Below are positions 1 through 64,000 of a DNA stretch of 64,000 nucleotides, in pieces; the stretch's first letter is position 1, and each line of letters opens with the position of its first letter. A program made the position numbers and the translations under genes. Source of the stretch: Deltaproteobacteria bacterium HGW-Deltaproteobacteria-6 (GTDB taxonomy: Bacteria > Desulfobacterota > Syntrophia > Syntrophales > Smithellaceae). The notes under the pieces are model-generated. The model did no database searches. It had not been told where the DNA came from and was given only the letters and a program-made list of their open reading frames with translations. Location: positions 180,300 through 244,299 of the forward strand of contig PHAT01000001.1 in assembly GCA_002840435.1 (NCBI GenBank). The letters are read 5' to 3'.

Positions 1-479
1 AACTCAAAGCGCCAGGTGACATAAATCAGAATAGCCAGCCAGGAAAAAATAACAGCAATAATGGCCTTTCGCGTAAAATCCGCACTGACTTTAGATCCGA
101 CGACTTCCACCCGCCGGATTTCATAATCCTTGTTGAAAGCGGCAGTGAGCGGTTGTTCCACATTGGCGGCCAGTATCTTTTGATCGGAGAAAGATTCCGA
201 TGTGCGAATCAAAAATTCATTGACGCCGAACTGTTGAATCGTGCTGTTTGCCAGCTTCGTTGATTGGAGAGACGCACGAATTTGATCGGCGGTTATATTC
301 TTTGAAAATTTAACCTGAATGATTGAGCCGCCGGCGAAGTCAATACCAAGATTAAAACCGCCATGAAAGATAATCGATCCAATGCCGATAATGATCAGGA
401 TGGCTGATAGAACCATCGCATACTTCATTTTTCCGACAAAATCTACGTTAACACCTGGTTTTATCAACTCCATGCTCAT
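1..479 (-). CDS. secF: SecF, protein-export membrane protein (partial, C-terminus beyond window)
   Basis: SecF pairs with SecD in the inner membrane and uses the proton gradient to help SecYEG-SecA preprotein translocation. Reading the minus strand from the ATG whose A is at 479 gives MSMELIKPGVNVDFVGK, then a first membrane helix, the family motif GIDFAGGS, a periplasmic domain and the start of helix 2 before the window edge. A GGAG lies 7 bases upstream of this ATG. The gene follows secD by 27 bases in one operon. About 159 codons are visible, roughly half of a normal SecF. The frame is open to base 1, so the truncation is only the window boundary. Confidence 0.93.
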   Translation of the reverse strand, partial: MSMELIKPGVNVDFVGKMKYAMVLSAILIIIGIGSIIFHGGFNLGIDFAGGSIIQVKFSKNITADQIRASLQSTKLANSTIQQFGVNEFLIRTSESFSDQKILAANVEQPLTAAFNKDYEIRRVEVVGSKVSADFTRKAIIAVIFSWLAILIYVTWRFE

Positions 480-506
480 ACTATATCTCCTGCGTGCGCT
501 TGAATT

Positions 507-2108
507 TTAAATACTAATTTTTTTAATGTTATAGTTCTGTGTGACATAATCGAAGATAACCCTGGTAACAAAAATGGCGGTAAAAAGACTGGCCAGCAGG
601 CCAATGATTGTTGTTACCGCGAATCCTTTGATCGGGCCTGTTCCGAAAAACATCAAAACAAGGGCAGCGATGATGCCTGTAATATGCGTGTCAATGATGG
701 TAATAAAAGCCCTGTCGTAACCCATATCGAGAGCCATGCGAGGTGTTTTTCCCGTCCGCAACTCTTCACGGATTCTTTCAAAAATCAGAATGTTCGCATC
801 CACGGCTACGCCGACCGTGAGGAGCATGCCGGCAATGCCCGGTAATGTCAGGGTTGCCCGGAAAGCTGCAAGAGCCGCCAAAATCAGAAATATATTGATA
901 ATGAGGGCAATATCGGCAACCGCGCCGGAAAGACGGTAATAAACAACCATGAAGAGAATAACCAGAAGCGAACCGATGATGGTTGCCAGAACACCCTGCC
1001 GGATCGAATCGCTGCCCAACGACGGACCGACCGTTCTTTCTTCCAGAATGTTGACCGGGGCGGGCAGGGCGCCGGCGCGCAGGACAATAGCCAGATCGCG
1101 CGCTTCATCCATGGTAAAGTTGCCGGTAATCTGCGCCTGGCCGCCGGAAATTCTTTCCTGGATGACCGGTGCCGAATGGACAACGCCGTCGAGAACAATC
1201 GCCAGATGTTTACGGACGTTTTCATTGGTAATGCGGTCGAAGTCCGCAGCGCCCTGAGCGTTGAATTTGATGGAGACGTGAGGTTCGCCGAAACGGTCGG
1301 AAATCTGGACCTTGGCGGTTTCCAGAGACGCTCCGGTCAGGAGCGTTTTGTTTTTTAATAAATAGGGCACCTGGCCCCTCTGACCGCTGGATTTGTCTGT
1401 ACGCGAACCGTAAGCGATGACTGATCCCTCGGGAACGCTCCCGCGAAGAGCTTCATCCAGAGAATGTTCTTCATCGACGATTTTGAATTCCAGAAGCGCC
1501 GTTTTACCGATCAGATTTTTCGCTCTTTCCGGATCTTTGACCCCGGGGAGCTGAATCAATATCCGGTTGTCGCCTTCCGGTATAATTTCAGGTTCCGCGA
1601 CGCCGAACTGGTCCACGCGGTTGCGGATTGTTTCCAGGGAATGTTCGATGGTCAATTTTTTCAGATCGACCGCTCTTTTGTCATTGATTCTTAATGTTAC
1701 CAATTGTCCTCCGTCGCGAGGAGTGGTTGAGGCTATTTCCAGATCAGGAAACTGGTCTTTCAATACTTTTTCCAGAGTCGTTTTGCCTGCCGATTCGGTC
1801 AGTTCCAGTGAAATTGTGGCACCCTTGGATTTTTCCACATTCCGGAAACGGACTTTGCTTTCCATCAACGATTCTTTCAAATCATTGGATGTTCGCTCCA
1901 TCATGGATTCCAGAGCTTTGTCCGTATCAATTTCCATCAGAAGATGCATGCCGCCCTGCAAATCCAGGCCCAGATGAATCTTCTCCTTGGGCAGATATTG
2001 ATCCAATGGCGACGGAATATTACTGACGAAGGTCGGTATCAAAAAGTATAAAGCAGCAAGGCACACAACTGCAGTGATCGCTATCCTGATTTTTAAAGAT
2101 TTGAACAT
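507..2108 (-). CDS. secD: SecD, protein-export membrane protein
   Basis: SecD forms the SecDF complex that pulls preproteins across the inner membrane using the proton motive force. The 533-aa protein has an N-terminal helix (about 8-28), the motif LGLDLQGGMHLL after it, a large periplasmic domain with the LETIRNRVDQFGVAEP segment, and a C-terminal block of five helices containing TVGVAVDANILIFERIREE, all diagnostic. Length is typical for the deltaproteobacterial form. The ATG is preceded by AAGGGG at good spacing. It lies between yajC (upstream) and secF (downstream), the standard queA-tgt-yajC-secD-secF order. Confidence 0.97.
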   Translation of the reverse strand: MFKSLKIRIAITAVVCLAALYFLIPTFVSNIPSPLDQYLPKEKIHLGLDLQGGMHLLMEIDTDKALESMMERTSNDLKESLMESKVRFRNVEKSKGATISLELTESAGKTTLEKVLKDQFPDLEIASTTPRDGGQLVTLRINDKRAVDLKKLTIEHSLETIRNRVDQFGVAEPEIIPEGDNRILIQLPGVKDPERAKNLIGKTALLEFKIVDEEHSLDEALRGSVPEGSVIAYGSRTDKSSGQRGQVPYLLKNKTLLTGASLETAKVQISDRFGEPHVSIKFNAQGAADFDRITNENVRKHLAIVLDGVVHSAPVIQERISGGQAQITGNFTMDEARDLAIVLRAGALPAPVNILEERTVGPSLGSDSIRQGVLATIIGSLLVILFMVVYYRLSGAVADIALIINIFLILAALAAFRATLTLPGIAGMLLTVGVAVDANILIFERIREELRTGKTPRMALDMGYDRAFITIIDTHITGIIAALVLMFFGTGPIKGFAVTTIIGLLASLFTAIFVTRVIFDYVTQNYNIKKISI

Positions 2109-2134
2109 GAAATGCCCCTTTCTATACTATACGA

Positions 2135-2488
2135 TTACTTTGTCGTCGCCGGAGTGGGAGAACCCGATTTCTGAAGAACAGCGCCGACCGCACTTCGGGA
2201 AACTTTGATTCTGACCTTGTCGGCAATTTCCAGAGTGACGACCGCATCGGCCAGGCCGGTGACTTTGCCGTAAATGCCGCCGCTGGTTATAACCGTATCC
2301 CCGTAAGCGAGATTATCCAACATGGCTTTAAGTTCTTTTTGCTTCTTCTGCTGGGGGCGGATCATTAAGAAATAAAAGATACCGAAGATCACCACCATCA
2401 TGACGATAAAACTCCAATCACCGACGCCGCCTGCTCCCGCTGCCGGTGCTCCCTGATTGCCACCCATTGCGTATGCTGTTGATATCAA
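2135..2488 (-). CDS. yajC: YajC, preprotein translocase accessory subunit
   Basis: YajC is a small single-pass inner-membrane protein that joins SecDF. The 117-aa product has one helix (about 25-43) followed by the hallmark RPQQKKQKEL and the beta-rich DTVITSGGIYGKV region. Translation probably begins at a TTG codon at 2488, since AGGAGG sits 8 bases upstream of it and the first in-frame ATG is too far from that site. A Gly/Ala-rich stretch precedes the helix. It is the third gene of the queA-tgt-yajC-secD-secF run. Confidence 0.95.
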   Translation of the reverse strand: MISTAYAMGGNQGAPAAGAGGVGDWSFIVMMVVIFGIFYFLMIRPQQKKQKELKAMLDNLAYGDTVITSGGIYGKVTGLADAVVTLEIADKVRIKVSRSAVGAVLQKSGSPTPATTK

Positions 2489-2549
2489 TTTTAGTTCCTC
2501 CTTGTAAGTTGCCTTTTATCAGAATATTTTATTATTTCACCCTATTTTA

Positions 2550-3653
<1,104 letters not shown>

Positions 3654-4694
3654 CTATAAAATCAGCATGCAATCGCCGTAACTGTAAAATAAATAGCGTT
3701 TATCAATGGCCCGGGCGTAGGCTTCCCTGATAAAATCCGTGCCGGCAAAGGCGCAGACCAGCAAAAATAAAGATGACTGGGGCAGATGAAAATTAGTCAA
3801 GAGCCCATTCACTATTTTGAATGAATAGCCCGGATAAATATAAAGACAGGTTTCACCGGATTGAGGCGAAACCGTTCTATCTTTATCGGCCGCGCTTTCC
3901 AGGGTTCGGGTTGACGTTGTGCCTACGGCAATGACCCGCCGGGCATTATTGATTTTCTCCGCCGTACCGGGGCTTATTTCAAAAAATTCCGTTTGCATGA
4001 TGTGATCTTCGACAGTTTCTGCTTCGATAGGTAAAAAGGTGCCAATGCCGACATGCAGCGTTATCGGAGCGATCTGGATGCCTTTGGCTTGCAGGGCGGC
4101 GAGGACGTCTGCTGAAAAATGAAGACCGGCGGTCGGGGCGGCAATGGAGCCCGCGGATTTTGCATATATGGTTTGATAGCGTTCGCGGTCATCCGTGTTG
4201 TCCGGTGCCACGCTTTTTTTTCGTTTGATGTAAGGAGGCAGCGGGGCGCGCCCAAAGCGCGCCAGGTAATTTTCAAAGCCGTCGGCTGCGCTGAACCGCA
4301 TCAGCCATTTTTTTTCGTTGACTCTGGCGATGATCTTTGCCTCGCAGGAGTGTCCGAGATCGATTGTGTCATTTTCACTGAGCCTTTTTCCGGGGCGTGC
4401 CAGCACTTCCCACAGCTCAGAACCGTCTTTTTTCTCTTTGCAGGTCAGAAGCAGTATTTCGAGAATCGCCCCGGTGGATTTTTTGCCGTAAATTCTGGCT
4501 GGAATGACGCGGGAGTCGTTGATAACCAGCACATCGCCCCGTTCAAGACATTCCGGCAATAAGGAGAATTGGCCGTCCTCAATGGCCTTTTCCCGGCGGT
4601 GAAGCCTCATCATGCGAGAGGCATCCCTTTGCGGACGGGCGTGTTGCGCGATCAGCTCCTCGGGCAGACTATATGAAAAATCCGTTAACTTCAT
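3654..4694 (-). CDS. queA: S-adenosylmethionine:tRNA ribosyltransferase-isomerase
   Basis: QueA transfers and isomerises the ribosyl group of SAM onto preQ1-modified tRNA to give epoxyqueuosine. The 346-aa protein starts KLTDFSYSLPEELIAQHARPQRDASR, contains the conserved GSIAAPTAGLHFS and GIGTF motifs, and ends with the typical LLTNFHLPQSSLFLLVCAF and YSYGDCMLIL. GGAG stands 7 bases upstream of the ATG. It is directly followed by tgt (9-base gap), so both tRNA-modifying steps are co-transcribed. Confidence 0.97.
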   Translation of the reverse strand: MKLTDFSYSLPEELIAQHARPQRDASRMMRLHRREKAIEDGQFSLLPECLERGDVLVINDSRVIPARIYGKKSTGAILEILLLTCKEKKDGSELWEVLARPGKRLSENDTIDLGHSCEAKIIARVNEKKWLMRFSAADGFENYLARFGRAPLPPYIKRKKSVAPDNTDDRERYQTIYAKSAGSIAAPTAGLHFSADVLAALQAKGIQIAPITLHVGIGTFLPIEAETVEDHIMQTEFFEISPGTAEKINNARRVIAVGTTSTRTLESAADKDRTVSPQSGETCLYIYPGYSFKIVNGLLTNFHLPQSSLFLLVCAFAGTDFIREAYARAIDKRYLFYSYGDCMLIL

Positions 4695-4764
4695 CGTTGC
4701 TCCGGCAAAAGTGAAAAAGTTTAGGCAAATAATCAGAATAAGATGCGGCTGTCAATCAAAACCG

Positions 4765-4950
4765 TCAGCGCCGCCCGAAATAAAGCAGGATCAGACCGGC
4801 AATAACGGCGCAAATGCCGAGAATCCGCAGCGTGGAATCCGGCAGAGTCGTGATTTTAAGCAGATAGGGTTTCAATTTTTCGGGAAAAACCAGGTAGGGA
4901 AGGCCTTCAACAATAAAAACCATGCCCATTACACAAAGGAAATAATCCAT
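4765..4950 (-). CDS. DUF2065 family small membrane protein
   Basis: A 61-aa protein with two hydrophobic helices (about 3-20 and 42-58) separated by a short KLKPYLLKI linker. It matches the small DUF2065 family, usually found near mazG or hflKC; the function is unknown. The start is the ATG at 4950, only 4 bases after the mazG stop, which suggests translational coupling. A longer upstream reading in this frame would run backwards through mazG and is a shadow. Confidence 0.8.
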   Translation of the reverse strand: MDYFLCVMGMVFIVEGLPYLVFPEKLKPYLLKITTLPDSTLRILGICAVIAGLILLYFGRR

Positions 4951-4954
4951 GGAG

Positions 4955-5755
4955 CTATATCCTCTTTTCCTTGGCGTCGTTCCAGAGCGCGTCCATATCG
5001 CTTTGCGTCGCGTCCGCGGGCGATTGGCCGCGGGTGGACAGCTGCTTCGTGATATAGGCAAAACGCCGTAAAAATTTATCAATAGCGCCTGTTGCCGCCG
5101 TTTCGGCGTCCACGGAAAGAAAGCGGCTGAGATTCACCAGGGTGAAAAAGATGTCGCCCACTTCTTCTTCTATTGCTTGCGCATCAGCTTTTTGCCGCGC
5201 CTGGGCAAGTTCTTCAAGCTCTTCGTGCAGTTTTTTCAGGACATCATCGGTATTTTGCCAGTCAAAACCGCAGCCGGCGGCAACGGTCGTGATTTTTTGC
5301 GCTCTTTTCAACGCGGGCAGCGAACGCGGGATGTTACCGAAGAGATCATTGTCCAGAGCCTTGCCGCCTCGCTCTTTCTTTTTAATTTCCTGCCAGTTTT
5401 CTTTTACTTCCCGGACGGAGTTGACTTTGACATCTCCGAAAACATGCGGATGGCGACGGATCATTTTTTCTTTAATGGCCGCCATCACGTCGGCCAGCGA
5501 AAATTCTCCGGATTCGGACGCGATTTCAGTGATAAACAGGATTTGAAACAACAGATCTCCCAGCTCTTCCTGAATGTGCCCTGGATTGTTTTCGGCAAGG
5601 GCGTCTTGCACTTCATAGGATTCGTCCAGAAGATATCTGCCGATGTCCTGCTTGGTCTGCTTCTGGTCCCAGGGGCACCCGTCCGGCGCTCGCAGTTTTT
5701 TAATCAGCGCGATCAGTTCCTGCAATTCTTCTTGAGCATTGTTTGTGGAATTCAT
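4955..5755 (-). CDS. mazG: Nucleoside triphosphate pyrophosphohydrolase MazG
   Basis: MazG hydrolyses NTPs and dNTPs to monophosphates, a house-cleaning enzyme that also affects the (p)ppGpp response. The 266-aa sequence has two MazG domains. The N-terminal one begins LIALIKKLRAPDGCPWDQKQT and carries EELGDLLFQILF; the C-terminal one carries EELEELAQA and EEVGDIFFTLVNL. Both show the EExxE/ExxD metal-binding helices. It is the first gene of the minus-strand run leading to secF and is divergent from the transporter at 5875. Confidence 0.95.
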   Translation of the reverse strand: MNSTNNAQEELQELIALIKKLRAPDGCPWDQKQTKQDIGRYLLDESYEVQDALAENNPGHIQEELGDLLFQILFITEIASESGEFSLADVMAAIKEKMIRRHPHVFGDVKVNSVREVKENWQEIKKKERGGKALDNDLFGNIPRSLPALKRAQKITTVAAGCGFDWQNTDDVLKKLHEELEELAQARQKADAQAIEEEVGDIFFTLVNLSRFLSVDAETAATGAIDKFLRRFAYITKQLSTRGQSPADATQSDMDALWNDAKEKRI

Positions 5756-5874
5756 TTTATATCATCATCCTCATTTACGAGTCGGGCAGGTAATTAGCAC
5801 AATAAGGAAATGCTGACAATAATTTATCTATAGAAATCGTTTGGATTTTTCCCGTGCCATAGGACAGGCGCCAT

Positions 5875-6810
5875 TTGCCGAATAACCCTGTTGACATGAA
5901 AGGCAGACTTTCTTATAGTTCGTCCATGTTGAAAACCGCTCACCTCTATAAAGGCATTATTTTTATAATGCTTTCGGAATTATTTTTTACCATAGCAACC
6001 ATCTTTTCCAAGCTGCTCACCAACTCATCGGATGTATCCGCACTGGAAGTAACGTTTTCCCGTTTTTTTCTGGGATTGATTGTTGCCGCGGTAATTGTTT
6101 ACAAGAATTCGCTGTCGCTTGTGCCGAATAAATTATCCCTGCTGATCTGGCGGGGCGTGCTCAACACCGTTGCCGTCATTTTATTTTTCCTGGCGTCGCA
6201 ATACACGACGATCACGAACACCCACATGCTCAATATGACCTATCCCTTTTTTATCTTTCTTTTCGCACCGCTTTTTTTCCGTGAGGAAAAAATATCGCCT
6301 TTTATGTACTTGATTTTGATTGCCGCCCTTGCCGGCATCTGGCTGGTGATCAATCCCGATCTGAATGCCGTCAACAAGGGGGATGTTTTCGGCTTGCTGT
6401 CGGGGATCGTTTCAGCCTTCGCCATTATCACGCTGAACATGGCCCGGAAAAACGATTCAACGCCGGTCATTCTTTTTTATCTAATGTCCATCGGGACGGT
6501 GTTGAACGGTCTGGCGATGCTGCCGGTTTTTGTCTGGCCGCAAGGCGGTCAGTGGTTGCTTTTGCTGGCATCGGCTGCGGTGGGTGTTCTGGGTCAGATT
6601 TGCATTACCTACGGTTATAAATTCATTACCGCACGCGCCGGATCGCTGATTTCCTCATCCCGGATTTTCTATGCCGTTGTGCTGGGCATGATGATTTTCA
6701 GCGAAGACCTGACGCTGCGTATCGCCATGGGTGGTTTGCTGATTCTTCTTTCGATTGTGGCTGTAACCTGGCTTCACAAACCGGATAACGACGTTCAATC
6801 AAACCCGTAA
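5875..6810 (+). CDS. EamA/DMT-family transporter
   Basis: A polytopic inner-membrane protein with about ten predicted helices in two homologous halves, typical of the drug/metabolite transporter superfamily; the substrate cannot be told. The first half starts GIIFIMLSELFFTIATIFSK and the second has DVFGLLSGIVSAFAIITLN, each with the EamA fold spacing. The start is uncertain: TTG at 5875 has AGGA about 10 bases upstream, while ATG codons at 5896 and 5926 lack a clear ribosome site. It stands alone, divergent from mazG and convergent with the caspase-like gene. Confidence 0.85.
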   Translation: MPNNPVDMKGRLSYSSSMLKTAHLYKGIIFIMLSELFFTIATIFSKLLTNSSDVSALEVTFSRFFLGLIVAAVIVYKNSLSLVPNKLSLLIWRGVLNTVAVILFFLASQYTTITNTHMLNMTYPFFIFLFAPLFFREEKISPFMYLILIAALAGIWLVINPDLNAVNKGDVFGLLSGIVSAFAIITLNMARKNDSTPVILFYLMSIGTVLNGLAMLPVFVWPQGGQWLLLLASAAVGVLGQICITYGYKFITARAGSLISSSRIFYAVVLGMMIFSEDLTLRIAMGGLLILLSIVAVTWLHKPDNDVQSNP

Positions 6811-6960
6811 CGGACAAAACAGCATGAATGTCCTTCTGTCGAAAACATACAAGTGGTTTGAAAAGTCTGCCGGTAAAGAACGGCTCAGTCCAACGCATTT
6901 ATGTCAATGCATTGGGCGAAAGTCATCAATCCTGGTGATGATTCCGGGCGTTCTTTTTTT

Positions 6961-9951
6961 TTAGTTTACCCTGAACAACGGACTGTCTTTCCCGAAGTCG
7001 ATAATAAACGGCGTCTGGGGATGCCCCAGCCTGCCTGAAATTTCCGTTGTTTTGTCCTTCGAATACCGTCCCAGCTTGGTCACCGTTACCGTGCCGTCTT
7101 TTTCACGATCCACCTCACTGCCATTGGCAATTCCCTGCAGCAACGTATGCGTGTATAAACCATTGCCCTGATAGCCGTCGAGCGCAGTCTGCACGCTTCC
7201 CGCCGATGCAAAAATGTGCAACCCCATTTTTTTTGCCAATACGGACATCCGGGCATCGTACAGGCCGCTTACGATGGTGTCGACCCCTCCGGCATGGCAG
7301 GTATCAAAGACAAACAGCTGAGACAGAGATTTTATCTTCTTCGAGATTTCAACAATTTCATTGGAACTGATCAGGCTGGCCGTATTTAAGATCTTCCCGT
7401 CAAAACTGCTGGTAACGATGTAGTACTGACCCTGCAGCAACAGACCATGAGAAGCGTCAAAAAATATGAAGCGGTCTCCATGTTTTATCTTCTTGGACAG
7501 GCTGTCAATTGTGGACAGGATGTTTTGTTTACTGGCCTGCTGATTCACGAGTCTGATCAGATGAATATTTTCAGGCTTGTAAAGAGTGCGAGCCTTTGCG
7601 GACAGCCGGTTTGAAAAATCCGCGGCATCCTTGGCGGCATACTTGAGATTGATGGAGGCGTCACGATATTTGTCGATGCCAACAGACAGAATGTATAAAT
7701 GGGGCTCGTCTTGTTTTACCGTGGATGTAAACTTGGCTGTTTCCAAAAAGCTCTGTACGGTATTTGAGGCATTAAAAGCCGTCAGGCTGATTTCATTCTC
7801 TCCTGCGATCGTTTCAACTTCAACACAATTTTCAACGAGGTTGCCTTTCGGCGAAGCAAGTTGATTCTCGGATAATTTCTTCTCCTTAACCACCAGCGAA
7901 CGCATGTCCTGATAGACCGTTCTGCTATTGAGTGAGGCCAGCTGCATCTTTGCCGTAGTTTCGTTTTTGACCACTTCGCGGTAAAACCCGTCGGATTTGA
8001 TCAGCTTGCCGTTCTGGAAGATCCGGATTTCGCCGATTCCACCGCCTGCACTTTTGACGTGGTAGCAGATTTTTGCAGAAGGCAGGTTGGTTTCCCCGGG
8101 CAATGAACCGAAGCTGACTCTCGGCGGCGGGTTTCTGATGGCATCGCTCAGCGTCAACGTAACCAGGTCTACAATATTTTCCCCGTTGAGTTTTGCCGTC
8201 ACAATATCGGGACGGTAAAAGAGGTCATAAAACTGGTCAATCCCGTACACCTTGGTATTGACAAGAATGTTTAATGATTTATGACCGTTTTGCGATGAAT
8301 TGTAATAGCCTTCCTGGGTGACAACGATCCACTCGCCGTCATTCAAATCAACAAACTTGATAAATTCTTTCCCGGTATCGCCGTTCCATAAGCGTATCGT
8401 GCCGTCCGCTCCGCCGGATATAACCATATTTCGTGCGCTGGAGAAAGCGATGGATTTGACTTCACCCGTGTGTCCGGCAAGTGTCTGGAGTTCCCGTCCC
8501 GTGGCAACATCCCAGATTTTCACCATATTGTCCCGGGCCGCCGACACGATGCGTCCGCCGTCGGATGAAAACGCCAGAGCGTTAATTCTCCCTTTGTGTC
8601 CTGAAAAAGTTTTTATCTTTTGAGCCGTGGAAACGTCCCACAGACTGATGGCGCTGCCCCAGTTTCCAGAAAGCAGATATTTACCGTCGGGTGAAAAGAT
8701 AACCGTGCTGATGCGATTATCGAAAGCACGTAAATTCAAGGCCATTTTTTCAGCCATTCTCACAACGACTGCAGGAGGAGCATCCGCTGCAACGGGCGCG
8801 GCTGGAGCAGCTGGAGCGGGACGTGCGGCACCGCCTCGTCCTCTTCCGCCTGCGAATCGCGCGTTCTCTCTGGCAGCTTGATAGTCAGCTGCCGGCTTGT
8901 TCTCTTTAAAAGGTCCGACTTCGGTTGCCGTGGATACATCCCAAAGCTTGATTTTACCATCCCAGCTTCCGGAAACCACGTATTTGCCGTCCGGTGAAAA
9001 ACTTACAGAGTTCACCCAGGCTGTGTGTCCGGTGAATTTAAGTATTTCCTGTCCGGAGGCTATGTCCCAAAGCCTGATGATTTTATCACTGCCCGAGGTC
9101 AGCACAGTGCGGCCGTCGGGAGAGAAGGCTACTGAATCCAGCAGGTCATCTTTAGTATTTCCAATAAACGACTTTATTGCTTTTCCTGTTTCCACATCCC
9201 AGAGGATAGCTTTGTGGTTTGCACAGCCGGTGAGGACAAATTTGTCATCCGGCGAGAATGTGACGGAAAAAATGGCATCCTTAACATCTGCAAATGTGCG
9301 GATTTCTCTGCCTGTTGATGCATCCCAAAGCCTGAGCGATGTTCCACCTGCCGAAACAATCATCTTGCCGTTACGGGAATAATTCAGAGTTTCAATTTCA
9401 TTATGTCCCGGCGGCGCATAAATTTTAGCGGTGATGTCTGTAGCCGCAGGACCCGGACTTTCATCGACAGCTTTTGTTGTCCGTTCCTGCCCGCCGGCGT
9501 CAGGTGATTGTCCCATTCTTCCGACAACAGTCCTGATGGTGGGAGACAGACGAAATATGGACAAGACGATTCTGTCACCGGGGCTGGATCCGGAAACGGC
9601 GTGCTCCAGTTCACTGGTGCTTTTAATGGGCTGATAATTAAAGCCCACAATGATGTCATTGGGTTTTATGCCCATTTGCTCCGCGGTGCCGCCTTTTGTT
9701 ACGCCGGCAACCAGGACACCATCCTCCAGGCTTGTTAATCTTGAAAGCATCCTTTTATAGCCGCCTTCCAGCGTCTTTGACTGTAGCCCGAGCCAGGCCT
9801 GTTCATCGGCAAGTACATTACCGGGAATAGAAATGGATACGGCCAGGAGACAGGTGATCAGCGCGCAGATAGATATAAACGAAGTTAAAGAAAAAGACGG
9901 ATTTATTGATCCGATCTTAGAGCCATCTCTTTTATTATTTAAAGCCATCAT
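6961..9951 (-). CDS. Exported PDZ-WD40-caspase (peptidase C14) protein
   Basis: From the ATG at 9951 (AGGAGG just upstream) the protein has 996 aa. Order of parts: signal or anchor segment about 23-48; PDZ-like domain about 59-139; seven WD40 blades about 180-545, each ending in LWD/IWD-type motifs; a Gly/Ala/Pro-rich insertion between blades 4 and 5 (about 355-400); a linker with EWIVVTQEGYYNSS; and a C-terminal caspase-like domain about 750-990. The catalytic dyad is visible: His in FFDASHG (about 835) and Cys in FDTCHAG (about 885). Caspase-WD40 proteins are known in bacteria but roles are mostly unproven. An additional 46 codons upstream in frame lack a ribosome site. Confidence 0.88.
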   Translation of the reverse strand: MMALNNKRDGSKIGSINPSFSLTSFISICALITCLLAVSISIPGNVLADEQAWLGLQSKTLEGGYKRMLSRLTSLEDGVLVAGVTKGGTAEQMGIKPNDIIVGFNYQPIKSTSELEHAVSGSSPGDRIVLSIFRLSPTIRTVVGRMGQSPDAGGQERTTKAVDESPGPAATDITAKIYAPPGHNEIETLNYSRNGKMIVSAGGTSLRLWDASTGREIRTFADVKDAIFSVTFSPDDKFVLTGCANHKAILWDVETGKAIKSFIGNTKDDLLDSVAFSPDGRTVLTSGSDKIIRLWDIASGQEILKFTGHTAWVNSVSFSPDGKYVVSGSWDGKIKLWDVSTATEVGPFKENKPAADYQAARENARFAGGRGRGGAARPAPAAPAAPVAADAPPAVVVRMAEKMALNLRAFDNRISTVIFSPDGKYLLSGNWGSAISLWDVSTAQKIKTFSGHKGRINALAFSSDGGRIVSAARDNMVKIWDVATGRELQTLAGHTGEVKSIAFSSARNMVISGGADGTIRLWNGDTGKEFIKFVDLNDGEWIVVTQEGYYNSSQNGHKSLNILVNTKVYGIDQFYDLFYRPDIVTAKLNGENIVDLVTLTLSDAIRNPPPRVSFGSLPGETNLPSAKICYHVKSAGGGIGEIRIFQNGKLIKSDGFYREVVKNETTAKMQLASLNSRTVYQDMRSLVVKEKKLSENQLASPKGNLVENCVEVETIAGENEISLTAFNASNTVQSFLETAKFTSTVKQDEPHLYILSVGIDKYRDASINLKYAAKDAADFSNRLSAKARTLYKPENIHLIRLVNQQASKQNILSTIDSLSKKIKHGDRFIFFDASHGLLLQGQYYIVTSSFDGKILNTASLISSNEIVEISKKIKSLSQLFVFDTCHAGGVDTIVSGLYDARMSVLAKKMGLHIFASAGSVQTALDGYQGNGLYTHTLLQGIANGSEVDREKDGTVTVTKLGRYSKDKTTEISGRLGHPQTPFIIDFGKDSPLFRVN

Positions 9952-10337
9952 TCCTGAACCTCCTGAGTATTTGAATCGGGTACAATCTTTTTTGAATCTA
10001 AAGGTTGACTTTTGTTTTCTCTGTTTACAATCCGGCAACCAGACCGCACCATCTAAATTATTTAAATAGCATAAATACCGGGAAAACAATATTAATGATT
10101 ATGCCGCAAAACCTTAACTGTTTTCCGTTGAAGAGGGTTGCAGATTACAGTTGTATTAAATTCAATGATTACGGAATGGGAGCGGCAAATGCTTATGCTT
10201 TTACCGGTCAAAAAAAGCAGGATTTTGCTTTATGTATTTTTGTGCGTGGATCAGGCTTGATCAATGCTATTTGCCCATGTTTCATGGGCTTTTTGTTATT
10301 TCTTTCCGGAGTTGACGGTTCACAGTATCGCTAATGG
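9952..10337. other. Intergenic region with an orphan plus-strand hairpin
   Basis: This 386-base stretch lies upstream of the caspase-like gene and downstream of the deacetylase gene, both on the minus strand. It should hold the caspase gene promoter. ORFs in it have no ribosome site or recognisable composition. The only clear structure is the hairpin at 10273-10289. Confidence 0.5.
10273..10295 (+). terminator. Rho-independent terminator-like hairpin, plus strand
   Basis: GCCCATG, a TTT loop, CATGGGC and then a T-rich tail form a compact terminator reading rightwards. No plus-strand gene is evident upstream, so it may end an unannotated small RNA or protect against transcription entering the minus-strand genes. 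Confidence 0.55.
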
Positions 10338-11648
10338 TTATTTCACGATAAAGACATCCCTTTGCCTGTCCTGAAAATAAATGTGGTTATATTGCGATCC
10401 GTTGATCCGGTCGAAAAAAGCCTCGCCGCTCTGCCGGCATTCCGGGCAGCAGGAATTAGGCAGAATCACCGCGAAGATCTTCTTGCCCGTATCGGCGGCA
10501 GATTCAATCATAACCAGACCACCGCAATCGTTGCAGACGCGGACGGTTTCAATTTGTTTTTCCGTGATGTCATCGGTGTCGTAATAGATATGCTTTTCAC
10601 GGCGGATATACGCGGCGGAGCCGGTAATTTGTTTTTTTAGATTCTTCTTTTTCTTCCACAGCGTCATCACATTCTTCACCTCTTCTTCGATGAGCCTGGT
10701 TACTTCCGGCGATTGACGGATGCGTTGGGCGTCGTAATCCGGTTCCCTTACCTGGCTGTAGTCCAGGCCGGCCATGGCCAGGATAATGCCGACATTGACG
10801 TAGGGAAGAGCTTTTTCAATCGAGTAACCGCCTTCCAGGACGGCAATGTGGGGTGCGAGTTTTTCATTTAAGAGTGCATATCCCTGGGCGCTGAAGTTCA
10901 TATTGGTGATCGGATCGCTGTAGTGATTGTCCTGTCCGGCAGAATTGATGATAATGTCGGGCTTGAATTCATCCAGGATCGGAAGAATGACGTTGTCGAG
11001 AGCAAACAGAAAACCTTCGTCCGATGTGCGGGGGGGCAGGGGGATATTGATGGTTGCACCCAGTGCATTGGGACCGCCGAAGTCATCGATAAAACCTGTC
11101 CCCGGATACAGCGTCCGCCCGTCCTGGTGCATGGAGATACACAGGACATCGGGATCGTTCCAGTAGATATCCTGGGTGCCGTCACCGTGATGACAGTCCG
11201 TATCCACGACGGCAATTCTCTTGACACCGAATTTATGACGGATATATTCGATCATTACAGCTTCGATATTGATATTGCAGAAGCCGCGAGCGCCGTGGGC
11301 AACGAGCATGGAATGATGACCGGGCGGCCGAACCAGGGCAAAGGCGTTGTCGACGGCGCCTGTCAGAACTTTTTCGGCGGCGGTGATCGCGCCTCCGGCT
11401 GAAATCAGGTGGGAATTCGTTGTGAGGTTTTGCGGGTTCGGAACACAAATATGGCAGCGGTTGATATCGGCATAAGTGGCGATACCCGGTTTATATTCTG
11501 CAATATTGGGAAAATCCAACAGGCCTTCTTCAAAAACCTGATCCTGTGTATAGAGCAGTCTTTCTTCGCGCTCCGGGTGGTTGGCGGATATGGCCCAGTC
11601 AAATGCCGGGAAAAATATGAGACCTGTTTTATTTTCTTTTTTAGGCAT
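10338..11648 (-). CDS. Histone deacetylase-family (AcuC/AphA-like) metal-dependent deacetylase with zinc-ribbon tail
   Basis: Bacterial HDAC-fold enzymes remove acetyl groups from polyamines, acetoin-pathway proteins or other amides. The 436-aa protein carries RPPGHHSM (paired histidines), VDTDCHHGDGTQ (zinc ligands) and LEGGYS, all hallmarks of the catalytic core (about 1-310). The C-terminal 110 residues are unusual: a basic helical piece followed by VCNDCGG and, about 25 residues on, CCPECR, which looks like a treble-clef or ribbon zinc site. Its start lies 4 bases after the hydantoinase-like gene, so the pair is one operon. The substrate is unknown. Confidence 0.85.
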   Translation of the reverse strand: MPKKENKTGLIFFPAFDWAISANHPEREERLLYTQDQVFEEGLLDFPNIAEYKPGIATYADINRCHICVPNPQNLTTNSHLISAGGAITAAEKVLTGAVDNAFALVRPPGHHSMLVAHGARGFCNINIEAVMIEYIRHKFGVKRIAVVDTDCHHGDGTQDIYWNDPDVLCISMHQDGRTLYPGTGFIDDFGGPNALGATINIPLPPRTSDEGFLFALDNVILPILDEFKPDIIINSAGQDNHYSDPITNMNFSAQGYALLNEKLAPHIAVLEGGYSIEKALPYVNVGIILAMAGLDYSQVREPDYDAQRIRQSPEVTRLIEEEVKNVMTLWKKKKNLKKQITGSAAYIRREKHIYYDTDDITEKQIETVRVCNDCGGLVMIESAADTGKKIFAVILPNSCCPECRQSGEAFFDRINGSQYNHIYFQDRQRDVFIVK

Positions 11649-11652
11649 GTTT

Positions 11653-13314
11653 TTACCTTTCAGTGCTGGCAGAGATCAGTCCGGGTTTTATCTGAACTTT
11701 AACGCGGATATTTTTTCCCGTTGTGTAAAAGTCTCGAATCATATTAAATTCCTGTGATTCGGTCACTTCCATGATAATATCCGCAGGCATGGCGCCCATC
11801 CGGGCGGCTTTTTCCCGGAGGGTTTTTCGGCCGACCTCGACTACATCGTCAAGCGAAAAATTGTGGGGAATGCTTTGCACACAGCCTTCTTCGCTGATGA
11901 TGAGTTCTCTTTTTTCCGTATCCGCCAGGATCGTTATTTCAGCTGTTGTTCGGGCAATGGCCACGCCTAAGGCATTGGACACTTCGGAATGTTCAGGGAT
12001 GGAGTAGGGATAGCCCAGTTTTTTGGCAATGAAGGGGGCTACCGCAGCGGGGCCCCCCGCAACGTAGATTATTTTGGGTTGAATAATCTTTCCTTCCAGA
12101 AGCTCATGGATGGTATATACCGGTTTATTGTTGATCTCAGCCAGGATCTGACGGACATTGTCCGCAATCATGGTGGACATTTTCTCAACAATGGCATGCG
12201 CCGCATCCTGAACACTCAAGTGAAGTTTTTTGGCGATTACTGCAATCGCGTTATGGGCTTTTTGTTGATCGCCGAAAGTTACAATTCCTTCCACGATCAT
12301 GGCATCCGTTGGTGTGGGGAATGGTCCGTCCAGTGCTGCGGCCGGTCCTTCCCTTTGCGGTCCGATCAAAATATCGCCTTTTTCAATTTTTATGACACTG
12401 TCGCCGCCCACACCGATGGATTTTGTGTAAAGGCCACGAATAAGTGTTTTGCGTCCGTTGATGGCCACGCCGGATGGTTCCAGGAGAGGAACTCCGTCGG
12501 CAAAGACGGAAATGTCCGTTGTGGTGCCGCCGATGTCCAGAGCCACTGCGTCTTCTTTTATGCAGGCCGTTGCCAGTACACCCATAATACCGGCCGCCGG
12601 ACCGGAGTGAATCGTCTGTACGGGACAGTCCAGTGATTTATCAATCAGGATCGTTCCGCCATCCGCTTTCAAAATATAGACGGGAATATTCGGACCGATC
12701 GTCGCGGCGAACTTCTGAACATCCTGCACGAATCCCCGATAAATATCGTGGATAGCGGCATTTAAATACGTTGTGGCAATGCGGCGCGGAAAATTCAGTT
12801 GTCCGGACAGCGTATGACCCAGAGAAACGTGCCTGGAATTATTCTGCAGCAATTCGGCTGTATCCAGCTCCTGCTGCGGATTACGGCTGGAAAATTTGCC
12901 GACAATTCCAATATGCCCGATTTGGCATGCTGAAATTTCGTTGCTGATATCTTCAATTTCCCGGCAGTTCACGTTTTTAATGGGGATACCGCGGTGATTG
13001 ACGTAGCCCTGGGCGAAATAAACGTCTTTACCCAGATTCAAAGTGGCCGGCGAGAGACCGGGGCCGCTCAGCAAAACCATCGCCACGCGGTTGGTTTTAT
13101 GCTGGACAATTGCGTTGGTCGAGATGGTCGTGCTCAAGACGATCCTCTCAATATTATTGATATTATCGTTTGAAATCAGCCGATCGGCTGCTTCCATAAG
13201 CGAAGACATGATATTCGCTTGATTCGTGAGCACCTTAGCTTTCTTGATCAGTTGGAAATTTTGAACCAGAACGGCGTCTGTATGGGTTCCGCCGACGTCA
13301 ATACCAAGTATCAT
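11653..13314 (-). CDS. Hydantoinase/oxoprolinase-family protein (HyuA-like)
   Basis: An actin/hexokinase-fold ATPase of the N-methylhydantoinase A / 5-oxoprolinase family. The protein opens MILGIDVGGTHTDAVLV (phosphate-binding loop), has VALDIGGTTTDISVF in the middle and YVAGGPAAVAPFIAKKLG near the C-terminus. The ATG at 13314 has AAGGA 7 bases upstream; an in-frame TTG at 13335 has none. The 553-aa single subunit resembles HyuA, but no HyuB partner is adjacent; it is instead followed by the HDAC-like gene. The substrate could be a cyclic amide or an acetone/acetophenone-type compound; this is not resolved. Confidence 0.85.
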   Translation of the reverse strand: MILGIDVGGTHTDAVLVQNFQLIKKAKVLTNQANIMSSLMEAADRLISNDNINNIERIVLSTTISTNAIVQHKTNRVAMVLLSGPGLSPATLNLGKDVYFAQGYVNHRGIPIKNVNCREIEDISNEISACQIGHIGIVGKFSSRNPQQELDTAELLQNNSRHVSLGHTLSGQLNFPRRIATTYLNAAIHDIYRGFVQDVQKFAATIGPNIPVYILKADGGTILIDKSLDCPVQTIHSGPAAGIMGVLATACIKEDAVALDIGGTTTDISVFADGVPLLEPSGVAINGRKTLIRGLYTKSIGVGGDSVIKIEKGDILIGPQREGPAAALDGPFPTPTDAMIVEGIVTFGDQQKAHNAIAVIAKKLHLSVQDAAHAIVEKMSTMIADNVRQILAEINNKPVYTIHELLEGKIIQPKIIYVAGGPAAVAPFIAKKLGYPYSIPEHSEVSNALGVAIARTTAEITILADTEKRELIISEEGCVQSIPHNFSLDDVVEVGRKTLREKAARMGAMPADIIMEVTESQEFNMIRDFYTTGKNIRVKVQIKPGLISASTER

Positions 13315-13366
13315 TGCAGCGTCCTTTAATATCAATTTTTCTCACTTATATATGTTTAAATATTTC

Positions 13367-13407
13367 TTGACAAGGCAAAAAAAAAGCGTAATGTCACCCA
13401 TCGTAAA
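13367..13407 (+). promoter_or_regulatory. Sigma-70 type promoter plus conserved downstream motif
   Basis: TTGACA at 13367-13372, a 16-base spacer and TAATGT at 13389-13394 form a good promoter for the lipoprotein gene. From 13393 the sequence reads GTCACCCATCGTAAA. A near-identical copy (14 of 15 bases) sits at the same position relative to TTGACA at 23813, suggesting a shared operator or transcription start region. Confidence 0.65.
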
Positions 13408-13453
13408 GCTAGTGTGTTCACACACTAAAATTTTTGAAAGGAGGATTTGTCTA

Positions 13454-13693
13454 ATGAAGAAGGTATTGGCCATTTTTGTTAGCGTGCTTTTATTGGCTTC
13501 TTTATCAATCGCAGCAGTAGGCTGCAAGCAGGCACCGAAAGAAGAAGCCCCCAAGGTTGAAGCACCCGCAGCACCGGCAGCACCGGCAGCAGCACCCGCA
13601 GCACCGGCAGCACCCGAAGCAGCACCGGCAGCACCGGCAGCACCCGCAGCACCGGCAGCACCCGCAGCACCGGCCCCTGCAACGGCAAAATAA
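13454..13693 (+). CDS. Small Pro/Ala-repeat lipoprotein
   Basis: A 79-aa predicted lipoprotein. The signal peptide MKKVLAIFVSVLLLASLSIAAVG ends at a lipobox-like AAVGC, then a short charged KQAPKEEAPKVEA stretch, and the rest is a PAA/APAAP repeat tract. GAAAGGAGG lies just upstream of the ATG; the longer in-frame reading from 13352 covers the promoter and is not real. Proline/alanine tracts of this kind are extended, flexible spacers in envelope proteins. It has its own promoter and terminator. Function unknown. Confidence 0.85.
   Translation: MKKVLAIFVSVLLLASLSIAAVGCKQAPKEEAPKVEAPAAPAAPAAAPAAPAAPEAAPAAPAAPAAPAAPAAPAPATAK
13565..13678 (+). repeat. GCACCGGCA/GCACCCGCA tandem repeat within lipoprotein gene
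   Basis: Short 9-base units GCACCGGCA and GCACCCGCA alternate across this stretch and encode the Ala-Pro-Ala tract. Such arrays are prone to copy-number change by slippage. Confidence 0.85.
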
Positions 13694-13720
13694 TTATATA
13701 ATCAATTGCAGGATTATAGG

Positions 13721-13762
13721 ACCGGGTAACCTTTGTTAACGCACAGGTTACCCGGTTTTTTT
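13721..13762 (+). terminator. Rho-independent terminator
   Basis: Perfect 12-base arms ACCGGGTAACCT and AGGTTACCCGGT followed by a run of T end the lipoprotein transcript. Confidence 0.92.
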
Positions 13763-13767
13763 GTGTC

Positions 13768-13796
13768 TTGACATGCCTGTCTTTAATGTTTAAGTA
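13768..13796 (+). promoter_or_regulatory. Candidate promoter for the YtxH gene
   Basis: TTGACA at 13768-13773 with TAAGTA 17 bases later (13791-13796), about 50 bases before the YtxH-like start codon. It follows directly after the terminator of the preceding gene. Confidence 0.5.
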
Positions 13797-13843
13797 TAGA
13801 TACATATTTAAAATTAATGAAAAAAATTTTAAGGAGGTGCCGT

Positions 13844-14215
13844 ATGGCGGAAAAAGATTGGGATTTGGTAAAGGGATTGATGATTGGCGGACTGATCGGC
13901 GCGGCCATTGGAATTTTGTTCGCTCCTAAAAGTGGCAAAGAAACACGCCAGGACATTGCCGAAAAAGCCGATGAACTTTTAGCTAAAGCAAAGGAAGAGT
14001 ATGAAAAAGCAGCGGAAAAAAGTAAAGCAGTCTATGATGCAGCCATAATCCGTCTGAAAGACGCCGAAGGAATCGCCAGGGAAAAAGTGGAAGAAATTGA
14101 GGAAAAAGTTAGTGAGTTGGCTCATCAAAGCGCCGAGACGCTTGCGGATAATAAAAATCGTTTAAAGAAAGCGTTTGATGCTGGAATGGAAGCATATCGG
14201 GAAGAGAAAAAATAA
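13844..14215 (+). CDS. YtxH domain-containing protein
   Basis: A 123-aa protein with one N-terminal helix containing GLMIGGLIGAAIGILFAPKSGKETRQ, the YtxH signature, followed by a long charged amphipathic or coiled-coil region rich in Lys, Glu and Ala. AAGGAGG stands before the ATG at 13844. YtxH proteins are small membrane-anchored proteins linked to general stress and desiccation responses in other bacteria; the mechanism is unknown. It is followed by a DUF948 protein, a common pairing. Confidence 0.88.
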   Translation: MAEKDWDLVKGLMIGGLIGAAIGILFAPKSGKETRQDIAEKADELLAKAKEEYEKAAEKSKAVYDAAIIRLKDAEGIAREKVEEIEEKVSELAHQSAETLADNKNRLKKAFDAGMEAYREEKK

Positions 14216-14287
14216 TCCGGTCTAAATTATCCGCCATTAGTAATGCTTTTTGCATTTGTGGCTTAAAAACCGTTTGGGAGAAGAATT

Positions 14288-14683
14288 ATGTATCTGGAAA
14301 TCGGTTTAATTATTTTCGGCATTGCGCTTTTGCTGCTGGTGCTTTTCTGCGTCCCGATTCTGCTGAAACTATGGCGCGCCGCAAGTGATGTCACCATCAC
14401 GCTTCAGACATTGAATGAGCGATTGCCGGCAATCTTGAAAAACATGGAAGAGATTTCTGCGAATATCAACAATTCTACGACGGCGATCAACAGCGAAGTT
14501 CAAAAATATGCCGCTACCTCCGAGAGACTTCGGACGGTGATGTCGGATCTTGTCGGGGGTATCGAATTAATTTCTCCTCTGGCGATGAGATCCCCTGTGT
14601 TCCGGAAAGTGACGGATGCCATTGCTATGGCTAAAGGGGTGCGCGTGTTTCTGAATGTGCTGACCGGCAGGCAAAAGGTTTAA
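14288..14683 (+). CDS. DUF948 membrane protein
   Basis: A 131-aa protein with one N-terminal helix (about 5-27) and then a long helical region (LNERLPAILKNMEEISANINN) that fits the DUF948 family. DUF948 proteins commonly sit next to YtxH proteins, as here, and are thought to act at the envelope. A GGGAGAAG sequence precedes the start codon. It ends 2 bases before the yajD start, so yajD is probably co-transcribed. Confidence 0.82.
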   Translation: MYLEIGLIIFGIALLLLVLFCVPILLKLWRAASDVTITLQTLNERLPAILKNMEEISANINNSTTAINSEVQKYAATSERLRTVMSDLVGGIELISPLAMRSPVFRKVTDAIAMAKGVRVFLNVLTGRQKV

Positions 14684-14685
14684 GA

Positions 14686-15147
14686 ATGGCAAAGATGACT
14701 TTTTCCAGCAAGTGGGGGCGTGTTGCAGTTTCCAAAAAGCCTCAGGGATCCGAAGCGCCAAAATCCGTGGAAGATACCGTGCGGGAGATGAAAAACGCCG
14801 CCAAGACCCCTGGCAGCGAGGACTACCGGGAAAAGTCTTTGAGTATTCACGGGCTGGTATGCGCCCGTTGCGCCAGGGAATTTTCAGGTGTGAACCGCCA
14901 GCTTTTAACCGTTCATCATAAAGACGGCAATCACCATAATAACCCCGCCGACGGCAGTAACTGGGAAAATCTGTGCGTTTACTGCCATGAGGATGTTCAC
15001 AGCAGGGAAGTGTTGGCGGAATATGTGGGGAATAATACGCCTGGCCGGGAAGCCAGTCTGGTATACGGAGAAGCCCCGACGTCGTCTTCGGAGTCATCCG
15101 GTCTCATGGCGCAAAAATTAATGCAAGCGCTGAAAAAGAAAAAATAA
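14686..15147 (+). CDS. yajD: HNH nuclease YajD-like
   Basis: A 153-aa protein of the YajD family. The HNH motif is visible as LTVHHKDGNHHNNPADGSNWENLCVYCHEDVH-type sequence at about 83-110, with a CARC pair before it (about 59-62) and CVYCH after it, forming the structural zinc site of HNH enzymes. The C-terminal tail is polar and lysine-rich. Its cellular role is unknown. The start follows the DUF948 stop by 2 bases. Confidence 0.88.
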   Translation: MAKMTFSSKWGRVAVSKKPQGSEAPKSVEDTVREMKNAAKTPGSEDYREKSLSIHGLVCARCAREFSGVNRQLLTVHHKDGNHHNNPADGSNWENLCVYCHEDVHSREVLAEYVGNNTPGREASLVYGEAPTSSSESSGLMAQKLMQALKKKK

Positions 15148-15151
15148 GGTT

Positions 15152-15349
15152 TCAACGAAGAAGAATATTTGAGTCGGCGTTTTCTTTTACCAGCTTATCG
15201 CCCACAGACATTCCGCAGTAGACGCAGCTGTAATCATATTTTTCACCCTCGGATAAAACGAGCAGCAGTCTTTTCCGCACCGGCACAGCCCGCCTGCATT
15301 GTGGACAAAATAATTCCGTGGCATCAAAATCCCGATAGGATGATTTCAT
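15152..15349 (-). CDS. Small zinc-ribbon protein
   Basis: A 65-aa protein with CPQC and CVYC pairs 28 residues apart, a probable zinc ribbon. It is convergent with yajD and its ATG overlaps the last codons of nadE by 4 bases, so it is likely translated with nadE. No named function is known. Confidence 0.7.
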
Positions 15350-17412
15350 TCTTTGTCATCCCTGTCTGGAATCTTTTCCCAATTCGTAAGCCAGACGGTC
15401 GCTTCACTGTCACTGGGCGCCCGCCAGTCGCCGCGGGGCGAAAGCGACCCTCCCGAACCCACTTTTGGACTGTTGGGAACACAGGAGCGCTTATACTGAG
15501 ATGTTTTAAAAAATCTGTTTAGATAGACATGCAGCCATTTTTTGATTTCTTTAAGACTGTAACTGTTTTGTTTTTCCGGCGGCACATCCGGCCATGAACC
15601 TTGAGTTTTATCTCTCCATGCCAGGTAGGCAAGGAAGGCCACCTTGGTTGGCAAATACCCGAAACGGGTTATGTAGAAGTTGTTAAAGTCCTGTATTTCA
15701 TAGGGGCCGATGGTCGCTTCCGTTTTTTGCAGCGGCTGATCATTTTCTTCTCCGGGGATGAGCTCTGGTGAAATTTCCGTTGCCAGAACAGCCAGAAGGA
15801 TGTTGGACACTGTCTCTGAAAACTGATGGGTATGCGCCACCCAGCGGATTAAATACTGAATCAGTGTTTTAGGCACACTGGCATTGACGTTATAATGCGA
15901 CATATGGTCGCCGATTCCATAAGTGCTCCAACCCAGCGCCAGCTCGCTCAAATCACCCGTGCCGACGACCAATGCGTTTTTCATGTTGGCCAGCCGGAAG
16001 AGATGCGCCGAACGCTGGCCCGCCTGGACATTTTCAAAGGCGATATCGTAAACTTTTCTTCCGCGGACAAAAGGATGATCAATATCTTTGAGCATCTGGA
16101 GGCAGGCGGGTTTGATATCGACTTCATTTCCCTCTACGCCCAAGGCCCGCATCAGATGGACGGCATTGCGATACGTTTTGTCGGTGGTCCCGAAAGCGGG
16201 CATCGTATAGGCTTTAACATGAGTGCGGGGCAAACCCAGCAGATCCATGGTTCTGGCCGCCACAATGAGCGCGTGCGTGGAATCTAGGCCCCCGGAAACG
16301 CCGATCACCAGATTGGGAATGCCGGAGGATTTGAGCCTTTGAGCCAAACCCTGAACCTGGATATTGTAGGCTTCATAACAGCGCGAGTCTCTCTTGCCTT
16401 GATCGGCGGGGATGTAGGGAAAACGGGGAATTTCGCGATCGGGTAATAAACGTCCCTGCGGGCAGTCCACTTCAAATTCAATATGACGAAATGCGGCAAG
16501 ATGATTCTTATGATCCGCCGCATTCTGCCCGAAGGTCGTGAGCCGCATCCGATCCTGAACCAGCCGGTCCAGATCAACATCGCCGCAAATCATTTGGGCT
16601 GATGTCGAAAAACGTTTGGATTCCGAAAGCAGATTACCGTTTTCATAAATCATGGCGTGACCGTCCCAGGCCATGTCCGTTGTCGATTCGCCGAATCCCG
16701 CGGCGGCATAAAGATAAGCTGACACGCAACGTGCCGACTGGTTTGCGGCCAGTTGATGCCGGTATTCGGATTTGCCGATCGTGATATTAGAGGCGGATAA
16801 ATTGCTAATGAAGGTTGCGCCTGCCATTGCTGCAAAACTTGACGGCGGAACAGGCACCCAGACATCTTCACAGATTTCGAAGAATAAACTGAAATTCTTT
16901 ACATTGGCGGCTTTAAAGATCAGATTTGCGCCGAAAGGAATATTCTTTTGTCCGGCAAGAGAAATAGTCGAAGCAAGGGCCGCCGAGGCCGGTGAAAATT
17001 GTCTGGCCTCGTAATATTCACGGTAATTTGGCAGATAAGATTTGACGGCAACCCCGAGAATTTTCCCCCGGTAAAAAACAACCGCACAGTTAAACAAACG
17101 GCTATCCACTTGCAGCGGCGCGCCCACAGCAAGAATAATACTCAACTTCGCGGACGCTTCGGAAATGGCGGCCAGGGATTCTTCAACGCTTTTGAGCAGC
17201 GCGTCCTGGTGAAATAAGTCTTCGTTGGAATAGGCGGACAGCCCCAGCTCCGGGAAGAGGGCCAGCACCGCTTTTTGCTGCGCCGCTTTTTTCGCCAGCT
17301 CAATTGTTTTTTGAGTATTAAAAGATACATCGGCGACCTTGACTTCAGGAATACAGACGGCGGCACGGATGAATCCTTGATGGTAAAGGTTAAAAAACGT
17401 TTTGGCGGCCAT
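15346..17412 (-). CDS. nadE: Glutamine-dependent NAD+ synthetase
   Basis: NadE makes NAD+ from nicotinic acid adenine dinucleotide using ammonia released from glutamine. The 688-aa protein joins an N-terminal nitrilase-type glutaminase (FPELGLS with catalytic Glu; CEDVWVP with nucleophilic Cys) to a C-terminal synthetase with the PP-loop [12 protein letters not shown]. Length suits the long two-domain type. The ATG at 17412 has GAAAGGA upstream, overlapping the folE2 stop 5 bases away; an upstream extension in frame overlaps folE2 and is rejected. Confidence 0.96.
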
Positions 17413-17416
17413 TTGT

Positions 17417-18184
17417 CTATCCTTTCTCGACATAGGCGTAAGCGCTGTGGTTATGGATGCTTTCAAAATTCTCCGCTTCAATGCTATACCAGGTAAAATT
17501 ATCATCCGAATTTAATTTTACCGCCACGCCGCGAACAAGATCTTCCACAAATTTTGGATTTTCGTAAGCTTTTTCGGTAACAAATTTTTCATCCACGCGC
17601 TTCAAGAGGGAATATACCTCACCACTGGCTGAGTCTTCCACTATTTTTATCAAGTCTTCAATCCAGAAAAATTTTTTAAAACGTACTTTAACCGTTACAA
17701 TACTGCGTTGATTATGTGCGCCAAAGGCGCTGATTTCCTTGGAACAGGGGCACAGTGTGGTCACCGGCACGACTACGCCCACTAAAAAGTCGGTTTGCTC
17801 ACCATTGTTTTCGCCGGTAAAGAGGCAACGGTATTCCATCATGCTTTTAGCTTTAGAGATAGGCGCTACCTTTTTCAGAAAATAGGGGAATTCAATTTCC
17901 ATATGAGCAGACTGTGCGCGGAGCTTCTGGCGCATCTTTTCCAGAATAGACTGAAAAGTTTTGATATTAATTTGACCGCGGAAGTCATTGAGTACTTCCA
18001 CAAACCGGCTCATATGCGTGCCCTTAAAATGATGCGGCAGGTTGACATACATATTGATGGTGGCATTTACCGGCTGAGTGCCGCGAACGCGGTCCAGCAC
18101 AATGATCGGGTATTTGATGTTTTTCACTCCGACCTTTTTAATATCAATATTGCGAGAATCTTTCTGGTTTTGAATATCAATCAT
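17417..18184 (-). CDS. folE2: GTP cyclohydrolase FolE2 (type IB)
   Basis: FolE2 converts GTP to 7,8-dihydroneopterin triphosphate, the first step toward preQ0/queuosine and folate. The 255-aa sequence shows the family motifs [24 protein letters not shown] (catalytic Cys) and GAHNQRS, and ends near a conserved [10 protein letters not shown]. It sits next to queD, and the same window has tgt and queA, so a queuosine role is likely. No strong ribosome site is seen before the ATG at 18184, so the exact start is a little uncertain. Confidence 0.95.
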
Positions 18185-18258
18185 ATAAAACAGATTCCAT
18201 GGTGCAGTGGTTCATGCCTCTGCGCGTCACACGCGGTTCAACAAGGCTTTACCACTTT

Positions 18259-18630
18259 TTATTCTTCTCTATAGCTGACTGCCGCATTTTCCGATTCCCA
18301 CACTTTCACGGAAAGTACCCTGACCTCGGCCTCTTTTACTTTATTTTGCATTTCCTGATAAACATAGTAAGCAATATTTTCCGAAGAAGGATTTTTTCCT
18401 TCAAAAATGGAAAGTTCGTTCAGATTCTGGTGATCCATCTTGTCGAGAATATCTTTGAGCCATTTTTTGACGAGTCGAAAATCAATAAGAATCCCTTCCG
18501 AATTTAAATCCGGAGCGCCGACAGTGATTTCCACTTTGAAATTATGCCCGTGTAATTCCTCGCACTTCCCGCCAATTTCCGCGAGCCAGTGAGCCGCAGA
18601 AAATGATTTAATAATTGTCACTTCAAACAT
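18259..18630 (-). CDS. queD: 6-carboxytetrahydropterin synthase
   Basis: QueD turns dihydroneopterin triphosphate into 6-carboxy-5,6,7,8-tetrahydropterin in the queuosine pathway. The 123-aa protein carries zinc ligands H14 and the HGH pair (H27, H29), the catalytic Cys23 in GKCEELHGHN, and a conserved DFRLVK. It is upstream of folE2 in the same direction. No preQ1 riboswitch could be recognised upstream. Confidence 0.95.
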   Translation of the reverse strand: MFEVTIIKSFSAAHWLAEIGGKCEELHGHNFKVEITVGAPDLNSEGILIDFRLVKKWLKDILDKMDHQNLNELSIFEGKNPSSENIAYYVYQEMQNKVKEAEVRVLSVKVWESENAAVSYREE

Positions 18631-19111
18631 GTTTTCCAGCCTTTGTTTTTGCGGTGCGTGCCATCGAGTAGCCTTGTGTAACCTTCAGGTTATTACTGTA
18701 TTTGGTATTAGAGTATCAGGCACTTGTTCCGCGAATTACGTTTCTTTTATATGCTACTCATAGATTTCCTACCATATTTTCCGGTAAGGGAAAACAGTTT
18801 AAATAGAATAGAGCAAATTGACTATGAACTGGTGAAAATAACCTGTTTTTTAGTCTGCCTTTTGATTATTTAAGGAGAATGATATTTCGTAAACTTAGAT
18901 AAGTTTATGAAATTAATAATTTAAAATAAAATAGTTCCATATGGCACAGCCATTGCTATCAAAAGACCGCAAGATAGCAGGCAGCGTTTATTTAAAAATG
19001 CTGGGAGGGTGAAGAGGAGAAATTAGTATTGAAAAAATGAGTTAATTGTGCAAGAAATAGAGCAACAAAAGCAACCCAACAGAAAAACAATTTTAGATGA
19101 GGAGGAATGTT
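18631..19111. other. 480-base intergenic region between queD and pilA
   Basis: AT-rich region holding the divergent promoters of queD and the pilin gene. The clear element is the sigma-54 promoter at 18942-18957. No ORF with a ribosome site is present. Confidence 0.6.
18942..18957 (+). promoter_or_regulatory. Sigma-54 (RpoN) promoter of the pilin gene
   Basis: TGGCACAGCCATTGCT matches the -24/-12 consensus TGGCAC-N5-TTGCW exactly, with GG-N10-GC spacing. It lies about 155 bases before the pilin start. PilA genes in deltaproteobacteria are typically RpoN-dependent under a PilS/PilR pair, which fits. Confidence 0.85.
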
Positions 19112-19477
19112 ATGTTAAAAGTATTTAGTAAAAAAGAAGGACAGAAAGGTTTCACGTTGATTGAGTTGATGATCGTCGTCGCGATCATTGGTATTCTGGC
19201 AGCCATCGCTATCCCGCAGTTTGCATCATACAGAACCCGAGGGTACAACACAAAAGCCAAGGCAGAATTAAAGAGCGCATATACCGCCTGCCAGGCTTAT
19301 TTTGCTGATCAGCCGACCGCAACCAGTTGTTCCAGTGTAACACAGGGAGGATTCAACAATTCTGCTGACGTAACAATTACTATTACCACGACCGGTCCGG
19401 CAGCCAGCTGGAATGCAACAGGATATCATTCTGGCGGCAATTCCACATATACCGTGGATCCAGGCGGTAAGATTTAA
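19112..19477 (+). CDS. pilA: Type IV pilin (PilA)
   Basis: Major-pilin-like protein of 121 aa. The leader [13 protein letters not shown] is cut by prepilin peptidase before [16 protein letters not shown], with Glu5 of the mature chain present; the N-terminal helix is [15 protein letters not shown]. The mature 108 residues are short for a pilin, with one Cys pair (C60, C73) and a Ser/Thr/Asn-rich C-terminal part offering many possible glycosylation sites. The ATG at 19112 is used, because AGGAGG lies directly before it and inside the longer in-frame reading from 19097. It has its own RpoN promoter and terminator and is followed by membrane glycosyltransferase-like genes. Confidence 0.93.
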
Positions 19478-19516
19478 TTTTAACAAACGTTGATTAACGG
19501 TAATGTTTTTAAAAAG

Positions 19517-19548
19517 AGAGGCTGAGGGTTAACCGAGGCCTCTTTTTT
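19517..19548 (+). terminator. Rho-independent terminator after pilA
   Basis: AGAGGC and GCCTCT arms around a loop that itself contains GGTTAACC, followed by a T run. It should separate the abundant pilin transcript from the downstream glycosyltransferase-like gene, with possible read-through. Confidence 0.82.
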
Positions 19549-19581
19549 GTTTTCAGTTGTAAATGAGAATCAGAAATAGAT

Positions 19582-21465
19582 ATGATGAAAATTAACTTGC
19601 GATATCGGGAACTCTTGATTTCTCTTTTGTTGACAGGCATGGTGTTGCTTGTTTATGGGCAGGTGGCCCATTTTGATTTTAATAATATTGATGATCAGTT
19701 ATATGTCACACAGAATTACCATATCCAGAATGGTATAAGCATTGGTGGCATTGTCACGGTTTTCACGTCAAGTCAGATTGCAAACTGGCATCCGTTAACG
19801 TTACTGTCGCTGATGATCGACCATGAAGTCTATGGTTTAAATGCCGGCGGCTATCATTTAACTAATCTTCTGTTTCACATTATCAATACGCTATTATTAT
19901 TTTTTCTTTTAAGCAAAATGACCGGTACTGTCTATCGGAGCCTTCTTGTAGCCGCCTTGTTTGGTTTACATCCCATGCATGTGGAATCGGTTGTCTGGAT
20001 ATCAGAGCGGAAAGATGTTTTAAGCGCTTTTTTCTGGTTATTAACGATATGGGCCTATGCTGTATATGTCAAAAATCCCGGGATTAAGAATTATATTCCC
20101 GTTTTTGTCTTTTTTGCTCTGGGATTAATGTCCAAACCGATGGTCGTGACATTGCCGTTTGTGTTACTTTTGCTTGATTACTGGCCTTTGAACCGATTGA
20201 AGGTCAAGAAAGTTCTTCTTCTCGAAAAAATTCCTTTATTCATTTTAACGATATTATCCTGTGTTATTACCTATCTGGTGCAAAAACAGGCCGGAGCGGT
20301 GGGCACAATAGAAAATTTCCCACTGGATGTCCGCATTTATAATGCGATTGTTTCCTACTATCGATATCTAGAAAAAGCGCTTCTGCCCTTAAATCTGTCG
20401 GTTTATTATCCGCATCCGGGGATGTGGCCGATAGAGCAAGTCGTACTCGCAGGTAGCGTAATTGTCTTGTTGAGTATTTTAATCTGGAAGAAAAAGGAAT
20501 GTTGCCCGTATCTTCCCGTGGGTTGGTTATGGTATCTTGGGACACTGGTACCAGTCATTGGCATTGTTCAGGTTGGCAGCCAGTCCATGGCAGATCGATA
20601 TTCTTACATACCGCTCATCGGCCTTTTTATCATGGTGGTTTGGGGCGTTCCTGATTTGATTAAAAATCGGCCATATAAACAAATCGTTCTTGGTTTCATC
20701 ACTGGCCTGATGATTATTGTCTTCTCTTTTCTGAGTTGGCAACGATGCCAGTTATGGGGAGATAACGTAGCTTTATGGACGGATGCTTTAAGCAACTATA
20801 AGATTGCCTTTGCCTATAACCTCAGAGGGTTAAGTTATATTGAAAAAGGAAATTACTCACGGGCTATTGAAGATTACAGCGCTGCTCTGGCTATACAGCC
20901 TGATGCGGAATTCTACAGTAATCGGGCTACTGCCTATGGAGCATTGAAGCAATATGGACAAGCATTCGATGATATTAATCATGCGCTGAAAATTAAGCCT
21001 GCTTATGCAGATGCATATTACAATCGGGGATTGTTTTATTATGAACTCGGAAAGTTTGATCTGGCTGTTCTGGATTTCACATCTGCGGTAAGCATTAAGC
21101 CCGATATGTATGATGCCTTTGTGAGTCGAGGCGTTGCTTTTGGTTCCCAGAAACAGTATGAAAAAGCACTTGCCGATTTCAATCAGGCGCTGAATATTCA
21201 TCCTAATTTTTTGCAAGCCCATTATAATCGAGGCATCGTTTATAATATTTATCAGCAATATAATCTTGCTATTAACGATTTCACAAAAGTCTTGCGAATA
21301 AAACCGGATTATGCGGAAGCTCATAACTATATTGGAATGGCCTTGTCAAAGACGGGAAGGTATGAGGAAGCAATGAGCCACTTTAAAGAGGCCTTGCAGA
21401 TCAAACCTGATTATATGGATGCCGCCAGGAATTTAAGGGACGTTAAAGCCAGAATGAGAAAATGA
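19582..21465 (+). CDS. TMTC-like membrane glycosyltransferase with TPR domain (first copy)
   Basis: A 627-aa protein. Residues about 10-400 form a polytopic GT-C-type membrane region with the markers DDQLYVTQN, ANWHPLTLLS, GLHPMHVESVVWISERKDVLS and LLLDYWPL, as in the TMTC/DUF1736 family (protein O-mannosyltransferases in animals). Residues about 410-625 are tetratricopeptide repeats of the A.AYYNRGLFYYELGKF type. It probably transfers a lipid-linked sugar to a protein on the outer face of the inner membrane. The position right after pilA makes pilin the natural candidate substrate (inference). A paralogue lies at 25.6 kb. Confidence 0.82.
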   Translation: MMKINLRYRELLISLLLTGMVLLVYGQVAHFDFNNIDDQLYVTQNYHIQNGISIGGIVTVFTSSQIANWHPLTLLSLMIDHEVYGLNAGGYHLTNLLFHIINTLLLFFLLSKMTGTVYRSLLVAALFGLHPMHVESVVWISERKDVLSAFFWLLTIWAYAVYVKNPGIKNYIPVFVFFALGLMSKPMVVTLPFVLLLLDYWPLNRLKVKKVLLLEKIPLFILTILSCVITYLVQKQAGAVGTIENFPLDVRIYNAIVSYYRYLEKALLPLNLSVYYPHPGMWPIEQVVLAGSVIVLLSILIWKKKECCPYLPVGWLWYLGTLVPVIGIVQVGSQSMADRYSYIPLIGLFIMVVWGVPDLIKNRPYKQIVLGFITGLMIIVFSFLSWQRCQLWGDNVALWTDALSNYKIAFAYNLRGLSYIEKGNYSRAIEDYSAALAIQPDAEFYSNRATAYGALKQYGQAFDDINHALKIKPAYADAYYNRGLFYYELGKFDLAVLDFTSAVSIKPDMYDAFVSRGVAFGSQKQYEKALADFNQALNIHPNFLQAHYNRGIVYNIYQQYNLAINDFTKVLRIKPDYAEAHNYIGMALSKTGRYEEAMSHFKEALQIKPDYMDAARNLRDVKARMRK

Positions 21466-21553
21466 GCAAACATCCATTAAATATTTCACCTTGCTTTACA
21501 TTGTTTTAATATAGTAGCTTTTTTTACAAACAAGAAAAATTAAGGAGATTTAA

Positions 21554-22999
21554 TTGAAAGAGGAATCAGCTCAACCAAGGCCTGTGACGATCATAGTATT
21601 ATGCATATTCATTGCGGGACTGCTTTTGATTGCCCTGCGCGTGATCTCTTACGGATATATCCCATTTGATGATGCAATGCGCCATGCAGCCAAGGCTGTT
21701 TCCGGAAAGAACTGGAGTGAGATACTCATTCTTCGGCCGGAGATAACCATGGACAGCCATGTCGGCTGGCATAAGATACTGGAATTTATTTATCAAATGA
21801 CAGGATGCTCGGTTGATAATCTTGTTGTGTTTTCAATTGTGTTTCTCTTTATTTTGTTTTGCATTGTCCCGATCTTTTTTTTGAAAAGGCCGGAGGCATG
21901 GTTGATTACTCTGTTCGCTGTCTGGGTTGCGAATTATTCAGACCTGATGCGCACATTCTTAGGAAGACCATACATCTTTACGATGGCCGTCGTGGTGTTT
22001 CTGGGATTTATGTGGCCGCGTTTCAGGTCAAAACACATACCGTGGCCCTCACTTATTATTTTAACTATCCTGATTGCCCTGGCTACGTGGATCCATTGCC
22101 TGTGGTACATGTTTGCCCTGCCTGTTTTGTGTTTTTTTATTGCCCGTGAATGGCGCGCCGGTTTTGTTGTATCTCTGTGTACGATTGCGGGTGTCATAAT
22201 CGGTATGCTCCTGACCGGAAATCCCATCCAGTTTATTTTACAAACTGTCGGCCATTTTTTTCACAGTTTGGGGGACCACACGTTAACTAGGCAGCTTGTT
22301 TCCGAATTCCAGCCTTTCGCCGGGGATCAGATGGTGGTCGTTGCGGTTCTGGGCATGCTGGGTTGGCGTGCTCTTCGCAATTCATGGGATGTTAAAGCAA
22401 TTTATACCCCCATATTTATTCTTGCTGTTACAAGCTGGGTTTTGGGCTTTTTTGTGCTCCGGGTCTGGGTCGATTGGGGAATCCCCGCCGTTTGCATATG
22501 GATTGCACTGGAGTTTGAAGAGTATCTGAACACCGCAATGGAATCTTCTTCATGGAAACGCGTAGGACTGACTCTGGCTATAGCTTGTGTCTTATTCATT
22601 TCCATAACCAATGATTACGGCAGCCGCTGGACACAATCCATGTCTGTGCAGTATCTTTCCGCGGACAATCCTGAACAAAAAAAATGGCTTCCGGAAAAGG
22701 GCGGAATCATTTACAACGATGACATGACGATTTTCTATCAGACATTTTATGCGAATCCTCACGCCCAATGGCGTTACATCCTGGGATTTGAACCGACAAT
22801 GATGCCTCCTGAAGATCTGGCCATCTTAAGAAAAATTCAATGGAACTACGGGGCCGCCGAAGCATACGAACCATGGGTCAAGAAAATGCGGCCGGAAGAC
22901 AGACTGATATTAAGAAGACATTCCATGCCTGCAATCAAAGAACTGGAGTGGAATTTAGCCGCGACAGGGATATGGATAGGCCGTTTGCCGAAAAAATGA
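21554..22999 (+). CDS. Polytopic membrane protein, GT-C-like
   Basis: A 481-aa protein with about ten hydrophobic helices and a soluble C-terminal segment. An early FDDAMRHAAK carries adjacent acidic residues after helix 1, as GT-C glycosyltransferases do, but the family was not recognised with certainty. The start is a TTG at 21554 with AAGGAG 7 bases upstream. It lies in the pilin/TMTC cluster and may take part in the same glycan transfer. Confidence 0.65.
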   Translation: MKEESAQPRPVTIIVLCIFIAGLLLIALRVISYGYIPFDDAMRHAAKAVSGKNWSEILILRPEITMDSHVGWHKILEFIYQMTGCSVDNLVVFSIVFLFILFCIVPIFFLKRPEAWLITLFAVWVANYSDLMRTFLGRPYIFTMAVVVFLGFMWPRFRSKHIPWPSLIILTILIALATWIHCLWYMFALPVLCFFIAREWRAGFVVSLCTIAGVIIGMLLTGNPIQFILQTVGHFFHSLGDHTLTRQLVSEFQPFAGDQMVVVAVLGMLGWRALRNSWDVKAIYTPIFILAVTSWVLGFFVLRVWVDWGIPAVCIWIALEFEEYLNTAMESSSWKRVGLTLAIACVLFISITNDYGSRWTQSMSVQYLSADNPEQKKWLPEKGGIIYNDDMTIFYQTFYANPHAQWRYILGFEPTMMPPEDLAILRKIQWNYGAAEAYEPWVKKMRPEDRLILRRHSMPAIKELEWNLAATGIWIGRLPKK

Positions 23000-23018
23000 T
23001 GATGACGATGAGACAAGT

Positions 23019-23708
23019 TTATCGAAATATATTGTATTTGATAATGCAGTAAAGAGCTCGAAAACCGTCCTTCCAATTAATTTTTTTGCCTTCATCGTAA
23101 GTACGGCCGTAATAGGAGATCCCGACCTCATAGATACGGCACTTTTTCTTCGATATCTTAGCCGTAATTTCCGGTTCAAAACCGAATCTGTTTTCTTCAA
23201 TGGTGATCGACTGAACGATTTCCCGCCGGAAAGCTTTATAACAGGTTTCGACGTCAGTCAGGTTAAGATTAGTAAACATGTTCGATGTTAAAGTAATCAA
23301 TCCGTTGCCGACGCGATGCCAAAAATATACAACCCGGTGCGCTTCTCCACCCATAAAACGTGAACCAAAAACGACATCGGCCTTGTCATTGATAATCGGC
23401 TCGATCATCTTGGGATATTCAGCAGGATCATACTCCAAATCGGCATCCTGAATAATGATCACATCGCCTGTGGCAATCCGGATCCCCTCCCGCAGGGCGG
23501 CTCCTTTACCCTGATTTTTTGATTGATAAACAATCTGGCTTACTTTGGCTGCAATTTTGCTTTGCAGGATTTGCCTTGTCCCGTCAGTTGAATAATCATC
23601 CACGATAATTATTTCTTTGTCCGGATAAGGAGCGTTCAATACAGCGTCAATAAGTTTTTCGATGGTTTCGGCTTCATTATAACAGGGTATTACAACGGAA
23701 AGTTTCAT
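23019..23708 (-). CDS. Family 2 glycosyltransferase (DPM1/polyprenol-phosphate sugar synthase-like)
   Basis: A 229-aa cytosolic GT-A enzyme with VVIPCYNEAETIEKLIDAV, DDYSTDGT and the metal-binding DADLEYDP motif. It lacks C-terminal membrane helices, as in DPM1-type enzymes that make polyprenol-phosphate sugars. Such donors feed GT-C transferases, so the enzyme fits the neighbouring membrane proteins functionally. It is on the opposite strand to them, inserted between two plus-strand genes. Confidence 0.87.
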   Translation of the reverse strand: MKLSVVIPCYNEAETIEKLIDAVLNAPYPDKEIIIVDDYSTDGTRQILQSKIAAKVSQIVYQSKNQGKGAALREGIRIATGDVIIIQDADLEYDPAEYPKMIEPIINDKADVVFGSRFMGGEAHRVVYFWHRVGNGLITLTSNMFTNLNLTDVETCYKAFRREIVQSITIEENRFGFEPEITAKISKKKCRIYEVGISYYGRTYDEGKKINWKDGFRALYCIIKYNIFR

Positions 23709-23812
23709 GCTTTGTCATCCATGATGTTTAAATAGATTTAGATATTGAATTAAATGACACAGAGTAGTGTCGTAAGTCAAAGAAAAAAGATGATTTATTG
23801 TGAGAAATGTTC

Positions 23813-23855
23813 TTGACACAAAAACATCCCCCGCAATACAGTGACCCATCGTAAA
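23813..23855 (+). promoter_or_regulatory. Promoter with the shared ACCCATCGTAAA motif
   Basis: TTGACA at 23813-23818 and a -10-like AATACA 16 bases later are followed from 23841 by GTGACCCATCGTAAA. The same motif with one mismatch follows TTGACA at 13393. It precedes the gene starting at 23885 by about 30 bases. Confidence 0.6.
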
Positions 23856-23884
23856 TGCACCATGATTGTGTGAAGGATTCAATA

Positions 23885-25546
23885 TTGAAGAACTTATCAG
23901 TCAGAAATGAATGGTTCATTAAAGTTATTCTCCTTTCGATAATTTTTCTTTTTATCTTAACAGCCTTTTTGTTGGCGCTTATGCCGCCCATTGCCCGTGA
24001 TGCCCTTATCCATCATCTGGCTATTCCCAAACTTTGGATAAGGCACGGCGGTTTTTATGAAATGCCGTGGGCTGAATATTCTTATTATCCCATGAATGTT
24101 GATTTACTCTATTGGATACCGCTTTATTTCGGAAATGACATCATTCCCAATTTTATTCATCTGGGCTTCGGATTAAGCACGGCTGCAATCATTTACTGCT
24201 ACCTCCGGTGGAGATTCAATGCAATCGCCGGGTTGCTTGGGTTTTTAATCTTTATCAGCACACCGGTCATCAGCAAATTGTCAACAATGGCGTACGTTGA
24301 TCTTGGGTTGGTATTTTTTGTGACCGTCAGCGTTCTGGCATTCATACGATGGCGTGCTGGTGAATATAAAAAATATTCATGGTTGTTGATCTCTTCCGTT
24401 GCTATGGGGCTGGCTTTGGGCACCAAATACAATGGTCTTGTTGCCTGGTTTTTTATGACATTGAGCATCGTCTTCATTTGTTCGAGAGATACAGGCAATT
24501 CCGGGAGGGCAGTGGGGTATGGATTAATATTTTTTATTATTTCATTGGCTGTTTTTTCTCCCTGGTTAGTGAAAAACACCGTCCTGACCGGTAATCCTTT
24601 ATATCCATTGTTTCCCGGCCTTTTCAACAGTCATTCAACAGACGGCGGCGGTTCTAATGCCGCAGCTTTCGGTCATATGAATTATGGCATGTTCAAGATG
24701 CGGGAAATGCTCTATGGGGAAAATTTATGGGACATTTTATTGATACCTTTCCGCATGTTCTATCAGGGGCAGGATGATGTCCCGCGCTATTTTGATGGAG
24801 TTTTGAACCCCGTATTGATTATTTTCGTTCCTTTTGCTTTTATGAAAAAAGATATGAAAATCGAGAATCTGTTTTTCTTGCTGTTTTCCATTTTTTTTAT
24901 CCTGATCGCTCTTTTTCTGGATCAGATCAGAATCCGCTATGTTTTGCCGGTTATTCCTTTTCTTGCCATTCTGTCCGTAACGGGTCTGGTAAACATCTTT
25001 GTATGGCTGACCGCACGAAAAAACATATTGCGGGAAATGTGTATGGCAGGACTGGTCATCATTTTATTAATCCTGTTCAGCATCAATGTTACATATATAC
25101 AGAAATATTTCCAAAAAATTGAGCCTGTAAAGTATCTTATCAAAAAGGAATCGAGAGATGATTTTATTGCGCGTCACGTTTCCAGTTACCCGGCGATAAT
25201 GTACATCAATAGAAATACCCCTGAAGATTCCAAAATCAGACTAATATTATTAGCTGGCCGGGGATATTATCTCAACAGAACTTACCAGGAAGATCGCTCG
25301 CTGGGGATGGGGATGGATTTGATCCGCGGCATGGTCGATAGTTCCGGTGATGAAATATTATTTCGACGGTACCTTGCTTCTCTCAACTGTACGCATCTTC
25401 TTGTCCGCTATGACCTGTTTCAACAATTTTTACAGGACAATTACGATATGAAAAAAATTGAACAACTGAAAAAACAGATGAGCCGTTCCTTAAAAACGGT
25501 TTATGATGATCATCGATATATAGTATTCAGTGTGCTGCGCCAATAA
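23885..25546 (+). CDS. GT39/ArnT-like membrane glycosyltransferase
   Basis: A protein of about 553 aa with some twelve hydrophobic helices and a C-terminal soluble part. After helix 1 the sequence MPPIARDALIHHLAIPKLW carries an acidic residue in the position of the GT-C catalytic aspartate, typical of dolichyl/polyprenyl-phosphate-mannose-dependent transferases. A TTG at 23885 with GAAGGA 8 bases upstream is the best start; an ATG at 23855 has no ribosome site and sits on the promoter motif. The likely donor would be made by the adjacent GT2 enzyme. Confidence 0.75.
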   Translation: MKNLSVRNEWFIKVILLSIIFLFILTAFLLALMPPIARDALIHHLAIPKLWIRHGGFYEMPWAEYSYYPMNVDLLYWIPLYFGNDIIPNFIHLGFGLSTAAIIYCYLRWRFNAIAGLLGFLIFISTPVISKLSTMAYVDLGLVFFVTVSVLAFIRWRAGEYKKYSWLLISSVAMGLALGTKYNGLVAWFFMTLSIVFICSRDTGNSGRAVGYGLIFFIISLAVFSPWLVKNTVLTGNPLYPLFPGLFNSHSTDGGGSNAAAFGHMNYGMFKMREMLYGENLWDILLIPFRMFYQGQDDVPRYFDGVLNPVLIIFVPFAFMKKDMKIENLFFLLFSIFFILIALFLDQIRIRYVLPVIPFLAILSVTGLVNIFVWLTARKNILREMCMAGLVIILLILFSINVTYIQKYFQKIEPVKYLIKKESRDDFIARHVSSYPAIMYINRNTPEDSKIRLILLAGRGYYLNRTYQEDRSLGMGMDLIRGMVDSSGDEILFRRYLASLNCTHLLVRYDLFQQFLQDNYDMKKIEQLKKQMSRSLKTVYDDHRYIVFSVLRQ

Positions 25547-25624
25547 CGCAAGCAGGACGCCATGCTGTTGTAAAAAACAAATCAACATTCATCAGGCGCT
25601 TGAGGAGAGGAGTGATTGAGGCCA

Positions 25625-27325
25625 ATGAGTTCCCTGACAAGTTTTCAGAAGAAAATTGTCGTTATCGTGGTTTTGATTATTTTGATCCTTGCCGGATACT
25701 GGCAGGTGCAAGACTTTGAATTTGTCAATTACGACGATACCATTTATGTGACGCAGAATTTCAAAACTCAAACTGGAATGACCTGGGCGAATATTAAAGG
25801 GACTTTCACAGACTTTAGTATGGCAAACTGGCATCCTTTAACGATGTTGTCGCACATGATGGATTGGCAGTTGTTCGGTGTAAAGGCCGGCGGGCATCAC
25901 TGGAGCAGCCTTATTATCCATATTTTCAATACGGTTTTACTGTTTTTGCTTTTGAACAGTCTGACGGGATCGGTTTGGAGGAGCGCAACAGTTGCAGCTC
26001 TGTTTGCTATTCATCCAATCAATGTTGAATCTGTAGCCTGGATTGCAGAACGGAAGAATGTTTTGAGCACTTTCTTCTGGATGCTGACCATGATGTTTTA
26101 TGTCCGATATGTGAAACGACCGGTTTGGGAAAGGTACCTGCCGGTATTGTTGTGCTTTGCTTTGGGGTTGATGTCAAAGCCAATGCTGGTGACACTCCCT
26201 TTTACGTTGCTTCTGCTTGATTATTGGCCTTTACATCGGACGTATTTTAATACGCTGGGTGAAGGTCCTGAAAAATCGTGTGAGATAAAAGGCATGAAGC
26301 AAAAAGTATCTTTTCTAATAGCTGAAAAAATACCATTATTTGTCTTATCCATCGTTTTTAGCTGCATAACATTATATGCCCAGCATAATGATGGGACATT
26401 ATCAGATCTCGATATGGTACCTATAACAGATCGGATCAGTAATGCCATTGTTTCCTATAGCTTGTATATTAAGAAACTATTATGGCCAATGGATTTAGCC
26501 GTCCTTTATCCATTAGAGCATATACCGATATGGCAGGTAACGTTCGCCGGCCTGTTTCTATTGATCGTGACCACACTGGTTATTAAATATGTGCGTAAAT
26601 ACCCGTTTATGGCGGTAGGCTGGCTCTGGTATATGGGGACTTTGATTCCTGTTATCGGGATTGTTCAAGCAGGTGTCCAGTCTATGGCAGACCGTTACGC
26701 TTATGTTCCTTTTATTGGGCTCTTCGTATTAATTGTATGGGGATTGTTCAGCGTTTCGGCCAGAAAGTGTTCAAAAAAATTGCTTTTAGTAACTATAGCT
26801 GCCGGAATTATTGGTTTGACGACAATGACATATGGGCAGATTCAATATTGGGAAAATAATTATACCCTTTATCATCGAGCACTGGAAGTGGCTAAACCAA
26901 ATTATATACCGCATAAGAATCTGGGTATTCATTTGATTAATCAAAATAGGCCTGAAGAAGCTGTTCAGCATTTACGTAAGGCAATGGAATTTAAGAAAAA
27001 TGATCCGACACTTTATAATAGCATGGGTGTAGCTTTGTTGATGATGAATGACAGCAGTGGTGCAGAAAAGGCATTCAAAACGGCTTTGACGTTTAATCCA
27101 AATAATGCACGGGCGCACAACAATTTAGGTATGGCTTTAATGAATCAGGGAAACTTTGATGAAGCTTTAAAGCATTTTCAAGAGGCAGTAAAGTTAGAAC
27201 CTCTATTCGCAAACGCCCATTATCGATTGTCCATTATTTTTAAACAAAAAGGAATAAGCGATAAAGCTCTTTACCATTACCATGAAGCAATACGTATTAA
27301 TCCCAGATTTTCAGAAATGAAATGA
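25625..27325 (+). CDS. TMTC-like membrane glycosyltransferase with TPR domain (second copy)
   Basis: A paralogue of the gene at 19.6 kb, about 566 aa, with the same markers YDDTIYVTQNF, ANWHPLTMLS, AIHPINVESVAWIAERKNVLS and LLLDYWPLHR in the membrane region. The TPR part (about 430-565) is shorter, with roughly four repeats against six or more in the first copy. An in-frame TTG at 25616 is an alternative start. The two copies differ enough to suggest separate acceptors or carrier partners rather than a recent duplication. Confidence 0.8.
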   Translation: MSSLTSFQKKIVVIVVLIILILAGYWQVQDFEFVNYDDTIYVTQNFKTQTGMTWANIKGTFTDFSMANWHPLTMLSHMMDWQLFGVKAGGHHWSSLIIHIFNTVLLFLLLNSLTGSVWRSATVAALFAIHPINVESVAWIAERKNVLSTFFWMLTMMFYVRYVKRPVWERYLPVLLCFALGLMSKPMLVTLPFTLLLLDYWPLHRTYFNTLGEGPEKSCEIKGMKQKVSFLIAEKIPLFVLSIVFSCITLYAQHNDGTLSDLDMVPITDRISNAIVSYSLYIKKLLWPMDLAVLYPLEHIPIWQVTFAGLFLLIVTTLVIKYVRKYPFMAVGWLWYMGTLIPVIGIVQAGVQSMADRYAYVPFIGLFVLIVWGLFSVSARKCSKKLLLVTIAAGIIGLTTMTYGQIQYWENNYTLYHRALEVAKPNYIPHKNLGIHLINQNRPEEAVQHLRKAMEFKKNDPTLYNSMGVALLMMNDSSGAEKAFKTALTFNPNNARAHNNLGMALMNQGNFDEALKHFQEAVKLEPLFANAHYRLSIIFKQKGISDKALYHYHEAIRINPRFSEMK

Positions 27326-28153
27326 ATTTAAGGGAATAAAGACCAGCATATGTTAATTTTCGAGGATAAAATCTCTGTCGCTTGTGGCGGCTGAACCAAG
27401 GTTCCCATCGAAGAAATCCAGCTGTCTTGAATAACCTGTCCGTGAATTATGAACCCAATCATAATATCCATAGGATGCTTTTAATAATTCCATAAATATA
27501 TAGATATAATAATATCTTATATGCATTACTCCGGAATATTAATTTGCCTTGACTTTAGTTTCTGTTTGGTTTAATAACGATCATGACCTTTAGTCAGTAG
27601 TTGACTTAAACCCATAAGGTAAGGCGGGCTTAAGGTTATCCCTCGGGGTTCAGAGTTTCCCCCCTGAGTGTCAGGAATTGATGCCTGGGTGTGTCCGCGG
27701 GGCAAAATCAATTTCAATAATTATTTTTGACTTCTCTTCAAAGTGGAAAGGGAGCCACGGAATGCCTGAAGTCTTTACTTTCATATTTTTCGTTTCATGG
27801 CTTCATGAGCGAAAATTAGCATCAAGAGTAAAAGCTTCGTCAAGCTGGTTCAATTGCCTGTTTTTTTATCAAGAATTACATCGTTTTTATCATCACCATA
27901 AAAATAATGAAATAAACAAAAAACTCCTCGCTGTATTTTCTACGGCGACGTGTTTTGTGCTGCCGGAAATACAATGGAGAAAGGAAGTGATAAGCTCACC
28001 ATTATAACTTAAGATGACAAATGAATCGGTGATTGCACGACTCATGAAATATTGAATGAAGTATGAAAGTTAAATGGGGCGTAGCTTGGCCTCAAACAAT
28101 TTATGAATCGCAAAACAAACTAGCGGCTCATAAGAAAATGAAGGAGGAGAATA
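27326..28153. other. Long intergenic region upstream of the beta-oxidation genes
   Basis: 828 bases with no convincing gene. One strong plus-strand promoter (27549-27577) lies in it, followed by a GC-richer stretch at about 27610-27720 with short complementary segments that could fold. A 109-codon ORF at 27678-28007 has no ribosome site and no recognisable composition. Confidence 0.5.
27549..27577 (+). promoter_or_regulatory. Candidate sigma-70 promoter, far upstream of the fadN-like gene
   Basis: TTGACT, a 17-base spacer and TAATAA. Transcription would start near 27584 and leave a leader of about 570 bases before the fadN-like gene, or produce a separate small RNA. Confidence 0.5.
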
Positions 28154-30574
28154 ATGTCATTAAAGATCAAAAAAGCGGCTGTTTTAGGTGCGGGAGTCAT
28201 GGGCGCGAACATTGCAGCTCATCTGACAAATGCCGGTATCGAGTGTTATTTGCTCGATATCATTCCATTCGAGTTGACGGATGCTGACAAGAAGAAAGGC
28301 CTGACGGAAAAAAGCCCGGCATGGCGCAATCGTTTCGCTGCAAACGGTCTGGCTGGAGCTACAAAATCGAAACCCGCCAGTTTCTTTACCAAGAAAAATG
28401 CATCCATGATCAAAATCGGCAACTTTGAGGATAATTTGAAGTGGCTGGCCGATGTCGATTGGGTTTGCGAAGTTGTTGTGGAGAACCTTAAAATCAAGCA
28501 GGAACTTTTTGCCAAGGTAGAAAAAGTTGTTAAACCGAACTGCATCGTTTCAACAAATACCTCCGGTATTCCCATAAAAGACATCAGCGCAAAATTCAGC
28601 GCCAATCTGAAAAAGCATTTTCTGGGAACCCATTTCTTCAATCCTCCCCGCTACATGAAATTGATGGAAATTATTCCCGGAGTGGAAACGGATAAAGAAA
28701 TTGTCGACTTTATGTGCAAATTCAGCGAGCAGACCCTGGGCAAGGGCGTTGTTGTTTGTAAAGACAGCCCGAACTTTATCGGTAACCGCATTGGCTCGTT
28801 TGATTTAGGCAATGCCCAGCGCATTATGTGGGAGAGAAAATATAAAATTGATGAAGTGGACGCCATTGTCGGTAAGGCTGTCGGCCGTCCGGGCACTGCG
28901 ATCTTCGGCACAATCGATCTGGTTGGACTGGATATCGGCTCGCATGTACGGGATAATCTTTATAAGGCCGTTCCTGATGATGAAAGCCGCGATATGTTCC
29001 TCCCGCTGCCTTTCTCTGAGAAGATGCTCGAAAACAAATGGCTTGGCAATAAAACCAAACAGGGTTTCTATAAGAAAACCAAAGATGCCAAGGGCAAAAA
29101 CGTCAAGTTAATGATTGATCTCGAGACCATGGAATATGTTCCCGCCGGCAAACCAAAGTTTGATTCCATCAGTGCCGCAAAGAAGAAGGAAACTGTCGCT
29201 GAGTCGATGAAGACGGTTTTCTTTGCTGACGACAGAGCCGGAGAATTTATTCGCGAATACTTCTGCAAAAACTTCATCTATTCGGCAAACCGGATTGGTG
29301 AAATCTGCGACAACGTCATGGCCATCGATAACGCCATGAAATGGGGCTACAATCAGAAGTTGGGTCCTTTCGAGTCCTGGGATGCCGTGGGCGTCAAAGA
29401 AGCCATTGACGTCATGAAGAAGATGAAGCTGAAAGTTCCCAAGAAGATCGACGAAATGCTGAAAAAAGGGTGCGAGTCTTTCTATACCTCCAAACCCGAT
29501 GGTAAGTATTACTATGACTTTGAGAAGAAAGGTTATGTGAAGATCGAAGAAAATCCCCGCATCATCATTCTGCCTTCTCTCAAAGAACGCAGCAAGGTCG
29601 TGAAAGAAAATGGCAGTGCCAGCCTGATCGACATCGGCGATGGCGTGGTTTGCCTGGAATTCCATACCAAGATGAACTCTATTGACGACGGTCTGACCGT
29701 TATGCTTCATGAAGCTTGCGATATTGTTGAGAAAGATTTTGCCGGAATGGTTGTTGCCAACCATGATGAACGTGCTTTCTCCGCTGGCGCCAATGTATTC
29801 CAGGTACTCACCGCCGCACAGATGGGTCAGTGGGATCTGATTGAAAAAGGCATTGAAGACTTACAGAACGGCAACATGAGAATGAAATACCTCGATAAGC
29901 CCGTCGTGACAGCTCCGGCCGGTCTGGCGTTGGGCGGCGGCTGCGAAATGGCCATACACGGCGCGCGTTGTCTGCCGAACGGTGAAACCTACATGGGCCT
30001 TGTGGAAGTTGGTGTCGGCTTGATTCCCGCAGGCGGCGGCTGCAAAGAACTTCTGGTTCGCCTGACGGAGGGGATTCCGAGTGGCGTTGTGGAAATGGGT
30101 CTGAATATGCAGTATCACATGGGCAAGTGTTTCGAAAATATCGCAATGGCCAAAGTTTCGACCAGTGCTGCGGAAGCCATGGAGCTGGGTTATATTCGCA
30201 AATCGGAAACCATCAATATGAGCCGCGATGAGCAGATATTTGAAGCCAAACAACTTGTTCTGTCTCTGGTTATGGCAGGTTACAAACCGCCAAAACCCGC
30301 TTTGATTCCGGTCATGGGTGAGAATATGCGCGGTTTCGTCGAAGGCATTATCATGAACATGAGATATGGCAACTTCATTTCCGATTATGATCTGGTTGTA
30401 TGCAGGAAGATAGCCCAGGTTCTTTCCGGCGGCGACTGTGCCGAAGGAACATTTGTATCGGAGCAGGAGATTCTGGATCTGGAAAAAGAAGCTTTTGTAA
30501 GTCTGGTTGGCGAGACAAAGACTCAGGAACGCATTATGTATATGCTGACCAAGGGCAAGCCGCTGCGTAACTAA
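28154..30574 (+). CDS. 3-hydroxyacyl-CoA dehydrogenase/enoyl-CoA hydratase fusion (FadN-like)
   Basis: A bifunctional beta-oxidation enzyme of 806 aa. The dehydrogenase is N-terminal: NAD-binding LGAGVMGANIAAHL and the catalytic region GTHFFNPPRYMKLMEIIPG. The hydratase domain is C-terminal, with GLALGGGCEMAIHGAR and VGVGLIPAGGG. This order is the reverse of FadB and like Bacillus FadN. AAGGAGG precedes the ATG. With the thiolase downstream it completes the hydration, oxidation and thiolysis steps of fatty-acid degradation, or of synthesis run in reverse in syntrophs. Confidence 0.93.
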   Translation: MSLKIKKAAVLGAGVMGANIAAHLTNAGIECYLLDIIPFELTDADKKKGLTEKSPAWRNRFAANGLAGATKSKPASFFTKKNASMIKIGNFEDNLKWLADVDWVCEVVVENLKIKQELFAKVEKVVKPNCIVSTNTSGIPIKDISAKFSANLKKHFLGTHFFNPPRYMKLMEIIPGVETDKEIVDFMCKFSEQTLGKGVVVCKDSPNFIGNRIGSFDLGNAQRIMWERKYKIDEVDAIVGKAVGRPGTAIFGTIDLVGLDIGSHVRDNLYKAVPDDESRDMFLPLPFSEKMLENKWLGNKTKQGFYKKTKDAKGKNVKLMIDLETMEYVPAGKPKFDSISAAKKKETVAESMKTVFFADDRAGEFIREYFCKNFIYSANRIGEICDNVMAIDNAMKWGYNQKLGPFESWDAVGVKEAIDVMKKMKLKVPKKIDEMLKKGCESFYTSKPDGKYYYDFEKKGYVKIEENPRIIILPSLKERSKVVKENGSASLIDIGDGVVCLEFHTKMNSIDDGLTVMLHEACDIVEKDFAGMVVANHDERAFSAGANVFQVLTAAQMGQWDLIEKGIEDLQNGNMRMKYLDKPVVTAPAGLALGGGCEMAIHGARCLPNGETYMGLVEVGVGLIPAGGGCKELLVRLTEGIPSGVVEMGLNMQYHMGKCFENIAMAKVSTSAAEAMELGYIRKSETINMSRDEQIFEAKQLVLSLVMAGYKPPKPALIPVMGENMRGFVEGIIMNMRYGNFISDYDLVVCRKIAQVLSGGDCAEGTFVSEQEILDLEKEAFVSLVGETKTQERIMYMLTKGKPLRN

Positions 30575-30647
30575 TATTTATGAAATAACAGGCGCGGCGT
30601 TTATTTGATTTGCGTTTCGCGCTTTCATTACATGAAGGAGGAAAATC

Positions 30648-31841
30648 ATGAGTGATGCTGTAATTGTTGAAGCCGTAAGAAGTCCAGGCGGCCGTTATAA
30701 AAAAGGTGGTCTTGCAAATACAAGGTCGGATGCCTATGGGATTCAAGTACTCAAAGGTTTGATGGCCAGATTGCCGCAAGTGGATCCCGGGGAAATTGAT
30801 GATTTAATTGTCGGTTGTTCGTTCCCGGAGCACGAGCAGGGCATGAATATGGGAAGAATTTTAGCGATGGGAGCAGGGCTTCCTATTTCCTGTTCAGGCA
30901 TGACCGTTAATCGTTTTTGCTCATCCGGTGTTCAGGCTATTGCTGACGCCACGGCTAAAATTCGTGCTGGTTGGTCGGAGATCATCATTGCCGGCGGTTG
31001 TGAAACCATGAGCCATATTCCGATGGGTGGATCAGCGATGCGTCCGAATCCGGATTGGAAGTTTGACGGCAGTATGCCCAACGTTTATATCAACATGGGC
31101 AATACGGCGGAAAATGTAGCCATGAATCATAATGTTTCACGGGCAGACATGGATAAGTTTGCTGTGGAAAGCAATCGCCGGGCTTATGAAGCCATTCAGT
31201 CCGGAAAATTCAAGGAAGAAATCATTCCTATTAACGCTTTCAAATACAAGATTAAAAACGGCAAACGTATTCGCGAGACAGTCGTCTTTGATATGGATGA
31301 CGGCGTCCGTTGGCCGACAACCGTTGAGGATCTCGGCAAACTGAAATCCCCGTTCAAATTGGGCGGTGGTTGTACAGCGGGTAACTCTTCCCAAATGACG
31401 GACGGCGCTGCTTTTTGTATGATTATGACCGCCGAAAAAGCAAAAGCATTAAAACTGAAACCCATTGCCAAAATGACCCATTATGCAGTCGCCGGATGTC
31501 TGGCGGAAGAAATGGGTGTTGGTCCTGCTTATGCAATTCCCAAGGTTTTAAAAATGGCCGGTTTGACGACGAAGGACGTTGATGTTTTTGAAATTAACGA
31601 AGCCTTTGCTTCGCAGGCGATTTATTCCTGCCGCGAAGTCGGCATTGAAGACCGTTATTGGGCAGGCGACATTAACCCCAACGGCGGTGCGATTGCTCTG
31701 GGACATCCGCTGGGATGCACCGGCGCCAAGCTGACGGCCCAACTGCTGCATGAGTTGAAACGTCGCGGTGGAAAACGTGGTATTGTTTCCATGTGTATCG
31801 GCGGCGGTATGGGCGCAGCCGGTCTTTATGAAATGTTGTAA
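30648..31841 (+). CDS. Acetyl-CoA acyltransferase (thiolase, FadA-like)
   Basis: A 397-aa thiolase catalysing 3-ketoacyl-CoA cleavage. Motifs: VNRFCSSGVQAIADA (nucleophilic Cys about 89), NEAFASQ, GGAIALGHPLGCTGA (catalytic His) and CIGGGMGAAGLYE (second Cys). GAAGGAGG precedes the ATG. It follows the FadN-like gene by 73 bases in the same direction and ends before a large hairpin at 31882. Confidence 0.95.
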   Translation: MSDAVIVEAVRSPGGRYKKGGLANTRSDAYGIQVLKGLMARLPQVDPGEIDDLIVGCSFPEHEQGMNMGRILAMGAGLPISCSGMTVNRFCSSGVQAIADATAKIRAGWSEIIIAGGCETMSHIPMGGSAMRPNPDWKFDGSMPNVYINMGNTAENVAMNHNVSRADMDKFAVESNRRAYEAIQSGKFKEEIIPINAFKYKIKNGKRIRETVVFDMDDGVRWPTTVEDLGKLKSPFKLGGGCTAGNSSQMTDGAAFCMIMTAEKAKALKLKPIAKMTHYAVAGCLAEEMGVGPAYAIPKVLKMAGLTTKDVDVFEINEAFASQAIYSCREVGIEDRYWAGDINPNGGAIALGHPLGCTGAKLTAQLLHELKRRGGKRGIVSMCIGGGMGAAGLYEML

Positions 31842-31881
31842 TTAGAAACCCCTCCAGCGCCAAGCTGAAAGCGTCGCCAGA

Positions 31882-31920
31882 ACCCTTCCGCCATGATGGA
31901 TACACAAATGGCGGAAGGGT
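31882..31920 (+). terminator. Large hairpin after the thiolase gene
   Basis: Perfect 13-base arms ACCCTTCCGCCAT and ATGGCGGAAGGGT separated by 13 bases. No T run follows, so it may be a 3'-stabilising or factor-dependent terminator structure. Confidence 0.6.
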
Positions 31921-32018
31921 CGGCGGCAACGCTTCCTTTCTTGGTTTTATCGTGATTGAAATAAGGAAGTCTTTTTGCTTGAAATGCGGCAATCTTTAAG
32001 CTATAGCAAACGGCACTT

Positions 32019-32093
32019 GGGCGGTTAACTCAGCGGGAGAGTGCTACCTTCACACGGTAGAAGTCGCTGGTTCAATCCCAGCACCGCCTACCA
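32019..32093 (+). tRNA. tRNA-Val (anticodon CAC)
   Basis: Cloverleaf with acceptor arms GGGCGGT and ACCGCCT (one G-U pair), anticodon stem CTACC/GGTAG around loop TTCACAC giving CAC, a TTCAATC T-loop, and an encoded ACCA end. Confidence 0.93.
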
Positions 32094-32102
32094 TGAATAT
32101 TC

Positions 32103-32139
32103 ATGGGATTAGCGATTTATCGTTAATCCCATTTTTATT
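32103..32139 (+). terminator. Rho-independent terminator after tRNA-Val
   Basis: GGGATTA and TAATCCC arms with an inner GCGAT/ATCGT pairing, followed by a T-rich tail. Confidence 0.85.
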
Positions 32140-32238
32140 TTAAATCATTCAATAAATCGTTCATGAAAAAATCTGCCATCATTTTGTGGACATGATTTTA
32201 TATTTACTATATAAAATAGATAATTGGAGTCCTTCAGA

Positions 32239-32994
32239 ATGTTTAAAACTAAAAAAGTCATTGTTGTAATGCCCGCGTATAACGCAGCTCAAACATTGAA
32301 AAAGACTTATGATGAGGTTATGGCCCAGGAGATTGTCGATCTGGTTATCCTGGTGGACGATGCAAGTGGCGACGAAACATCATCTATTGCCGCCCGACTT
32401 CCCAATACGAGGGTTCATGTCCACGAAAAAAACCGTGGATATGGCGGTAATCAGAAGACCTGTTACAGGATGGCTCTGGAAGAGGGAGCGGATATCATCA
32501 TTATGGTTCATCCCGATTATCAATACACGCCAAAACTGATTCCGGCCATGGCATCCATGATCGGGAACGGACTTTATCACTGTGTTCTCGGATCGAGAAT
32601 TCTGGGCGGACATGCGGTGAGATCCGGGATGCCGCTGTGGAAGTACATTGCCAATCGTTTTCTTACCTTATCTGAAAATGTGATGCTGGGAGCGAAGCTT
32701 TCGGAATATCATACGGGATATCGCGCCTTTTCCCGGGAGTTGCTTGAAAAGTTGCCTTTGGAATCTAATTCCGATGATTTTGTTTTCGATAATCAAATGC
32801 TGGCCCAGATTGTCTGGTTTGGTTATACGATTGCCGAGGTCAGTTGCCCGACGAAATACTTTGCCGAAGCGTCATCGATCAACTTTATGCGCAGCGTTAA
32901 ATATGGGATAGGATGCCTGGCAACAGCGATGAGCTTTCGTCTGTCAAAATGGGGACTTATCCGGACGTCTCTCTTCCCGGAGATCCACGCATGA
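32239..32994 (+). CDS. Family 2 glycosyltransferase
   Basis: A 251-aa GT-A enzyme with VIVVMPAYNAAQTL, VDDASGDET and a HPDYQYTP segment at the usual metal-binding place, and no clear membrane helix. The ATG at 32239 follows GGAGT by 8 bases; an in-frame TTG at 32224 has none. It overlaps the following methyltransferase by 4 bases, so the two act together, probably in glycan or lipid-carrier modification. Confidence 0.87.
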   Translation: MFKTKKVIVVMPAYNAAQTLKKTYDEVMAQEIVDLVILVDDASGDETSSIAARLPNTRVHVHEKNRGYGGNQKTCYRMALEEGADIIIMVHPDYQYTPKLIPAMASMIGNGLYHCVLGSRILGGHAVRSGMPLWKYIANRFLTLSENVMLGAKLSEYHTGYRAFSRELLEKLPLESNSDDFVFDNQMLAQIVWFGYTIAEVSCPTKYFAEASSINFMRSVKYGIGCLATAMSFRLSKWGLIRTSLFPEIHA

Positions 32995-33767
32995 TGTCGA
33001 AAAACGAAAATCGTTTCGATGATTTCTTTGAAAATGAAAAATATGCCTCCCTGAAAAATTACCTGTACAATTATCTTATTAGAAAGCGCGCCGTTGAAAA
33101 AGTAATGCAAAACGAGAAGAAGGAACTCGTTTTGGAAATCGGCAGCGGCATTTCTCCCGTTCTGACCTCGTGGGACCGTATTGTATATTCCGATTTATCT
33201 TCGTCAGCACTCAGGATGTTGAAGCAAATTCACGGGAAGGGCCAATATGTCGTGGCGGATGCCATGAATCTACCCTTCGAAGCGAATTCATTTTCTCATG
33301 TCATCTCCTCTGAAGTCCTGGAACATCTTGAAGACGACCGGAAATCATTAAGAGAGATAGCCAGGGTAACAAAGCCCGACGGCGTATTGATCGTAACGTT
33401 TCCCCACCGTCATTTTTATTTTGCACATGATGACCGTTTTGTTCATCATTACCGGCGCTATGAAGTTTCAGAGATGATATCCCGTCTGGAAGAAGCCGGA
33501 TTTTATCCCGTTTACGTGCGAAAGGTTCTGGGACCTTTAGAGAAGTTGACCATGTTGTCTGTTACCCTTTGCATTTCCGCCTTGCAGAATTTGAGTCAGA
33601 AAAAGCGCTTAAAAAAAATGCAAGTTCCGCCCCCGGATATCCTGATCAGCCTCTTCAAGTGGCTCAATAAACTTTATGCCGGTTTCGCATGGATTGATGC
33701 GCTGATCATGCCCCGGGCTTTATCAACGGTTTTGTTAATCAAGGCAAAGAAAAAACAAATATTATAA
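32991..33767 (+). CDS. SAM-dependent methyltransferase (class I)
   Basis: A 258-aa protein with motif I LVLEIGSGISPVL, an acidic residue after the next strand (YSDLSSSALRML) and a Methyltransf_11-like post-motif region ISSEVLEHLEDDRKSLREIARVTKPDG. The ATG at 32991 overlaps the preceding glycosyltransferase stop in an ATGA arrangement; an earlier in-frame start at 32913 lies within that gene. Substrate unknown, perhaps a sugar or lipid intermediate. Confidence 0.85.
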   Translation: MMSKNENRFDDFFENEKYASLKNYLYNYLIRKRAVEKVMQNEKKELVLEIGSGISPVLTSWDRIVYSDLSSSALRMLKQIHGKGQYVVADAMNLPFEANSFSHVISSEVLEHLEDDRKSLREIARVTKPDGVLIVTFPHRHFYFAHDDRFVHHYRRYEVSEMISRLEEAGFYPVYVRKVLGPLEKLTMLSVTLCISALQNLSQKKRLKKMQVPPPDILISLFKWLNKLYAGFAWIDALIMPRALSTVLLIKAKKKQIL

Positions 33768-33835
33768 ACGCCTTGGATTTATATGGATGAGGGGCTTGTC
33801 CAATGTACGAAGCTTACAGAGAGATTCAGCGACGA

Positions 33836-34360
33836 TTAAGTCATATTCTTCATCGTGGCCAGATAGGTTCGGCATAGGTAGCGATAGGCTTCAATGCCGT
33901 CTTTTGCGGCTGCTTTATCCTTATCTGTAACATCGCGGGTGATTGTGGCGGGGTTTCCCGCGACAATTTTTCCGGCGGGAATGCGCATGCCCTTGGGAAC
34001 CAGCGAGCCTACCGAGACAAAAACATCTTCTTCGCAAACAGCATTAAAAAGGACGATGGCGCCGATGCCGATCATGCATCGGTCATGGATGTGGACGTCA
34101 TGCAGAATTACACCGTGAGCTACAGTGACGTCATCTCCGATGATGGACTGAGATCCCGGATAGACGTGAATGACAGCATTGTCCTGAACGCTGGAACGGT
34201 CACCGATAATGACCGGACCGAAGTCTGCGCGGATGGAAACACCGGGCGCGATCAGACATTCATGTCCGATGCGAACATCGCCAATCAAAACGGCGGCCGG
34301 ATGAACGAAAGAATCGGAGGGAACCTGCGGCCTTTTACCATCAAATTCATAAAGCGCCAT
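33836..34360 (-). CDS. Gamma-carbonic anhydrase-like hexapeptide-repeat protein
   Basis: A 174-aa left-handed beta-helix protein of the YrdA/PaaY/gamma-carbonic anhydrase group. It contains RADFGPVIIGDRSSVQDNAVIH, VTVAHGVILHDVHIHDRCMIGIG with the conserved metal-binding His residues, and the VAGNPA motif near the end. Catalytic activity is not certain. It lies 11 bases after kdsD on the minus strand and is probably co-transcribed. Confidence 0.87.
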   Translation of the reverse strand: MALYEFDGKRPQVPSDSFVHPAAVLIGDVRIGHECLIAPGVSIRADFGPVIIGDRSSVQDNAVIHVYPGSQSIIGDDVTVAHGVILHDVHIHDRCMIGIGAIVLFNAVCEEDVFVSVGSLVPKGMRIPAGKIVAGNPATITRDVTDKDKAAAKDGIEAYRYLCRTYLATMKNMT

Positions 34361-34370
34361 AAACGTTCAC

Positions 34371-35390
34371 CTAATAGGTCAATGAAATGTTAACGGAGCC
34401 GCCCCTGCCAAAAATGTCATGCAGATGGACATACCCTTTAAGTTTTTTCTTATCATTGATCACGGCCAGTGAGGTAATTTCCTTTTTCTGCATAAACTCC
34501 ACCGTTTCCGCCAGCGAAGCTTTTTCGCCGATGGTCTTGGGATTGGGCGTCATGACATCGTCTATCGTCAGCCCGGTGAAAGACAGGCCTTTGCTGACCA
34601 TCCGTCGCACATCACCATCCGTGAGGATGCCGAGCAGGTTGTCTTTTTTGTCCGTGATCAGAACAAAGCCGACATTCTTCTCGTCAATTTCCGAAATGGC
34701 CTGCCGGATACCGGTTTTGCTGAACACGCGCGGGATTCTGTCTCCCACTATCATGGCGTCGCTCACTTTTGCTTTGAGTCTTGTGCCCAGAGAGCCGCCG
34801 GGATGAAACTTGTAAAAGTCCTGTTCACGGAATTTCCGTTTATCGATCAGCGCGATAGCCAGGGCGTCGCCCATGGCCAGGGCGGCAGTGGAACTGGAGG
34901 TCGGCGCAAGACCGAAAGGGCAGGCTTCTTTTTCCACGGATACGTCAATGACGATGTCGCTGTTTTTGGCCAGTGTCGAAGAGAGTACGCCGGTAAAGGA
35001 AATGATAGGCGCTCCAATATGCTTAACCGAACTGATGATGGGTATCAGTTCGCGTGTTTCACCGCTGTTGGAAATTGCCAGGAGAACGTCTTTTCTCGTT
35101 ACAATGCCCAGATCCCCGTGAATGCCTTCTGCGGGATGGAGAAAGAGCGCCTGTGTCCCCGTGCTGGTCAGTGTGGCGACGATTTTTCGACCGATTAATC
35201 CGGACTTGCCGATGCCCGTGATAATAACGCGTCCCTTGCATTTAAAGATCAAATCGACCGCGCTGGTAAAATTTCCATCGATCTTATCGACCAGACTCAA
35301 AATACTCTGTGCTTCAATTTTCAGAACTTCTTTGGCGCGTTCTATAGCCGCTCTATTATTGCTCATGTTTTTGTCCTGTGCTTTTTTCAT
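34371..35390 (-). CDS. kdsD: Arabinose-5-phosphate isomerase (KpsF/GutQ/KdsD family)
   Basis: KdsD converts ribulose 5-phosphate to arabinose 5-phosphate, the first step to Kdo for lipopolysaccharide. The 339-aa protein has an N-terminal SIS domain (GRVIITGIGKSGLIGRKIV, TSTGTQALFLHPAEGIHGDLG, SNSGETRELIP) and two C-terminal CBS domains (from about 210). The start may instead be the ATG nine codons on, which also has an AGGA upstream. It fits with the LpxH-like gene nearby as part of outer-membrane synthesis. Confidence 0.93.
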   Translation of the reverse strand: MKKAQDKNMSNNRAAIERAKEVLKIEAQSILSLVDKIDGNFTSAVDLIFKCKGRVIITGIGKSGLIGRKIVATLTSTGTQALFLHPAEGIHGDLGIVTRKDVLLAISNSGETRELIPIISSVKHIGAPIISFTGVLSSTLAKNSDIVIDVSVEKEACPFGLAPTSSSTAALAMGDALAIALIDKRKFREQDFYKFHPGGSLGTRLKAKVSDAMIVGDRIPRVFSKTGIRQAISEIDEKNVGFVLITDKKDNLLGILTDGDVRRMVSKGLSFTGLTIDDVMTPNPKTIGEKASLAETVEFMQKKEITSLAVINDKKKLKGYVHLHDIFGRGGSVNISLTY

Positions 35391-35557
35391 TTTCTTCGCC
35401 TGTCTGCATACGGTGCAGCAAAACTAGCAAAAAACTCCGGACAAAACAAGAATCAATTGATGAATTCTATTGGACAGAACAAATAAAATTAATCATGGCT
35501 TAGCGCTGATTTATCTGCTAAAGAAAAATCGCATTTTGACCGGAAGAGAACGAAAGC

Positions 35558-36334
35558 ATGAAAGCAATTTTTATATCCGATGCTCACTTGAGACGCTCTG
35601 CGGACGAGCGATACGGACAGTTTATCAAATTTCTGGCCGATCTGGGGGAATGTAAGGTAAGATCGATCGTCGATGCCGAAGCATTGGAACGCAAACAAAC
35701 GCCGATTGATGACCTCTACATTCTTGGCGATTTTTTTGATTTCTGGTTTTGCCGGAAGGATCATATCCATCCCGAATTTCAGCTGGTGATCAGTAAACTG
35801 GTCGCGTTGCAAAAGAGCGGCGTTCGCATCCATTTATGTGAAGGGAACCATGATTTTTTCATGAAAGAATATTTTCATGATGTCTTAGGGATGGAAGTAT
35901 TTGAGGAATGGGCCGATATTAAGCTGGATGGCATCAATACATTGGTTGCCCACGGCGATACGGTGGACCGGTCAAATTATTTCTATATTCTGCTGCGGAA
36001 GGCATTACGCGCGCGCGCCTTTTATCATTTGCAGCGTTTTGTCCCGTCATCCATTCTCTGGGCAATTGCCGGTATCAGCTCCCATACCAGCAAAACGATG
36101 ACCGTTGATGATGGAACGGCGCTTGTGGAAAAAATGTTTTCTTTTGCCGCGGGAAAGTTGCGGGAAGAATACGGCGCCGTGATCCTGGGACATTGCCATA
36201 AACCTGTGCTGCGTAATTTCGATTTGAATGGCAAAAAGAAGACTTTTGTCACTTTGGGCGACTGGACCAGTCACTACTCGTTTCTCTATTACGAAGACGG
36301 AAAATTCTTCATGAGTTACTACCGGCCGCGGTAA
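35558..36334 (+). CDS. lpxH: UDP-2,3-diacylglucosamine pyrophosphohydrolase-like metallophosphoesterase
   Basis: LpxH removes UMP from UDP-2,3-diacylglucosamine to give lipid X in lipid A synthesis. The 258-aa protein shows the full calcineurin-type motif set: FISDAHL, GDFFDFW, EGNHDFF, HGDTVD and GHCHKP. The FDFW element is typical of LpxH rather than other phosphoesterases, but the final motif differs from the common GHTHRP, so a related YbbF-like role remains possible. It stands opposite kdsD. Confidence 0.82.
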   Translation: MKAIFISDAHLRRSADERYGQFIKFLADLGECKVRSIVDAEALERKQTPIDDLYILGDFFDFWFCRKDHIHPEFQLVISKLVALQKSGVRIHLCEGNHDFFMKEYFHDVLGMEVFEEWADIKLDGINTLVAHGDTVDRSNYFYILLRKALRARAFYHLQRFVPSSILWAIAGISSHTSKTMTVDDGTALVEKMFSFAAGKLREEYGAVILGHCHKPVLRNFDLNGKKKTFVTLGDWTSHYSFLYYEDGKFFMSYYRPR

Positions 36335-36501
36335 TCATCCGGCTCCCTTCATTTTTAACCGTGTTTGATCAATGAATTGCTGGACATATTGTTTTCTTTA
36401 TGCTAGGAAACCCGATCTTTTTTACAAAAAAGACATTTTGTGTATTTCGGGAACGAGATTAAAGCGTTTCCCCAAAATTACGAAAAAGAAGGAAAATTAT
36501 T

Positions 36502-37347
36502 ATGAATTTTGGCGGAATATATCCCGAATGTTCCATGCGTGACGCTCGATTTGTTGTTGTGCCCGTGCCCTACGATTTGACTTCGACATATCAGCCCGGC
36601 AGCCGCCGGGGGCCGGCGGCCATCATCGAAGCTTCAACCAACATGGAGCTTTATGATGAAGAACTGAAGAAAGAAACATATCTGGCCGGCATCCATACAG
36701 CCGCGCCGGTCAGCGTGGACGCCCGCGGGCCGAAGCATATGATCAGCGCCGTGCGGAAAAAAATCAGCCGTATCGTCTCATTAAACAAGATTCCGGTGAT
36801 GCTGGGCGGAGAGCACAGCATCACGCTGGGCGCCGTTCAGGCTGTTGCCGAGCAATATCCCAAATTGACCGTTCTGCAACTGGATGCCCACGCCGATTTG
36901 CGTGACAGCTATCAGGGTACGCCTTATAATCACGCCTGTGTAGCCAGACGAATCACCGAGATTTGTTCTCTGGTCCAGGTGGGCATTCGGAGCATGAGCA
37001 AGGAAGAGGGGGATTATCTGCCGACTAGTGAAGTCAAGTCCTACAGCGCTGATTATGTTTCGGAAAACAAGAACTGGGCGCAAACAGTTTCTAAGGATCT
37101 GCGCGGCGATGTTTTTATTACTATCGATTTAGATGTATTCGATCCGTCGATCATGTCCGCGACCGGTACGCCTGAGCCGGGCGGTCTCTCCTGGCGCGAT
37201 GTTTTGCAGTTACTGCGTCTGGTTTCCGGTAAATGCAGTATCCGGGGGTTTGACGTTGTTGAATTAGCCCCTTTGCCGGGAGTTGTTGCTCCTGATTTCA
37301 TGGCGGCTAAACTGATTTATCGTTTAATGGGCTATATAACAAAATAG
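36502..37347 (+). CDS. speB: Agmatinase (ureohydrolase family)
   Basis: SpeB hydrolyses agmatine to putrescine and urea. The 281-aa protein has the three binuclear-manganese motifs GGEHSITLG, DAHADLRDS and DLDVFDPS. It is followed 38 bases later by pyruvoyl-dependent arginine decarboxylase, giving a two-step arginine to agmatine to putrescine route in one operon. AAGGAAA lies upstream of the ATG. Confidence 0.94.
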   Translation: MNFGGIYPECSMRDARFVVVPVPYDLTSTYQPGSRRGPAAIIEASTNMELYDEELKKETYLAGIHTAAPVSVDARGPKHMISAVRKKISRIVSLNKIPVMLGGEHSITLGAVQAVAEQYPKLTVLQLDAHADLRDSYQGTPYNHACVARRITEICSLVQVGIRSMSKEEGDYLPTSEVKSYSADYVSENKNWAQTVSKDLRGDVFITIDLDVFDPSIMSATGTPEPGGLSWRDVLQLLRLVSGKCSIRGFDVVELAPLPGVVAPDFMAAKLIYRLMGYITK

Positions 37348-37385
37348 CTGTGTACGTTTAATTATTTTACCATGGAGATAGAAAA

Positions 37386-37934
37386 TTGAATCCCAGTGTA
37401 CCCCAAAAAATATTTTTTACCAAAGGTGTCGGCACCCACAAAGAAGAGCTGCATTCATTTGAATTGGCTCTGCGGGATGCCGGTATTGAAAAGTGCAATC
37501 TGGTGCAGGTATCCAGCATTTTCCCCCCCGGCTGCAAAGTGATTTCCATGGCACAAGGCGTCAAAGAACTGCAACCGGGAGCGATCACATATTGTGTGAT
37601 GAGCCGTTGCTGCAGCAACGAACCACGCCGGTTGCTTGCGTCGTCGGTGGGGCTGGCCATTCCCGCTGATAAAAAAGCCTATGGTTACATCAGCGAGCAT
37701 CACGCCTTTGGCAGAACGGAAAAAGAGGCGGGCGATTACGCGGAAGATCTGGCCGCCGCGATGCTGGCTTCGACGCTGGGTATTGATTTTGATATTGATG
37801 AAAGCTGGGACGAGAAAAAAGAAATATTCAAAATCAGCGGCAAAATCGTCAGCACGCGCAACATTACGCAGTCGACCATTGTTAAAAACAATTGGTTTAC
37901 AACAGTTGTCGCAGCCGCAGTTTTCATTTTCTAG
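37386..37934 (+). CDS. Pyruvoyl-dependent arginine decarboxylase
   Basis: A 182-aa proenzyme that self-cleaves to beta and alpha chains, the new alpha N-terminus becoming the pyruvoyl group. It decarboxylates arginine to agmatine. The [13 protein letters not shown] segment holds the expected Ser43-Ser44 cleavage site, and [27 protein letters not shown] and [10 protein letters not shown] match the family. The start is a TTG at 37386 with GGAGA upstream. Common in archaea and some deltaproteobacteria and Chlamydia. It works with speB. Confidence 0.92.
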
Positions 37935-37963
37935 GCGTTAGCCGGAAACGGCCAAATAACTCC

Positions 37964-37992
37964 TTGACAAACATAGGAGATAATGGTCTAAG
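37964..37992 (+). promoter_or_regulatory. Candidate promoter for tRNA-fMet
   Basis: TTGACA at 37964-37969 and a weak TCTAAG 17 bases later, about 25 bases before the tRNA. Confidence 0.5.
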
Positions 37993-38017
37993 GTCCGAAT
38001 CTTAGATGTCGTCATAT

Positions 38018-38094
<77 letters not shown>

Positions 38095-38103
38095 AATAAT
38101 TGT

Positions 38104-38138
38104 AAAGGGGTTGGCACGTGGCTAACCCCTTTATTTTT
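38104..38138 (+). terminator. Rho-independent terminator after tRNA-fMet
   Basis: AAAGGGGTT and AACCCCTTT arms with a GCACGTG-containing loop, then a T-rich tail. Confidence 0.88.
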
Positions 38139-38385
38139 GCATGATGCTCTGCGCTCTCCCACTGCAAAATGTTGTCATGATAGATACATCCAACGTGCAC
38201 GCAAACCATGATATATAAATAATGATTCTGTCGTATCCCGTGCTCTTGTATGCCATGTGAAGGGGTGTGATAACTAAGTACCGGAAATTGCGATAAGTGA
38301 CTTACACGATGATTAACAGATGCTTTACAGATGGTTTACGATGGTTCTTAATCAAATGAGTTTTGATTATATTATTCAAAGAAAA
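38139..38385. other. AT-rich intergenic spacer
   Basis: About 250 bases downstream of tRNA-fMet. It holds imperfect short repeats (ACAGATGCTTTACAGATGG and TTTACGATGG) but no gene. It may contain the boundary of the accessory island; no duplicate of the tRNA 3' end was seen by eye. Confidence 0.4.
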
Positions 38386-38904
38386 TTAACTCTCATTTTT
38401 TTTGAGTTTATTTTGAATATCTATTTCAATAAAGGAAAACCAGTCCCGAAGATTTAAATACACAAATAACCAATCAATGATAACCAGTGATAACATGCCA
38501 GCGGCTAAAGATGGAGCAATGATTTTAATCGCGTATGTGGGGCAAAATCCAATCGTAATTTGAGCAATAGATGTTATAAAGCAAACGATGACGCTGACGA
38601 CCAAAAGGTATCCTATGTCTTTTAATCCCTGAAAATAGTCAATTTTATGTGGGCCACTGCATTGTTCCTTATAGCGTTTTTGATACTCCTCATGTAGATA
38701 AATATCATCTTTCAGGCGTACCAATAAAAAAGCTTTCATTGCGAGCAACAAACTACCCACTGTTAAAAACGCTGTAAAAAAGGCAAATTGAAGGCGGTCG
38801 TCATAAATATCAATAAATTTTTCACTATCTAAGCAGTAAAATATTATTATCCATGTAAAGAATGAAACAAAAATGGATATTGCATATGGAAATAGTTTTT
38901 TCAT
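38386..38904 (-). CDS. Four-helix membrane protein of unknown family (module partner)
   Basis: A 172-aa protein with four hydrophobic helices (about 5-24, 37-60, 97-121 and 126-150) and a charged loop (about 62-90) between helices 2 and 3. Its ATG at 38904 overlaps the stop of the 301-aa gene upstream as ATGA, so translation is coupled; a GTG six codons earlier is an alternative. Not recognised. Small multi-helix proteins coupled to a soluble sensor-like partner are common as membrane effectors of bacterial defence modules, but no family match is claimed. Confidence 0.7.
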   Translation of the reverse strand: MKKLFPYAISIFVSFFTWIIIFYCLDSEKFIDIYDDRLQFAFFTAFLTVGSLLLAMKAFLLVRLKDDIYLHEEYQKRYKEQCSGPHKIDYFQGLKDIGYLLVVSVIVCFITSIAQITIGFCPTYAIKIIAPSLAAGMLSLVIIDWLFVYLNLRDWFSFIEIDIQNKLKKNES

Positions 38905-39806
38905 GAATTTGGATTTATCCACTTATCTTTTTCAGTAATATTGAATAGACGTTTGACGACGGGTGCATTATCGATACTTCCTTTTACATTACTTGAGTCA
39001 AATTCTGTGAGCAGAACAAATTCGTTGAAGTCAAAATGGTCAAGGGTTTCAGGTTCATTATGAAGTTTAAAAGGTCTATCAAAATTATCGTCTGTAACGC
39101 CCACACCATGTAGGTCTTGTACCACATCTGCTGTCCCCAGAGCAATCACATCATTTAATATTTCAATACGATGTTCGTATCCTTTAAATGTTAAAGTGTG
39201 ACGTCGCGTCTTTGCCTTCTCAGCTAACACTCTGAATAATGGTTGATTTGGAATATATTCTTTAAATTGAACCGTAATATTTTTCACGCGTGTGAACTCT
39301 TTCATAAACTCTTTGAATGTTTTCCGCAAAAGAACAACTTCAAACTTCAAATATTCATCGTATTTATTTCTAATCGATTTTGGTATTTCATATTGACTGA
39401 TTTCGGCTTTTTTACATGCTTGATCTATTAAAATATGCTTCAGGTCTCTATATTTACGTTTCAATGTATCACCAAAACTATGTATGGAAGTCGATCCATG
39501 ATAATATTGAAAATAACCACGCAAATTTTCAGTATTTAGAATGAAAAAATTAAAATGAGCTAACTCTCCATCATTGATGGCTTCTGGACTTATCATAATT
39601 TTACCCGGCTTTCTTACGAGCTTGGTAAATGCTTTAATATCCTTTGAAGTCAAAACAATGCCCCGCAGCCATTTTTCACTTTGATCAACATAGATAAAAC
39701 GCTTATAAATAGGTGTCCCTGATGTGTTACGACAATAATTATAAAAATCTGTTATCGATATACCTTTACCCAATGTTAATTCAAAAGCCATAACTTTCAC
39801 ATCCAT
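38901..39806 (-). CDS. 301-aa protein of unknown family (module first gene)
   Basis: A soluble, charged protein without membrane helices or familiar catalytic motifs. Features seen: an aromatic-rich segment FNFFILNTENLRGYFQYYHG (about 83-102) followed by a lysine-rich helix, and a C-terminal acidic region with HFDFNEFVLLTEFDSS. GGAGGT stands before the ATG. Low GC relative to neighbours and the place between a tRNA gene and a prophage point to horizontal transfer. The coupled downstream gene is a membrane protein. I do not recognise the family and assign no function. Confidence 0.7.
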   Translation of the reverse strand: MDVKVMAFELTLGKGISITDFYNYCRNTSGTPIYKRFIYVDQSEKWLRGIVLTSKDIKAFTKLVRKPGKIMISPEAINDGELAHFNFFILNTENLRGYFQYYHGSTSIHSFGDTLKRKYRDLKHILIDQACKKAEISQYEIPKSIRNKYDEYLKFEVVLLRKTFKEFMKEFTRVKNITVQFKEYIPNQPLFRVLAEKAKTRRHTLTFKGYEHRIEILNDVIALGTADVVQDLHGVGVTDDNFDRPFKLHNEPETLDHFDFNEFVLLTEFDSSNVKGSIDNAPVVKRLFNITEKDKWINPNS

Positions 39807-39844
39807 GCCATTACCTCCAGATCAATAAAGTAGTTGAACCTCCA

Positions 39845-39885
39845 AAATAAAAAAAGACCAGCCGGATCATGCCGTGCTGGTCTTT
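39845..39885 (-). terminator. Rho-independent terminator, minus strand
   Basis: AAAGACCAGC and GCTGGTCTTT arms; on the minus strand the hairpin is followed by a long T-rich tail. It ends transcripts from the small genes at higher coordinates and isolates the two-gene module. Confidence 0.88.
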
Positions 39886-40027
39886 GAAGTAATCGGTTGC
39901 TGCATGGGTACATTTCCTTTGAGGAACGTTTTTTTACTGCCATGCTGATTATGATGTTTAATGGTGGAAAACTTGAGAGTTTATACGCCTTTATTTTGCG
40001 AAGTTCAAGAAATAATATATTAAAAAA

Positions 40028-40327
40028 TCACTTTGTTATTCGTCGGCTCCATGCCCAGTTTCCGCTCACTGAAATAAATATTTCAGATTTGAATCCACGG
40101 GCGGAAAAAGCATTTTCTACTTTATCTGATAAATTATTGCGTATTTGTTCTACACTTTCCCCATTAAATTCCCCTGCAGTGGTTGTCGTCGGTAACCTAA
40201 CAATACTTCCATCATTGGCCGTGATATCTCTTTTGAAACCGATCTTAACAAGATCATCGTAGGCTTTTTGATAATCTTCATAACCGCAATTCACTAAATC
40301 AAAAGTACAAATAGCAAAATAACTCAT
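40028..40327 (-). CDS. Small unknown protein, possibly ferredoxin-like fold
   Basis: A 99-aa protein starting MSYFAICTFDLVNCGYEDYQK, with a clear GGAGGTGA site 4 bases before the ATG. The beginning (strand, then YxDYxKAYDDLVKIGF helix) is reminiscent of small ferredoxin-like proteins such as the VapD/Cas2 group, but the similarity is weak. It is followed by a strong terminator. Function unknown. Confidence 0.65.
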   Translation of the reverse strand: MSYFAICTFDLVNCGYEDYQKAYDDLVKIGFKRDITANDGSIVRLPTTTTAGEFNGESVEQIRNNLSDKVENAFSARGFKSEIFISVSGNWAWSRRITK

Positions 40328-40390
40328 CTGTCACCTCCCATTTATGATTTTGATTGGTTCTTTAAAAACGAACAGCATGCACTATTTCGC

Positions 40391-40720
40391 CTATTCATAC
40401 AGACGAACGTCAAAACAATGAAGACTCGCAAGCTTCTGAATACCGCCATTTAACCATAATATGCATTGCTCTTTATCATGGCCGTCGTCATTAAGACCTG
40501 CAATTGAATAGAGGGGGCCTTGCATTTCAGTTATATAAATATTAGCTGCCGCAGGGTTTGGATGGTTGTATTTCGCATCCTCCGATTCTTCTGCCCAAGA
40601 TTCCAATGCATTTAGTATGTGATCTATCGTCATACATGTGACTACGCATTCATGATCATTCAACTTTGGAAGCATATTAATGAGTTTTTGAAGAGTTCTT
40701 AATGTGGATTGTGCAGTCAT
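40391..40720 (-). CDS. Small unknown protein
   Basis: A 109-aa mainly helical acidic protein with no recognised domain. The ATG at 40720 has AAGGAGGA upstream; an in-frame GTG at 40744 would read through that site. It lies 63 bases upstream of the 99-aa gene, same strand. Function unknown. Confidence 0.6.
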   Translation of the reverse strand: MTAQSTLRTLQKLINMLPKLNDHECVVTCMTIDHILNALESWAEESEDAKYNHPNPAAANIYITEMQGPLYSIAGLNDDGHDKEQCILWLNGGIQKLASLHCFDVRLYE

Positions 40721-40754
40721 ATAAATAAAATCCTCCTTTACCACGTTAGTTTTT

Positions 40755-41279
40755 TTACCCTGAATGCTCCTTATGCCTCATCCAATTATCGATATAAAAC
40801 TTTGCCAGGTCCCTGGACTTGATGATCAGAAGGTTTTCTGCGTTCTTTTGCTCTGCTGCCTTGGTAAAGTTGAATGATCCGGTGATAACGGTTTCCGCAT
40901 CGATAATCATAACCTTATTGTGGGCGATGGCGTGCGCGGAATCAATGGAAGTGGGGATGCCAGCGTTCTTTAGAAACATGACAGAGGAGTACCCTTCCCG
41001 GTCCTGGCTTTTATCCAGGATAACTTTGACGATGATGCCACGCTTATGAGCACGCACCAGGGCCTGGGCGATTGGTGCAGAGGTGAATGAGTATGCCTGG
41101 ACAAGGATCTCCGATCTGGCCGCATCCAATTCTTTAACGATTGCCGCTGTGCAGTTTCCGCCAGGTGAAAAACAAACATCAATATTGGATATGCTTTTTG
41201 CAGAAGTGGGTTCCGCGCTGGAGCAGATGGGGATGAATAGACAGATAATGACCGTAAGAAATATCAAGCGACGCTTCAT
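40755..41279 (-). CDS. Exported phospholipase D-family nuclease (Nuc-like)
   Basis: A 174-aa single-domain PLD-fold protein with an N-terminal signal peptide (about 1-22) and one HKD motif, AHNKVMIIDAETVITGSFNFTKAAE (His and Lys about 131-133, Asp about 138). Single-HKD proteins of this size act as dimers, typically as non-specific periplasmic or secreted endonucleases like Salmonella Nuc. Base composition is closer to the host than its neighbours. Its start directly follows the TM2 gene stop. Confidence 0.88.
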   Translation of the reverse strand: MKRRLIFLTVIICLFIPICSSAEPTSAKSISNIDVCFSPGGNCTAAIVKELDAARSEILVQAYSFTSAPIAQALVRAHKRGIIVKVILDKSQDREGYSSVMFLKNAGIPTSIDSAHAIAHNKVMIIDAETVITGSFNFTKAAEQKNAENLLIIKSRDLAKFYIDNWMRHKEHSG

Positions 41280-41603
41280 CTATAATTCCTTAGCCAAGTA
41301 TTTCTTCTGGAATACGTCATCGCTCATTTTTGCATATTGAAAGGCTTCAATTAATCCGCATATTGCGGGGATAAATGTCCAACAGAACAATAAATATAAA
41401 AGTCCGGACCCAGGTTTATCCAAATAAAATTTATGAACTCCAGCGCCGCCTAATAATAGAGACAATATGATTGCAGTACTTCTATTCTTTGATGATTTAC
41501 TCATGATGTCTTGTAATGGATGTCCACAATGTGGACATGATACGGCTTTTGAAGACACCTTGCTATTGCATGCTGGACAGTTGATTAAAGACATATTTTC
41601 CAT
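41280..41603 (-). CDS. Zinc-ribbon TM2-domain membrane protein
   Basis: A 107-aa protein: an N-terminal zinc ribbon (CPAC and CPHC, about 9-26), then the TM2 domain with two helices and the GGAGVHKFYLDKPGSGLLYLL signature (about 52-75). TM2 proteins are widespread with unknown roles. GAAAGG lies upstream of the ATG. It directly borders the prophage left end, so its promoter may have been disrupted or replaced by insertion. Confidence 0.85.
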   Translation of the reverse strand: MENMSLINCPACNSKVSSKAVSCPHCGHPLQDIMSKSSKNRSTAIILSLLLGGAGVHKFYLDKPGSGLLYLLFCWTFIPAICGLIEAFQYAKMSDDVFQKKYLAKEL

Positions 41604-41795
41604 ATTTTTTTCCTTTCTCTAGGGCGTTGTAATTTATTGTAGTGTAACATATCAAATAAGACATAATTCGCGACGTATTTTTTATTTGCGCCGTTGGATG
41701 GTGATGCTTTGTATATTTTAAGCGGCTGGATCGCTGCTTTTAATTTTTGGTTTTTAAAAATAATGAAGGTGAAGATTGTTTAAAATCAATGTAAA

Positions 41796-42458
41796 TTATA
41801 TTGCCTTCTTTTCTGTAACAGCAGTGACGCTTCCGTCGTCTCCATGCGGGGCCTCATAAGTAGATTTCAGTCGATTATTTTCAGTGCGAAGTGCCCGGTT
41901 TTCTGATTGTAAAGATTCAAACTTGTTCTTCATGTCTGGAATATCTGCACAAAGCTTTTCCAAATTAGAAATTCTGTTTTGTACTCCTTCGTTTTCTTGT
42001 AATGATTCCTGTAGTTTTTTATTTAGCTCTTCCTTTGCCTTTCTATCATCGATAGATAAATCAAAAGCGTGTAAGTTTTCGATGATTGCTTTTTTATGCA
42101 CCTTGTCATCGAAAATTTTCTTTAGGGTGAAGCAAGCATCTAAAAGTTCTTTATCCCAGGGGGATATAATTGGTGGAAGTTCTTCACCTGATGGTTCTTT
42201 CAATGTTAGCTTTCTGACATTTTCTGGTTTCATAACACCATCGCCCGTCATAATCCAAACAAAATCATATCCGAATAAATGCTCAATAGTATAAGCAATT
42301 GGGATTGATATTTTAGTGACACCGTTTTCAATTGCAGATAGCGCAGGCCTAGAAATACCTAATTTTTTGGCAAATTCTGCCTGTGTTATATTTTCGTTAG
42401 CTCTGATTTGAGCCACTCTGTAGCCAGTTGTTGCATACTTATTCATAATAGATGTCAT
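41796..42458 (-). CDS. Prophage repressor (XRE-type HTH, c-like)
   Basis: A 220-aa protein with an N-terminal helix-turn-helix (about 12-60; ITQAEFAKKLGISRPALSAIENG), an intermediate segment and a C-terminal coiled coil (about 120-200) for oligomerisation. It is divergent from the early genes and should bind the palindrome in the early promoter to keep lysogeny. The ATG at 42458 is chosen; the in-frame extension to 42524 would cross the operator and overlap the ner-like start. Confidence 0.82.
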   Translation of the reverse strand: MTSIMNKYATTGYRVAQIRANENITQAEFAKKLGISRPALSAIENGVTKISIPIAYTIEHLFGYDFVWIMTGDGVMKPENVRKLTLKEPSGEELPPIISPWDKELLDACFTLKKIFDDKVHKKAIIENLHAFDLSIDDRKAKEELNKKLQESLQENEGVQNRISNLEKLCADIPDMKNKFESLQSENRALRTENNRLKSTYEAPHGDDGSVTAVTEKKAI

Positions 42459-42473
42459 AAACAAACATTCCTC

Positions 42474-42503
42474 TTGACAATATGTCAGTATCTGACATAT
42501 AAA
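42474..42503 (+). promoter_or_regulatory. Early promoter with embedded operator
   Basis: TTGACA at 42474-42479 and TATAAA at 42498-42503, 18 bases apart. The spacer holds a perfect palindrome ATGTCAG-TAT-CTGACAT (42482-42498), the likely repressor operator. The predicted start of transcription coincides with the ATG of the next gene, implying a leaderless message. Confidence 0.78.
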
Positions 42504-42509
42504 TGACCC

Positions 42510-42767
42510 ATGAACGCAAATCAAATAACTAAAATCAACAAAAAAGGGGCGCGCTACATCAGCGCGCTACTGCTTATCCACGGCATCCGACAAGATGAAA
42601 TCGCCGATAAGGTCGGCGTTTCGCGTCCTCTCGTTTCCCAGGTAGTGACCAGAAAGCGTGGCGGAACAAAAAAAAATGGGCCGAAAATCCGTTTAGTCCG
42701 CCAGGCCGTGGCCGAAGCCCTGGGCATGCCGGTGGAAGAACTTTGGCCGGACACCAAGGCCGCATAA
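42510..42767 (+). CDS. Ner-like small DNA-binding protein
   Basis: An 85-aa basic helix-turn-helix protein with HGIRQDEIADKVGVSRPLVSQVV (recognition helix about 37-46) and a C-terminal VEELWPD, as in Ner/XRE proteins that follow the repressor in Mu-like phages and shut off early transcription. No ribosome site is present; the ATG lies about 7 bases after the promoter -10, so it is probably leaderless. Confidence 0.8.
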   Translation: MNANQITKINKKGARYISALLLIHGIRQDEIADKVGVSRPLVSQVVTRKRGGTKKNGPKIRLVRQAVAEALGMPVEELWPDTKAA

Positions 42768-42787
42768 AACACAAAGGAGCCGCGCAA

Positions 42788-43171
42788 ATGACACACAGCG
42801 TTATTATAAACCGATCCAGCATTTCCACCTACCTTGAAGAAATAGCACCCTACATTGAGGATATGTCGAGCAGCGAACTATGGGACGGGTTTATTCCCTT
42901 AGCCTTTGAAGTGGAGATCGATCCCACACCTGGGGCAAACGGAGACCTTTCTGCCGTCTGGGTCCCTACGAATCGTTACAAAGATCTTCTTGCGACAGTT
43001 CGGGCAGGTCAGATCACATTCTCCGACCTCATTATCACTCTTTACGATGAGTTCTCCTGCCGAAAACCATTTGATCGTGCCCATATGCGTAAACTCCGCA
43101 AAGAAAAATTTAAATCCACGGGTAGAGGGACCATTCAATTTTACCCGCGTTTAAGGCCCAAAGCGGATTAA
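42788..43171 (+). CDS. Prophage early protein of unknown function
   Basis: A 127-aa protein with AAGGAG before the ATG at 42788. It has an acidic N-terminal half and a basic C-terminal tail (RKLRKEKFKSTGRG). No domain recognised. An antisense ORF with a zinc-ribbon pattern overlaps it (42899-43138), so which strand is used deserves a check. Confidence 0.6.
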   Translation: MTHSVIINRSSISTYLEEIAPYIEDMSSSELWDGFIPLAFEVEIDPTPGANGDLSAVWVPTNRYKDLLATVRAGQITFSDLIITLYDEFSCRKPFDRAHMRKLRKEKFKSTGRGTIQFYPRLRPKAD

Positions 43172-43215
43172 TTTTCAAATGCGGTTTGATCATATCAAAA
43201 ACAGGAAGGTTTGCA

Positions 43216-43686
43216 ATGGCTAAAATCAAACAAAAAATAGACATCAACCAAGCATCTCTTTTCGACATTCTGAAAAATTACCAGGAAGAAAGTATCAGCG
43301 CGCGTCCTGCGGGCAGTTTCGATATTGACCGCCAATTCCGCGAAGCCATCAGCCAGGTGCTAAAAAATTGCCCACTGTCACGCTGGCAAGTGGCAGCACG
43401 GATGTCAGAATTGACCGGTCATGAAATAACCAAAACCATGCTGGATAGCTGGACGGCAGAGTCTAAAGAGGCTCACCGCTTTCCGGCTATTTATTTACCA
43501 GCCTTCTGTGAGGCAGTCGGATGCAGCGAACCTTTAATGATGTTGGGTAAACTTGTGGGTGTGTTTGTTCTTCCGGGGCCTGAAGCGCTGCGGGCCGAGA
43601 TTCAGCGCATTGAAGAAGAAATCAACCGTAAGCAGAATGAGAAGCGCAAGCGGTTACTGTTCTTGAAAGAGATGGAAACAAAATAA
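43216..43686 (+). CDS. Prophage early protein, unknown
   Basis: A 156-aa helical protein with AGGAAGG upstream of the ATG at 43216. The middle (SRWQVAARMSELTGHEITKTMLDSWTA) looks like a DNA-binding-type helix pair and the C-terminus is a charged coiled coil. Proteins of this kind recur in early regions of Mu-like phages, but no function is established. Confidence 0.68.
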   Translation: MAKIKQKIDINQASLFDILKNYQEESISARPAGSFDIDRQFREAISQVLKNCPLSRWQVAARMSELTGHEITKTMLDSWTAESKEAHRFPAIYLPAFCEAVGCSEPLMMLGKLVGVFVLPGPEALRAEIQRIEEEINRKQNEKRKRLLFLKEMETK

Positions 43687-43700
43687 CAGGAGGTGAAGGA

Positions 43701-44000
43701 ATGGCGGCAAAGAGTTGTCGAAAAATTGAAGTACTGGTCGCGGCGGACGCGATCCTTGGATTTATCGGCGCGGCGAAAGAGCCGGTCATGATCTCTGATA
43801 TGGCGCGGGCAACCGGACTCAGCGTGGATAGTTGTTTCCGGCAGATCGGTACGATGGAAGAACTGCGCTGGGTCACTAAGATTGGCGCGGGGTACATCCT
43901 CGGCGGGCGCATTTCCGAACTTCGCGCACGGAAAGTTGCAGCACTGGAGGCGCAGCGCGACGCTATTAATAAACAATTACAGGAATTGGAGGAGGAGTAA
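43701..44000 (+). CDS. IclR-like winged-helix protein
   Basis: A 99-aa protein with an IclR-type winged helix (about 8-70; VMISDMARATGLSVDSCFRQI then LRWVTKIGAGYILG) and a short C-terminal coiled coil. It lacks the effector domain of full IclR regulators. AGGAGGTGA precedes the ATG. Its stop directly abuts the next start codon. Likely a phage regulator. Confidence 0.75.
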   Translation: MAAKSCRKIEVLVAADAILGFIGAAKEPVMISDMARATGLSVDSCFRQIGTMEELRWVTKIGAGYILGGRISELRARKVAALEAQRDAINKQLQELEEE

Positions 44001-45011
44001 ATGTCTAAGAGAGAAGCAGAGCTTGTGGCAAAGGCGCAGGATGAATCAGCACGCACAACTGAAGTTATGAGACGGGATCAGGAGAAAAGCGCCGAACAGG
44101 TACAGCGCGATAAAGAAGCGGCCATCGCCAATATTTACGAGATGGCCGGAAAAATTAAAGCTACAAACTTTTTCAAGTCACAGGCTGAATTTTTTAACCT
44201 GGTAATGCTTAAAAAAGTGAAAGACTCAAAGGAATATCGCGAGCGCTTCGGAATTACGTGGGAACAATTCTGCGAGAGTGTCGGGATTAACAGACGCACA
44301 ATGGATCGTGCACTGGAAGACCTCGCGCCATTCCGGCAAGAATTTTTGGACACTTTGTCCAATTTCTCCGGAGTCACATATAATAAAATCAAGTATTTAG
44401 GAATGGCTGCCAATGAAAAATTGGTCAACTTGTCCGAAAATGCCATCACTTTTAACGGCGAAACCATCCCGGTTGATGCCGAGCATGCCGACGAAATCCA
44501 GTCCCTCCTGGAAACCCTCGAAGAAGACCATAAACAAGCAGCAGCCGAAGCCGCCGAGACCATCAAAACAAAAGAGCGCCTGATCAGGGATAAGGACAAG
44601 GTCATGGATAAGCTGGCGCGCGATATCGCCCGTCTGGAAAGAACGGTCGGTAAGTCCGAACTCACGGAAGAGGAGCAGGATGCCTGCAATTTGCTGCATC
44701 AGGTGCAGCTCGACATCCAGACATGGTTCTCTGACATCAAGAAGAAAATCGAACCACACAAGGCCCCGGAAATTGCGCTTCGTCAATATTACTATCTGCT
44801 GATCTTTTTTTCGAAGCTGGCGATGGAAGAACGGCTGGCCCTGCAAGCCCATTACGACGGCGCGGAAGAGGTGCCCTGGGAAATAACAGAAATGGAGATC
44901 CCGCCCACGGAAGTGATGATCGATAACCTGCCGCTCACGGCGGGCAAGGACATGGGCAAAAAGGTTGTGGCAAAGATCGAAGAACGGAAAGCGAAGAAGG
45001 GAGGAAAGTAA
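44001..45011 (+). CDS. Large coiled-coil prophage early protein
   Basis: A 336-aa protein with an extended charged helical N-terminus (about 1-60), a segment RFGITWEQFCESVGINRRTMDRAL resembling an HTH (about 80-105), a long coiled coil (about 165-215) and a C-terminal globular part. Its start follows the preceding stop with no gap, and its own stop overlaps the next start. Function unknown; possibly a DNA-binding scaffold. Confidence 0.68.
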   Translation: MSKREAELVAKAQDESARTTEVMRRDQEKSAEQVQRDKEAAIANIYEMAGKIKATNFFKSQAEFFNLVMLKKVKDSKEYRERFGITWEQFCESVGINRRTMDRALEDLAPFRQEFLDTLSNFSGVTYNKIKYLGMAANEKLVNLSENAITFNGETIPVDAEHADEIQSLLETLEEDHKQAAAEAAETIKTKERLIRDKDKVMDKLARDIARLERTVGKSELTEEEQDACNLLHQVQLDIQTWFSDIKKKIEPHKAPEIALRQYYYLLIFFSKLAMEERLALQAHYDGAEEVPWEITEMEIPPTEVMIDNLPLTAGKDMGKKVVAKIEERKAKKGGK

Positions 45012-45301
45012 TGATCAAATGGAATGCAACCCAAGACGACATGGAGCTTATACAGAAGATTGCAAAGCGCGGATTTTGTCGGAAGCTTTATGCTGATGCG
45101 CTGGCGCTCAGCATGGATATTGCGGCCACTCACTTAAACGGATGTCCGCTGAAACTCAAAGAATGGTTGAAGGCGGATGACTTCAACTTTTTCCACGATA
45201 TTTATGGAATCTACAACAATCTCGACAGAAAAACAGGGCGGTTGAAAAACTGTTTTCTTCCGCGCTTCGCAGCACCAACAAAGAAAAGTTTGGCGGCATA
45301 A
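45011..45301 (+). CDS. Small prophage early protein, unknown
   Basis: A 96-aa protein whose ATG overlaps the last base of the preceding stop codon (TAATG), indicating coupled translation, with GGAGG upstream. Mostly helical, with a compact LKEWLKADDFNFFHDIYGIYNNLD region. No family assigned. Confidence 0.6.
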   Translation: MIKWNATQDDMELIQKIAKRGFCRKLYADALALSMDIAATHLNGCPLKLKEWLKADDFNFFHDIYGIYNNLDRKTGRLKNCFLPRFAAPTKKSLAA

Positions 45302-45310
45302 AAATACTGG

Positions 45311-45330
45311 ATTCCGGCGCAGGCCGGAAT
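45311..45330. repeat. REP-like palindrome upstream of transposase
   Basis: ATTCCGGC-GCAG-GCCGGAAT followed by GAC, of the widespread chromosomal type TGGATTCC...GGAATGAC. It sits just before the transposase ribosome-binding site (AAAGGA). Confidence 0.7.
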
Positions 45331-45345
45331 GACAAAGGAAAAATC

Positions 45346-47151
45346 ATGGCAGTCTCTGAAAGCATACTGAATCACGTTGCAGCGACATTGCGCGGACTGA
45401 ATGCATCCGACGCAACACGGAAAACAAGGGAACTGGCGGCGCATTACGGTGTCACAACGGCCACCATCAATCGGTATGCGGCGGCGCGGGGGATTCGATT
45501 TCGGAAGGAGCGCAAAACAAAAGGTCAGTCCGGAGCGACCCGAGACATTCTGCTGAATGCCTCCACGCTAATGCTGACATCCAGGCGCATATCCAATGAA
45601 ATTCCCCTGCCCGCTTGCGACGCTAAAATGATTCTGGAGGATTCAGGGATTGAGACCGGCGGCGTGTCGACAAGCTGGTTTTTGTCACGGCTTCGGCAGG
45701 AGCAGATCAGCGCCAAGGATATGCTCCGGCCATCGCCGCATGTTCGCCTGCTTTCCAAGCATCCAAATCACGTCTGGCAATTCGACGTGACCAACTGCCT
45801 CCAATACCGTCTTGATACAAAAAAAGGTCTCGATGAGCGCGACACCGAAATGACTATGTACAAAAATAAAATCGTCAAAACCGCAAAACTAATCAAAATG
45901 GAATTGCTCCGATATGCCGTTGTGGACCATTGCAGCGGAGCATTCTATTTTCATTATTTTTACGCATCGGGCGAACGCGCGGCGGACGGATCAGAGTTTC
46001 TCTTCCGCGCCATGCGCCCGAAAGACGAAATGATTAAAAAAACGTGGAACGGCCAGTCCGGCGAAAAGCTCGGCAAGTTCCGTTTTCATGGCGTACCCTT
46101 TATGCTTGTATCCGACAAAGGATCAATCCTGACGGCGAAGGCGAACCAGGCATTGATGGACGCGCTGCGTGTTGATGTTCAGCTTCACATGCCCGGCAAC
46201 CCACGCGCAAAAGGCGCGATTGAAGGTCTGATGCACTACATCAATCGGTTTGAAGCACGTCTAAAATTTCAGCGGCCAGCCGATCTGGAGGAACTGAATA
46301 GATGGGCGCTGGATTGGTGCATCTATGCCAACGGCGCAATCAAGATGCGCAACGTCGCGCCGCGCTCGGTTTTATGGTCCTACATTACAGCCGAGCAACT
46401 GCGCCTGTGTCCGGAAGAGTCGCTTTATCGCCTGCTCATTAAAGAACCAACCATCACACGATTAGCAAAAGGCGACCGGACGATCAGCGTGGATGGCCGA
46501 TTCTACCAGGTGCCCGATTCCCAAGCGGCAGGCCAGACCGTCAGTGTTGTCCGGCATCCCTATGAATACCCGAATGTCGAAGTCCATTTTAACGGCAACA
46601 TCTGGCTGTGCCAGCCGATTGACGTGGATGTCTATGGTCGCATGACCAACGGCGTGGAATACGGCACTTATAAGGGGATCAAGCACACCGAGACGCAGCA
46701 GGCCAAAACAGAAATGGAAAAGAAGTCCCTTGAAATGGGCCTTACCTGGAAGGGCACAGGCGACAAGCGCATGGCCGTCGCGCCTCCGGTCGGCTTTGTA
46801 TCGCCGCTCACCGTATTCGGCCACCAGGCGGATAAGGTCGGAAATGTCGAATTCATCGAACGCAAAGGCACGCCGCTGGAGATCAAGACAGCGAACGCGC
46901 CTATTAATCCGGTTATCGAATCGAGTGCATCGGAAATACCGCGCCCACTGGCAGCGCGGCGCATTTCCTTCACTGAATTTCTGAAACAGTTACGCGCCGA
47001 GATTGGCATCATCACACCGGCGATGAACGCCGATCTGCGCGCCAACTATGAGAATGGCATTGAGGTCAAAAAAGCAGAGGAGGTGATCCAGCAGATTCAG
47101 GACGGCACATGGCAGCAAGATGTTGGCTGCATCATGCAGTCAACAGGTTAA
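45346..47151 (+). CDS. MuA-like DDE transposase
   Basis: A 601-aa phage transposase that binds the phage ends and carries out strand transfer. An N-terminal helix-turn-helix (about 28-55) leads to the catalytic core with HVWQFDVTNC (D147), LVSDKGS (D257) and AIEGLMHYINRFE (E293), a canonical DD35E triad. The beta-barrel and C-terminal MuB-interacting region follow. Slightly shorter than Mu A (663 aa). The ATG has AAAGGA upstream. Confidence 0.93.
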   Translation: MAVSESILNHVAATLRGLNASDATRKTRELAAHYGVTTATINRYAAARGIRFRKERKTKGQSGATRDILLNASTLMLTSRRISNEIPLPACDAKMILEDSGIETGGVSTSWFLSRLRQEQISAKDMLRPSPHVRLLSKHPNHVWQFDVTNCLQYRLDTKKGLDERDTEMTMYKNKIVKTAKLIKMELLRYAVVDHCSGAFYFHYFYASGERAADGSEFLFRAMRPKDEMIKKTWNGQSGEKLGKFRFHGVPFMLVSDKGSILTAKANQALMDALRVDVQLHMPGNPRAKGAIEGLMHYINRFEARLKFQRPADLEELNRWALDWCIYANGAIKMRNVAPRSVLWSYITAEQLRLCPEESLYRLLIKEPTITRLAKGDRTISVDGRFYQVPDSQAAGQTVSVVRHPYEYPNVEVHFNGNIWLCQPIDVDVYGRMTNGVEYGTYKGIKHTETQQAKTEMEKKSLEMGLTWKGTGDKRMAVAPPVGFVSPLTVFGHQADKVGNVEFIERKGTPLEIKTANAPINPVIESSASEIPRPLAARRISFTEFLKQLRAEIGIITPAMNADLRANYENGIEVKKAEEVIQQIQDGTWQQDVGCIMQSTG

Positions 47152-47172
47152 TTAAAACGGAGGTGAAGCGAA

Positions 47173-48423
47173 GTGGGAAGACCGAAGAGTGACGAAGTAC
47201 AACCCTACAACATGGCATTTAAACCAATCGTATTAAAAGAATTGTGCGTGGATACCGGCATCAGTCAGACGCGGATCGGCAAGGCTACCGGGCTTAGCCG
47301 GGTATCGATCAATCTTGCGCTGAACCGTGGATATATGCCTGTCGGCACGCCAAACTTCAAGGCATTGGTTGAAGCCGAGATCGCAAAAGTCAGCAGAGCC
47401 GCGCAGTGGCTCATGGAGCGGCAAATGAAAGTCGAGGACATTTGGAAGCCGCTCGGCAAGGATCTGCGGCACGTATCACCAGCAGCAGATAATCAGAAGA
47501 TGTGGGCAACAAGAAAAACACCGGCAATGGTACCGGGCAACCCCGAACAACTAATCAATAACATGGAGGCAGAGATGATCAATCCCGAAGCAATGAAGCA
47601 TTTTAAAATTTTCAGGAATCCCTTTATCGATGACATTCAAAAGGACAGCGACATTTACATGAGCGAAGAACACCGCTACATCTACGAGGCAATGACCGAC
47701 GCGGCAAAGCATGGCGGCTTTCTGGCGGTGATCGGCGAAGTCGGCAGCGGCAAGAGCGTTATGCGCCGGAAGGTCGTTGAACAGTTGAAAAAGGATGGTG
47801 ACACCATCGTCATTTTTCCACAGATGATCGACAAAACCCGCGTCAACGCGGCCAGCATTTGCGATGCCATCATCATGGACCTTTCCGAGGCCCGGCCCAG
47901 CATGAAGCTGGAAGCAAAAACGAGACAGGTGCACAAACTCCTTCTGGAGCGTGCAAAACAGGGCTTCCGCTCCGTCCTGATTATCGAAGAGGCACACGAC
48001 CTGCACACCAATACATTGAAGTACCTGAAGAGATTCTACGAACTGGAAGACGGTTTCCGCAAACTGCTGGGCATTATCCTGATCGGCCAAACTGAACTGA
48101 AAAACCTCTTTAACGAGCAGGCGCACATTGAAATGCGCGAGGTGATCAGGCGCATCCAGACAGCGGAAATAAAGGGGCTGAACGGCAACACAAGAGATTA
48201 TCTGACCATGAAGCTCAAACGGATCAACGTCAAAGTAGATGACATTTTCGAGGAGGGCGCGTTCAAGGCAATGAGCCTTCGGCTCACCACGAAAGACGCC
48301 CATAGCAAAAGCATCAGCCACGCCTATCCATTGATGATCAACAACTACGCCGCGCGGGCCATGAATCTGGCCTATGAGATGGGCGAAAAGAAAGTGACCG
48401 AAGCCGTCGTGATGGCGCTATAG
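47173..48423 (+). CDS. MuB-like target-DNA-binding AAA+ ATPase
   Basis: A 416-aa protein. An N-terminal HTH (about 25-55) is followed by an AAA ATPase with Walker A GEVGSGKS (188-195) and Walker B SVLIIEEAHD (about 267-276), in the MuB/ExeA group. MuB selects target DNA and activates MuA. It is longer than Mu B (312 aa), with an extended linker after the HTH. The start is a GTG at 47173 with GGAGGTGA upstream. Confidence 0.9.
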   Translation: MGRPKSDEVQPYNMAFKPIVLKELCVDTGISQTRIGKATGLSRVSINLALNRGYMPVGTPNFKALVEAEIAKVSRAAQWLMERQMKVEDIWKPLGKDLRHVSPAADNQKMWATRKTPAMVPGNPEQLINNMEAEMINPEAMKHFKIFRNPFIDDIQKDSDIYMSEEHRYIYEAMTDAAKHGGFLAVIGEVGSGKSVMRRKVVEQLKKDGDTIVIFPQMIDKTRVNAASICDAIIMDLSEARPSMKLEAKTRQVHKLLLERAKQGFRSVLIIEEAHDLHTNTLKYLKRFYELEDGFRKLLGIILIGQTELKNLFNEQAHIEMREVIRRIQTAEIKGLNGNTRDYLTMKLKRINVKVDDIFEEGAFKAMSLRLTTKDAHSKSISHAYPLMINNYAARAMNLAYEMGEKKVTEAVVMAL

Positions 48424-48429
48424 GAGGCG

Positions 48430-48837
48430 ATGATGCTTTTAATTATAACGCTGGTTGTTATTTTGATTGTCGGTATTTTCTGGGGCATGGGCATCAAAAC
48501 CATGCTGGACCGGTATAAACGCTACAAGTATCTTTATAGGTTGCTTGAGGAAGGAGGATATATGGGGGCACTGCCACGGCTAAAAAAGAAGGTCGAACTG
48601 AAGTATCGGAAGGGCTCCACGGACGATGGGCAAAACTGTCGGTACTGCACGTCGTACGTGAAGGACTTTGAGGTCATCGGGATCGGCGGCATAAAACTAG
48701 ATGTCGAGCCGCGCTGTCAGATCATCGGCCTAGAAAACTCGCGGCGCTATCGTGTTCGTCCGGACTATACCTGCAACGCTCAGGTCCGGGATGATGCCAA
48801 ATGCTGGTGGATAAAACGAGGAGCATCCAATGCTTAA
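48430..48837 (+). CDS. Membrane-anchored cysteine-containing prophage protein
   Basis: A 135-aa protein with one N-terminal helix (about 3-22) and a soluble part holding four or five Cys (CRYC, C..., C..., CW). AGGAGG precedes the start. The Cys pattern could bind a metal. Function unknown. Confidence 0.62.
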   Translation: MMLLIITLVVILIVGIFWGMGIKTMLDRYKRYKYLYRLLEEGGYMGALPRLKKKVELKYRKGSTDDGQNCRYCTSYVKDFEVIGIGGIKLDVEPRCQIIGLENSRRYRVRPDYTCNAQVRDDAKCWWIKRGASNA

Positions 48838-48982
48838 AAGAATTCAAACTTATATTTTACAGGACCCCTGGGACGAAGCGATAAAGCAGCAACAGCGGCG
48901 ACTGGACCGCGCGACTATCCTGGTAATCATTGTGGCAGTGGTCTATTTCAGCCCGGTCATCCTGCATATATTTACGAGGTGA
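48830..48982 (+). CDS. 50-aa single-helix membrane protein
   Basis: MLKRIQTYILQDPWDEAIKQ begins a short amphipathic part followed by one membrane helix (about 30-47). The ATG overlaps the last codons of the previous gene by 8 bases with GAGG 10 bases upstream, and its stop (in GAGGTGA) supplies the ribosome site of the next gene. Tight packing supports it as real. Confidence 0.6.
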   Translation: MLKRIQTYILQDPWDEAIKQQQRRLDRATILVIIVAVVYFSPVILHIFTR

Positions 48983-48986
48983 AGAA

Positions 48987-49208
48987 ATGGCAAACAAGAA
49001 CAAAGCACAGCGGTGGAAAAAGACAGAGCCGTGTCGAAACGCAACCACTAAAGCACAGCCCTCACTCTTTGCGGGGAACGCGGGCAAGCATACCAACGGC
49101 GATGTTCAATGCCGGATATGGGGTTGCCGAATCAACACGGCTGCATGCAGCATACAACAAAGTCGCGAGCCGGACAACTGCTTTGGCTGCGCACAATTCA
49201 AATCGTAG
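48987..49208 (+). CDS. 73-aa cysteine-rich prophage protein
   Basis: A small basic protein with six Cys (C17, then CRIWGC, C, CFGC), likely metal-binding. GAGGTGA precedes the ATG at 48987. No function assigned. Confidence 0.58.
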   Translation: MANKNKAQRWKKTEPCRNATTKAQPSLFAGNAGKHTNGDVQCRIWGCRINTAACSIQQSREPDNCFGCAQFKS

Positions 49209-49210
49209 GG

Positions 49211-49229
49211 CGCGTTCCCTGAACGCGCA
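49211..49229. repeat. Palindrome upstream of gam
   Basis: GCGCGTTC-CCT-GAACGCGC, a perfect 8-base-arm hairpin preceded by GTAGG; this type (GTAGGGCGCGTTCCCTGAACGCGC) occurs as a dispersed chromosomal repeat in bacteria. It lies just before the gam ribosome site. Confidence 0.65.
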
Positions 49230-49244
49230 GAAAGGAGCAACATC

Positions 49245-49775
49245 ATGAATTTAGGCGACATCGAAAAATTGACCAAAGTATTTGCGGATGCCAGACAGGT
49301 TGTGACGGATCGCGTACGCGCTCTGGAAGATGAAATTCAGGCCATAAAACGTCGCAGGATGCCCGGCATTAAGAGCGCCGTCAATACGGTCATAGAACAA
49401 CAGAAGGCTTTGAAAGAAGCCGTGGAAGAAAGCACGGGCCTTTTTGTTCGCCCGAAAACAATGATCATGAACGGCATTAAAGTGGGCTATCAAAAAGAAA
49501 AGGGGTCTGTATCCTGGGAAGACGCCGCTCAGGTCGTGAAGTTGATCAAAAAGCACCTTCCGGATCAGGCGGACGTTCTGATCAAGACCACGGAAAAGCC
49601 GATTAAAAGTGCGTTGGAAAACCTGCCCGCTGCTGATCTCAAAAAGATAGGTGTCACAGTCAACGCCGGTGGCGACCAGGTTGTGATCAAGTCAACCGAC
49701 GACGAAATCGATAAACTGGTGGATGCGCTCCTGAAGGAAGATGAACCGAAGACGGCAGCAGAGGAGGCGGCATGA
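49245..49775 (+). CDS. gam: Gam-like host-nuclease inhibitor
   Basis: Mu Gam binds linear DNA ends and blocks exonucleases. The 176-aa protein fits the family in length and shape: an N-terminal coiled coil (about 1-50), then the GLFVRPKTMIMNGIKVGYQKEKG and ALENLPAADLKKIGVTVNAGGDQVVIK segments typical of phage Gam proteins. AAAGGAG precedes the ATG. Position after MuB is canonical. Confidence 0.88.
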   Translation: MNLGDIEKLTKVFADARQVVTDRVRALEDEIQAIKRRRMPGIKSAVNTVIEQQKALKEAVEESTGLFVRPKTMIMNGIKVGYQKEKGSVSWEDAAQVVKLIKKHLPDQADVLIKTTEKPIKSALENLPAADLKKIGVTVNAGGDQVVIKSTDDEIDKLVDALLKEDEPKTAAEEAA

Positions 49776-50200
49776 AAATATATTTAGCTTCGCGATATAT
49801 ACGCATCGAAGAGATGAGGAAAGTTGCTGACACGTTGCGCAACGTGGGCCATGAAATTACATCACGATGGATCAATGGTAATCATCAGATAAGTGATGAC
49901 GGTCTATCAGCCGAGGCAAAGGAAGAAGAGCGGTCTCGGTTTGCAACTGAAGATTACTGCGATTTAACAGCTGCTGATTGCTGCATTAACTTCACAGAAA
50001 AACCACGCTCCACGAATTCCCGTGGCGGTAGACATGTGGAATTTGGAATGGCAGTTCAAGCCGGGATACGTCTAATTGTCGTAGGCCCCAGAGAAAATGT
50101 TTTCCATTACCTGCCGTTTATAGAGTGGTATCCCGATTTTCAAATCTTTATGGAGAAATGTGATCTTATGGAGAAGTCTGATGCGCTTAGTTTGCCCTAG
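49772..50200 (+). CDS. Nucleoside 2-deoxyribosyltransferase-like / DUF4406-like protein
   Basis: A 142-aa protein beginning MKIYLASRYIRIEEMRKVAD and containing SRGGRHVEFGMAVQAGIRLIVVGP. These two features (strand-loop start with SRY and a GGRHVEFGMA helix) match the NDT-like Rossmann fold that handles nucleosides or nucleotide-derived sugars. Its ATG overlaps the gam stop. A role in phage nucleotide metabolism is possible. Confidence 0.72.
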   Translation: MKIYLASRYIRIEEMRKVADTLRNVGHEITSRWINGNHQISDDGLSAEAKEEERSRFATEDYCDLTAADCCINFTEKPRSTNSRGGRHVEFGMAVQAGIRLIVVGPRENVFHYLPFIEWYPDFQIFMEKCDLMEKSDALSLP

Positions 50201-50687
50201 TTGCGGAGCCACGGCCAGCGCGGAAGCCTGGACGAATGATACGGCGATCCGCTACACTTTTGAAACCCTGGTGCAGTTACCTTCTCCGGTGCTGCGCCGG
50301 GCGCTCAGTTACATGGGACTGTTTCGCCAGGGTACGAAAGCCCTGCCCTGGCGGCGCGCCCTGATCATTGTCCGCAGCCTTAAAGAACTCATTGAGGAAG
50401 AAACAGTCCACTGGCAAGGAGGCGAAACACGGCCCTGTAACGCGGAAATATGGGGCAAGGCCATCGAGGCCACAATCGCCAGCGGACCGAAGGGCCTCAA
50501 AAATCATAACTACATGAGAAAGTGCGCCTGGGATCTGGCGGCGGACCTGGCGGTGAAGGTTGAACATGATCGGGAAGCGGCACGCAAAAATCGCCGTCCT
50601 GATGACTGCACCGATCCCGACGCCTTGTCCAACGAAACGCGGCAGAAAATCGAAAGAATGAAAAAGCAATTGGGGGTGACATCATGA
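50181..50687 (+). CDS. Prophage protein with N-terminal zinc motif
   Basis: A 168-aa protein starting MRLVCPSCGATASAEAW (one CxxC pair) and otherwise helical and basic. GGAG lies 8 bases before the ATG at 50181. It overlaps the previous gene by 20 bases and gemA by 4. It is common in this position of Mu-like phages; function unknown. Confidence 0.65.
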   Translation: MRLVCPSCGATASAEAWTNDTAIRYTFETLVQLPSPVLRRALSYMGLFRQGTKALPWRRALIIVRSLKELIEEETVHWQGGETRPCNAEIWGKAIEATIASGPKGLKNHNYMRKCAWDLAADLAVKVEHDREAARKNRRPDDCTDPDALSNETRQKIERMKKQLGVTS

Positions 50688-51175
50688 AAATGATCGGGGT
50701 GAAAATTCAACGGCCTGTCCGGAAGATTGAACCGCTCCAGATAAAAATGATTCATACCGCTGTGTCCCGCCTGAACCTTGACGATGACATATACCGGACA
50801 ATACTCTACAGGTTTTCCGGGAAAGAATCCTGCAAGGATATGACATACCTTGAAGCATCCCGGACAATTGATTATTTTAAAACCCTGGGCTTCAAAATTC
50901 CGCGAAGGAAAAAATACACGAAGGGCACACCGGCAAGGCAGGATTACAGATCTGTGCCAAGAAAGGAACGCCCGTCTAATGTTTTCGTGCTGCCCAGCCG
51001 CGAGCAATTGGACATGATCGACGCCCTTGCCGGTCAGGTTAAATGGAGAGTAGAGGACGGTTTCAATCATTGGGTGAAAAAGTATTATAAGATTGACCGG
51101 ATCAAATCAGAAATGGAAGCCTCGGACGTTATCGAGGGATTGAAAAAACTGCTGGATCATCAGATTGGAGCATAG
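50684..51175 (+). CDS. gemA: GemA/gp16-like regulatory protein
   Basis: A 163-aa protein of the DUF1018/gp16 family: PLQIKMIHTAVSRLNLDDDIYRTILYRFSGKESCKDMTYLEAS, then LPSREQLDMIDALAGQVKW. In Mu, GemA alters host gene expression and DNA supercoiling. It overlaps the preceding gene by 4 bases and precedes mor as in Mu. Confidence 0.87.
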   Translation: MKMIGVKIQRPVRKIEPLQIKMIHTAVSRLNLDDDIYRTILYRFSGKESCKDMTYLEASRTIDYFKTLGFKIPRRKKYTKGTPARQDYRSVPRKERPSNVFVLPSREQLDMIDALAGQVKWRVEDGFNHWVKKYYKIDRIKSEMEASDVIEGLKKLLDHQIGA

Positions 51176-51176
51176 C

Positions 51177-51497
51177 ATGGCCGCTGATTGGCTCGCTGAA
51201 ATCGCTGCTGAAATACCGATGGAAAGTCTGCCCGAGGAATATCAGATCGTTGCGGAGCTATTCGGTAAGGCAGGCGCATTGCAACTAGCCAAACACTCGG
51301 GCGGCATGCGGATATATGTGCCGAAGCTGGACACGCTTATTCGCAACCATCGGGATGCGCGTATTCGTGCCGAGTTCAACGGCTTCAATCACCGGGATCT
51401 GGCCCGCAAATACGAACTGTCTGAAAGCTGGATCAGGGAAGTAGTTCAGCGCCGTCCGCAGGACGTGCAAACCGATCTTTTCGCGGAGGAAAAATAA
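51177..51497 (+). CDS. mor: Mor-family middle transcription activator
   Basis: A 106-aa protein; the N-terminal dimerisation part is followed by GMRIYVPK and an HTH (HRDLARKYELSESWIREVV, about 76-94). Mor activates the middle promoter of Mu. The ATG at 51177 follows GGAG by 7 bases and sits just after the gemA stop. The next 226 bases should hold its target. Confidence 0.87.
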   Translation: MAADWLAEIAAEIPMESLPEEYQIVAELFGKAGALQLAKHSGGMRIYVPKLDTLIRNHRDARIRAEFNGFNHRDLARKYELSESWIREVVQRRPQDVQTDLFAEEK

Positions 51498-51723
51498 ACA
51501 ATTTTTCACGTACTCTCGCGCGCGCGCGAGGGTAGCCCTCTCAAGTGTTTTGCCCAAGTAAAATTCTCAAGCACCGTGGTTTCAATCCTTTTCACAATCC
51601 CTTATCGTCGCAGCTACTTCATCTCCTGCTTCGCCTGACCGGTTGCGAACACACCCTGACGCCATACAGGGTCGCAACCGGCAGGCATTAGCCGGATGAA
51701 GAAATCTCGCAGGAGGGATTGAC
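51498..51723 (+). promoter_or_regulatory. Presumed Mor-dependent promoter region
   Basis: 226 non-coding bases between mor and the lysis genes. A 16-base perfect palindrome CTCGCGCGCGCGCGAG lies at 51515-51530, and ACCCTG/CAGGGT arms (8 bases apart) at about 51652-51671. No -35 match is obvious, as expected for an activator-dependent promoter. Confidence 0.5.
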
Positions 51724-52200
51724 ATGGCATCGAGGGACATCAAAGACTGCACACCATCATTGCAGGCAAAAATCAAAGCATTCATGATTGCGACGCTCAG
51801 CGCGGGCATACCCGTCATGATCACCTGCACCGCGCGAACGGTTAAAGAACAATGCGCTCTCTACGCCCAGGGACGTGAGCCGATATTTGACGTTAACGAA
51901 TTGCGCGCAATGTCTGGTCTGCCAAGGATCACCGTCGAACAGAACAAAAACAAAGTCACCTGGACACTTCAATCAAAGCACATCATCGATCTGGACGACG
52001 GCAATGCCGACAACGATAAATCACGCGCTTTCGATATTGCGATCGCACCCGGCGGCAAACCCGTATGGGACGTCAAAGTTGATGTCAACCAGGATCACAT
52101 TTCAGATTACGAACAAGCCGGAAAAATCGGCGAAGCATGCGGGCTGCGCTGGGGCGGAAGATTCAAAAACCCGGACATGCCGCACTTCGAGGACGTATAA
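51724..52200 (+). CDS. Endolysin, M15-type peptidase
   Basis: A 158-aa cell-wall peptidase (L-Ala-D-Glu or VanY-like). Zinc-ligand motifs are SKH in LQSKHIIDL, SRAFDIA and MPHFED. No signal peptide, so a holin is needed (candidate at 53112). AGGAGG precedes the ATG. It begins the late lysis cassette. Confidence 0.87.
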   Translation: MASRDIKDCTPSLQAKIKAFMIATLSAGIPVMITCTARTVKEQCALYAQGREPIFDVNELRAMSGLPRITVEQNKNKVTWTLQSKHIIDLDDGNADNDKSRAFDIAIAPGGKPVWDVKVDVNQDHISDYEQAGKIGEACGLRWGGRFKNPDMPHFEDV

Positions 52201-52281
52201 CCTTTTTTTGAGCGATGCCCTGGGAGAGCGGGCGCGGTTGCTGGTTGCCCGGAAACACTCCCAGGGCGGTTTAAAGGATCG

Positions 52282-52578
52282 ATGAAAATGAGAAAAACAC
52301 TTTTGATTATCTTGATTATCCTTGCCGCCGCGCCGGTAATTGCGGGCGATTGCGATCAGCGGTTTAGCATTTACAGGGCTGAAGTCGATGGCCACACTGT
52401 CTATCACGTCAGGGAATATGACGATTATTTTAAAGTTGGCTTTACATGCTTCGAGACAAGCGACATCAGGCAAGCAAAAACATATCGCGCCCAAAGCGTT
52501 GCATCCTGCCAGGCGGCAAAGGACGCTGAGCAATACCAGCGGAAATTAAACAATGCAAAATGGGAATTGGTGGAATGA
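52282..52578 (+). CDS. Small secreted protein of unknown function
   Basis: A 98-aa protein with a signal peptide (about 1-21, ending APVIAG) and two or three Cys in the mature chain. AAGGA precedes the ATG. The place in the lysis region suggests an envelope role such as a spanin-like or exclusion factor, without direct support. Confidence 0.6.
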   Translation: MKMRKTLLIILIILAAAPVIAGDCDQRFSIYRAEVDGHTVYHVREYDDYFKVGFTCFETSDIRQAKTYRAQSVASCQAAKDAEQYQRKLNNAKWELVE

Positions 52579-52601
52579 CCAGAGCGGTTTAAGGAGAAAC
52601 A

Positions 52602-53102
52602 ATGGACCTCACAAGATACAATGCCATCAAGGATCAGATGAAAACAGGCGATCTGCTGCAATGGCGTTCTCATTCCGTTGTTGGCGCGCTGATCCGCTGG
52701 AAGACTGATTCCAACGTCAATCACTCCTCTCTCGTGATCCGGCTGGCTGAATATGAAGGTCTGGAGCGCCGCCGTTATACCACCGAAGCCCTGGAGCATG
52801 GAACGGTCCTCAATTTTTTATCCCGCAGATTAGAACAGTTTGACGGTGAAGTCTGGTGGTACCCGTTAGCCGCCGCTTGGAACAATAATCGGCAGGATAT
52901 TGGTGAGAGGGCTCTTTCACTGGTGGGCATCCCTTACGATTATCAATCCATTTTTCATCAACTATTCGGGAAAGTGTCGGCGGACGCCAGACGCCTGTTC
53001 TGTTCGGAGTACTGCTATCTGGCTTACGGATTCACAGGAAAAGCTCCGGCTCCGGCTGACATGCCAGCGCTTGGGATTTTTGAACAACCGATCAAATTGT
53101 AG
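52602..53102 (+). CDS. YiiX/NlpC-P60-like cysteine hydrolase
   Basis: A 166-aa permuted papain-fold protein: TGDLLQWRSHSVVGALIRWKTDSNVNHSSLVI carries the conserved His, and LFCSEYCYLAYGF the nucleophilic Cys (order typical for the YiiX/YebB group). Likely a peptidoglycan or lipid amidase used in lysis or infection. AAGGAG precedes the ATG. Confidence 0.8.
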   Translation: MDLTRYNAIKDQMKTGDLLQWRSHSVVGALIRWKTDSNVNHSSLVIRLAEYEGLERRRYTTEALEHGTVLNFLSRRLEQFDGEVWWYPLAAAWNNNRQDIGERALSLVGIPYDYQSIFHQLFGKVSADARRLFCSEYCYLAYGFTGKAPAPADMPALGIFEQPIKL

Positions 53103-53111
53103 GAGGACACG

Positions 53112-53351
53112 ATGAAAAGCGATTTTCTAAAATTGAACATCATTGACCTGGCACGTGGTGCCGTCGTGGCAACAGGGGCGGCAATCCTGGCGGCGATAGT
53201 TCCCATTCTGGAAACCGGCAGCATACCTGGTGTCAGCACATTAAAAGGCATCGCAGTAACCGGCCTGGCAGCCGGAGGCGCTTATCTGCTGAAAAACCTT
53301 TTTACCAACTCAAAAGACCAGCTTGTAAGGGGTGAAACAGTTAATGGCTGA
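53112..53351 (+). CDS. Holin-like small membrane protein
   Basis: A 79-aa protein with two hydrophobic segments (about 15-35 and 47-63) and a polar tail, the class II holin layout. AGGAGG precedes the ATG. Close to the endolysin gene, so holin is the most likely role. Confidence 0.62.
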   Translation: MKSDFLKLNIIDLARGAVVATGAAILAAIVPILETGSIPGVSTLKGIAVTGLAAGGAYLLKNLFTNSKDQLVRGETVNG

Positions 53352-53559
53352 TGAAATAGACCGCACACAGGAAGTCAGCGAAGTTTACGAGTCCGCGATG
53401 CTTAAACAGCGGATCAAAAACGCTACCGTGCTGCCTGAATTCCGCCACACATGCGAAGACTGCGGGCGCGTTATCCCGGCCCGCCGCCGCAAAGCTAATC
53501 CCAGCGCAACGCGCTGTATTGAATGTCAAATAATATTTGAAAGCGGAGGGAACACATGA
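53344..53559 (+). CDS. TraR/DksA-type zinc-finger protein
   Basis: A 71-aa protein with CEDCGRVIPARRR and CIECQ forming the C4 zinc finger of TraR/DksA proteins, and a helical N-terminus. Phage TraR binds RNA polymerase in the secondary channel and mimics ppGpp-DksA. AAGGGGTGA lies upstream and it overlaps the holin-like gene. Confidence 0.88.
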   Translation: MADEIDRTQEVSEVYESAMLKQRIKNATVLPEFRHTCEDCGRVIPARRRKANPSATRCIECQIIFESGGNT

Positions 53560-53891
53560 CCCCTGAGCAGATCGCGGCACTATCGGCAATTGCATCGATC
53601 ATCGGACAAATCGGCACCTGGCCTATTGCTTCACTATTGGCCGTTATCGTACTGGGACCGTGGGGAATCATGTTTTTCCTCGCACGGTCAAACGATAAGC
53701 GGCTAGAGGCGGCTCTCAAAATGTACGAGTCCAATGTCAAGCTGGTTGTCAATTACGAAAAGATCGCCACTGAACAGGTGGATACCATACGACTGGCTAC
53801 GGCGGCGACAACAGAGCTAACCACCTGGTTGAAAACCCGGACACCTTGTCACGCCCTTCTAGCCGCCAGATTGAGGAGCAATAATTCATGA
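53556..53891 (+). CDS. Single-helix membrane protein, late region
   Basis: A 111-aa protein with one hydrophobic helix (about 22-43) and a long amphipathic helix after it, which might be an inner-membrane spanin-like part. The ATG overlaps the previous stop (ATGA). Not recognised. Confidence 0.6.
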   Translation: MTPEQIAALSAIASIIGQIGTWPIASLLAVIVLGPWGIMFFLARSNDKRLEAALKMYESNVKLVVNYEKIATEQVDTIRLATAATTELTTWLKTRTPCHALLAARLRSNNS

Positions 53892-54133
53892 GCCTTCAAA
53901 ACGAAATGCGCCGCGTCCAATTAACGAACCTGGAACATACGGCCAAACGCCTGCGGGCAGAGATCAATGACCTCTGCAAAACGATCTGCATCAACCTCGA
54001 CTGCGGCATGACCATGCCCGAGGATCTGCCCGTGGAATCAGTAGACAGCCAGTGGGATGAACTGAAAAGCAAATGGGCGGATCTGACGGTGAGCATCGCG
54101 AAAATCAGGATGCTGAAAGAGGAGCTGAAGTAA
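53888..54133 (+). CDS. Small coiled-coil prophage protein
   Basis: An 81-aa protein made of two charged helices with a short Cys-containing middle (CKTICINLDCG). It overlaps the preceding gene by 4 bases and abuts the following one. Similar size and place to Mu gp25-26, but no clear match. Confidence 0.58.
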   Translation: MSLQNEMRRVQLTNLEHTAKRLRAEINDLCKTICINLDCGMTMPEDLPVESVDSQWDELKSKWADLTVSIAKIRMLKEELK

Positions 54134-54397
54134 ATGAGTAAAACCATACAAGGGACAAGACTCAACGACAACTGCTTTCCTAAGGAGCGTGGAGAATATT
54201 CTAAACAGAGCGATGGGACCTGGCTGCTTTGCCTTCCGACAGGAATACATGGACAAATCAACAATAAGACGTGGAAGATTGTAGAGCACGACAACAATAC
54301 AATAACTGTAACGCCTTCAATCCTTACCACCACAACTGGACATCCGGAACTTACCTGGCATGGCTACCTTGAGGCCGGAATTTGGAGAGAATGCTGA
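54134..54397 (+). CDS. DUF6527-like phage protein
   Basis: An 87-aa beta-rich protein with DGTWLLCLPTGIHGQINNKTW and LTWHGYLEAGIWREC, the pattern of the DUF6527 phage family of unknown role. Its start directly follows the previous stop; the next start overlaps its stop codon (TGATG). Confidence 0.65.
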   Translation: MSKTIQGTRLNDNCFPKERGEYSKQSDGTWLLCLPTGIHGQINNKTWKIVEHDNNTITVTPSILTTTTGHPELTWHGYLEAGIWREC

Positions 54398-54894
54398 TGG
54401 CGGAAAAAGGCGCGCGTACACAACTGGAGCCGGTAGCCCGGCAGATGTTTATCGACGGTCAGTCGCTCACCGCGATTGAAGCCGCGCTGGATGTATCGCG
54501 TCAGACGCTGGCCGCCTGGAAAGGCAGCACGAAAAAGCCGGACGAAGAGTTTGACGAATGGGACAAGGCCAGGGCTCGTAAAGCATCCTTCGGCCTGCGC
54601 ATGGAAGCACTCCTGGAGCGCGAATTGACCTTCGCCGAAGAACGTGAGCCCGGCGCGATTGACGGCGGATCACTCGACAATCTCAGCAAACTGGGCGCAC
54701 TGGTTGTTAAATTCAAAACCATTGAAGGCCTGGGCGCTGGCTACGATAAAGCAAAGGTCTTTCTGGAAGATGTCCAGTGGATCATCGCCTGGCTCCGGGA
54801 AAATGATCCGGAAGGATTGAAAGTGCTGGCAGCAGACTTTGACGCAATGACCATGCAGTTTAAAACGGAGCAGATGAATGGCAGTAATGCGTAA
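54397..54894 (+). CDS. Terminase small subunit-like (DUF1804, Mu gp27-like)
   Basis: A 165-aa protein with an N-terminal HTH (FIDGQSLTAIEAALDVSRQTLAAWK, about 19-43) and a helical C-terminal part, as in DUF1804 phage proteins encoded just before the large terminase. It likely recognises phage DNA for packaging. The ATG at 54397 follows GGAG by 9 bases. Confidence 0.82.
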   Translation: MAEKGARTQLEPVARQMFIDGQSLTAIEAALDVSRQTLAAWKGSTKKPDEEFDEWDKARARKASFGLRMEALLERELTFAEEREPGAIDGGSLDNLSKLGALVVKFKTIEGLGAGYDKAKVFLEDVQWIIAWLRENDPEGLKVLAADFDAMTMQFKTEQMNGSNA

Positions 54895-56446
54895 AAAACC
54901 GAATCTGACCGAAGGGCAATTTGACCAGCAGGTCGCTGAACTCAAAAAGTGGATACGTGATTCCGTATCGCCGTTTGAGAATGATACGCCTGCCAAGCAG
55001 CGCGCCCGAATAGAACGTGGCCGGACCGATTTGCTCTATTTCTTCAGCACGTATCTGCCGCATTACTTCAGCGTCGCCTTTGGAGATTTCCACGGCGAAT
55101 GGCAGGAGATCACCGAGCTCAAGGATCAGCTTGCCCTGGTCGGTGCGCCGCGCGAGCATGCGAAGTCCACCTTCTTTACCCTGGGTAATCCGGTCCACAA
55201 GATTGTCTATCAGCTAACACGGTTTTGCTGGCCATGCTCAGACACGCATGAACAGGCGACGGCGTTCAGCACGCAGATCAAGCTGGAGCTGGAAGAAAAT
55301 CCGCGCATCATTCACGACTTCGGCAAGCTCAAAACAAAAAACTGGAGCGATGACGAATTTGAAACTACGACCGGCGTCAAGGTGCTGGCCAGAGGGCGCG
55401 GCGATAAAGTGCGCGGCATCCGCTACCGGCAGTACCGTCCGGACATGGCCACCTTCGACGATATGGAAAACGACGAGACCGTCGAGAACCCGCGCACCAC
55501 AAAGAAGATTATCAACTGGATACGCGGTGCGGTTTTGGGATCTCTGGGCAAAGGCTATTCAGCCATTATGGTCGGCAACCTCTTCCATCCGCTCAGTGCC
55601 ATCTCCAAGCTGATCGCCGAGGAAGATGAGGACGGACTGCCCCGCTATGTCTCCAAAGTCTACGACGCGATCGTCGACGAAGAGAATCAGATTTCGTTGT
55701 GGCCCGCATTGTGGCCATGGGAACGGCTCATGCAAAAGAAGCATGATGTCGGCACCTATACCTTCAATAAGGAAATGCGTAACAAGGTGGCCACGGAAGA
55801 TTCGCCTTTCCCGGAAGAGACGGTTTCTCACTATGAACGCATTGAGCTGATCCGCGTTCCTCTGATCTTCGCCACTGGCGTTGATCCGGCTGCAACGGCA
55901 ACATCTAAAAGCGACTTCCGCAGTGTGGTCACCTGGGGATTAGAACGGGTACAGATGGAATTTTTCTGCATGCACGCCTGGATCAAGCGCCGGTCCATCG
56001 GTGAATTCTTCGCCGCCGCTTATGCGCAAAACGATCTGTATCCCGGTGTTGTTGTGGTGGAAGAAAACATGCTCAAGGATTTTCTCCACGAGGCAATTCA
56101 GAACTACGCCAAAGAAGTAGGCCGTTATCTGCCCTGGTCACCGATCACCCACACAACCAGCAAGATCGACGCGCGCATCATCGGCACCTGCGAATATTTG
56201 TGGGAGCACAAGAAGATGCGCTTTGAAAAAGGACACAGCGACCAGAAGATCCTGGAGGAGCAGTTCGTCTATATTCTGAACCCGTCTGTCCATGACGACG
56301 GACCGGATGCCTCAGAGATGGCCATCAGCCACCTGCAAAAAGGGAACGGTATGTCGGTTGAATACACGTCCATCTCCAGGAGACGGTTTGCCGGGCTGCC
56401 GGGTGATCAAAAAACAGGCGTCCTGATGCAAAGGGGAGCCTATTGA
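54878..56446 (+). CDS. Terminase large subunit (Mu gp28-like)
   Basis: A 522-aa packaging motor. The ATPase domain has a Walker A-like GAPREHAKST (about 89-98) and Walker B ATFDDMEND; the C-terminal nuclease begins ATGVDPAATATSKSDFRSVVTWG with the conserved Asp. GGAG lies 7 bases upstream. It overlaps the small subunit gene by 17 bases and its stop overlaps the next start (TGATG). Confidence 0.92.
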   Translation: MAVMRKKPNLTEGQFDQQVAELKKWIRDSVSPFENDTPAKQRARIERGRTDLLYFFSTYLPHYFSVAFGDFHGEWQEITELKDQLALVGAPREHAKSTFFTLGNPVHKIVYQLTRFCWPCSDTHEQATAFSTQIKLELEENPRIIHDFGKLKTKNWSDDEFETTTGVKVLARGRGDKVRGIRYRQYRPDMATFDDMENDETVENPRTTKKIINWIRGAVLGSLGKGYSAIMVGNLFHPLSAISKLIAEEDEDGLPRYVSKVYDAIVDEENQISLWPALWPWERLMQKKHDVGTYTFNKEMRNKVATEDSPFPEETVSHYERIELIRVPLIFATGVDPAATATSKSDFRSVVTWGLERVQMEFFCMHAWIKRRSIGEFFAAAYAQNDLYPGVVVVEENMLKDFLHEAIQNYAKEVGRYLPWSPITHTTSKIDARIIGTCEYLWEHKKMRFEKGHSDQKILEEQFVYILNPSVHDDGPDASEMAISHLQKGNGMSVEYTSISRRRFAGLPGDQKTGVLMQRGAY

Positions 56447-56592
56447 TGGCGACGCGTTTAAATGCCCGACATTTGTTTGATGGGCAAAATGGCTACATAC
56501 GGGGGGTAGTTTTCTTGACACTGTTTATAAACATGTTTTTGCGCGAAGCACGGGCAAAATTATGCGTGGGACGGGAGGGGATATCGCTATGA
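56446..56592 (+). CDS. 48-aa ORF linking terminase and portal genes
   Basis: Reads MATRLNARHLFDGQNGYIRG, then a hydrophobic run GVVFLTLFINMFL and a basic tail. Its ATG overlaps the terminase stop (TGATG) and its TGA overlaps the portal ATG (ATGA), so ribosomes could pass through all three. No homologue known. A TTGACA and the palindrome TGTTTATAAACA (56522-56533) also lie in it, so the stretch could alternatively be regulatory. Confidence 0.5.
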   Translation: MATRLNARHLFDGQNGYIRGVVFLTLFINMFLREARAKLCVGREGISL

Positions 56593-58193
56593 CGGTCCTG
56601 TTTGATCAATTTGGCAGAGAAGTTCAGGTCCAAAAGCAACCCGAAACGCGTGAAATTGCCGTGACGACAATCCGGGATCGGTGGTCCAACTATCCCTCCT
56701 CCGGACTCACGCCGCAATCACTGGCCACAATATTCAAAGAAGCCGACGCGGGAGACGTTCATCGGCAGGCAGAGCTGTTTGAAGAGATGGAAGAAAAAGA
56801 CACCCATCTATTTTCGGAAATGCAGACGCGTAAAAATGCCGTCCACGGTCTGGATTATGATCTGGCTCCCTATTCAGAGAGCGCCGAAGATAAGAAGATT
56901 TGCGAATTTGTTGCCGATTGCCTCTTCAATCTGAATAGCTTTGATGACGCTCTTCTGGATCTCCTGGATGCTATCGGTAAGGGATATTCTCTTTGCGAAA
57001 TCAAATGGGACACAACCGGCGGCAAGGCCATTATCGGCGATCTGTCGTGGATTCACGCGAAAAAGGCAGTCTTTTACGAGCGTGGCGCGTCGAGCATGTG
57101 GGCCAAAAGTCTGGAGCTTCCGCGAATACTGACCGAGGCCGAGCCGTTCAACGGTGAAATCATGCCGCCGTTTAAGCTGGTTTACCACCGGTACAAGGCG
57201 CGTTCCGGGTACGACACACGCGCCGGTGTGCTGCGGGTATGCGCCTGGATGTATCTCTTCAAAAATTACAGCATCAAAGACTGGGTGGCTTTTTCCGAGG
57301 TGTTTGGCATGCCGCTGCGCCTTGGTAAATATGATTCCAATGCCAGTAAGGGCGATAAGGATGCTCTTGTTGCCGCGATTCAGTCCCTGGGTTCCGATGC
57401 CGCCGGGATCATCTCCAAGAACACGGAGATCGAGTTTGTGGAGTCCATCAAGAATTCAGGCACGAATAACATTTATGAGTCACTGGCTAATTTCTGCGAC
57501 AAGCAGATGTCCAAAGCAATTCTGGGGCAGACGGCCACCACGGAAGGTACGCCCGGCAAGCTGGGCAATGAAGACGCCCAGGACAAAGTCCGGCATGACC
57601 TGATCAAGGCCGATACGGAATCATTGGCTAAGACCGTCCGCTTTCAGATCGTCCGTCCCCTGGTCGGATATAATTTTGGATGGGACAAGCCGCTGCCGTG
57701 GTTCAAGATGCTCTATGAGAAACCGGAAGACCTGGCCAACCTGATGACCGTCTACAAGGGTGCAACGGAAATCGGTCAGCCGATATCCGCCGAGCATGTG
57801 TCAGAACGGTTCAAAATTCCCATGCCTAAAAAGGGCGAAACTGTTTTGCAACCCCGACAGGCTCAAGCCGGGGCAACCAAAATCAAAGCCACTTTGAAAA
57901 AGATCGTTGCCAAGGACATAGCGCCAACTCAGTCGGATAATGACGCGGCGGATCAGATTACATCCCGCCTGGCGCAAGATGCCATGCCGATAACCGACAC
58001 GGACTTTATCGCGCAAATTCGCTACCTGGTCGAAGATCTGGATGTGCAGGACCTTGCGGATCTGCGTGATCGGCTCATCGATCTTTGGGGAACAATGAAT
58101 CCAGCCGACCTGGGCGCACTCGTTGCGCGGGCAATGGCCGTCGCGGAAATGGCCGGAATGGCTGATGTCCAAGACGAAGCGGGGACAAAATGA
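56589..58193 (+). CDS. Portal protein (DUF935, Mu gp29-like)
   Basis: A 534-aa portal subunit, forming the dodecameric entry for DNA in the head. Typical DUF935 segments: LFEEMEEKDTHLFSEMQTRKNAV, GYSLCEIKWD, KDWVAFSEVFGMPLRLGKY and SKAILGQTATTEGTPGKLG. GGAGGGG lies upstream of the ATG at 56589. It overlaps the following MuF gene by 4 bases. Confidence 0.93.
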   Translation: MTVLFDQFGREVQVQKQPETREIAVTTIRDRWSNYPSSGLTPQSLATIFKEADAGDVHRQAELFEEMEEKDTHLFSEMQTRKNAVHGLDYDLAPYSESAEDKKICEFVADCLFNLNSFDDALLDLLDAIGKGYSLCEIKWDTTGGKAIIGDLSWIHAKKAVFYERGASSMWAKSLELPRILTEAEPFNGEIMPPFKLVYHRYKARSGYDTRAGVLRVCAWMYLFKNYSIKDWVAFSEVFGMPLRLGKYDSNASKGDKDALVAAIQSLGSDAAGIISKNTEIEFVESIKNSGTNNIYESLANFCDKQMSKAILGQTATTEGTPGKLGNEDAQDKVRHDLIKADTESLAKTVRFQIVRPLVGYNFGWDKPLPWFKMLYEKPEDLANLMTVYKGATEIGQPISAEHVSERFKIPMPKKGETVLQPRQAQAGATKIKATLKKIVAKDIAPTQSDNDAADQITSRLAQDAMPITDTDFIAQIRYLVEDLDVQDLADLRDRLIDLWGTMNPADLGALVARAMAVAEMAGMADVQDEAGTK

Positions 58194-59359
58194 TCATCGA
58201 TGCCGTTTTCAAATTGCCTTTCGAGGAGCAGGAAGCATTCTTCCGGGAGAAGCAGAACATCCCGACGCAAAAGTGGAATGATCTCTGGAAAGAACAGCAT
58301 GCAAAAGGGTTCATGGTAGCCGGTGCTTACCGGGATGATCTGCTGGTGGATTTCCGCAGCGCCGTGGACAAGGCCATTACCCAGGGAACGACGCTTGCCG
58401 AATTCCGCAAGGACTTTGACCGTATCGTATCTCAGTATGGCTGGAGCTACAACGGCGGGCGCAATTGGCGCAGCGAACTTATCTACTCCACCAACATTCG
58501 AACATCCTATGCTGCCGGGCGCTGGGCTCAGCTCACGGACCCTGAGCAATTAGAGGCGATGCCCTATCTGACTTACAGACACGGCGATAGCCGGGTGCCG
58601 AGGCTTCACCATTTAGCCTGGGACGGGATAACGCTTCCGGCTGATGATCCCTGGTGGAAGACGCACTATGCGCCCAACGGATGGGGCTGCAAATGCCGGG
58701 TTATCGGTTCAACGCGCAAGGAATACGCGGCGGCAAAGAAGGAGGGAAAAGGAGAAGCTCCCTCTTCACCCATTGATCCAAAAACCGGAGAGCCGGTGGG
58801 GATTGATAAGGGCTGGGGCTACAACGTGGGCGAAGCGGCATTCGGAAAAAGCTGGGTTCAGGAATCAGGCAAGTTCGAAGAGCTTGGGCCATGGCGCAAA
58901 GATCAATATCCATTCCTGCCGGATAAACTGACGGGCGAAGTGCCACCGGTTGCTTTAGGGAAGGAACTGAAAACAGAAGCGGCGTTGCGTACTGCGGTGC
59001 CGGAGGGCATCTACCGTGATCCGTTAGGCGATTACGTAAATGTCACGAGAGCGCTGGCTGACCATATTGTTCAAGATCCCAATCGTTGGGATGGAAGGGA
59101 AAAATTTTTTCCGCTGATTCCGGACATCATTGAGAACGCCCAGGAAGTCTGGGTGGGCTTCGTAAAGTACGTTGACAGTGGCCGGGTTGTACTCCGGAAG
59201 CGATATGTGAAGGCTTATGAAATCCAAAAAAGCCGCGTTGTGGGAGTCATGGCGGACACGGTTAAAGGTCAAATGGTGGCGTTTGATATGTACAGGAGCC
59301 ATGATTTATCGGGTGGCAGACTAAGATCTGGGCGGTTGCTCTATCCGATAGGTAAGTAA
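58190..59359 (+). CDS. MuF-like head morphogenesis protein (Mu gp30-like)
   Basis: A 389-aa minor head protein. The SPP1-gp7/MuF domain (about 60-190) includes IYSTNIRTSYAAGRWAQ and WWKTHYAPNGWGCKCRV with the conserved CxC. The C-terminal third (about 265-385) has the form of a phage-borne barrel-like or nuclease domain seen in some MuF proteins (YRDPLGDYVNVTRALADHI), possibly a DUF-type toxin or structural module. Overlaps the portal stop. Confidence 0.87.
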   Translation: MIIDAVFKLPFEEQEAFFREKQNIPTQKWNDLWKEQHAKGFMVAGAYRDDLLVDFRSAVDKAITQGTTLAEFRKDFDRIVSQYGWSYNGGRNWRSELIYSTNIRTSYAAGRWAQLTDPEQLEAMPYLTYRHGDSRVPRLHHLAWDGITLPADDPWWKTHYAPNGWGCKCRVIGSTRKEYAAAKKEGKGEAPSSPIDPKTGEPVGIDKGWGYNVGEAAFGKSWVQESGKFEELGPWRKDQYPFLPDKLTGEVPPVALGKELKTEAALRTAVPEGIYRDPLGDYVNVTRALADHIVQDPNRWDGREKFFPLIPDIIENAQEVWVGFVKYVDSGRVVLRKRYVKAYEIQKSRVVGVMADTVKGQMVAFDMYRSHDLSGGRLRSGRLLYPIGK

Positions 59360-59481
59360 CGAGGACATCATGTCGCCGCACCAACATGCGCCGCTACGCC
59401 TGCCTTTAGGGTGTGCAGTCCTCGGTCAGGCCAGTTAGTAAAAACATAGCAGTATTTTGTGAAATTGCAAGGGGAAAGTAA

Positions 59482-60024
59482 ATGCCTGAAATCATCATCA
59501 AAGTGGACGGTGCTGACGCCGTCCGACAGAAGCTGCTGGCGATATCCGGCAGGACGGCAAACTTATCCCCGATCATGAAGGCTATCGGAGAGCGCGTGGT
59601 CGAACAGACCAAGCGGCGTTTTGAGACAGGCGGGCCAGCTCCGGACGGCAAAGCGTGGGCAAAGCCGAAAACACCAAATCCGAAACGCATTCGGACCCTG
59701 ACGGTGAGCGGCCAACTGCGGGACAGCATCCGTTTTCAGATGATCAGCAATAACGAGGTCGCCATCGGGACAAATAAGGTTTACGGCGCAATTCATCAGC
59801 TTGGCGGCGTGATCACACAAGGCGCTCGTTCAGAATTGTTTCAACGCAACCGGTATGTGCGGGGCCCAAACAAAGGATCATTTAAAAAGGGGACCACAGC
59901 AGGCAGAGGCTTTACGTTCAAAGACAGGACAATCAACATGCCTGCCCGTCCGTTTCTGGGGCTGAGCCAGGCGAACAGCAATGAAATTATCGGCATCATC
60001 AATGACTATATCGCAGGGAGGTAA
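59482..60024 (+). CDS. Phage virion morphogenesis protein (Mu gpG-like)
   Basis: A 180-aa protein of the gpG/tail-completion group: IGERVVEQTKRRFETGGPAPDGKAWA and the conserved VYGAIHQLGGVI and MPARPFLGLSQAN near the C-terminus. AAGGGGAAAG precedes the ATG. The 120 bases before it hold only a 22-codon ORF at 59370 with GAGGA upstream, which is not called. Confidence 0.87.
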   Translation: MPEIIIKVDGADAVRQKLLAISGRTANLSPIMKAIGERVVEQTKRRFETGGPAPDGKAWAKPKTPNPKRIRTLTVSGQLRDSIRFQMISNNEVAIGTNKVYGAIHQLGGVITQGARSELFQRNRYVRGPNKGSFKKGTTAGRGFTFKDRTINMPARPFLGLSQANSNEIIGIINDYIAGR

Positions 60025-60027
60025 CGC

Positions 60028-61041
60028 ATGAAAAATTTTATTTTGGCAGTCCTTAAGGAAATGACCGGCGCGCCCGCAGAATTTCAGGTACTGCCTGCCG
60101 GAAAAATAGAAGTGCACGGCGATGAGCCCGCGTATCTGGATGAGGCCGCCGCAATTAAAATTATCGCGGCTTATAAGGCGCGTGGAAACGACATGGTTAT
60201 TGATTATGAGCATCAGTCTTTGGCCGATGTCCAATCACCGGCAGCGGGGTGGATCAAAGACATTGTCTGGAAGGGTGCGGAAGGATTGTGGGCAGTTGTG
60301 GAATGGACGGCAAAAGCAGCCGAGTATTTGAAGAACAGGGAATACCGGTATTTTTCGCCGGTCATGCTGGTGGGCGCGGTGGATCGGAAAGTTGCGCTAT
60401 TGGTAAATGTGGCGCTGACCAACAATCCCGCGATGAATAATTTACGGCCAATTGTGGCCAAAGCTACAGACTTTATCGAAAACCAAAAGAAGGAGGACAC
60501 AATGTTAGAAAAGTTGAAAAAGCTGTTGGGCCTGGCCGCAGATGCCGGGGAAGATAAAATCGTGGAGGGCGTTACGCTCCTGGTCAATAAATGCGCTGAA
60601 CTGACAGGAAAAGTAACATCCGTCATAGCCTGCAAGGAAGTTCTGGACGCTCTCGGGGCAAAACCCGAATCCGGAAAAGATGAGGTCGTTCAGATTGTCG
60701 CCTCTCTCAAAGCGCCTGCGGACGTCGCTAAAACGCTGAGTCTAGAAGTTGCGGCGCTCAAAACAAAGATCGCCGGTATGGAGCAGGCGGATCTGGTTGC
60801 ACTGGCGCTCAAAGAAGGAAAGACCAGCCCGGAAGAATTGGATAAATGGGGTCGGGATCTGGCGCTCAAAAATCCGGAATCTTTCAAACAGATTGTTCTT
60901 TCCCGTCCGGCGGGCAGCGTTATCCCCGTAACGGATATCCTCGTGGCAAAGGAGCAGACTGTGGTTGCCGATGATGTGCAGCGCTCCGTCAATAAGATGA
61001 TGGGCATCGATGATCAGACGTTTACTAAATACAACAAATAG
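60028..61041 (+). CDS. Mu I-like head maturation protease/scaffold
   Basis: A 337-aa protein. The N-terminal part (about 1-155) is the protease domain of Mu gpI: MVIDYEHQSL and a YRYFSPVML segment. The C-terminal half is helical scaffold. An in-frame start with its own ribosome site at 60502 would give the scaffold alone, as Mu gene Z. It starts 3 bases after the gpG stop. Confidence 0.87.
   Translation: MKNFILAVLKEMTGAPAEFQVLPAGKIEVHGDEPAYLDEAAAIKIIAAYKARGNDMVIDYEHQSLADVQSPAAGWIKDIVWKGAEGLWAVVEWTAKAAEYLKNREYRYFSPVMLVGAVDRKVALLVNVALTNNPAMNNLRPIVAKATDFIENQKKEDTMLEKLKKLLGLAADAGEDKIVEGVTLLVNKCAELTGKVTSVIACKEVLDALGAKPESGKDEVVQIVASLKAPADVAKTLSLEVAALKTKIAGMEQADLVALALKEGKTSPEELDKWGRDLALKNPESFKQIVLSRPAGSVIPVTDILVAKEQTVVADDVQRSVNKMMGIDDQTFTKYNK
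60502..61041 (+). CDS. Mu Z-like scaffold from internal start
   Basis: Within the I-like gene, AAGGAGG followed by ACACA and ATG opens an in-frame product of 179 aa (MLEKLKKLLGLAADAG...). Mu makes its scaffold Z this way from gene I. The strong internal ribosome site supports the same here. Confidence 0.72.
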   Translation: MLEKLKKLLGLAADAGEDKIVEGVTLLVNKCAELTGKVTSVIACKEVLDALGAKPESGKDEVVQIVASLKAPADVAKTLSLEVAALKTKIAGMEQADLVALALKEGKTSPEELDKWGRDLALKNPESFKQIVLSRPAGSVIPVTDILVAKEQTVVADDVQRSVNKMMGIDDQTFTKYNK

Positions 61042-61079
61042 CCGCGAGGCAGCTAAACAATCATAGAAGGAGGACACCA

Positions 61080-61409
61080 ATGAAAAGAACCATTGAAAGC
61101 ATATTTGGAAGCACGAGGACTTTCTTTCTCCTCGCAATTATTTGCATCGTGGCGCTGGGCGCGAAGATGTTGAGTCTTGATGATGCATCAACCGTGGGCC
61201 TTTTCGGCATGACACTCGCTGCCGACAAAGCCCTGGAATACACAGAGGGCGTAGAACTGGACTTCCCGGTGATCAATGCGGACATCGTTTATGCGGGCTC
61301 ATTCGTCTGCGTTAATGCCGCAGGTTATGCATTGCCCGGCTCTGATATCCGGCATGATTATGCAATCTACGCCCAGTATTGCGTAATCCGCAATTACCGG
61401 ACCGATTAA
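61080..61409 (+). pseudogene. Truncated capsid cement/decoration-like protein fused to host antisense sequence
   Basis: The 109-codon frame starts after AAGGAGG. An N-terminal hydrophobic segment (about 14-30) is unusual; then MTLAADKALEYTEGVELDF and VYAGSFVCVNAAGYALPGSD match the start of DUF2190-like phage cement proteins. After codon 89 or so (about 61346) the sequence becomes the antisense of the acetyltransferase gene, so the last 20 residues are junk. The rest of the gene and all downstream phage genes are missing. Confidence 0.78.
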
Positions 61410-61850
61410 TTTTTCAGAAGGCGGATAAAGATCATTAATCAATTTGCTTCCAAGATATACCCGAACAAAATTCCCGACTTTAGAAAATTGGCCTATTTCT
61501 ATCATTGATCCTGTCTTAACATGGTTGCCGATCACCGCCTCTCCCATAATAATAGCTGCGGCGCCGGCCTGAAAGCCATCGCCGATCTGCATGTTTTCTC
61601 GAATGATGGCATGATTTCCTGTCACAAGGTTATCCCCGATCAGGCTGCCCTGATAAATGATCGAATGACTTCGTATCCTGGCATTTTTACCAATTTTCAA
61701 AGGTCCTTTTTCTCTGCCGTTGGAATATCCAATTTCACAATAGGATTCAATAATGCTGTTGTCTCCAATTTCTACATGGTCATAAACAGTTACAAAATTT
61801 CCAAATGAAACATTATTGCCGATTTTTGCTTTGCTGGATATAATATTCAT
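61299..61850 (-). pseudogene. Hexapeptide-repeat acetyltransferase, 3' end replaced by prophage sequence
   Basis: A WbbJ/NeuD-like left-handed beta-helix acyltransferase: many (I/V)GxxxxI repeats such as IGDNSIIESYCEIGYSNGREKGPLKIGKNARI and VIGNHVKTGSMIEIGQFS. The ATG at 61850 follows GGAG by 8 bases. The host frame is intact to IADYAILGVDCIIMPDI (about 61347), then runs into prophage DNA and stops at 61299. About 20-40 C-terminal residues of a normal enzyme are lost. It belongs with the polysaccharide-type gene cpsB nearby. Confidence 0.78.
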
Positions 61851-61986
61851 TCTGATCTGCTCCATTTCTTAAACGCGAAGGTATTTATCAAACTTGACTT
61901 TAGAAAATAATCAAACCGCCCTTTCTTTTAAAGGGCATAAGATCGTCAGTGGATACAACCACGCATGAGACGACTGGTTTAAATGG

Positions 61987-62298
61987 TTATGCAAGAGTGC
62001 TGGTTTGATACAGTCGTCCTTCTTGCAAAGGTATTTCTTCTTTGTCCGGTTCGCGGGACACCAGCCATAAGATGAGGATTATAAAGATGGCTGCCAGAAT
62101 GACAATCAGAATCAGCTGATTTTTGCTGTATTTTGCCGGGTGCTTCATCCATGAAGATGAATGTTTTCCGATGCCGCGCCAGCCGCAGTCATTGCATCGA
62201 TAGGGCCGGTGCATTAAAACCGCCAGGATATGTTCTTCAACGGTTTTAATACGTCTGTGGTGAATATGTTTAGAGCCGCATTTCGGACATTGTTTCAT
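61987..62298 (-). CDS. Zinc-ribbon membrane protein
   Basis: A 103-aa protein with an N-terminal zinc ribbon (CPKC about 4-7, CNDC about 35-38) followed by a single membrane helix (about 61-80) and a short polar tail. No family function. Upstream ribosome site is weak. Confidence 0.65.
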   Translation of the reverse strand: MKQCPKCGSKHIHHRRIKTVEEHILAVLMHRPYRCNDCGWRGIGKHSSSWMKHPAKYSKNQLILIVILAAIFIILILWLVSREPDKEEIPLQEGRLYQTSTLA

Positions 62299-62633
62299 AA
62301 GGGTTTGTAAGATGGGAAGAGGGTGAGGTTACTGTGAGCCTTGTACAATTGCATAAGAGAAACAATTATGTCATTCCGATTTTTACAATTTGCAAATTCA
62401 ATCCTAATTTGTCATTGGAATCATCGCTCTGCGCGCTCAGATTTTCGGTGCGGAAATGAAATTTTGTTAACGTACTCCCCTTTCGGGATGCACTGCCGAT
62501 CGAAGCGAAGCGAGAAATCCTTGTCCCGAAACGCAGTGGGGGATCTTTAAGATTTCTCGTCGTCCCGAAAAATCGGGACTCCTTCGAAATGACATTATGC
62601 AAAGGTCTCATCATGTGTATAGCTTTTTCCGGA
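62299..62633. other. Intergenic region with dispersed repeat
   Basis: 335 bases without a gene, made mostly of repeat-like sequence (GTCATTCC, AGCGAGAAATCC, TTTAAGATTTCTCGTCG) including the 45-base unit at 62551. Confidence 0.6.
62551..62595 (+). repeat. 45-base dispersed repeat, copy 1
   Basis: Identical over 45 bases to 63899-63943. The unit contains the inverted pair CCCGA/TCGGG and ends TTCGAAATGACAT, as many chromosomal REP/MITE-like repeats do. Confidence 0.85.
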
Positions 62634-63428
62634 TCAATTCCTTTTGAAGAAAGAAGCGATTGAAAAATCAAACCGTTTTTTCTTTTTTAAGGGCACGGGA
62701 TCATCGGTGAACACTTCCTTGCCGTCAATAATATTTTGCGGCAGATCATAAACCATTTTGCGGGCGGCTTCTTCGCCGATAATATTTTTAACCGCTTCAT
62801 AACCTTCGAAAAGTTTAGGCGATCTCAAATGAAGGCCATGCGAATCGGTAACAAGTATGTGGACGAGACGATGTTCTAAAAGCATCAGTGAAAAATCACG
62901 AATTTCAGGCGTGAATTTTTCCAGAACGCTGGCTGCCGTCAGCTGCGTTAGAACGCCCATTTCCACCCATTTCAGAAGGCGTTCCGGGTTTTCGTGCAAC
63001 AGGGGATGCCGTTCAACGTGGCTGATGATCGGCTTGATGTTTTTTAAAGCGAGCTTCCAGAGAAAATCTTCCAGATGATCGGGAATGGATTCATCAGGCA
63101 ATTCAATGAGGGCGTAGATTCCGGTGTCGTTAATCGTCATCAGCTCACCGGATGCGATTTTTTCGGGAAGCGTGATGTCCAGCCTGAGCTCCGCGCCGGG
63201 ATAAATATTCAGGGCGATTTCATGATCGGCAAGTTGTTTTCTGAAATCTTCTACTGCCGTGATGATTTGCGCTCTCTGATTATTGTATCTTCCAGGAATC
63301 CAGTGAGGCGTGCAGGCAATGCCGGTAATGCCGTCCGCCAGGGCCATTCTGGCCATATCAATGCTCTTGGACCAGGTGTCGGCTCCGTCGTCAAGTCCGG
63401 GAAGAATATGGTTGTGCAGGTCGATCAT
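62634..63428 (-). CDS. Tyrosine-protein phosphatase, CpsB/CapC/YwqE type (PHP fold)
   Basis: A 264-aa manganese-dependent phosphatase that reverses tyrosine phosphorylation of capsule/EPS kinases. PHP motifs: MIDLHNHILPGLDDGADTWSKS, CTPHW, PGAELR, HVERHP and TDSHGLH. It suggests a nearby polysaccharide export locus outside the window. The neighbouring acetyltransferase fits a polysaccharide cluster. Confidence 0.9.
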   Translation of the reverse strand: MIDLHNHILPGLDDGADTWSKSIDMARMALADGITGIACTPHWIPGRYNNQRAQIITAVEDFRKQLADHEIALNIYPGAELRLDITLPEKIASGELMTINDTGIYALIELPDESIPDHLEDFLWKLALKNIKPIISHVERHPLLHENPERLLKWVEMGVLTQLTAASVLEKFTPEIRDFSLMLLEHRLVHILVTDSHGLHLRSPKLFEGYEAVKNIIGEEAARKMVYDLPQNIIDGKEVFTDDPVPLKKKKRFDFSIASFFKRN

Positions 63429-64000
63429 ACAGCTCCGCCCTCTGAGTTACATAACCCTTTTTGAATCGCGCCTGGTGTTACTGAAATAAAGCAATTTATG
63501 TAAAATATCCTGCTGATGATGTCTTATTGTCTTTCACCACTTTGCCCGGTATGAAAAGTGGAAATATCTTAATAGAATTGAAAGCATTGTTTAAAAATTC
63601 ACGAAAACAATCCTAGCAAATGGATGTTTATAAATCAACAAAGATGATACAAAAATGATACAAAAAAGATGAATTAATCCTTGTGGGGAAAGCGGGGAAG
63701 GGTTTGCAATCCCATTTATACAATGGGGCTCGGTAACGGGGAAACGCTTATGGCTTGTTTAGTGCTGTAGTAAAGCATTGTCGCATCGACCGAAGGCGAC
63801 AGCCCGGCGCATGCCGGGGACATAACTTAGAATTCCTGCATTGTCATATCGACCAACGGGAGATATCTTTAAGATCTCTGGATGTGTTACGGGAAAAGGA
63901 TTTCTCGTCGTCCCGAAAAATCGGGACTCCTTCGAAATGACATGGTAAGTTTCGGGACAAGGATTCCTCACCCCGACTTTATCGGGATTCGGAATGACAT
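63429..64000. other. Intergenic region rich in repeats
   Basis: 572 bases upstream of the cpsB-like gene. The first 300 are AT-rich with tandem GATACAAAAA units near 63645-63665; from about 63770 repeat-like sequence dominates, including CCCGGCGCATGCCGGGG and the 45-base unit. No gene seen. Confidence 0.6.
63899..63943 (+). repeat. 45-base dispersed repeat, copy 2
   Basis: Exact copy of 62551-62595, same orientation. Together they bracket the cpsB-like gene. Confidence 0.85.

Follow-up and report, generated by a model that had tools for sequence, protein, structure and literature searches.

Prophages that lose their mobility and then their genes are described as grounded or cryptic, and the excerpted account of Rac, DLP12 and Qin of E. 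coli gives a mechanism based on the attL and attR sites of lambdoid phages (PMC6379469). For Mu, the relevant part of another source states that transposition synapses both Mu ends, and that the Mu prophage still formed a folded domain after its R end had been deleted (PMC3820752).

Here we describe a grounded Mu-like prophage in Deltaproteobacteria bacterium HGW-Deltaproteobacteria-6, an element of this ordinary, known kind and a case of routine prophage decay. Like Rac, DLP12 and Qin, as portrayed in that part of PMC6379469, it has lost something needed for mobility, has undergone gene deletion after or together with this loss, and has kept its early genes. It differs from them in what it lacks, an R end of a transposable phage instead of a lambdoid attachment site, and in that the probable deletion enters a host gene. 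Very probably, the prophage lost its right arm, its R end and the 3' end of a neighbouring acyltransferase gene by a single deletion, and the resulting junction is genuine.

The prophage lies in the window, the whole 64-kb stretch analysed (G000:C1:180300-244299), which is part of a 917-kb contig in a genome of 4.09 Mb and 53 contigs. The window copy keeps 23,092 bp (23.1 kb) of phage DNA, and its features are collected in Table 1.

Table 1. Features of the prophage remnant and its flanks, in window positions.
Feature	Position	Strand	Basis or remark
Host tRNA-Met (CAT)	38018-38094	+	In congeners, behind agmatinase and pvlArgDC genes (gene names by reading)
L terminus of Mu-like prophage, begins TGTGAAGGGGTGTGATAACTAAGTA	38256-38370	+	83% to the L080/G149 terminus
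AT-rich left-end cargo	38386-41603	-	Inside the L end; GC 35-40%
PLD/NucT-like nuclease (left-end cargo)	40755-41279	-	
TM2 plus zinc-ribbon protein (left-end cargo)	41280-41603	-	
Helix-turn-helix repressor-like gene	41796-42524	-	PF12844, PF01381
MuA-like transposase	45346-47151	+	phrog_310; up to 79% to relatives
MuB-like transposition ATPase	47173-48423	+	phrog_296
Endolysin	51724-52200	+	phrog_465
Terminase large subunit	54878-56446	+	phrog_38
Portal protein, Mu type	56562-58193	+	PF06074, phrog_113
Mu F-like minor head protein, C-terminal PBECR2 nuclease-like domain	58190-59359	+	PF04233, PF18810
Virion morphogenesis / tail completion protein	59482-60024	+	PF05069, phrog_26
Mu I-like head maturation protease	60028-61041	+	PF10123
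Truncated virion structural gene, 5' part of ~89 codons, remainder missing	61080-61347	+	phrog_1731 (virion structural protein), residues 44-89; 13 relatives
Breakpoint	61347-61350		Phage up to 61347, host from 61349 or 61350; 61348 assigned to neither side
QdtC-like hexapeptide acyltransferase without 3' end	61350-61865	-	Residues 1-172 native; hexapeptide repeats and relatives
CpsB/CapC family gene, right host flank	62634-63428	-	PF19567

A Mu-like prophage next to tRNA-Met

The retained genes place the element with Mu and Mu-like phages. MuA and MuB are adjacent (45346-48423), the Mu-type head genes for portal, F, tail completion and I protease follow in order, and the left terminus begins with 5'-TG at 38256, in common with relatives. 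Unlike Mu, the window copy shows neither a right arm nor an R end, its transposase scores only below the cut-off, against IS481 and IS21 models in NCBIfam, and AT-rich cargo separates the L end from the repressor. The MuA, MuB, terminase and portal genes align nearly end to end with one relative (L071), as do the F, tail-completion and protease genes with another (G084). We further note two apparently near-identical Mu-like phages, L069 and L077, from metagenomes 3300037286 and 3300038679, as judged from their almost identical matches to the window.

We place the left end of the prophage at 38256 (TGTGAAGGGGTGTGATA), 161 bp past the tRNA-Met gene. In a scan for termini, the contig of the relative G149 stops exactly at the terminal TG, TGTGGAGGGGTGTGATAACTAAGTA, and the alignment of L077 with the window begins at 38253, about the same start. 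The AT-rich genes at 38386-41603 were also considered as a separate tRNA island, a reading rejected on finding the L end outside them. Three of the cargo ORFs (38386-38922, 38901-39806 and 40391-40744) have no Pfam or NCBIfam match.

Two reading frames meeting at the breakpoint

At the other edge of the phage DNA, two open reading frames, both confirmed in the window, overlap across the junction (61080-61409 on the plus strand and 61299-61865 on the minus strand). The original prediction read the plus-strand frame as phage sequence to about ALPGSD, and the comparison bears this out. Homology reaches the Asp of this motif in all 13 phage records that gave a match, and the continuation differs: the relatives go on as D-T (11/13) or D-A (2/13) and never as D-I (0/13), which is what the window has. 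The 13 records include G151 and G153, near copies of one another, and leave out L014 (G104), which gave no match to the broken virion gene.

The minus-strand frame carries hexapeptide repeats in a family search, and its best solved relative is QdtC (PDB 3fs8, 273 aa). QdtC and the relatives in L005, L006 and L020 (242, 255 and 258 aa) extend beyond the window breakpoint, and the latter three have 59, 67 and 80 residues past the site that corresponds to residue 173. In the window, the native part of the protein comprises residues 1-172; unrelated residues then lead to a stop after residue 188. All five aligned relatives (L005, L006, L007, L020 and 3fs8) have Gly after the Pro, where the window has Asp173. 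Host sequence had been proposed to run to about IIMPDI, and the comparison supports it through residue 172. Since phage and acyltransferase relatives diverge from the window at these points, phage sequence is taken to reach 61347, and the host side to begin at 61349 or 61350.

The hexamer GATATC at the junction, earlier taken as common to both sides, does not retain that role. It is its own reverse complement, and both frames therefore read it as Asp-Ile, which accounts for the apparent sharing. None of the 13 phage relatives has GATATC, ten have GATAC, and the acyltransferase relatives uniformly encode Gly at the position in question. The hexamer as evidence for microhomology is thus not supported by these alignments. 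An EcoRV-type ligation chimera, an idea based on the recognition site, was rejected, since this site is absent from the phage relatives and the 64-kb window has as many as 27 copies of GATATC. Some short microhomology may still have existed at the join, the sequences of the parents not having been found; neither an intact version of the prophage nor the empty site was recovered.

We also searched for the lost part of the acyltransferase. The C-terminal parts of the three relatives have no convincing match in the window and the next 17.7 kb, and the best hit (E 0.04) lies inside the hexapeptide repeats of the same gene. An arrangement in which the prophage had inserted within the acyltransferase gene, leaving the gene's 3' end at its left, was rejected, given this result and a left flank made of tRNA-Met intergenic DNA. 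The right host flank also holds two copies of a repeat with the core GTCCCGAAAAATCGGGAC, at 62562 and 63910.

The missing right arm

A relative that we read as complete from end to end, G149 (IMGVR_UViG_3300038336_000082; 40,065 bp), indicates what would have lain beyond the breakpoint. One of its termini has TGTGGAGGGGTGTGATA, which is matched in inverted orientation by TGTGGCGGGGCGTGATA at the opposite terminus. The two prophages are alike in MuA (75% identical) and in the L terminus (83% identical), and G149 has a homologue of the broken virion gene that is 47% identical over residues 33-89. They differ in completeness: G149 retains the two termini and an entire right arm, with ~19.5 kb between the equivalent of the breakpoint and the R end. 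Of the ten proteins scanned in this arm, eight gave hits to structural families (major head, major tail, head-tail adaptor, sheath, two baseplate hub, baseplate wedge and tail fibre); a ninth falls in a family without known function, and the tenth has no match. A D12-class adenine methyltransferase gene adjoins the R terminus of G149 (L091, 76-891). By eye, the ends of two further loci, L092 and L093, look alike.

The original prediction that capsid, tail and right-end genes are absent agrees with searches of the prophage's own genome. Mu gpT (PF10124) has no match anywhere in its 4.09 Mb and 53 contigs. A two-protein query from L016, made up of a major head protein and another late protein that is tail-tube-like by reading, likewise has no match there, nor in the IMG/VR copy of the window prophage. 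In control searches of three other genomes with related prophages, the head part matched all three and the second part one; the head part therefore carries the weight of this negative result. A terminus pattern derived from both ends of G149 has a single exact match in the genome, the L end, and its 12 further sites with two mismatches compare with 10 hits for a control pattern. A second phage end was thus not found in the own genome with this G149-type pattern, which would miss a differing R end. Loss of a cis site or enzyme of mobility, by which a prophage is counted as grounded, is accordingly seen here in an R end and a major head gene that were not found and in the absence of ~19.5 kb relative to G149.

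These searches bear on two other explanations. In the first, an inversion or translocation moved the right half of the phage and the 3' end of the acyltransferase gene elsewhere. Such an event would produce an identical join locally, the genome has yet to be closed, and the search for the 3' end covered the window and 17.7 kb beyond it; failure to find the major head gene or a second phage end in 4.09 Mb nonetheless makes a rearrangement of this kind very unlikely. The right half of the prophage may also lie on an unbinned contig. In the second, the acyltransferase belongs to the cargo of a phage that merely has a different right arm. Cargo at the left end shows that this phage tolerates cargo, but the acyltransferase gene is cut, an R-end motif of the relative's type was not found, a CpsB/CapC gene follows, and the neighbours of related acyltransferase genes look to be of sugar-nucleotide or polysaccharide type, as judged by reading the translations. 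We regard this second explanation as practically untenable.

Support for the junction in an IMG/VR record and in congeners

The alternative of a chimeric contig, in which the assembler or a chimeric DNA fragment fused contigs of phage and of unrelated host origin, was raised from the start and is weakened by two lines of evidence. The first is the IMG/VR record 3300038334_000138, which is identical to window 52345-61850 and crosses the junction unbroken, with no N. At window ~41638 the same record is interrupted by a gap of 10 N, which is closed in the window; because its scaffold gap differs in this way, it is something other than a mere copy of that contig. The record and the window genome may nevertheless derive from common reads. 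Furthermore, an exact 33-base pattern from the left of the junction occurs among viral contigs only in this record, which also carries the junction. A 10-base break between compared pieces of the IMG/VR copy falls at ~46690, where the window is continuous.

The second line is the linkage of the two flanks, which lie close together in three of six congeners. In G012, tRNA-Met is ~0.58 kb from a gene that reads as S1/P1 nuclease-like, whose homologue here is at extended coordinate 74616-75332. In G017, matches to 69188-73345 and 75462-76907 follow shortly after the left-flank copy, and G008 shares 69189-71104 on the same 37-kb contig as the left flank. Since the flanks are linked in these three, their association holds for at least some members of the genus. 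No right flank was seen near the left one in the other three (G006, G009 and G013; stretches of 15-17.5 kb). The intervening 61350-69187 (61.35-69.19 kb) has no DNA match in nine loci compared and looks accessory on this comparison. Reconstruction of the empty site from congeners failed, as homology stops at 38145 in the 30 loci compared; the proposed comparison with relatives thus yielded linked flanks and no empty site. The interval from tRNA-Met to the nuclease-like gene is ~0.58 kb in G012 and 36.5 kb here, and from this variation the site past tRNA-Met seems to tolerate insertions.

We therefore consider a chimeric contig unlikely, against the ungapped IMG/VR record, the close spacing of the flanks in G012 and G017 (a few kb at most) and their shared contig in G008, and the sole viral contig with the exact phage sequence also carrying the junction. 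In its favour are the division of the genome into 53 contigs with 4.16% estimated contamination, the finding of neither parent sequence intact, a join without clear visible microhomology, and the half of the congener stretches (3/6) that do not show the flanks together.

Origin of the remnant and its consequences

The single deletion remains our preferred explanation. Downstream of tRNA-Met lies a Mu-like transposable phage whose left end faces the tRNA, and an illegitimate deletion would later have joined codon 89 of the virion gene to codon 172 or 173 of the acyltransferase gene, in opposite orientation. As judged from G149, the event would have taken the entire right arm including the R end, together with some 59-80 acyltransferase codons (from the three relatives) and any host DNA in between, so that the right flank of the insertion, which would bear one side of the 5-bp target duplication of Mu-like phages, would have been removed with the deleted DNA. 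The full length of the phage genes compared end to end suggests that the deletion was recent. Of the microhomology-mediated deletion first proposed, the loss of the right half and of the acetyltransferase 3' end thus stands as the best account, and the microhomology at GATATC is not supported.

Since the L and R ends are paired during Mu transposition, the remnant is not expected to transpose, and the failure to find a second phage end makes it a reasonable inference that it is locked in place. It should also make no particles. The repressor, MuA and MuB genes, which it was correctly said to encode still, could be expressed from their places in Table 1. Some prophage organisation could persist as well, given that the Mu domain survived deletion of the R end in the experiments covered by the excerpt of PMC3820752.

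A bolder reading starts from the L end and the terminase gene, both of which the remnant keeps while lacking an R end, a combination that makes helper packaging conceivable. Mu-type packaging would start at the L end. In the relevant part of one source, Mu-like packaging begins close to one end of the phage and terminates, by a headful mechanism, in the host DNA at the opposite side (PMC5557969). A related helper phage, on infection, could then package from the L end of the remnant, which would become a fixed launch site for transfer of the host region; we hold this to be exceedingly doubtful. If true, packaging would run through the 23 kb remnant into some 15-17 kb of right-hand host DNA, an estimate based on the 40-kb relative.

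The locus offers a base-level view of how one transposable prophage would have been immobilised, since the end that survives is identified and a complete relative can be set beside it. A further point is that bases apparently shared where two strands' reading frames are fused can be the effect of a palindrome. A virus that has very probably lost its right half, along with the end of a sugar-modifying gene beside it, would thus represent an ordinary route of decay for viruses of this kind.
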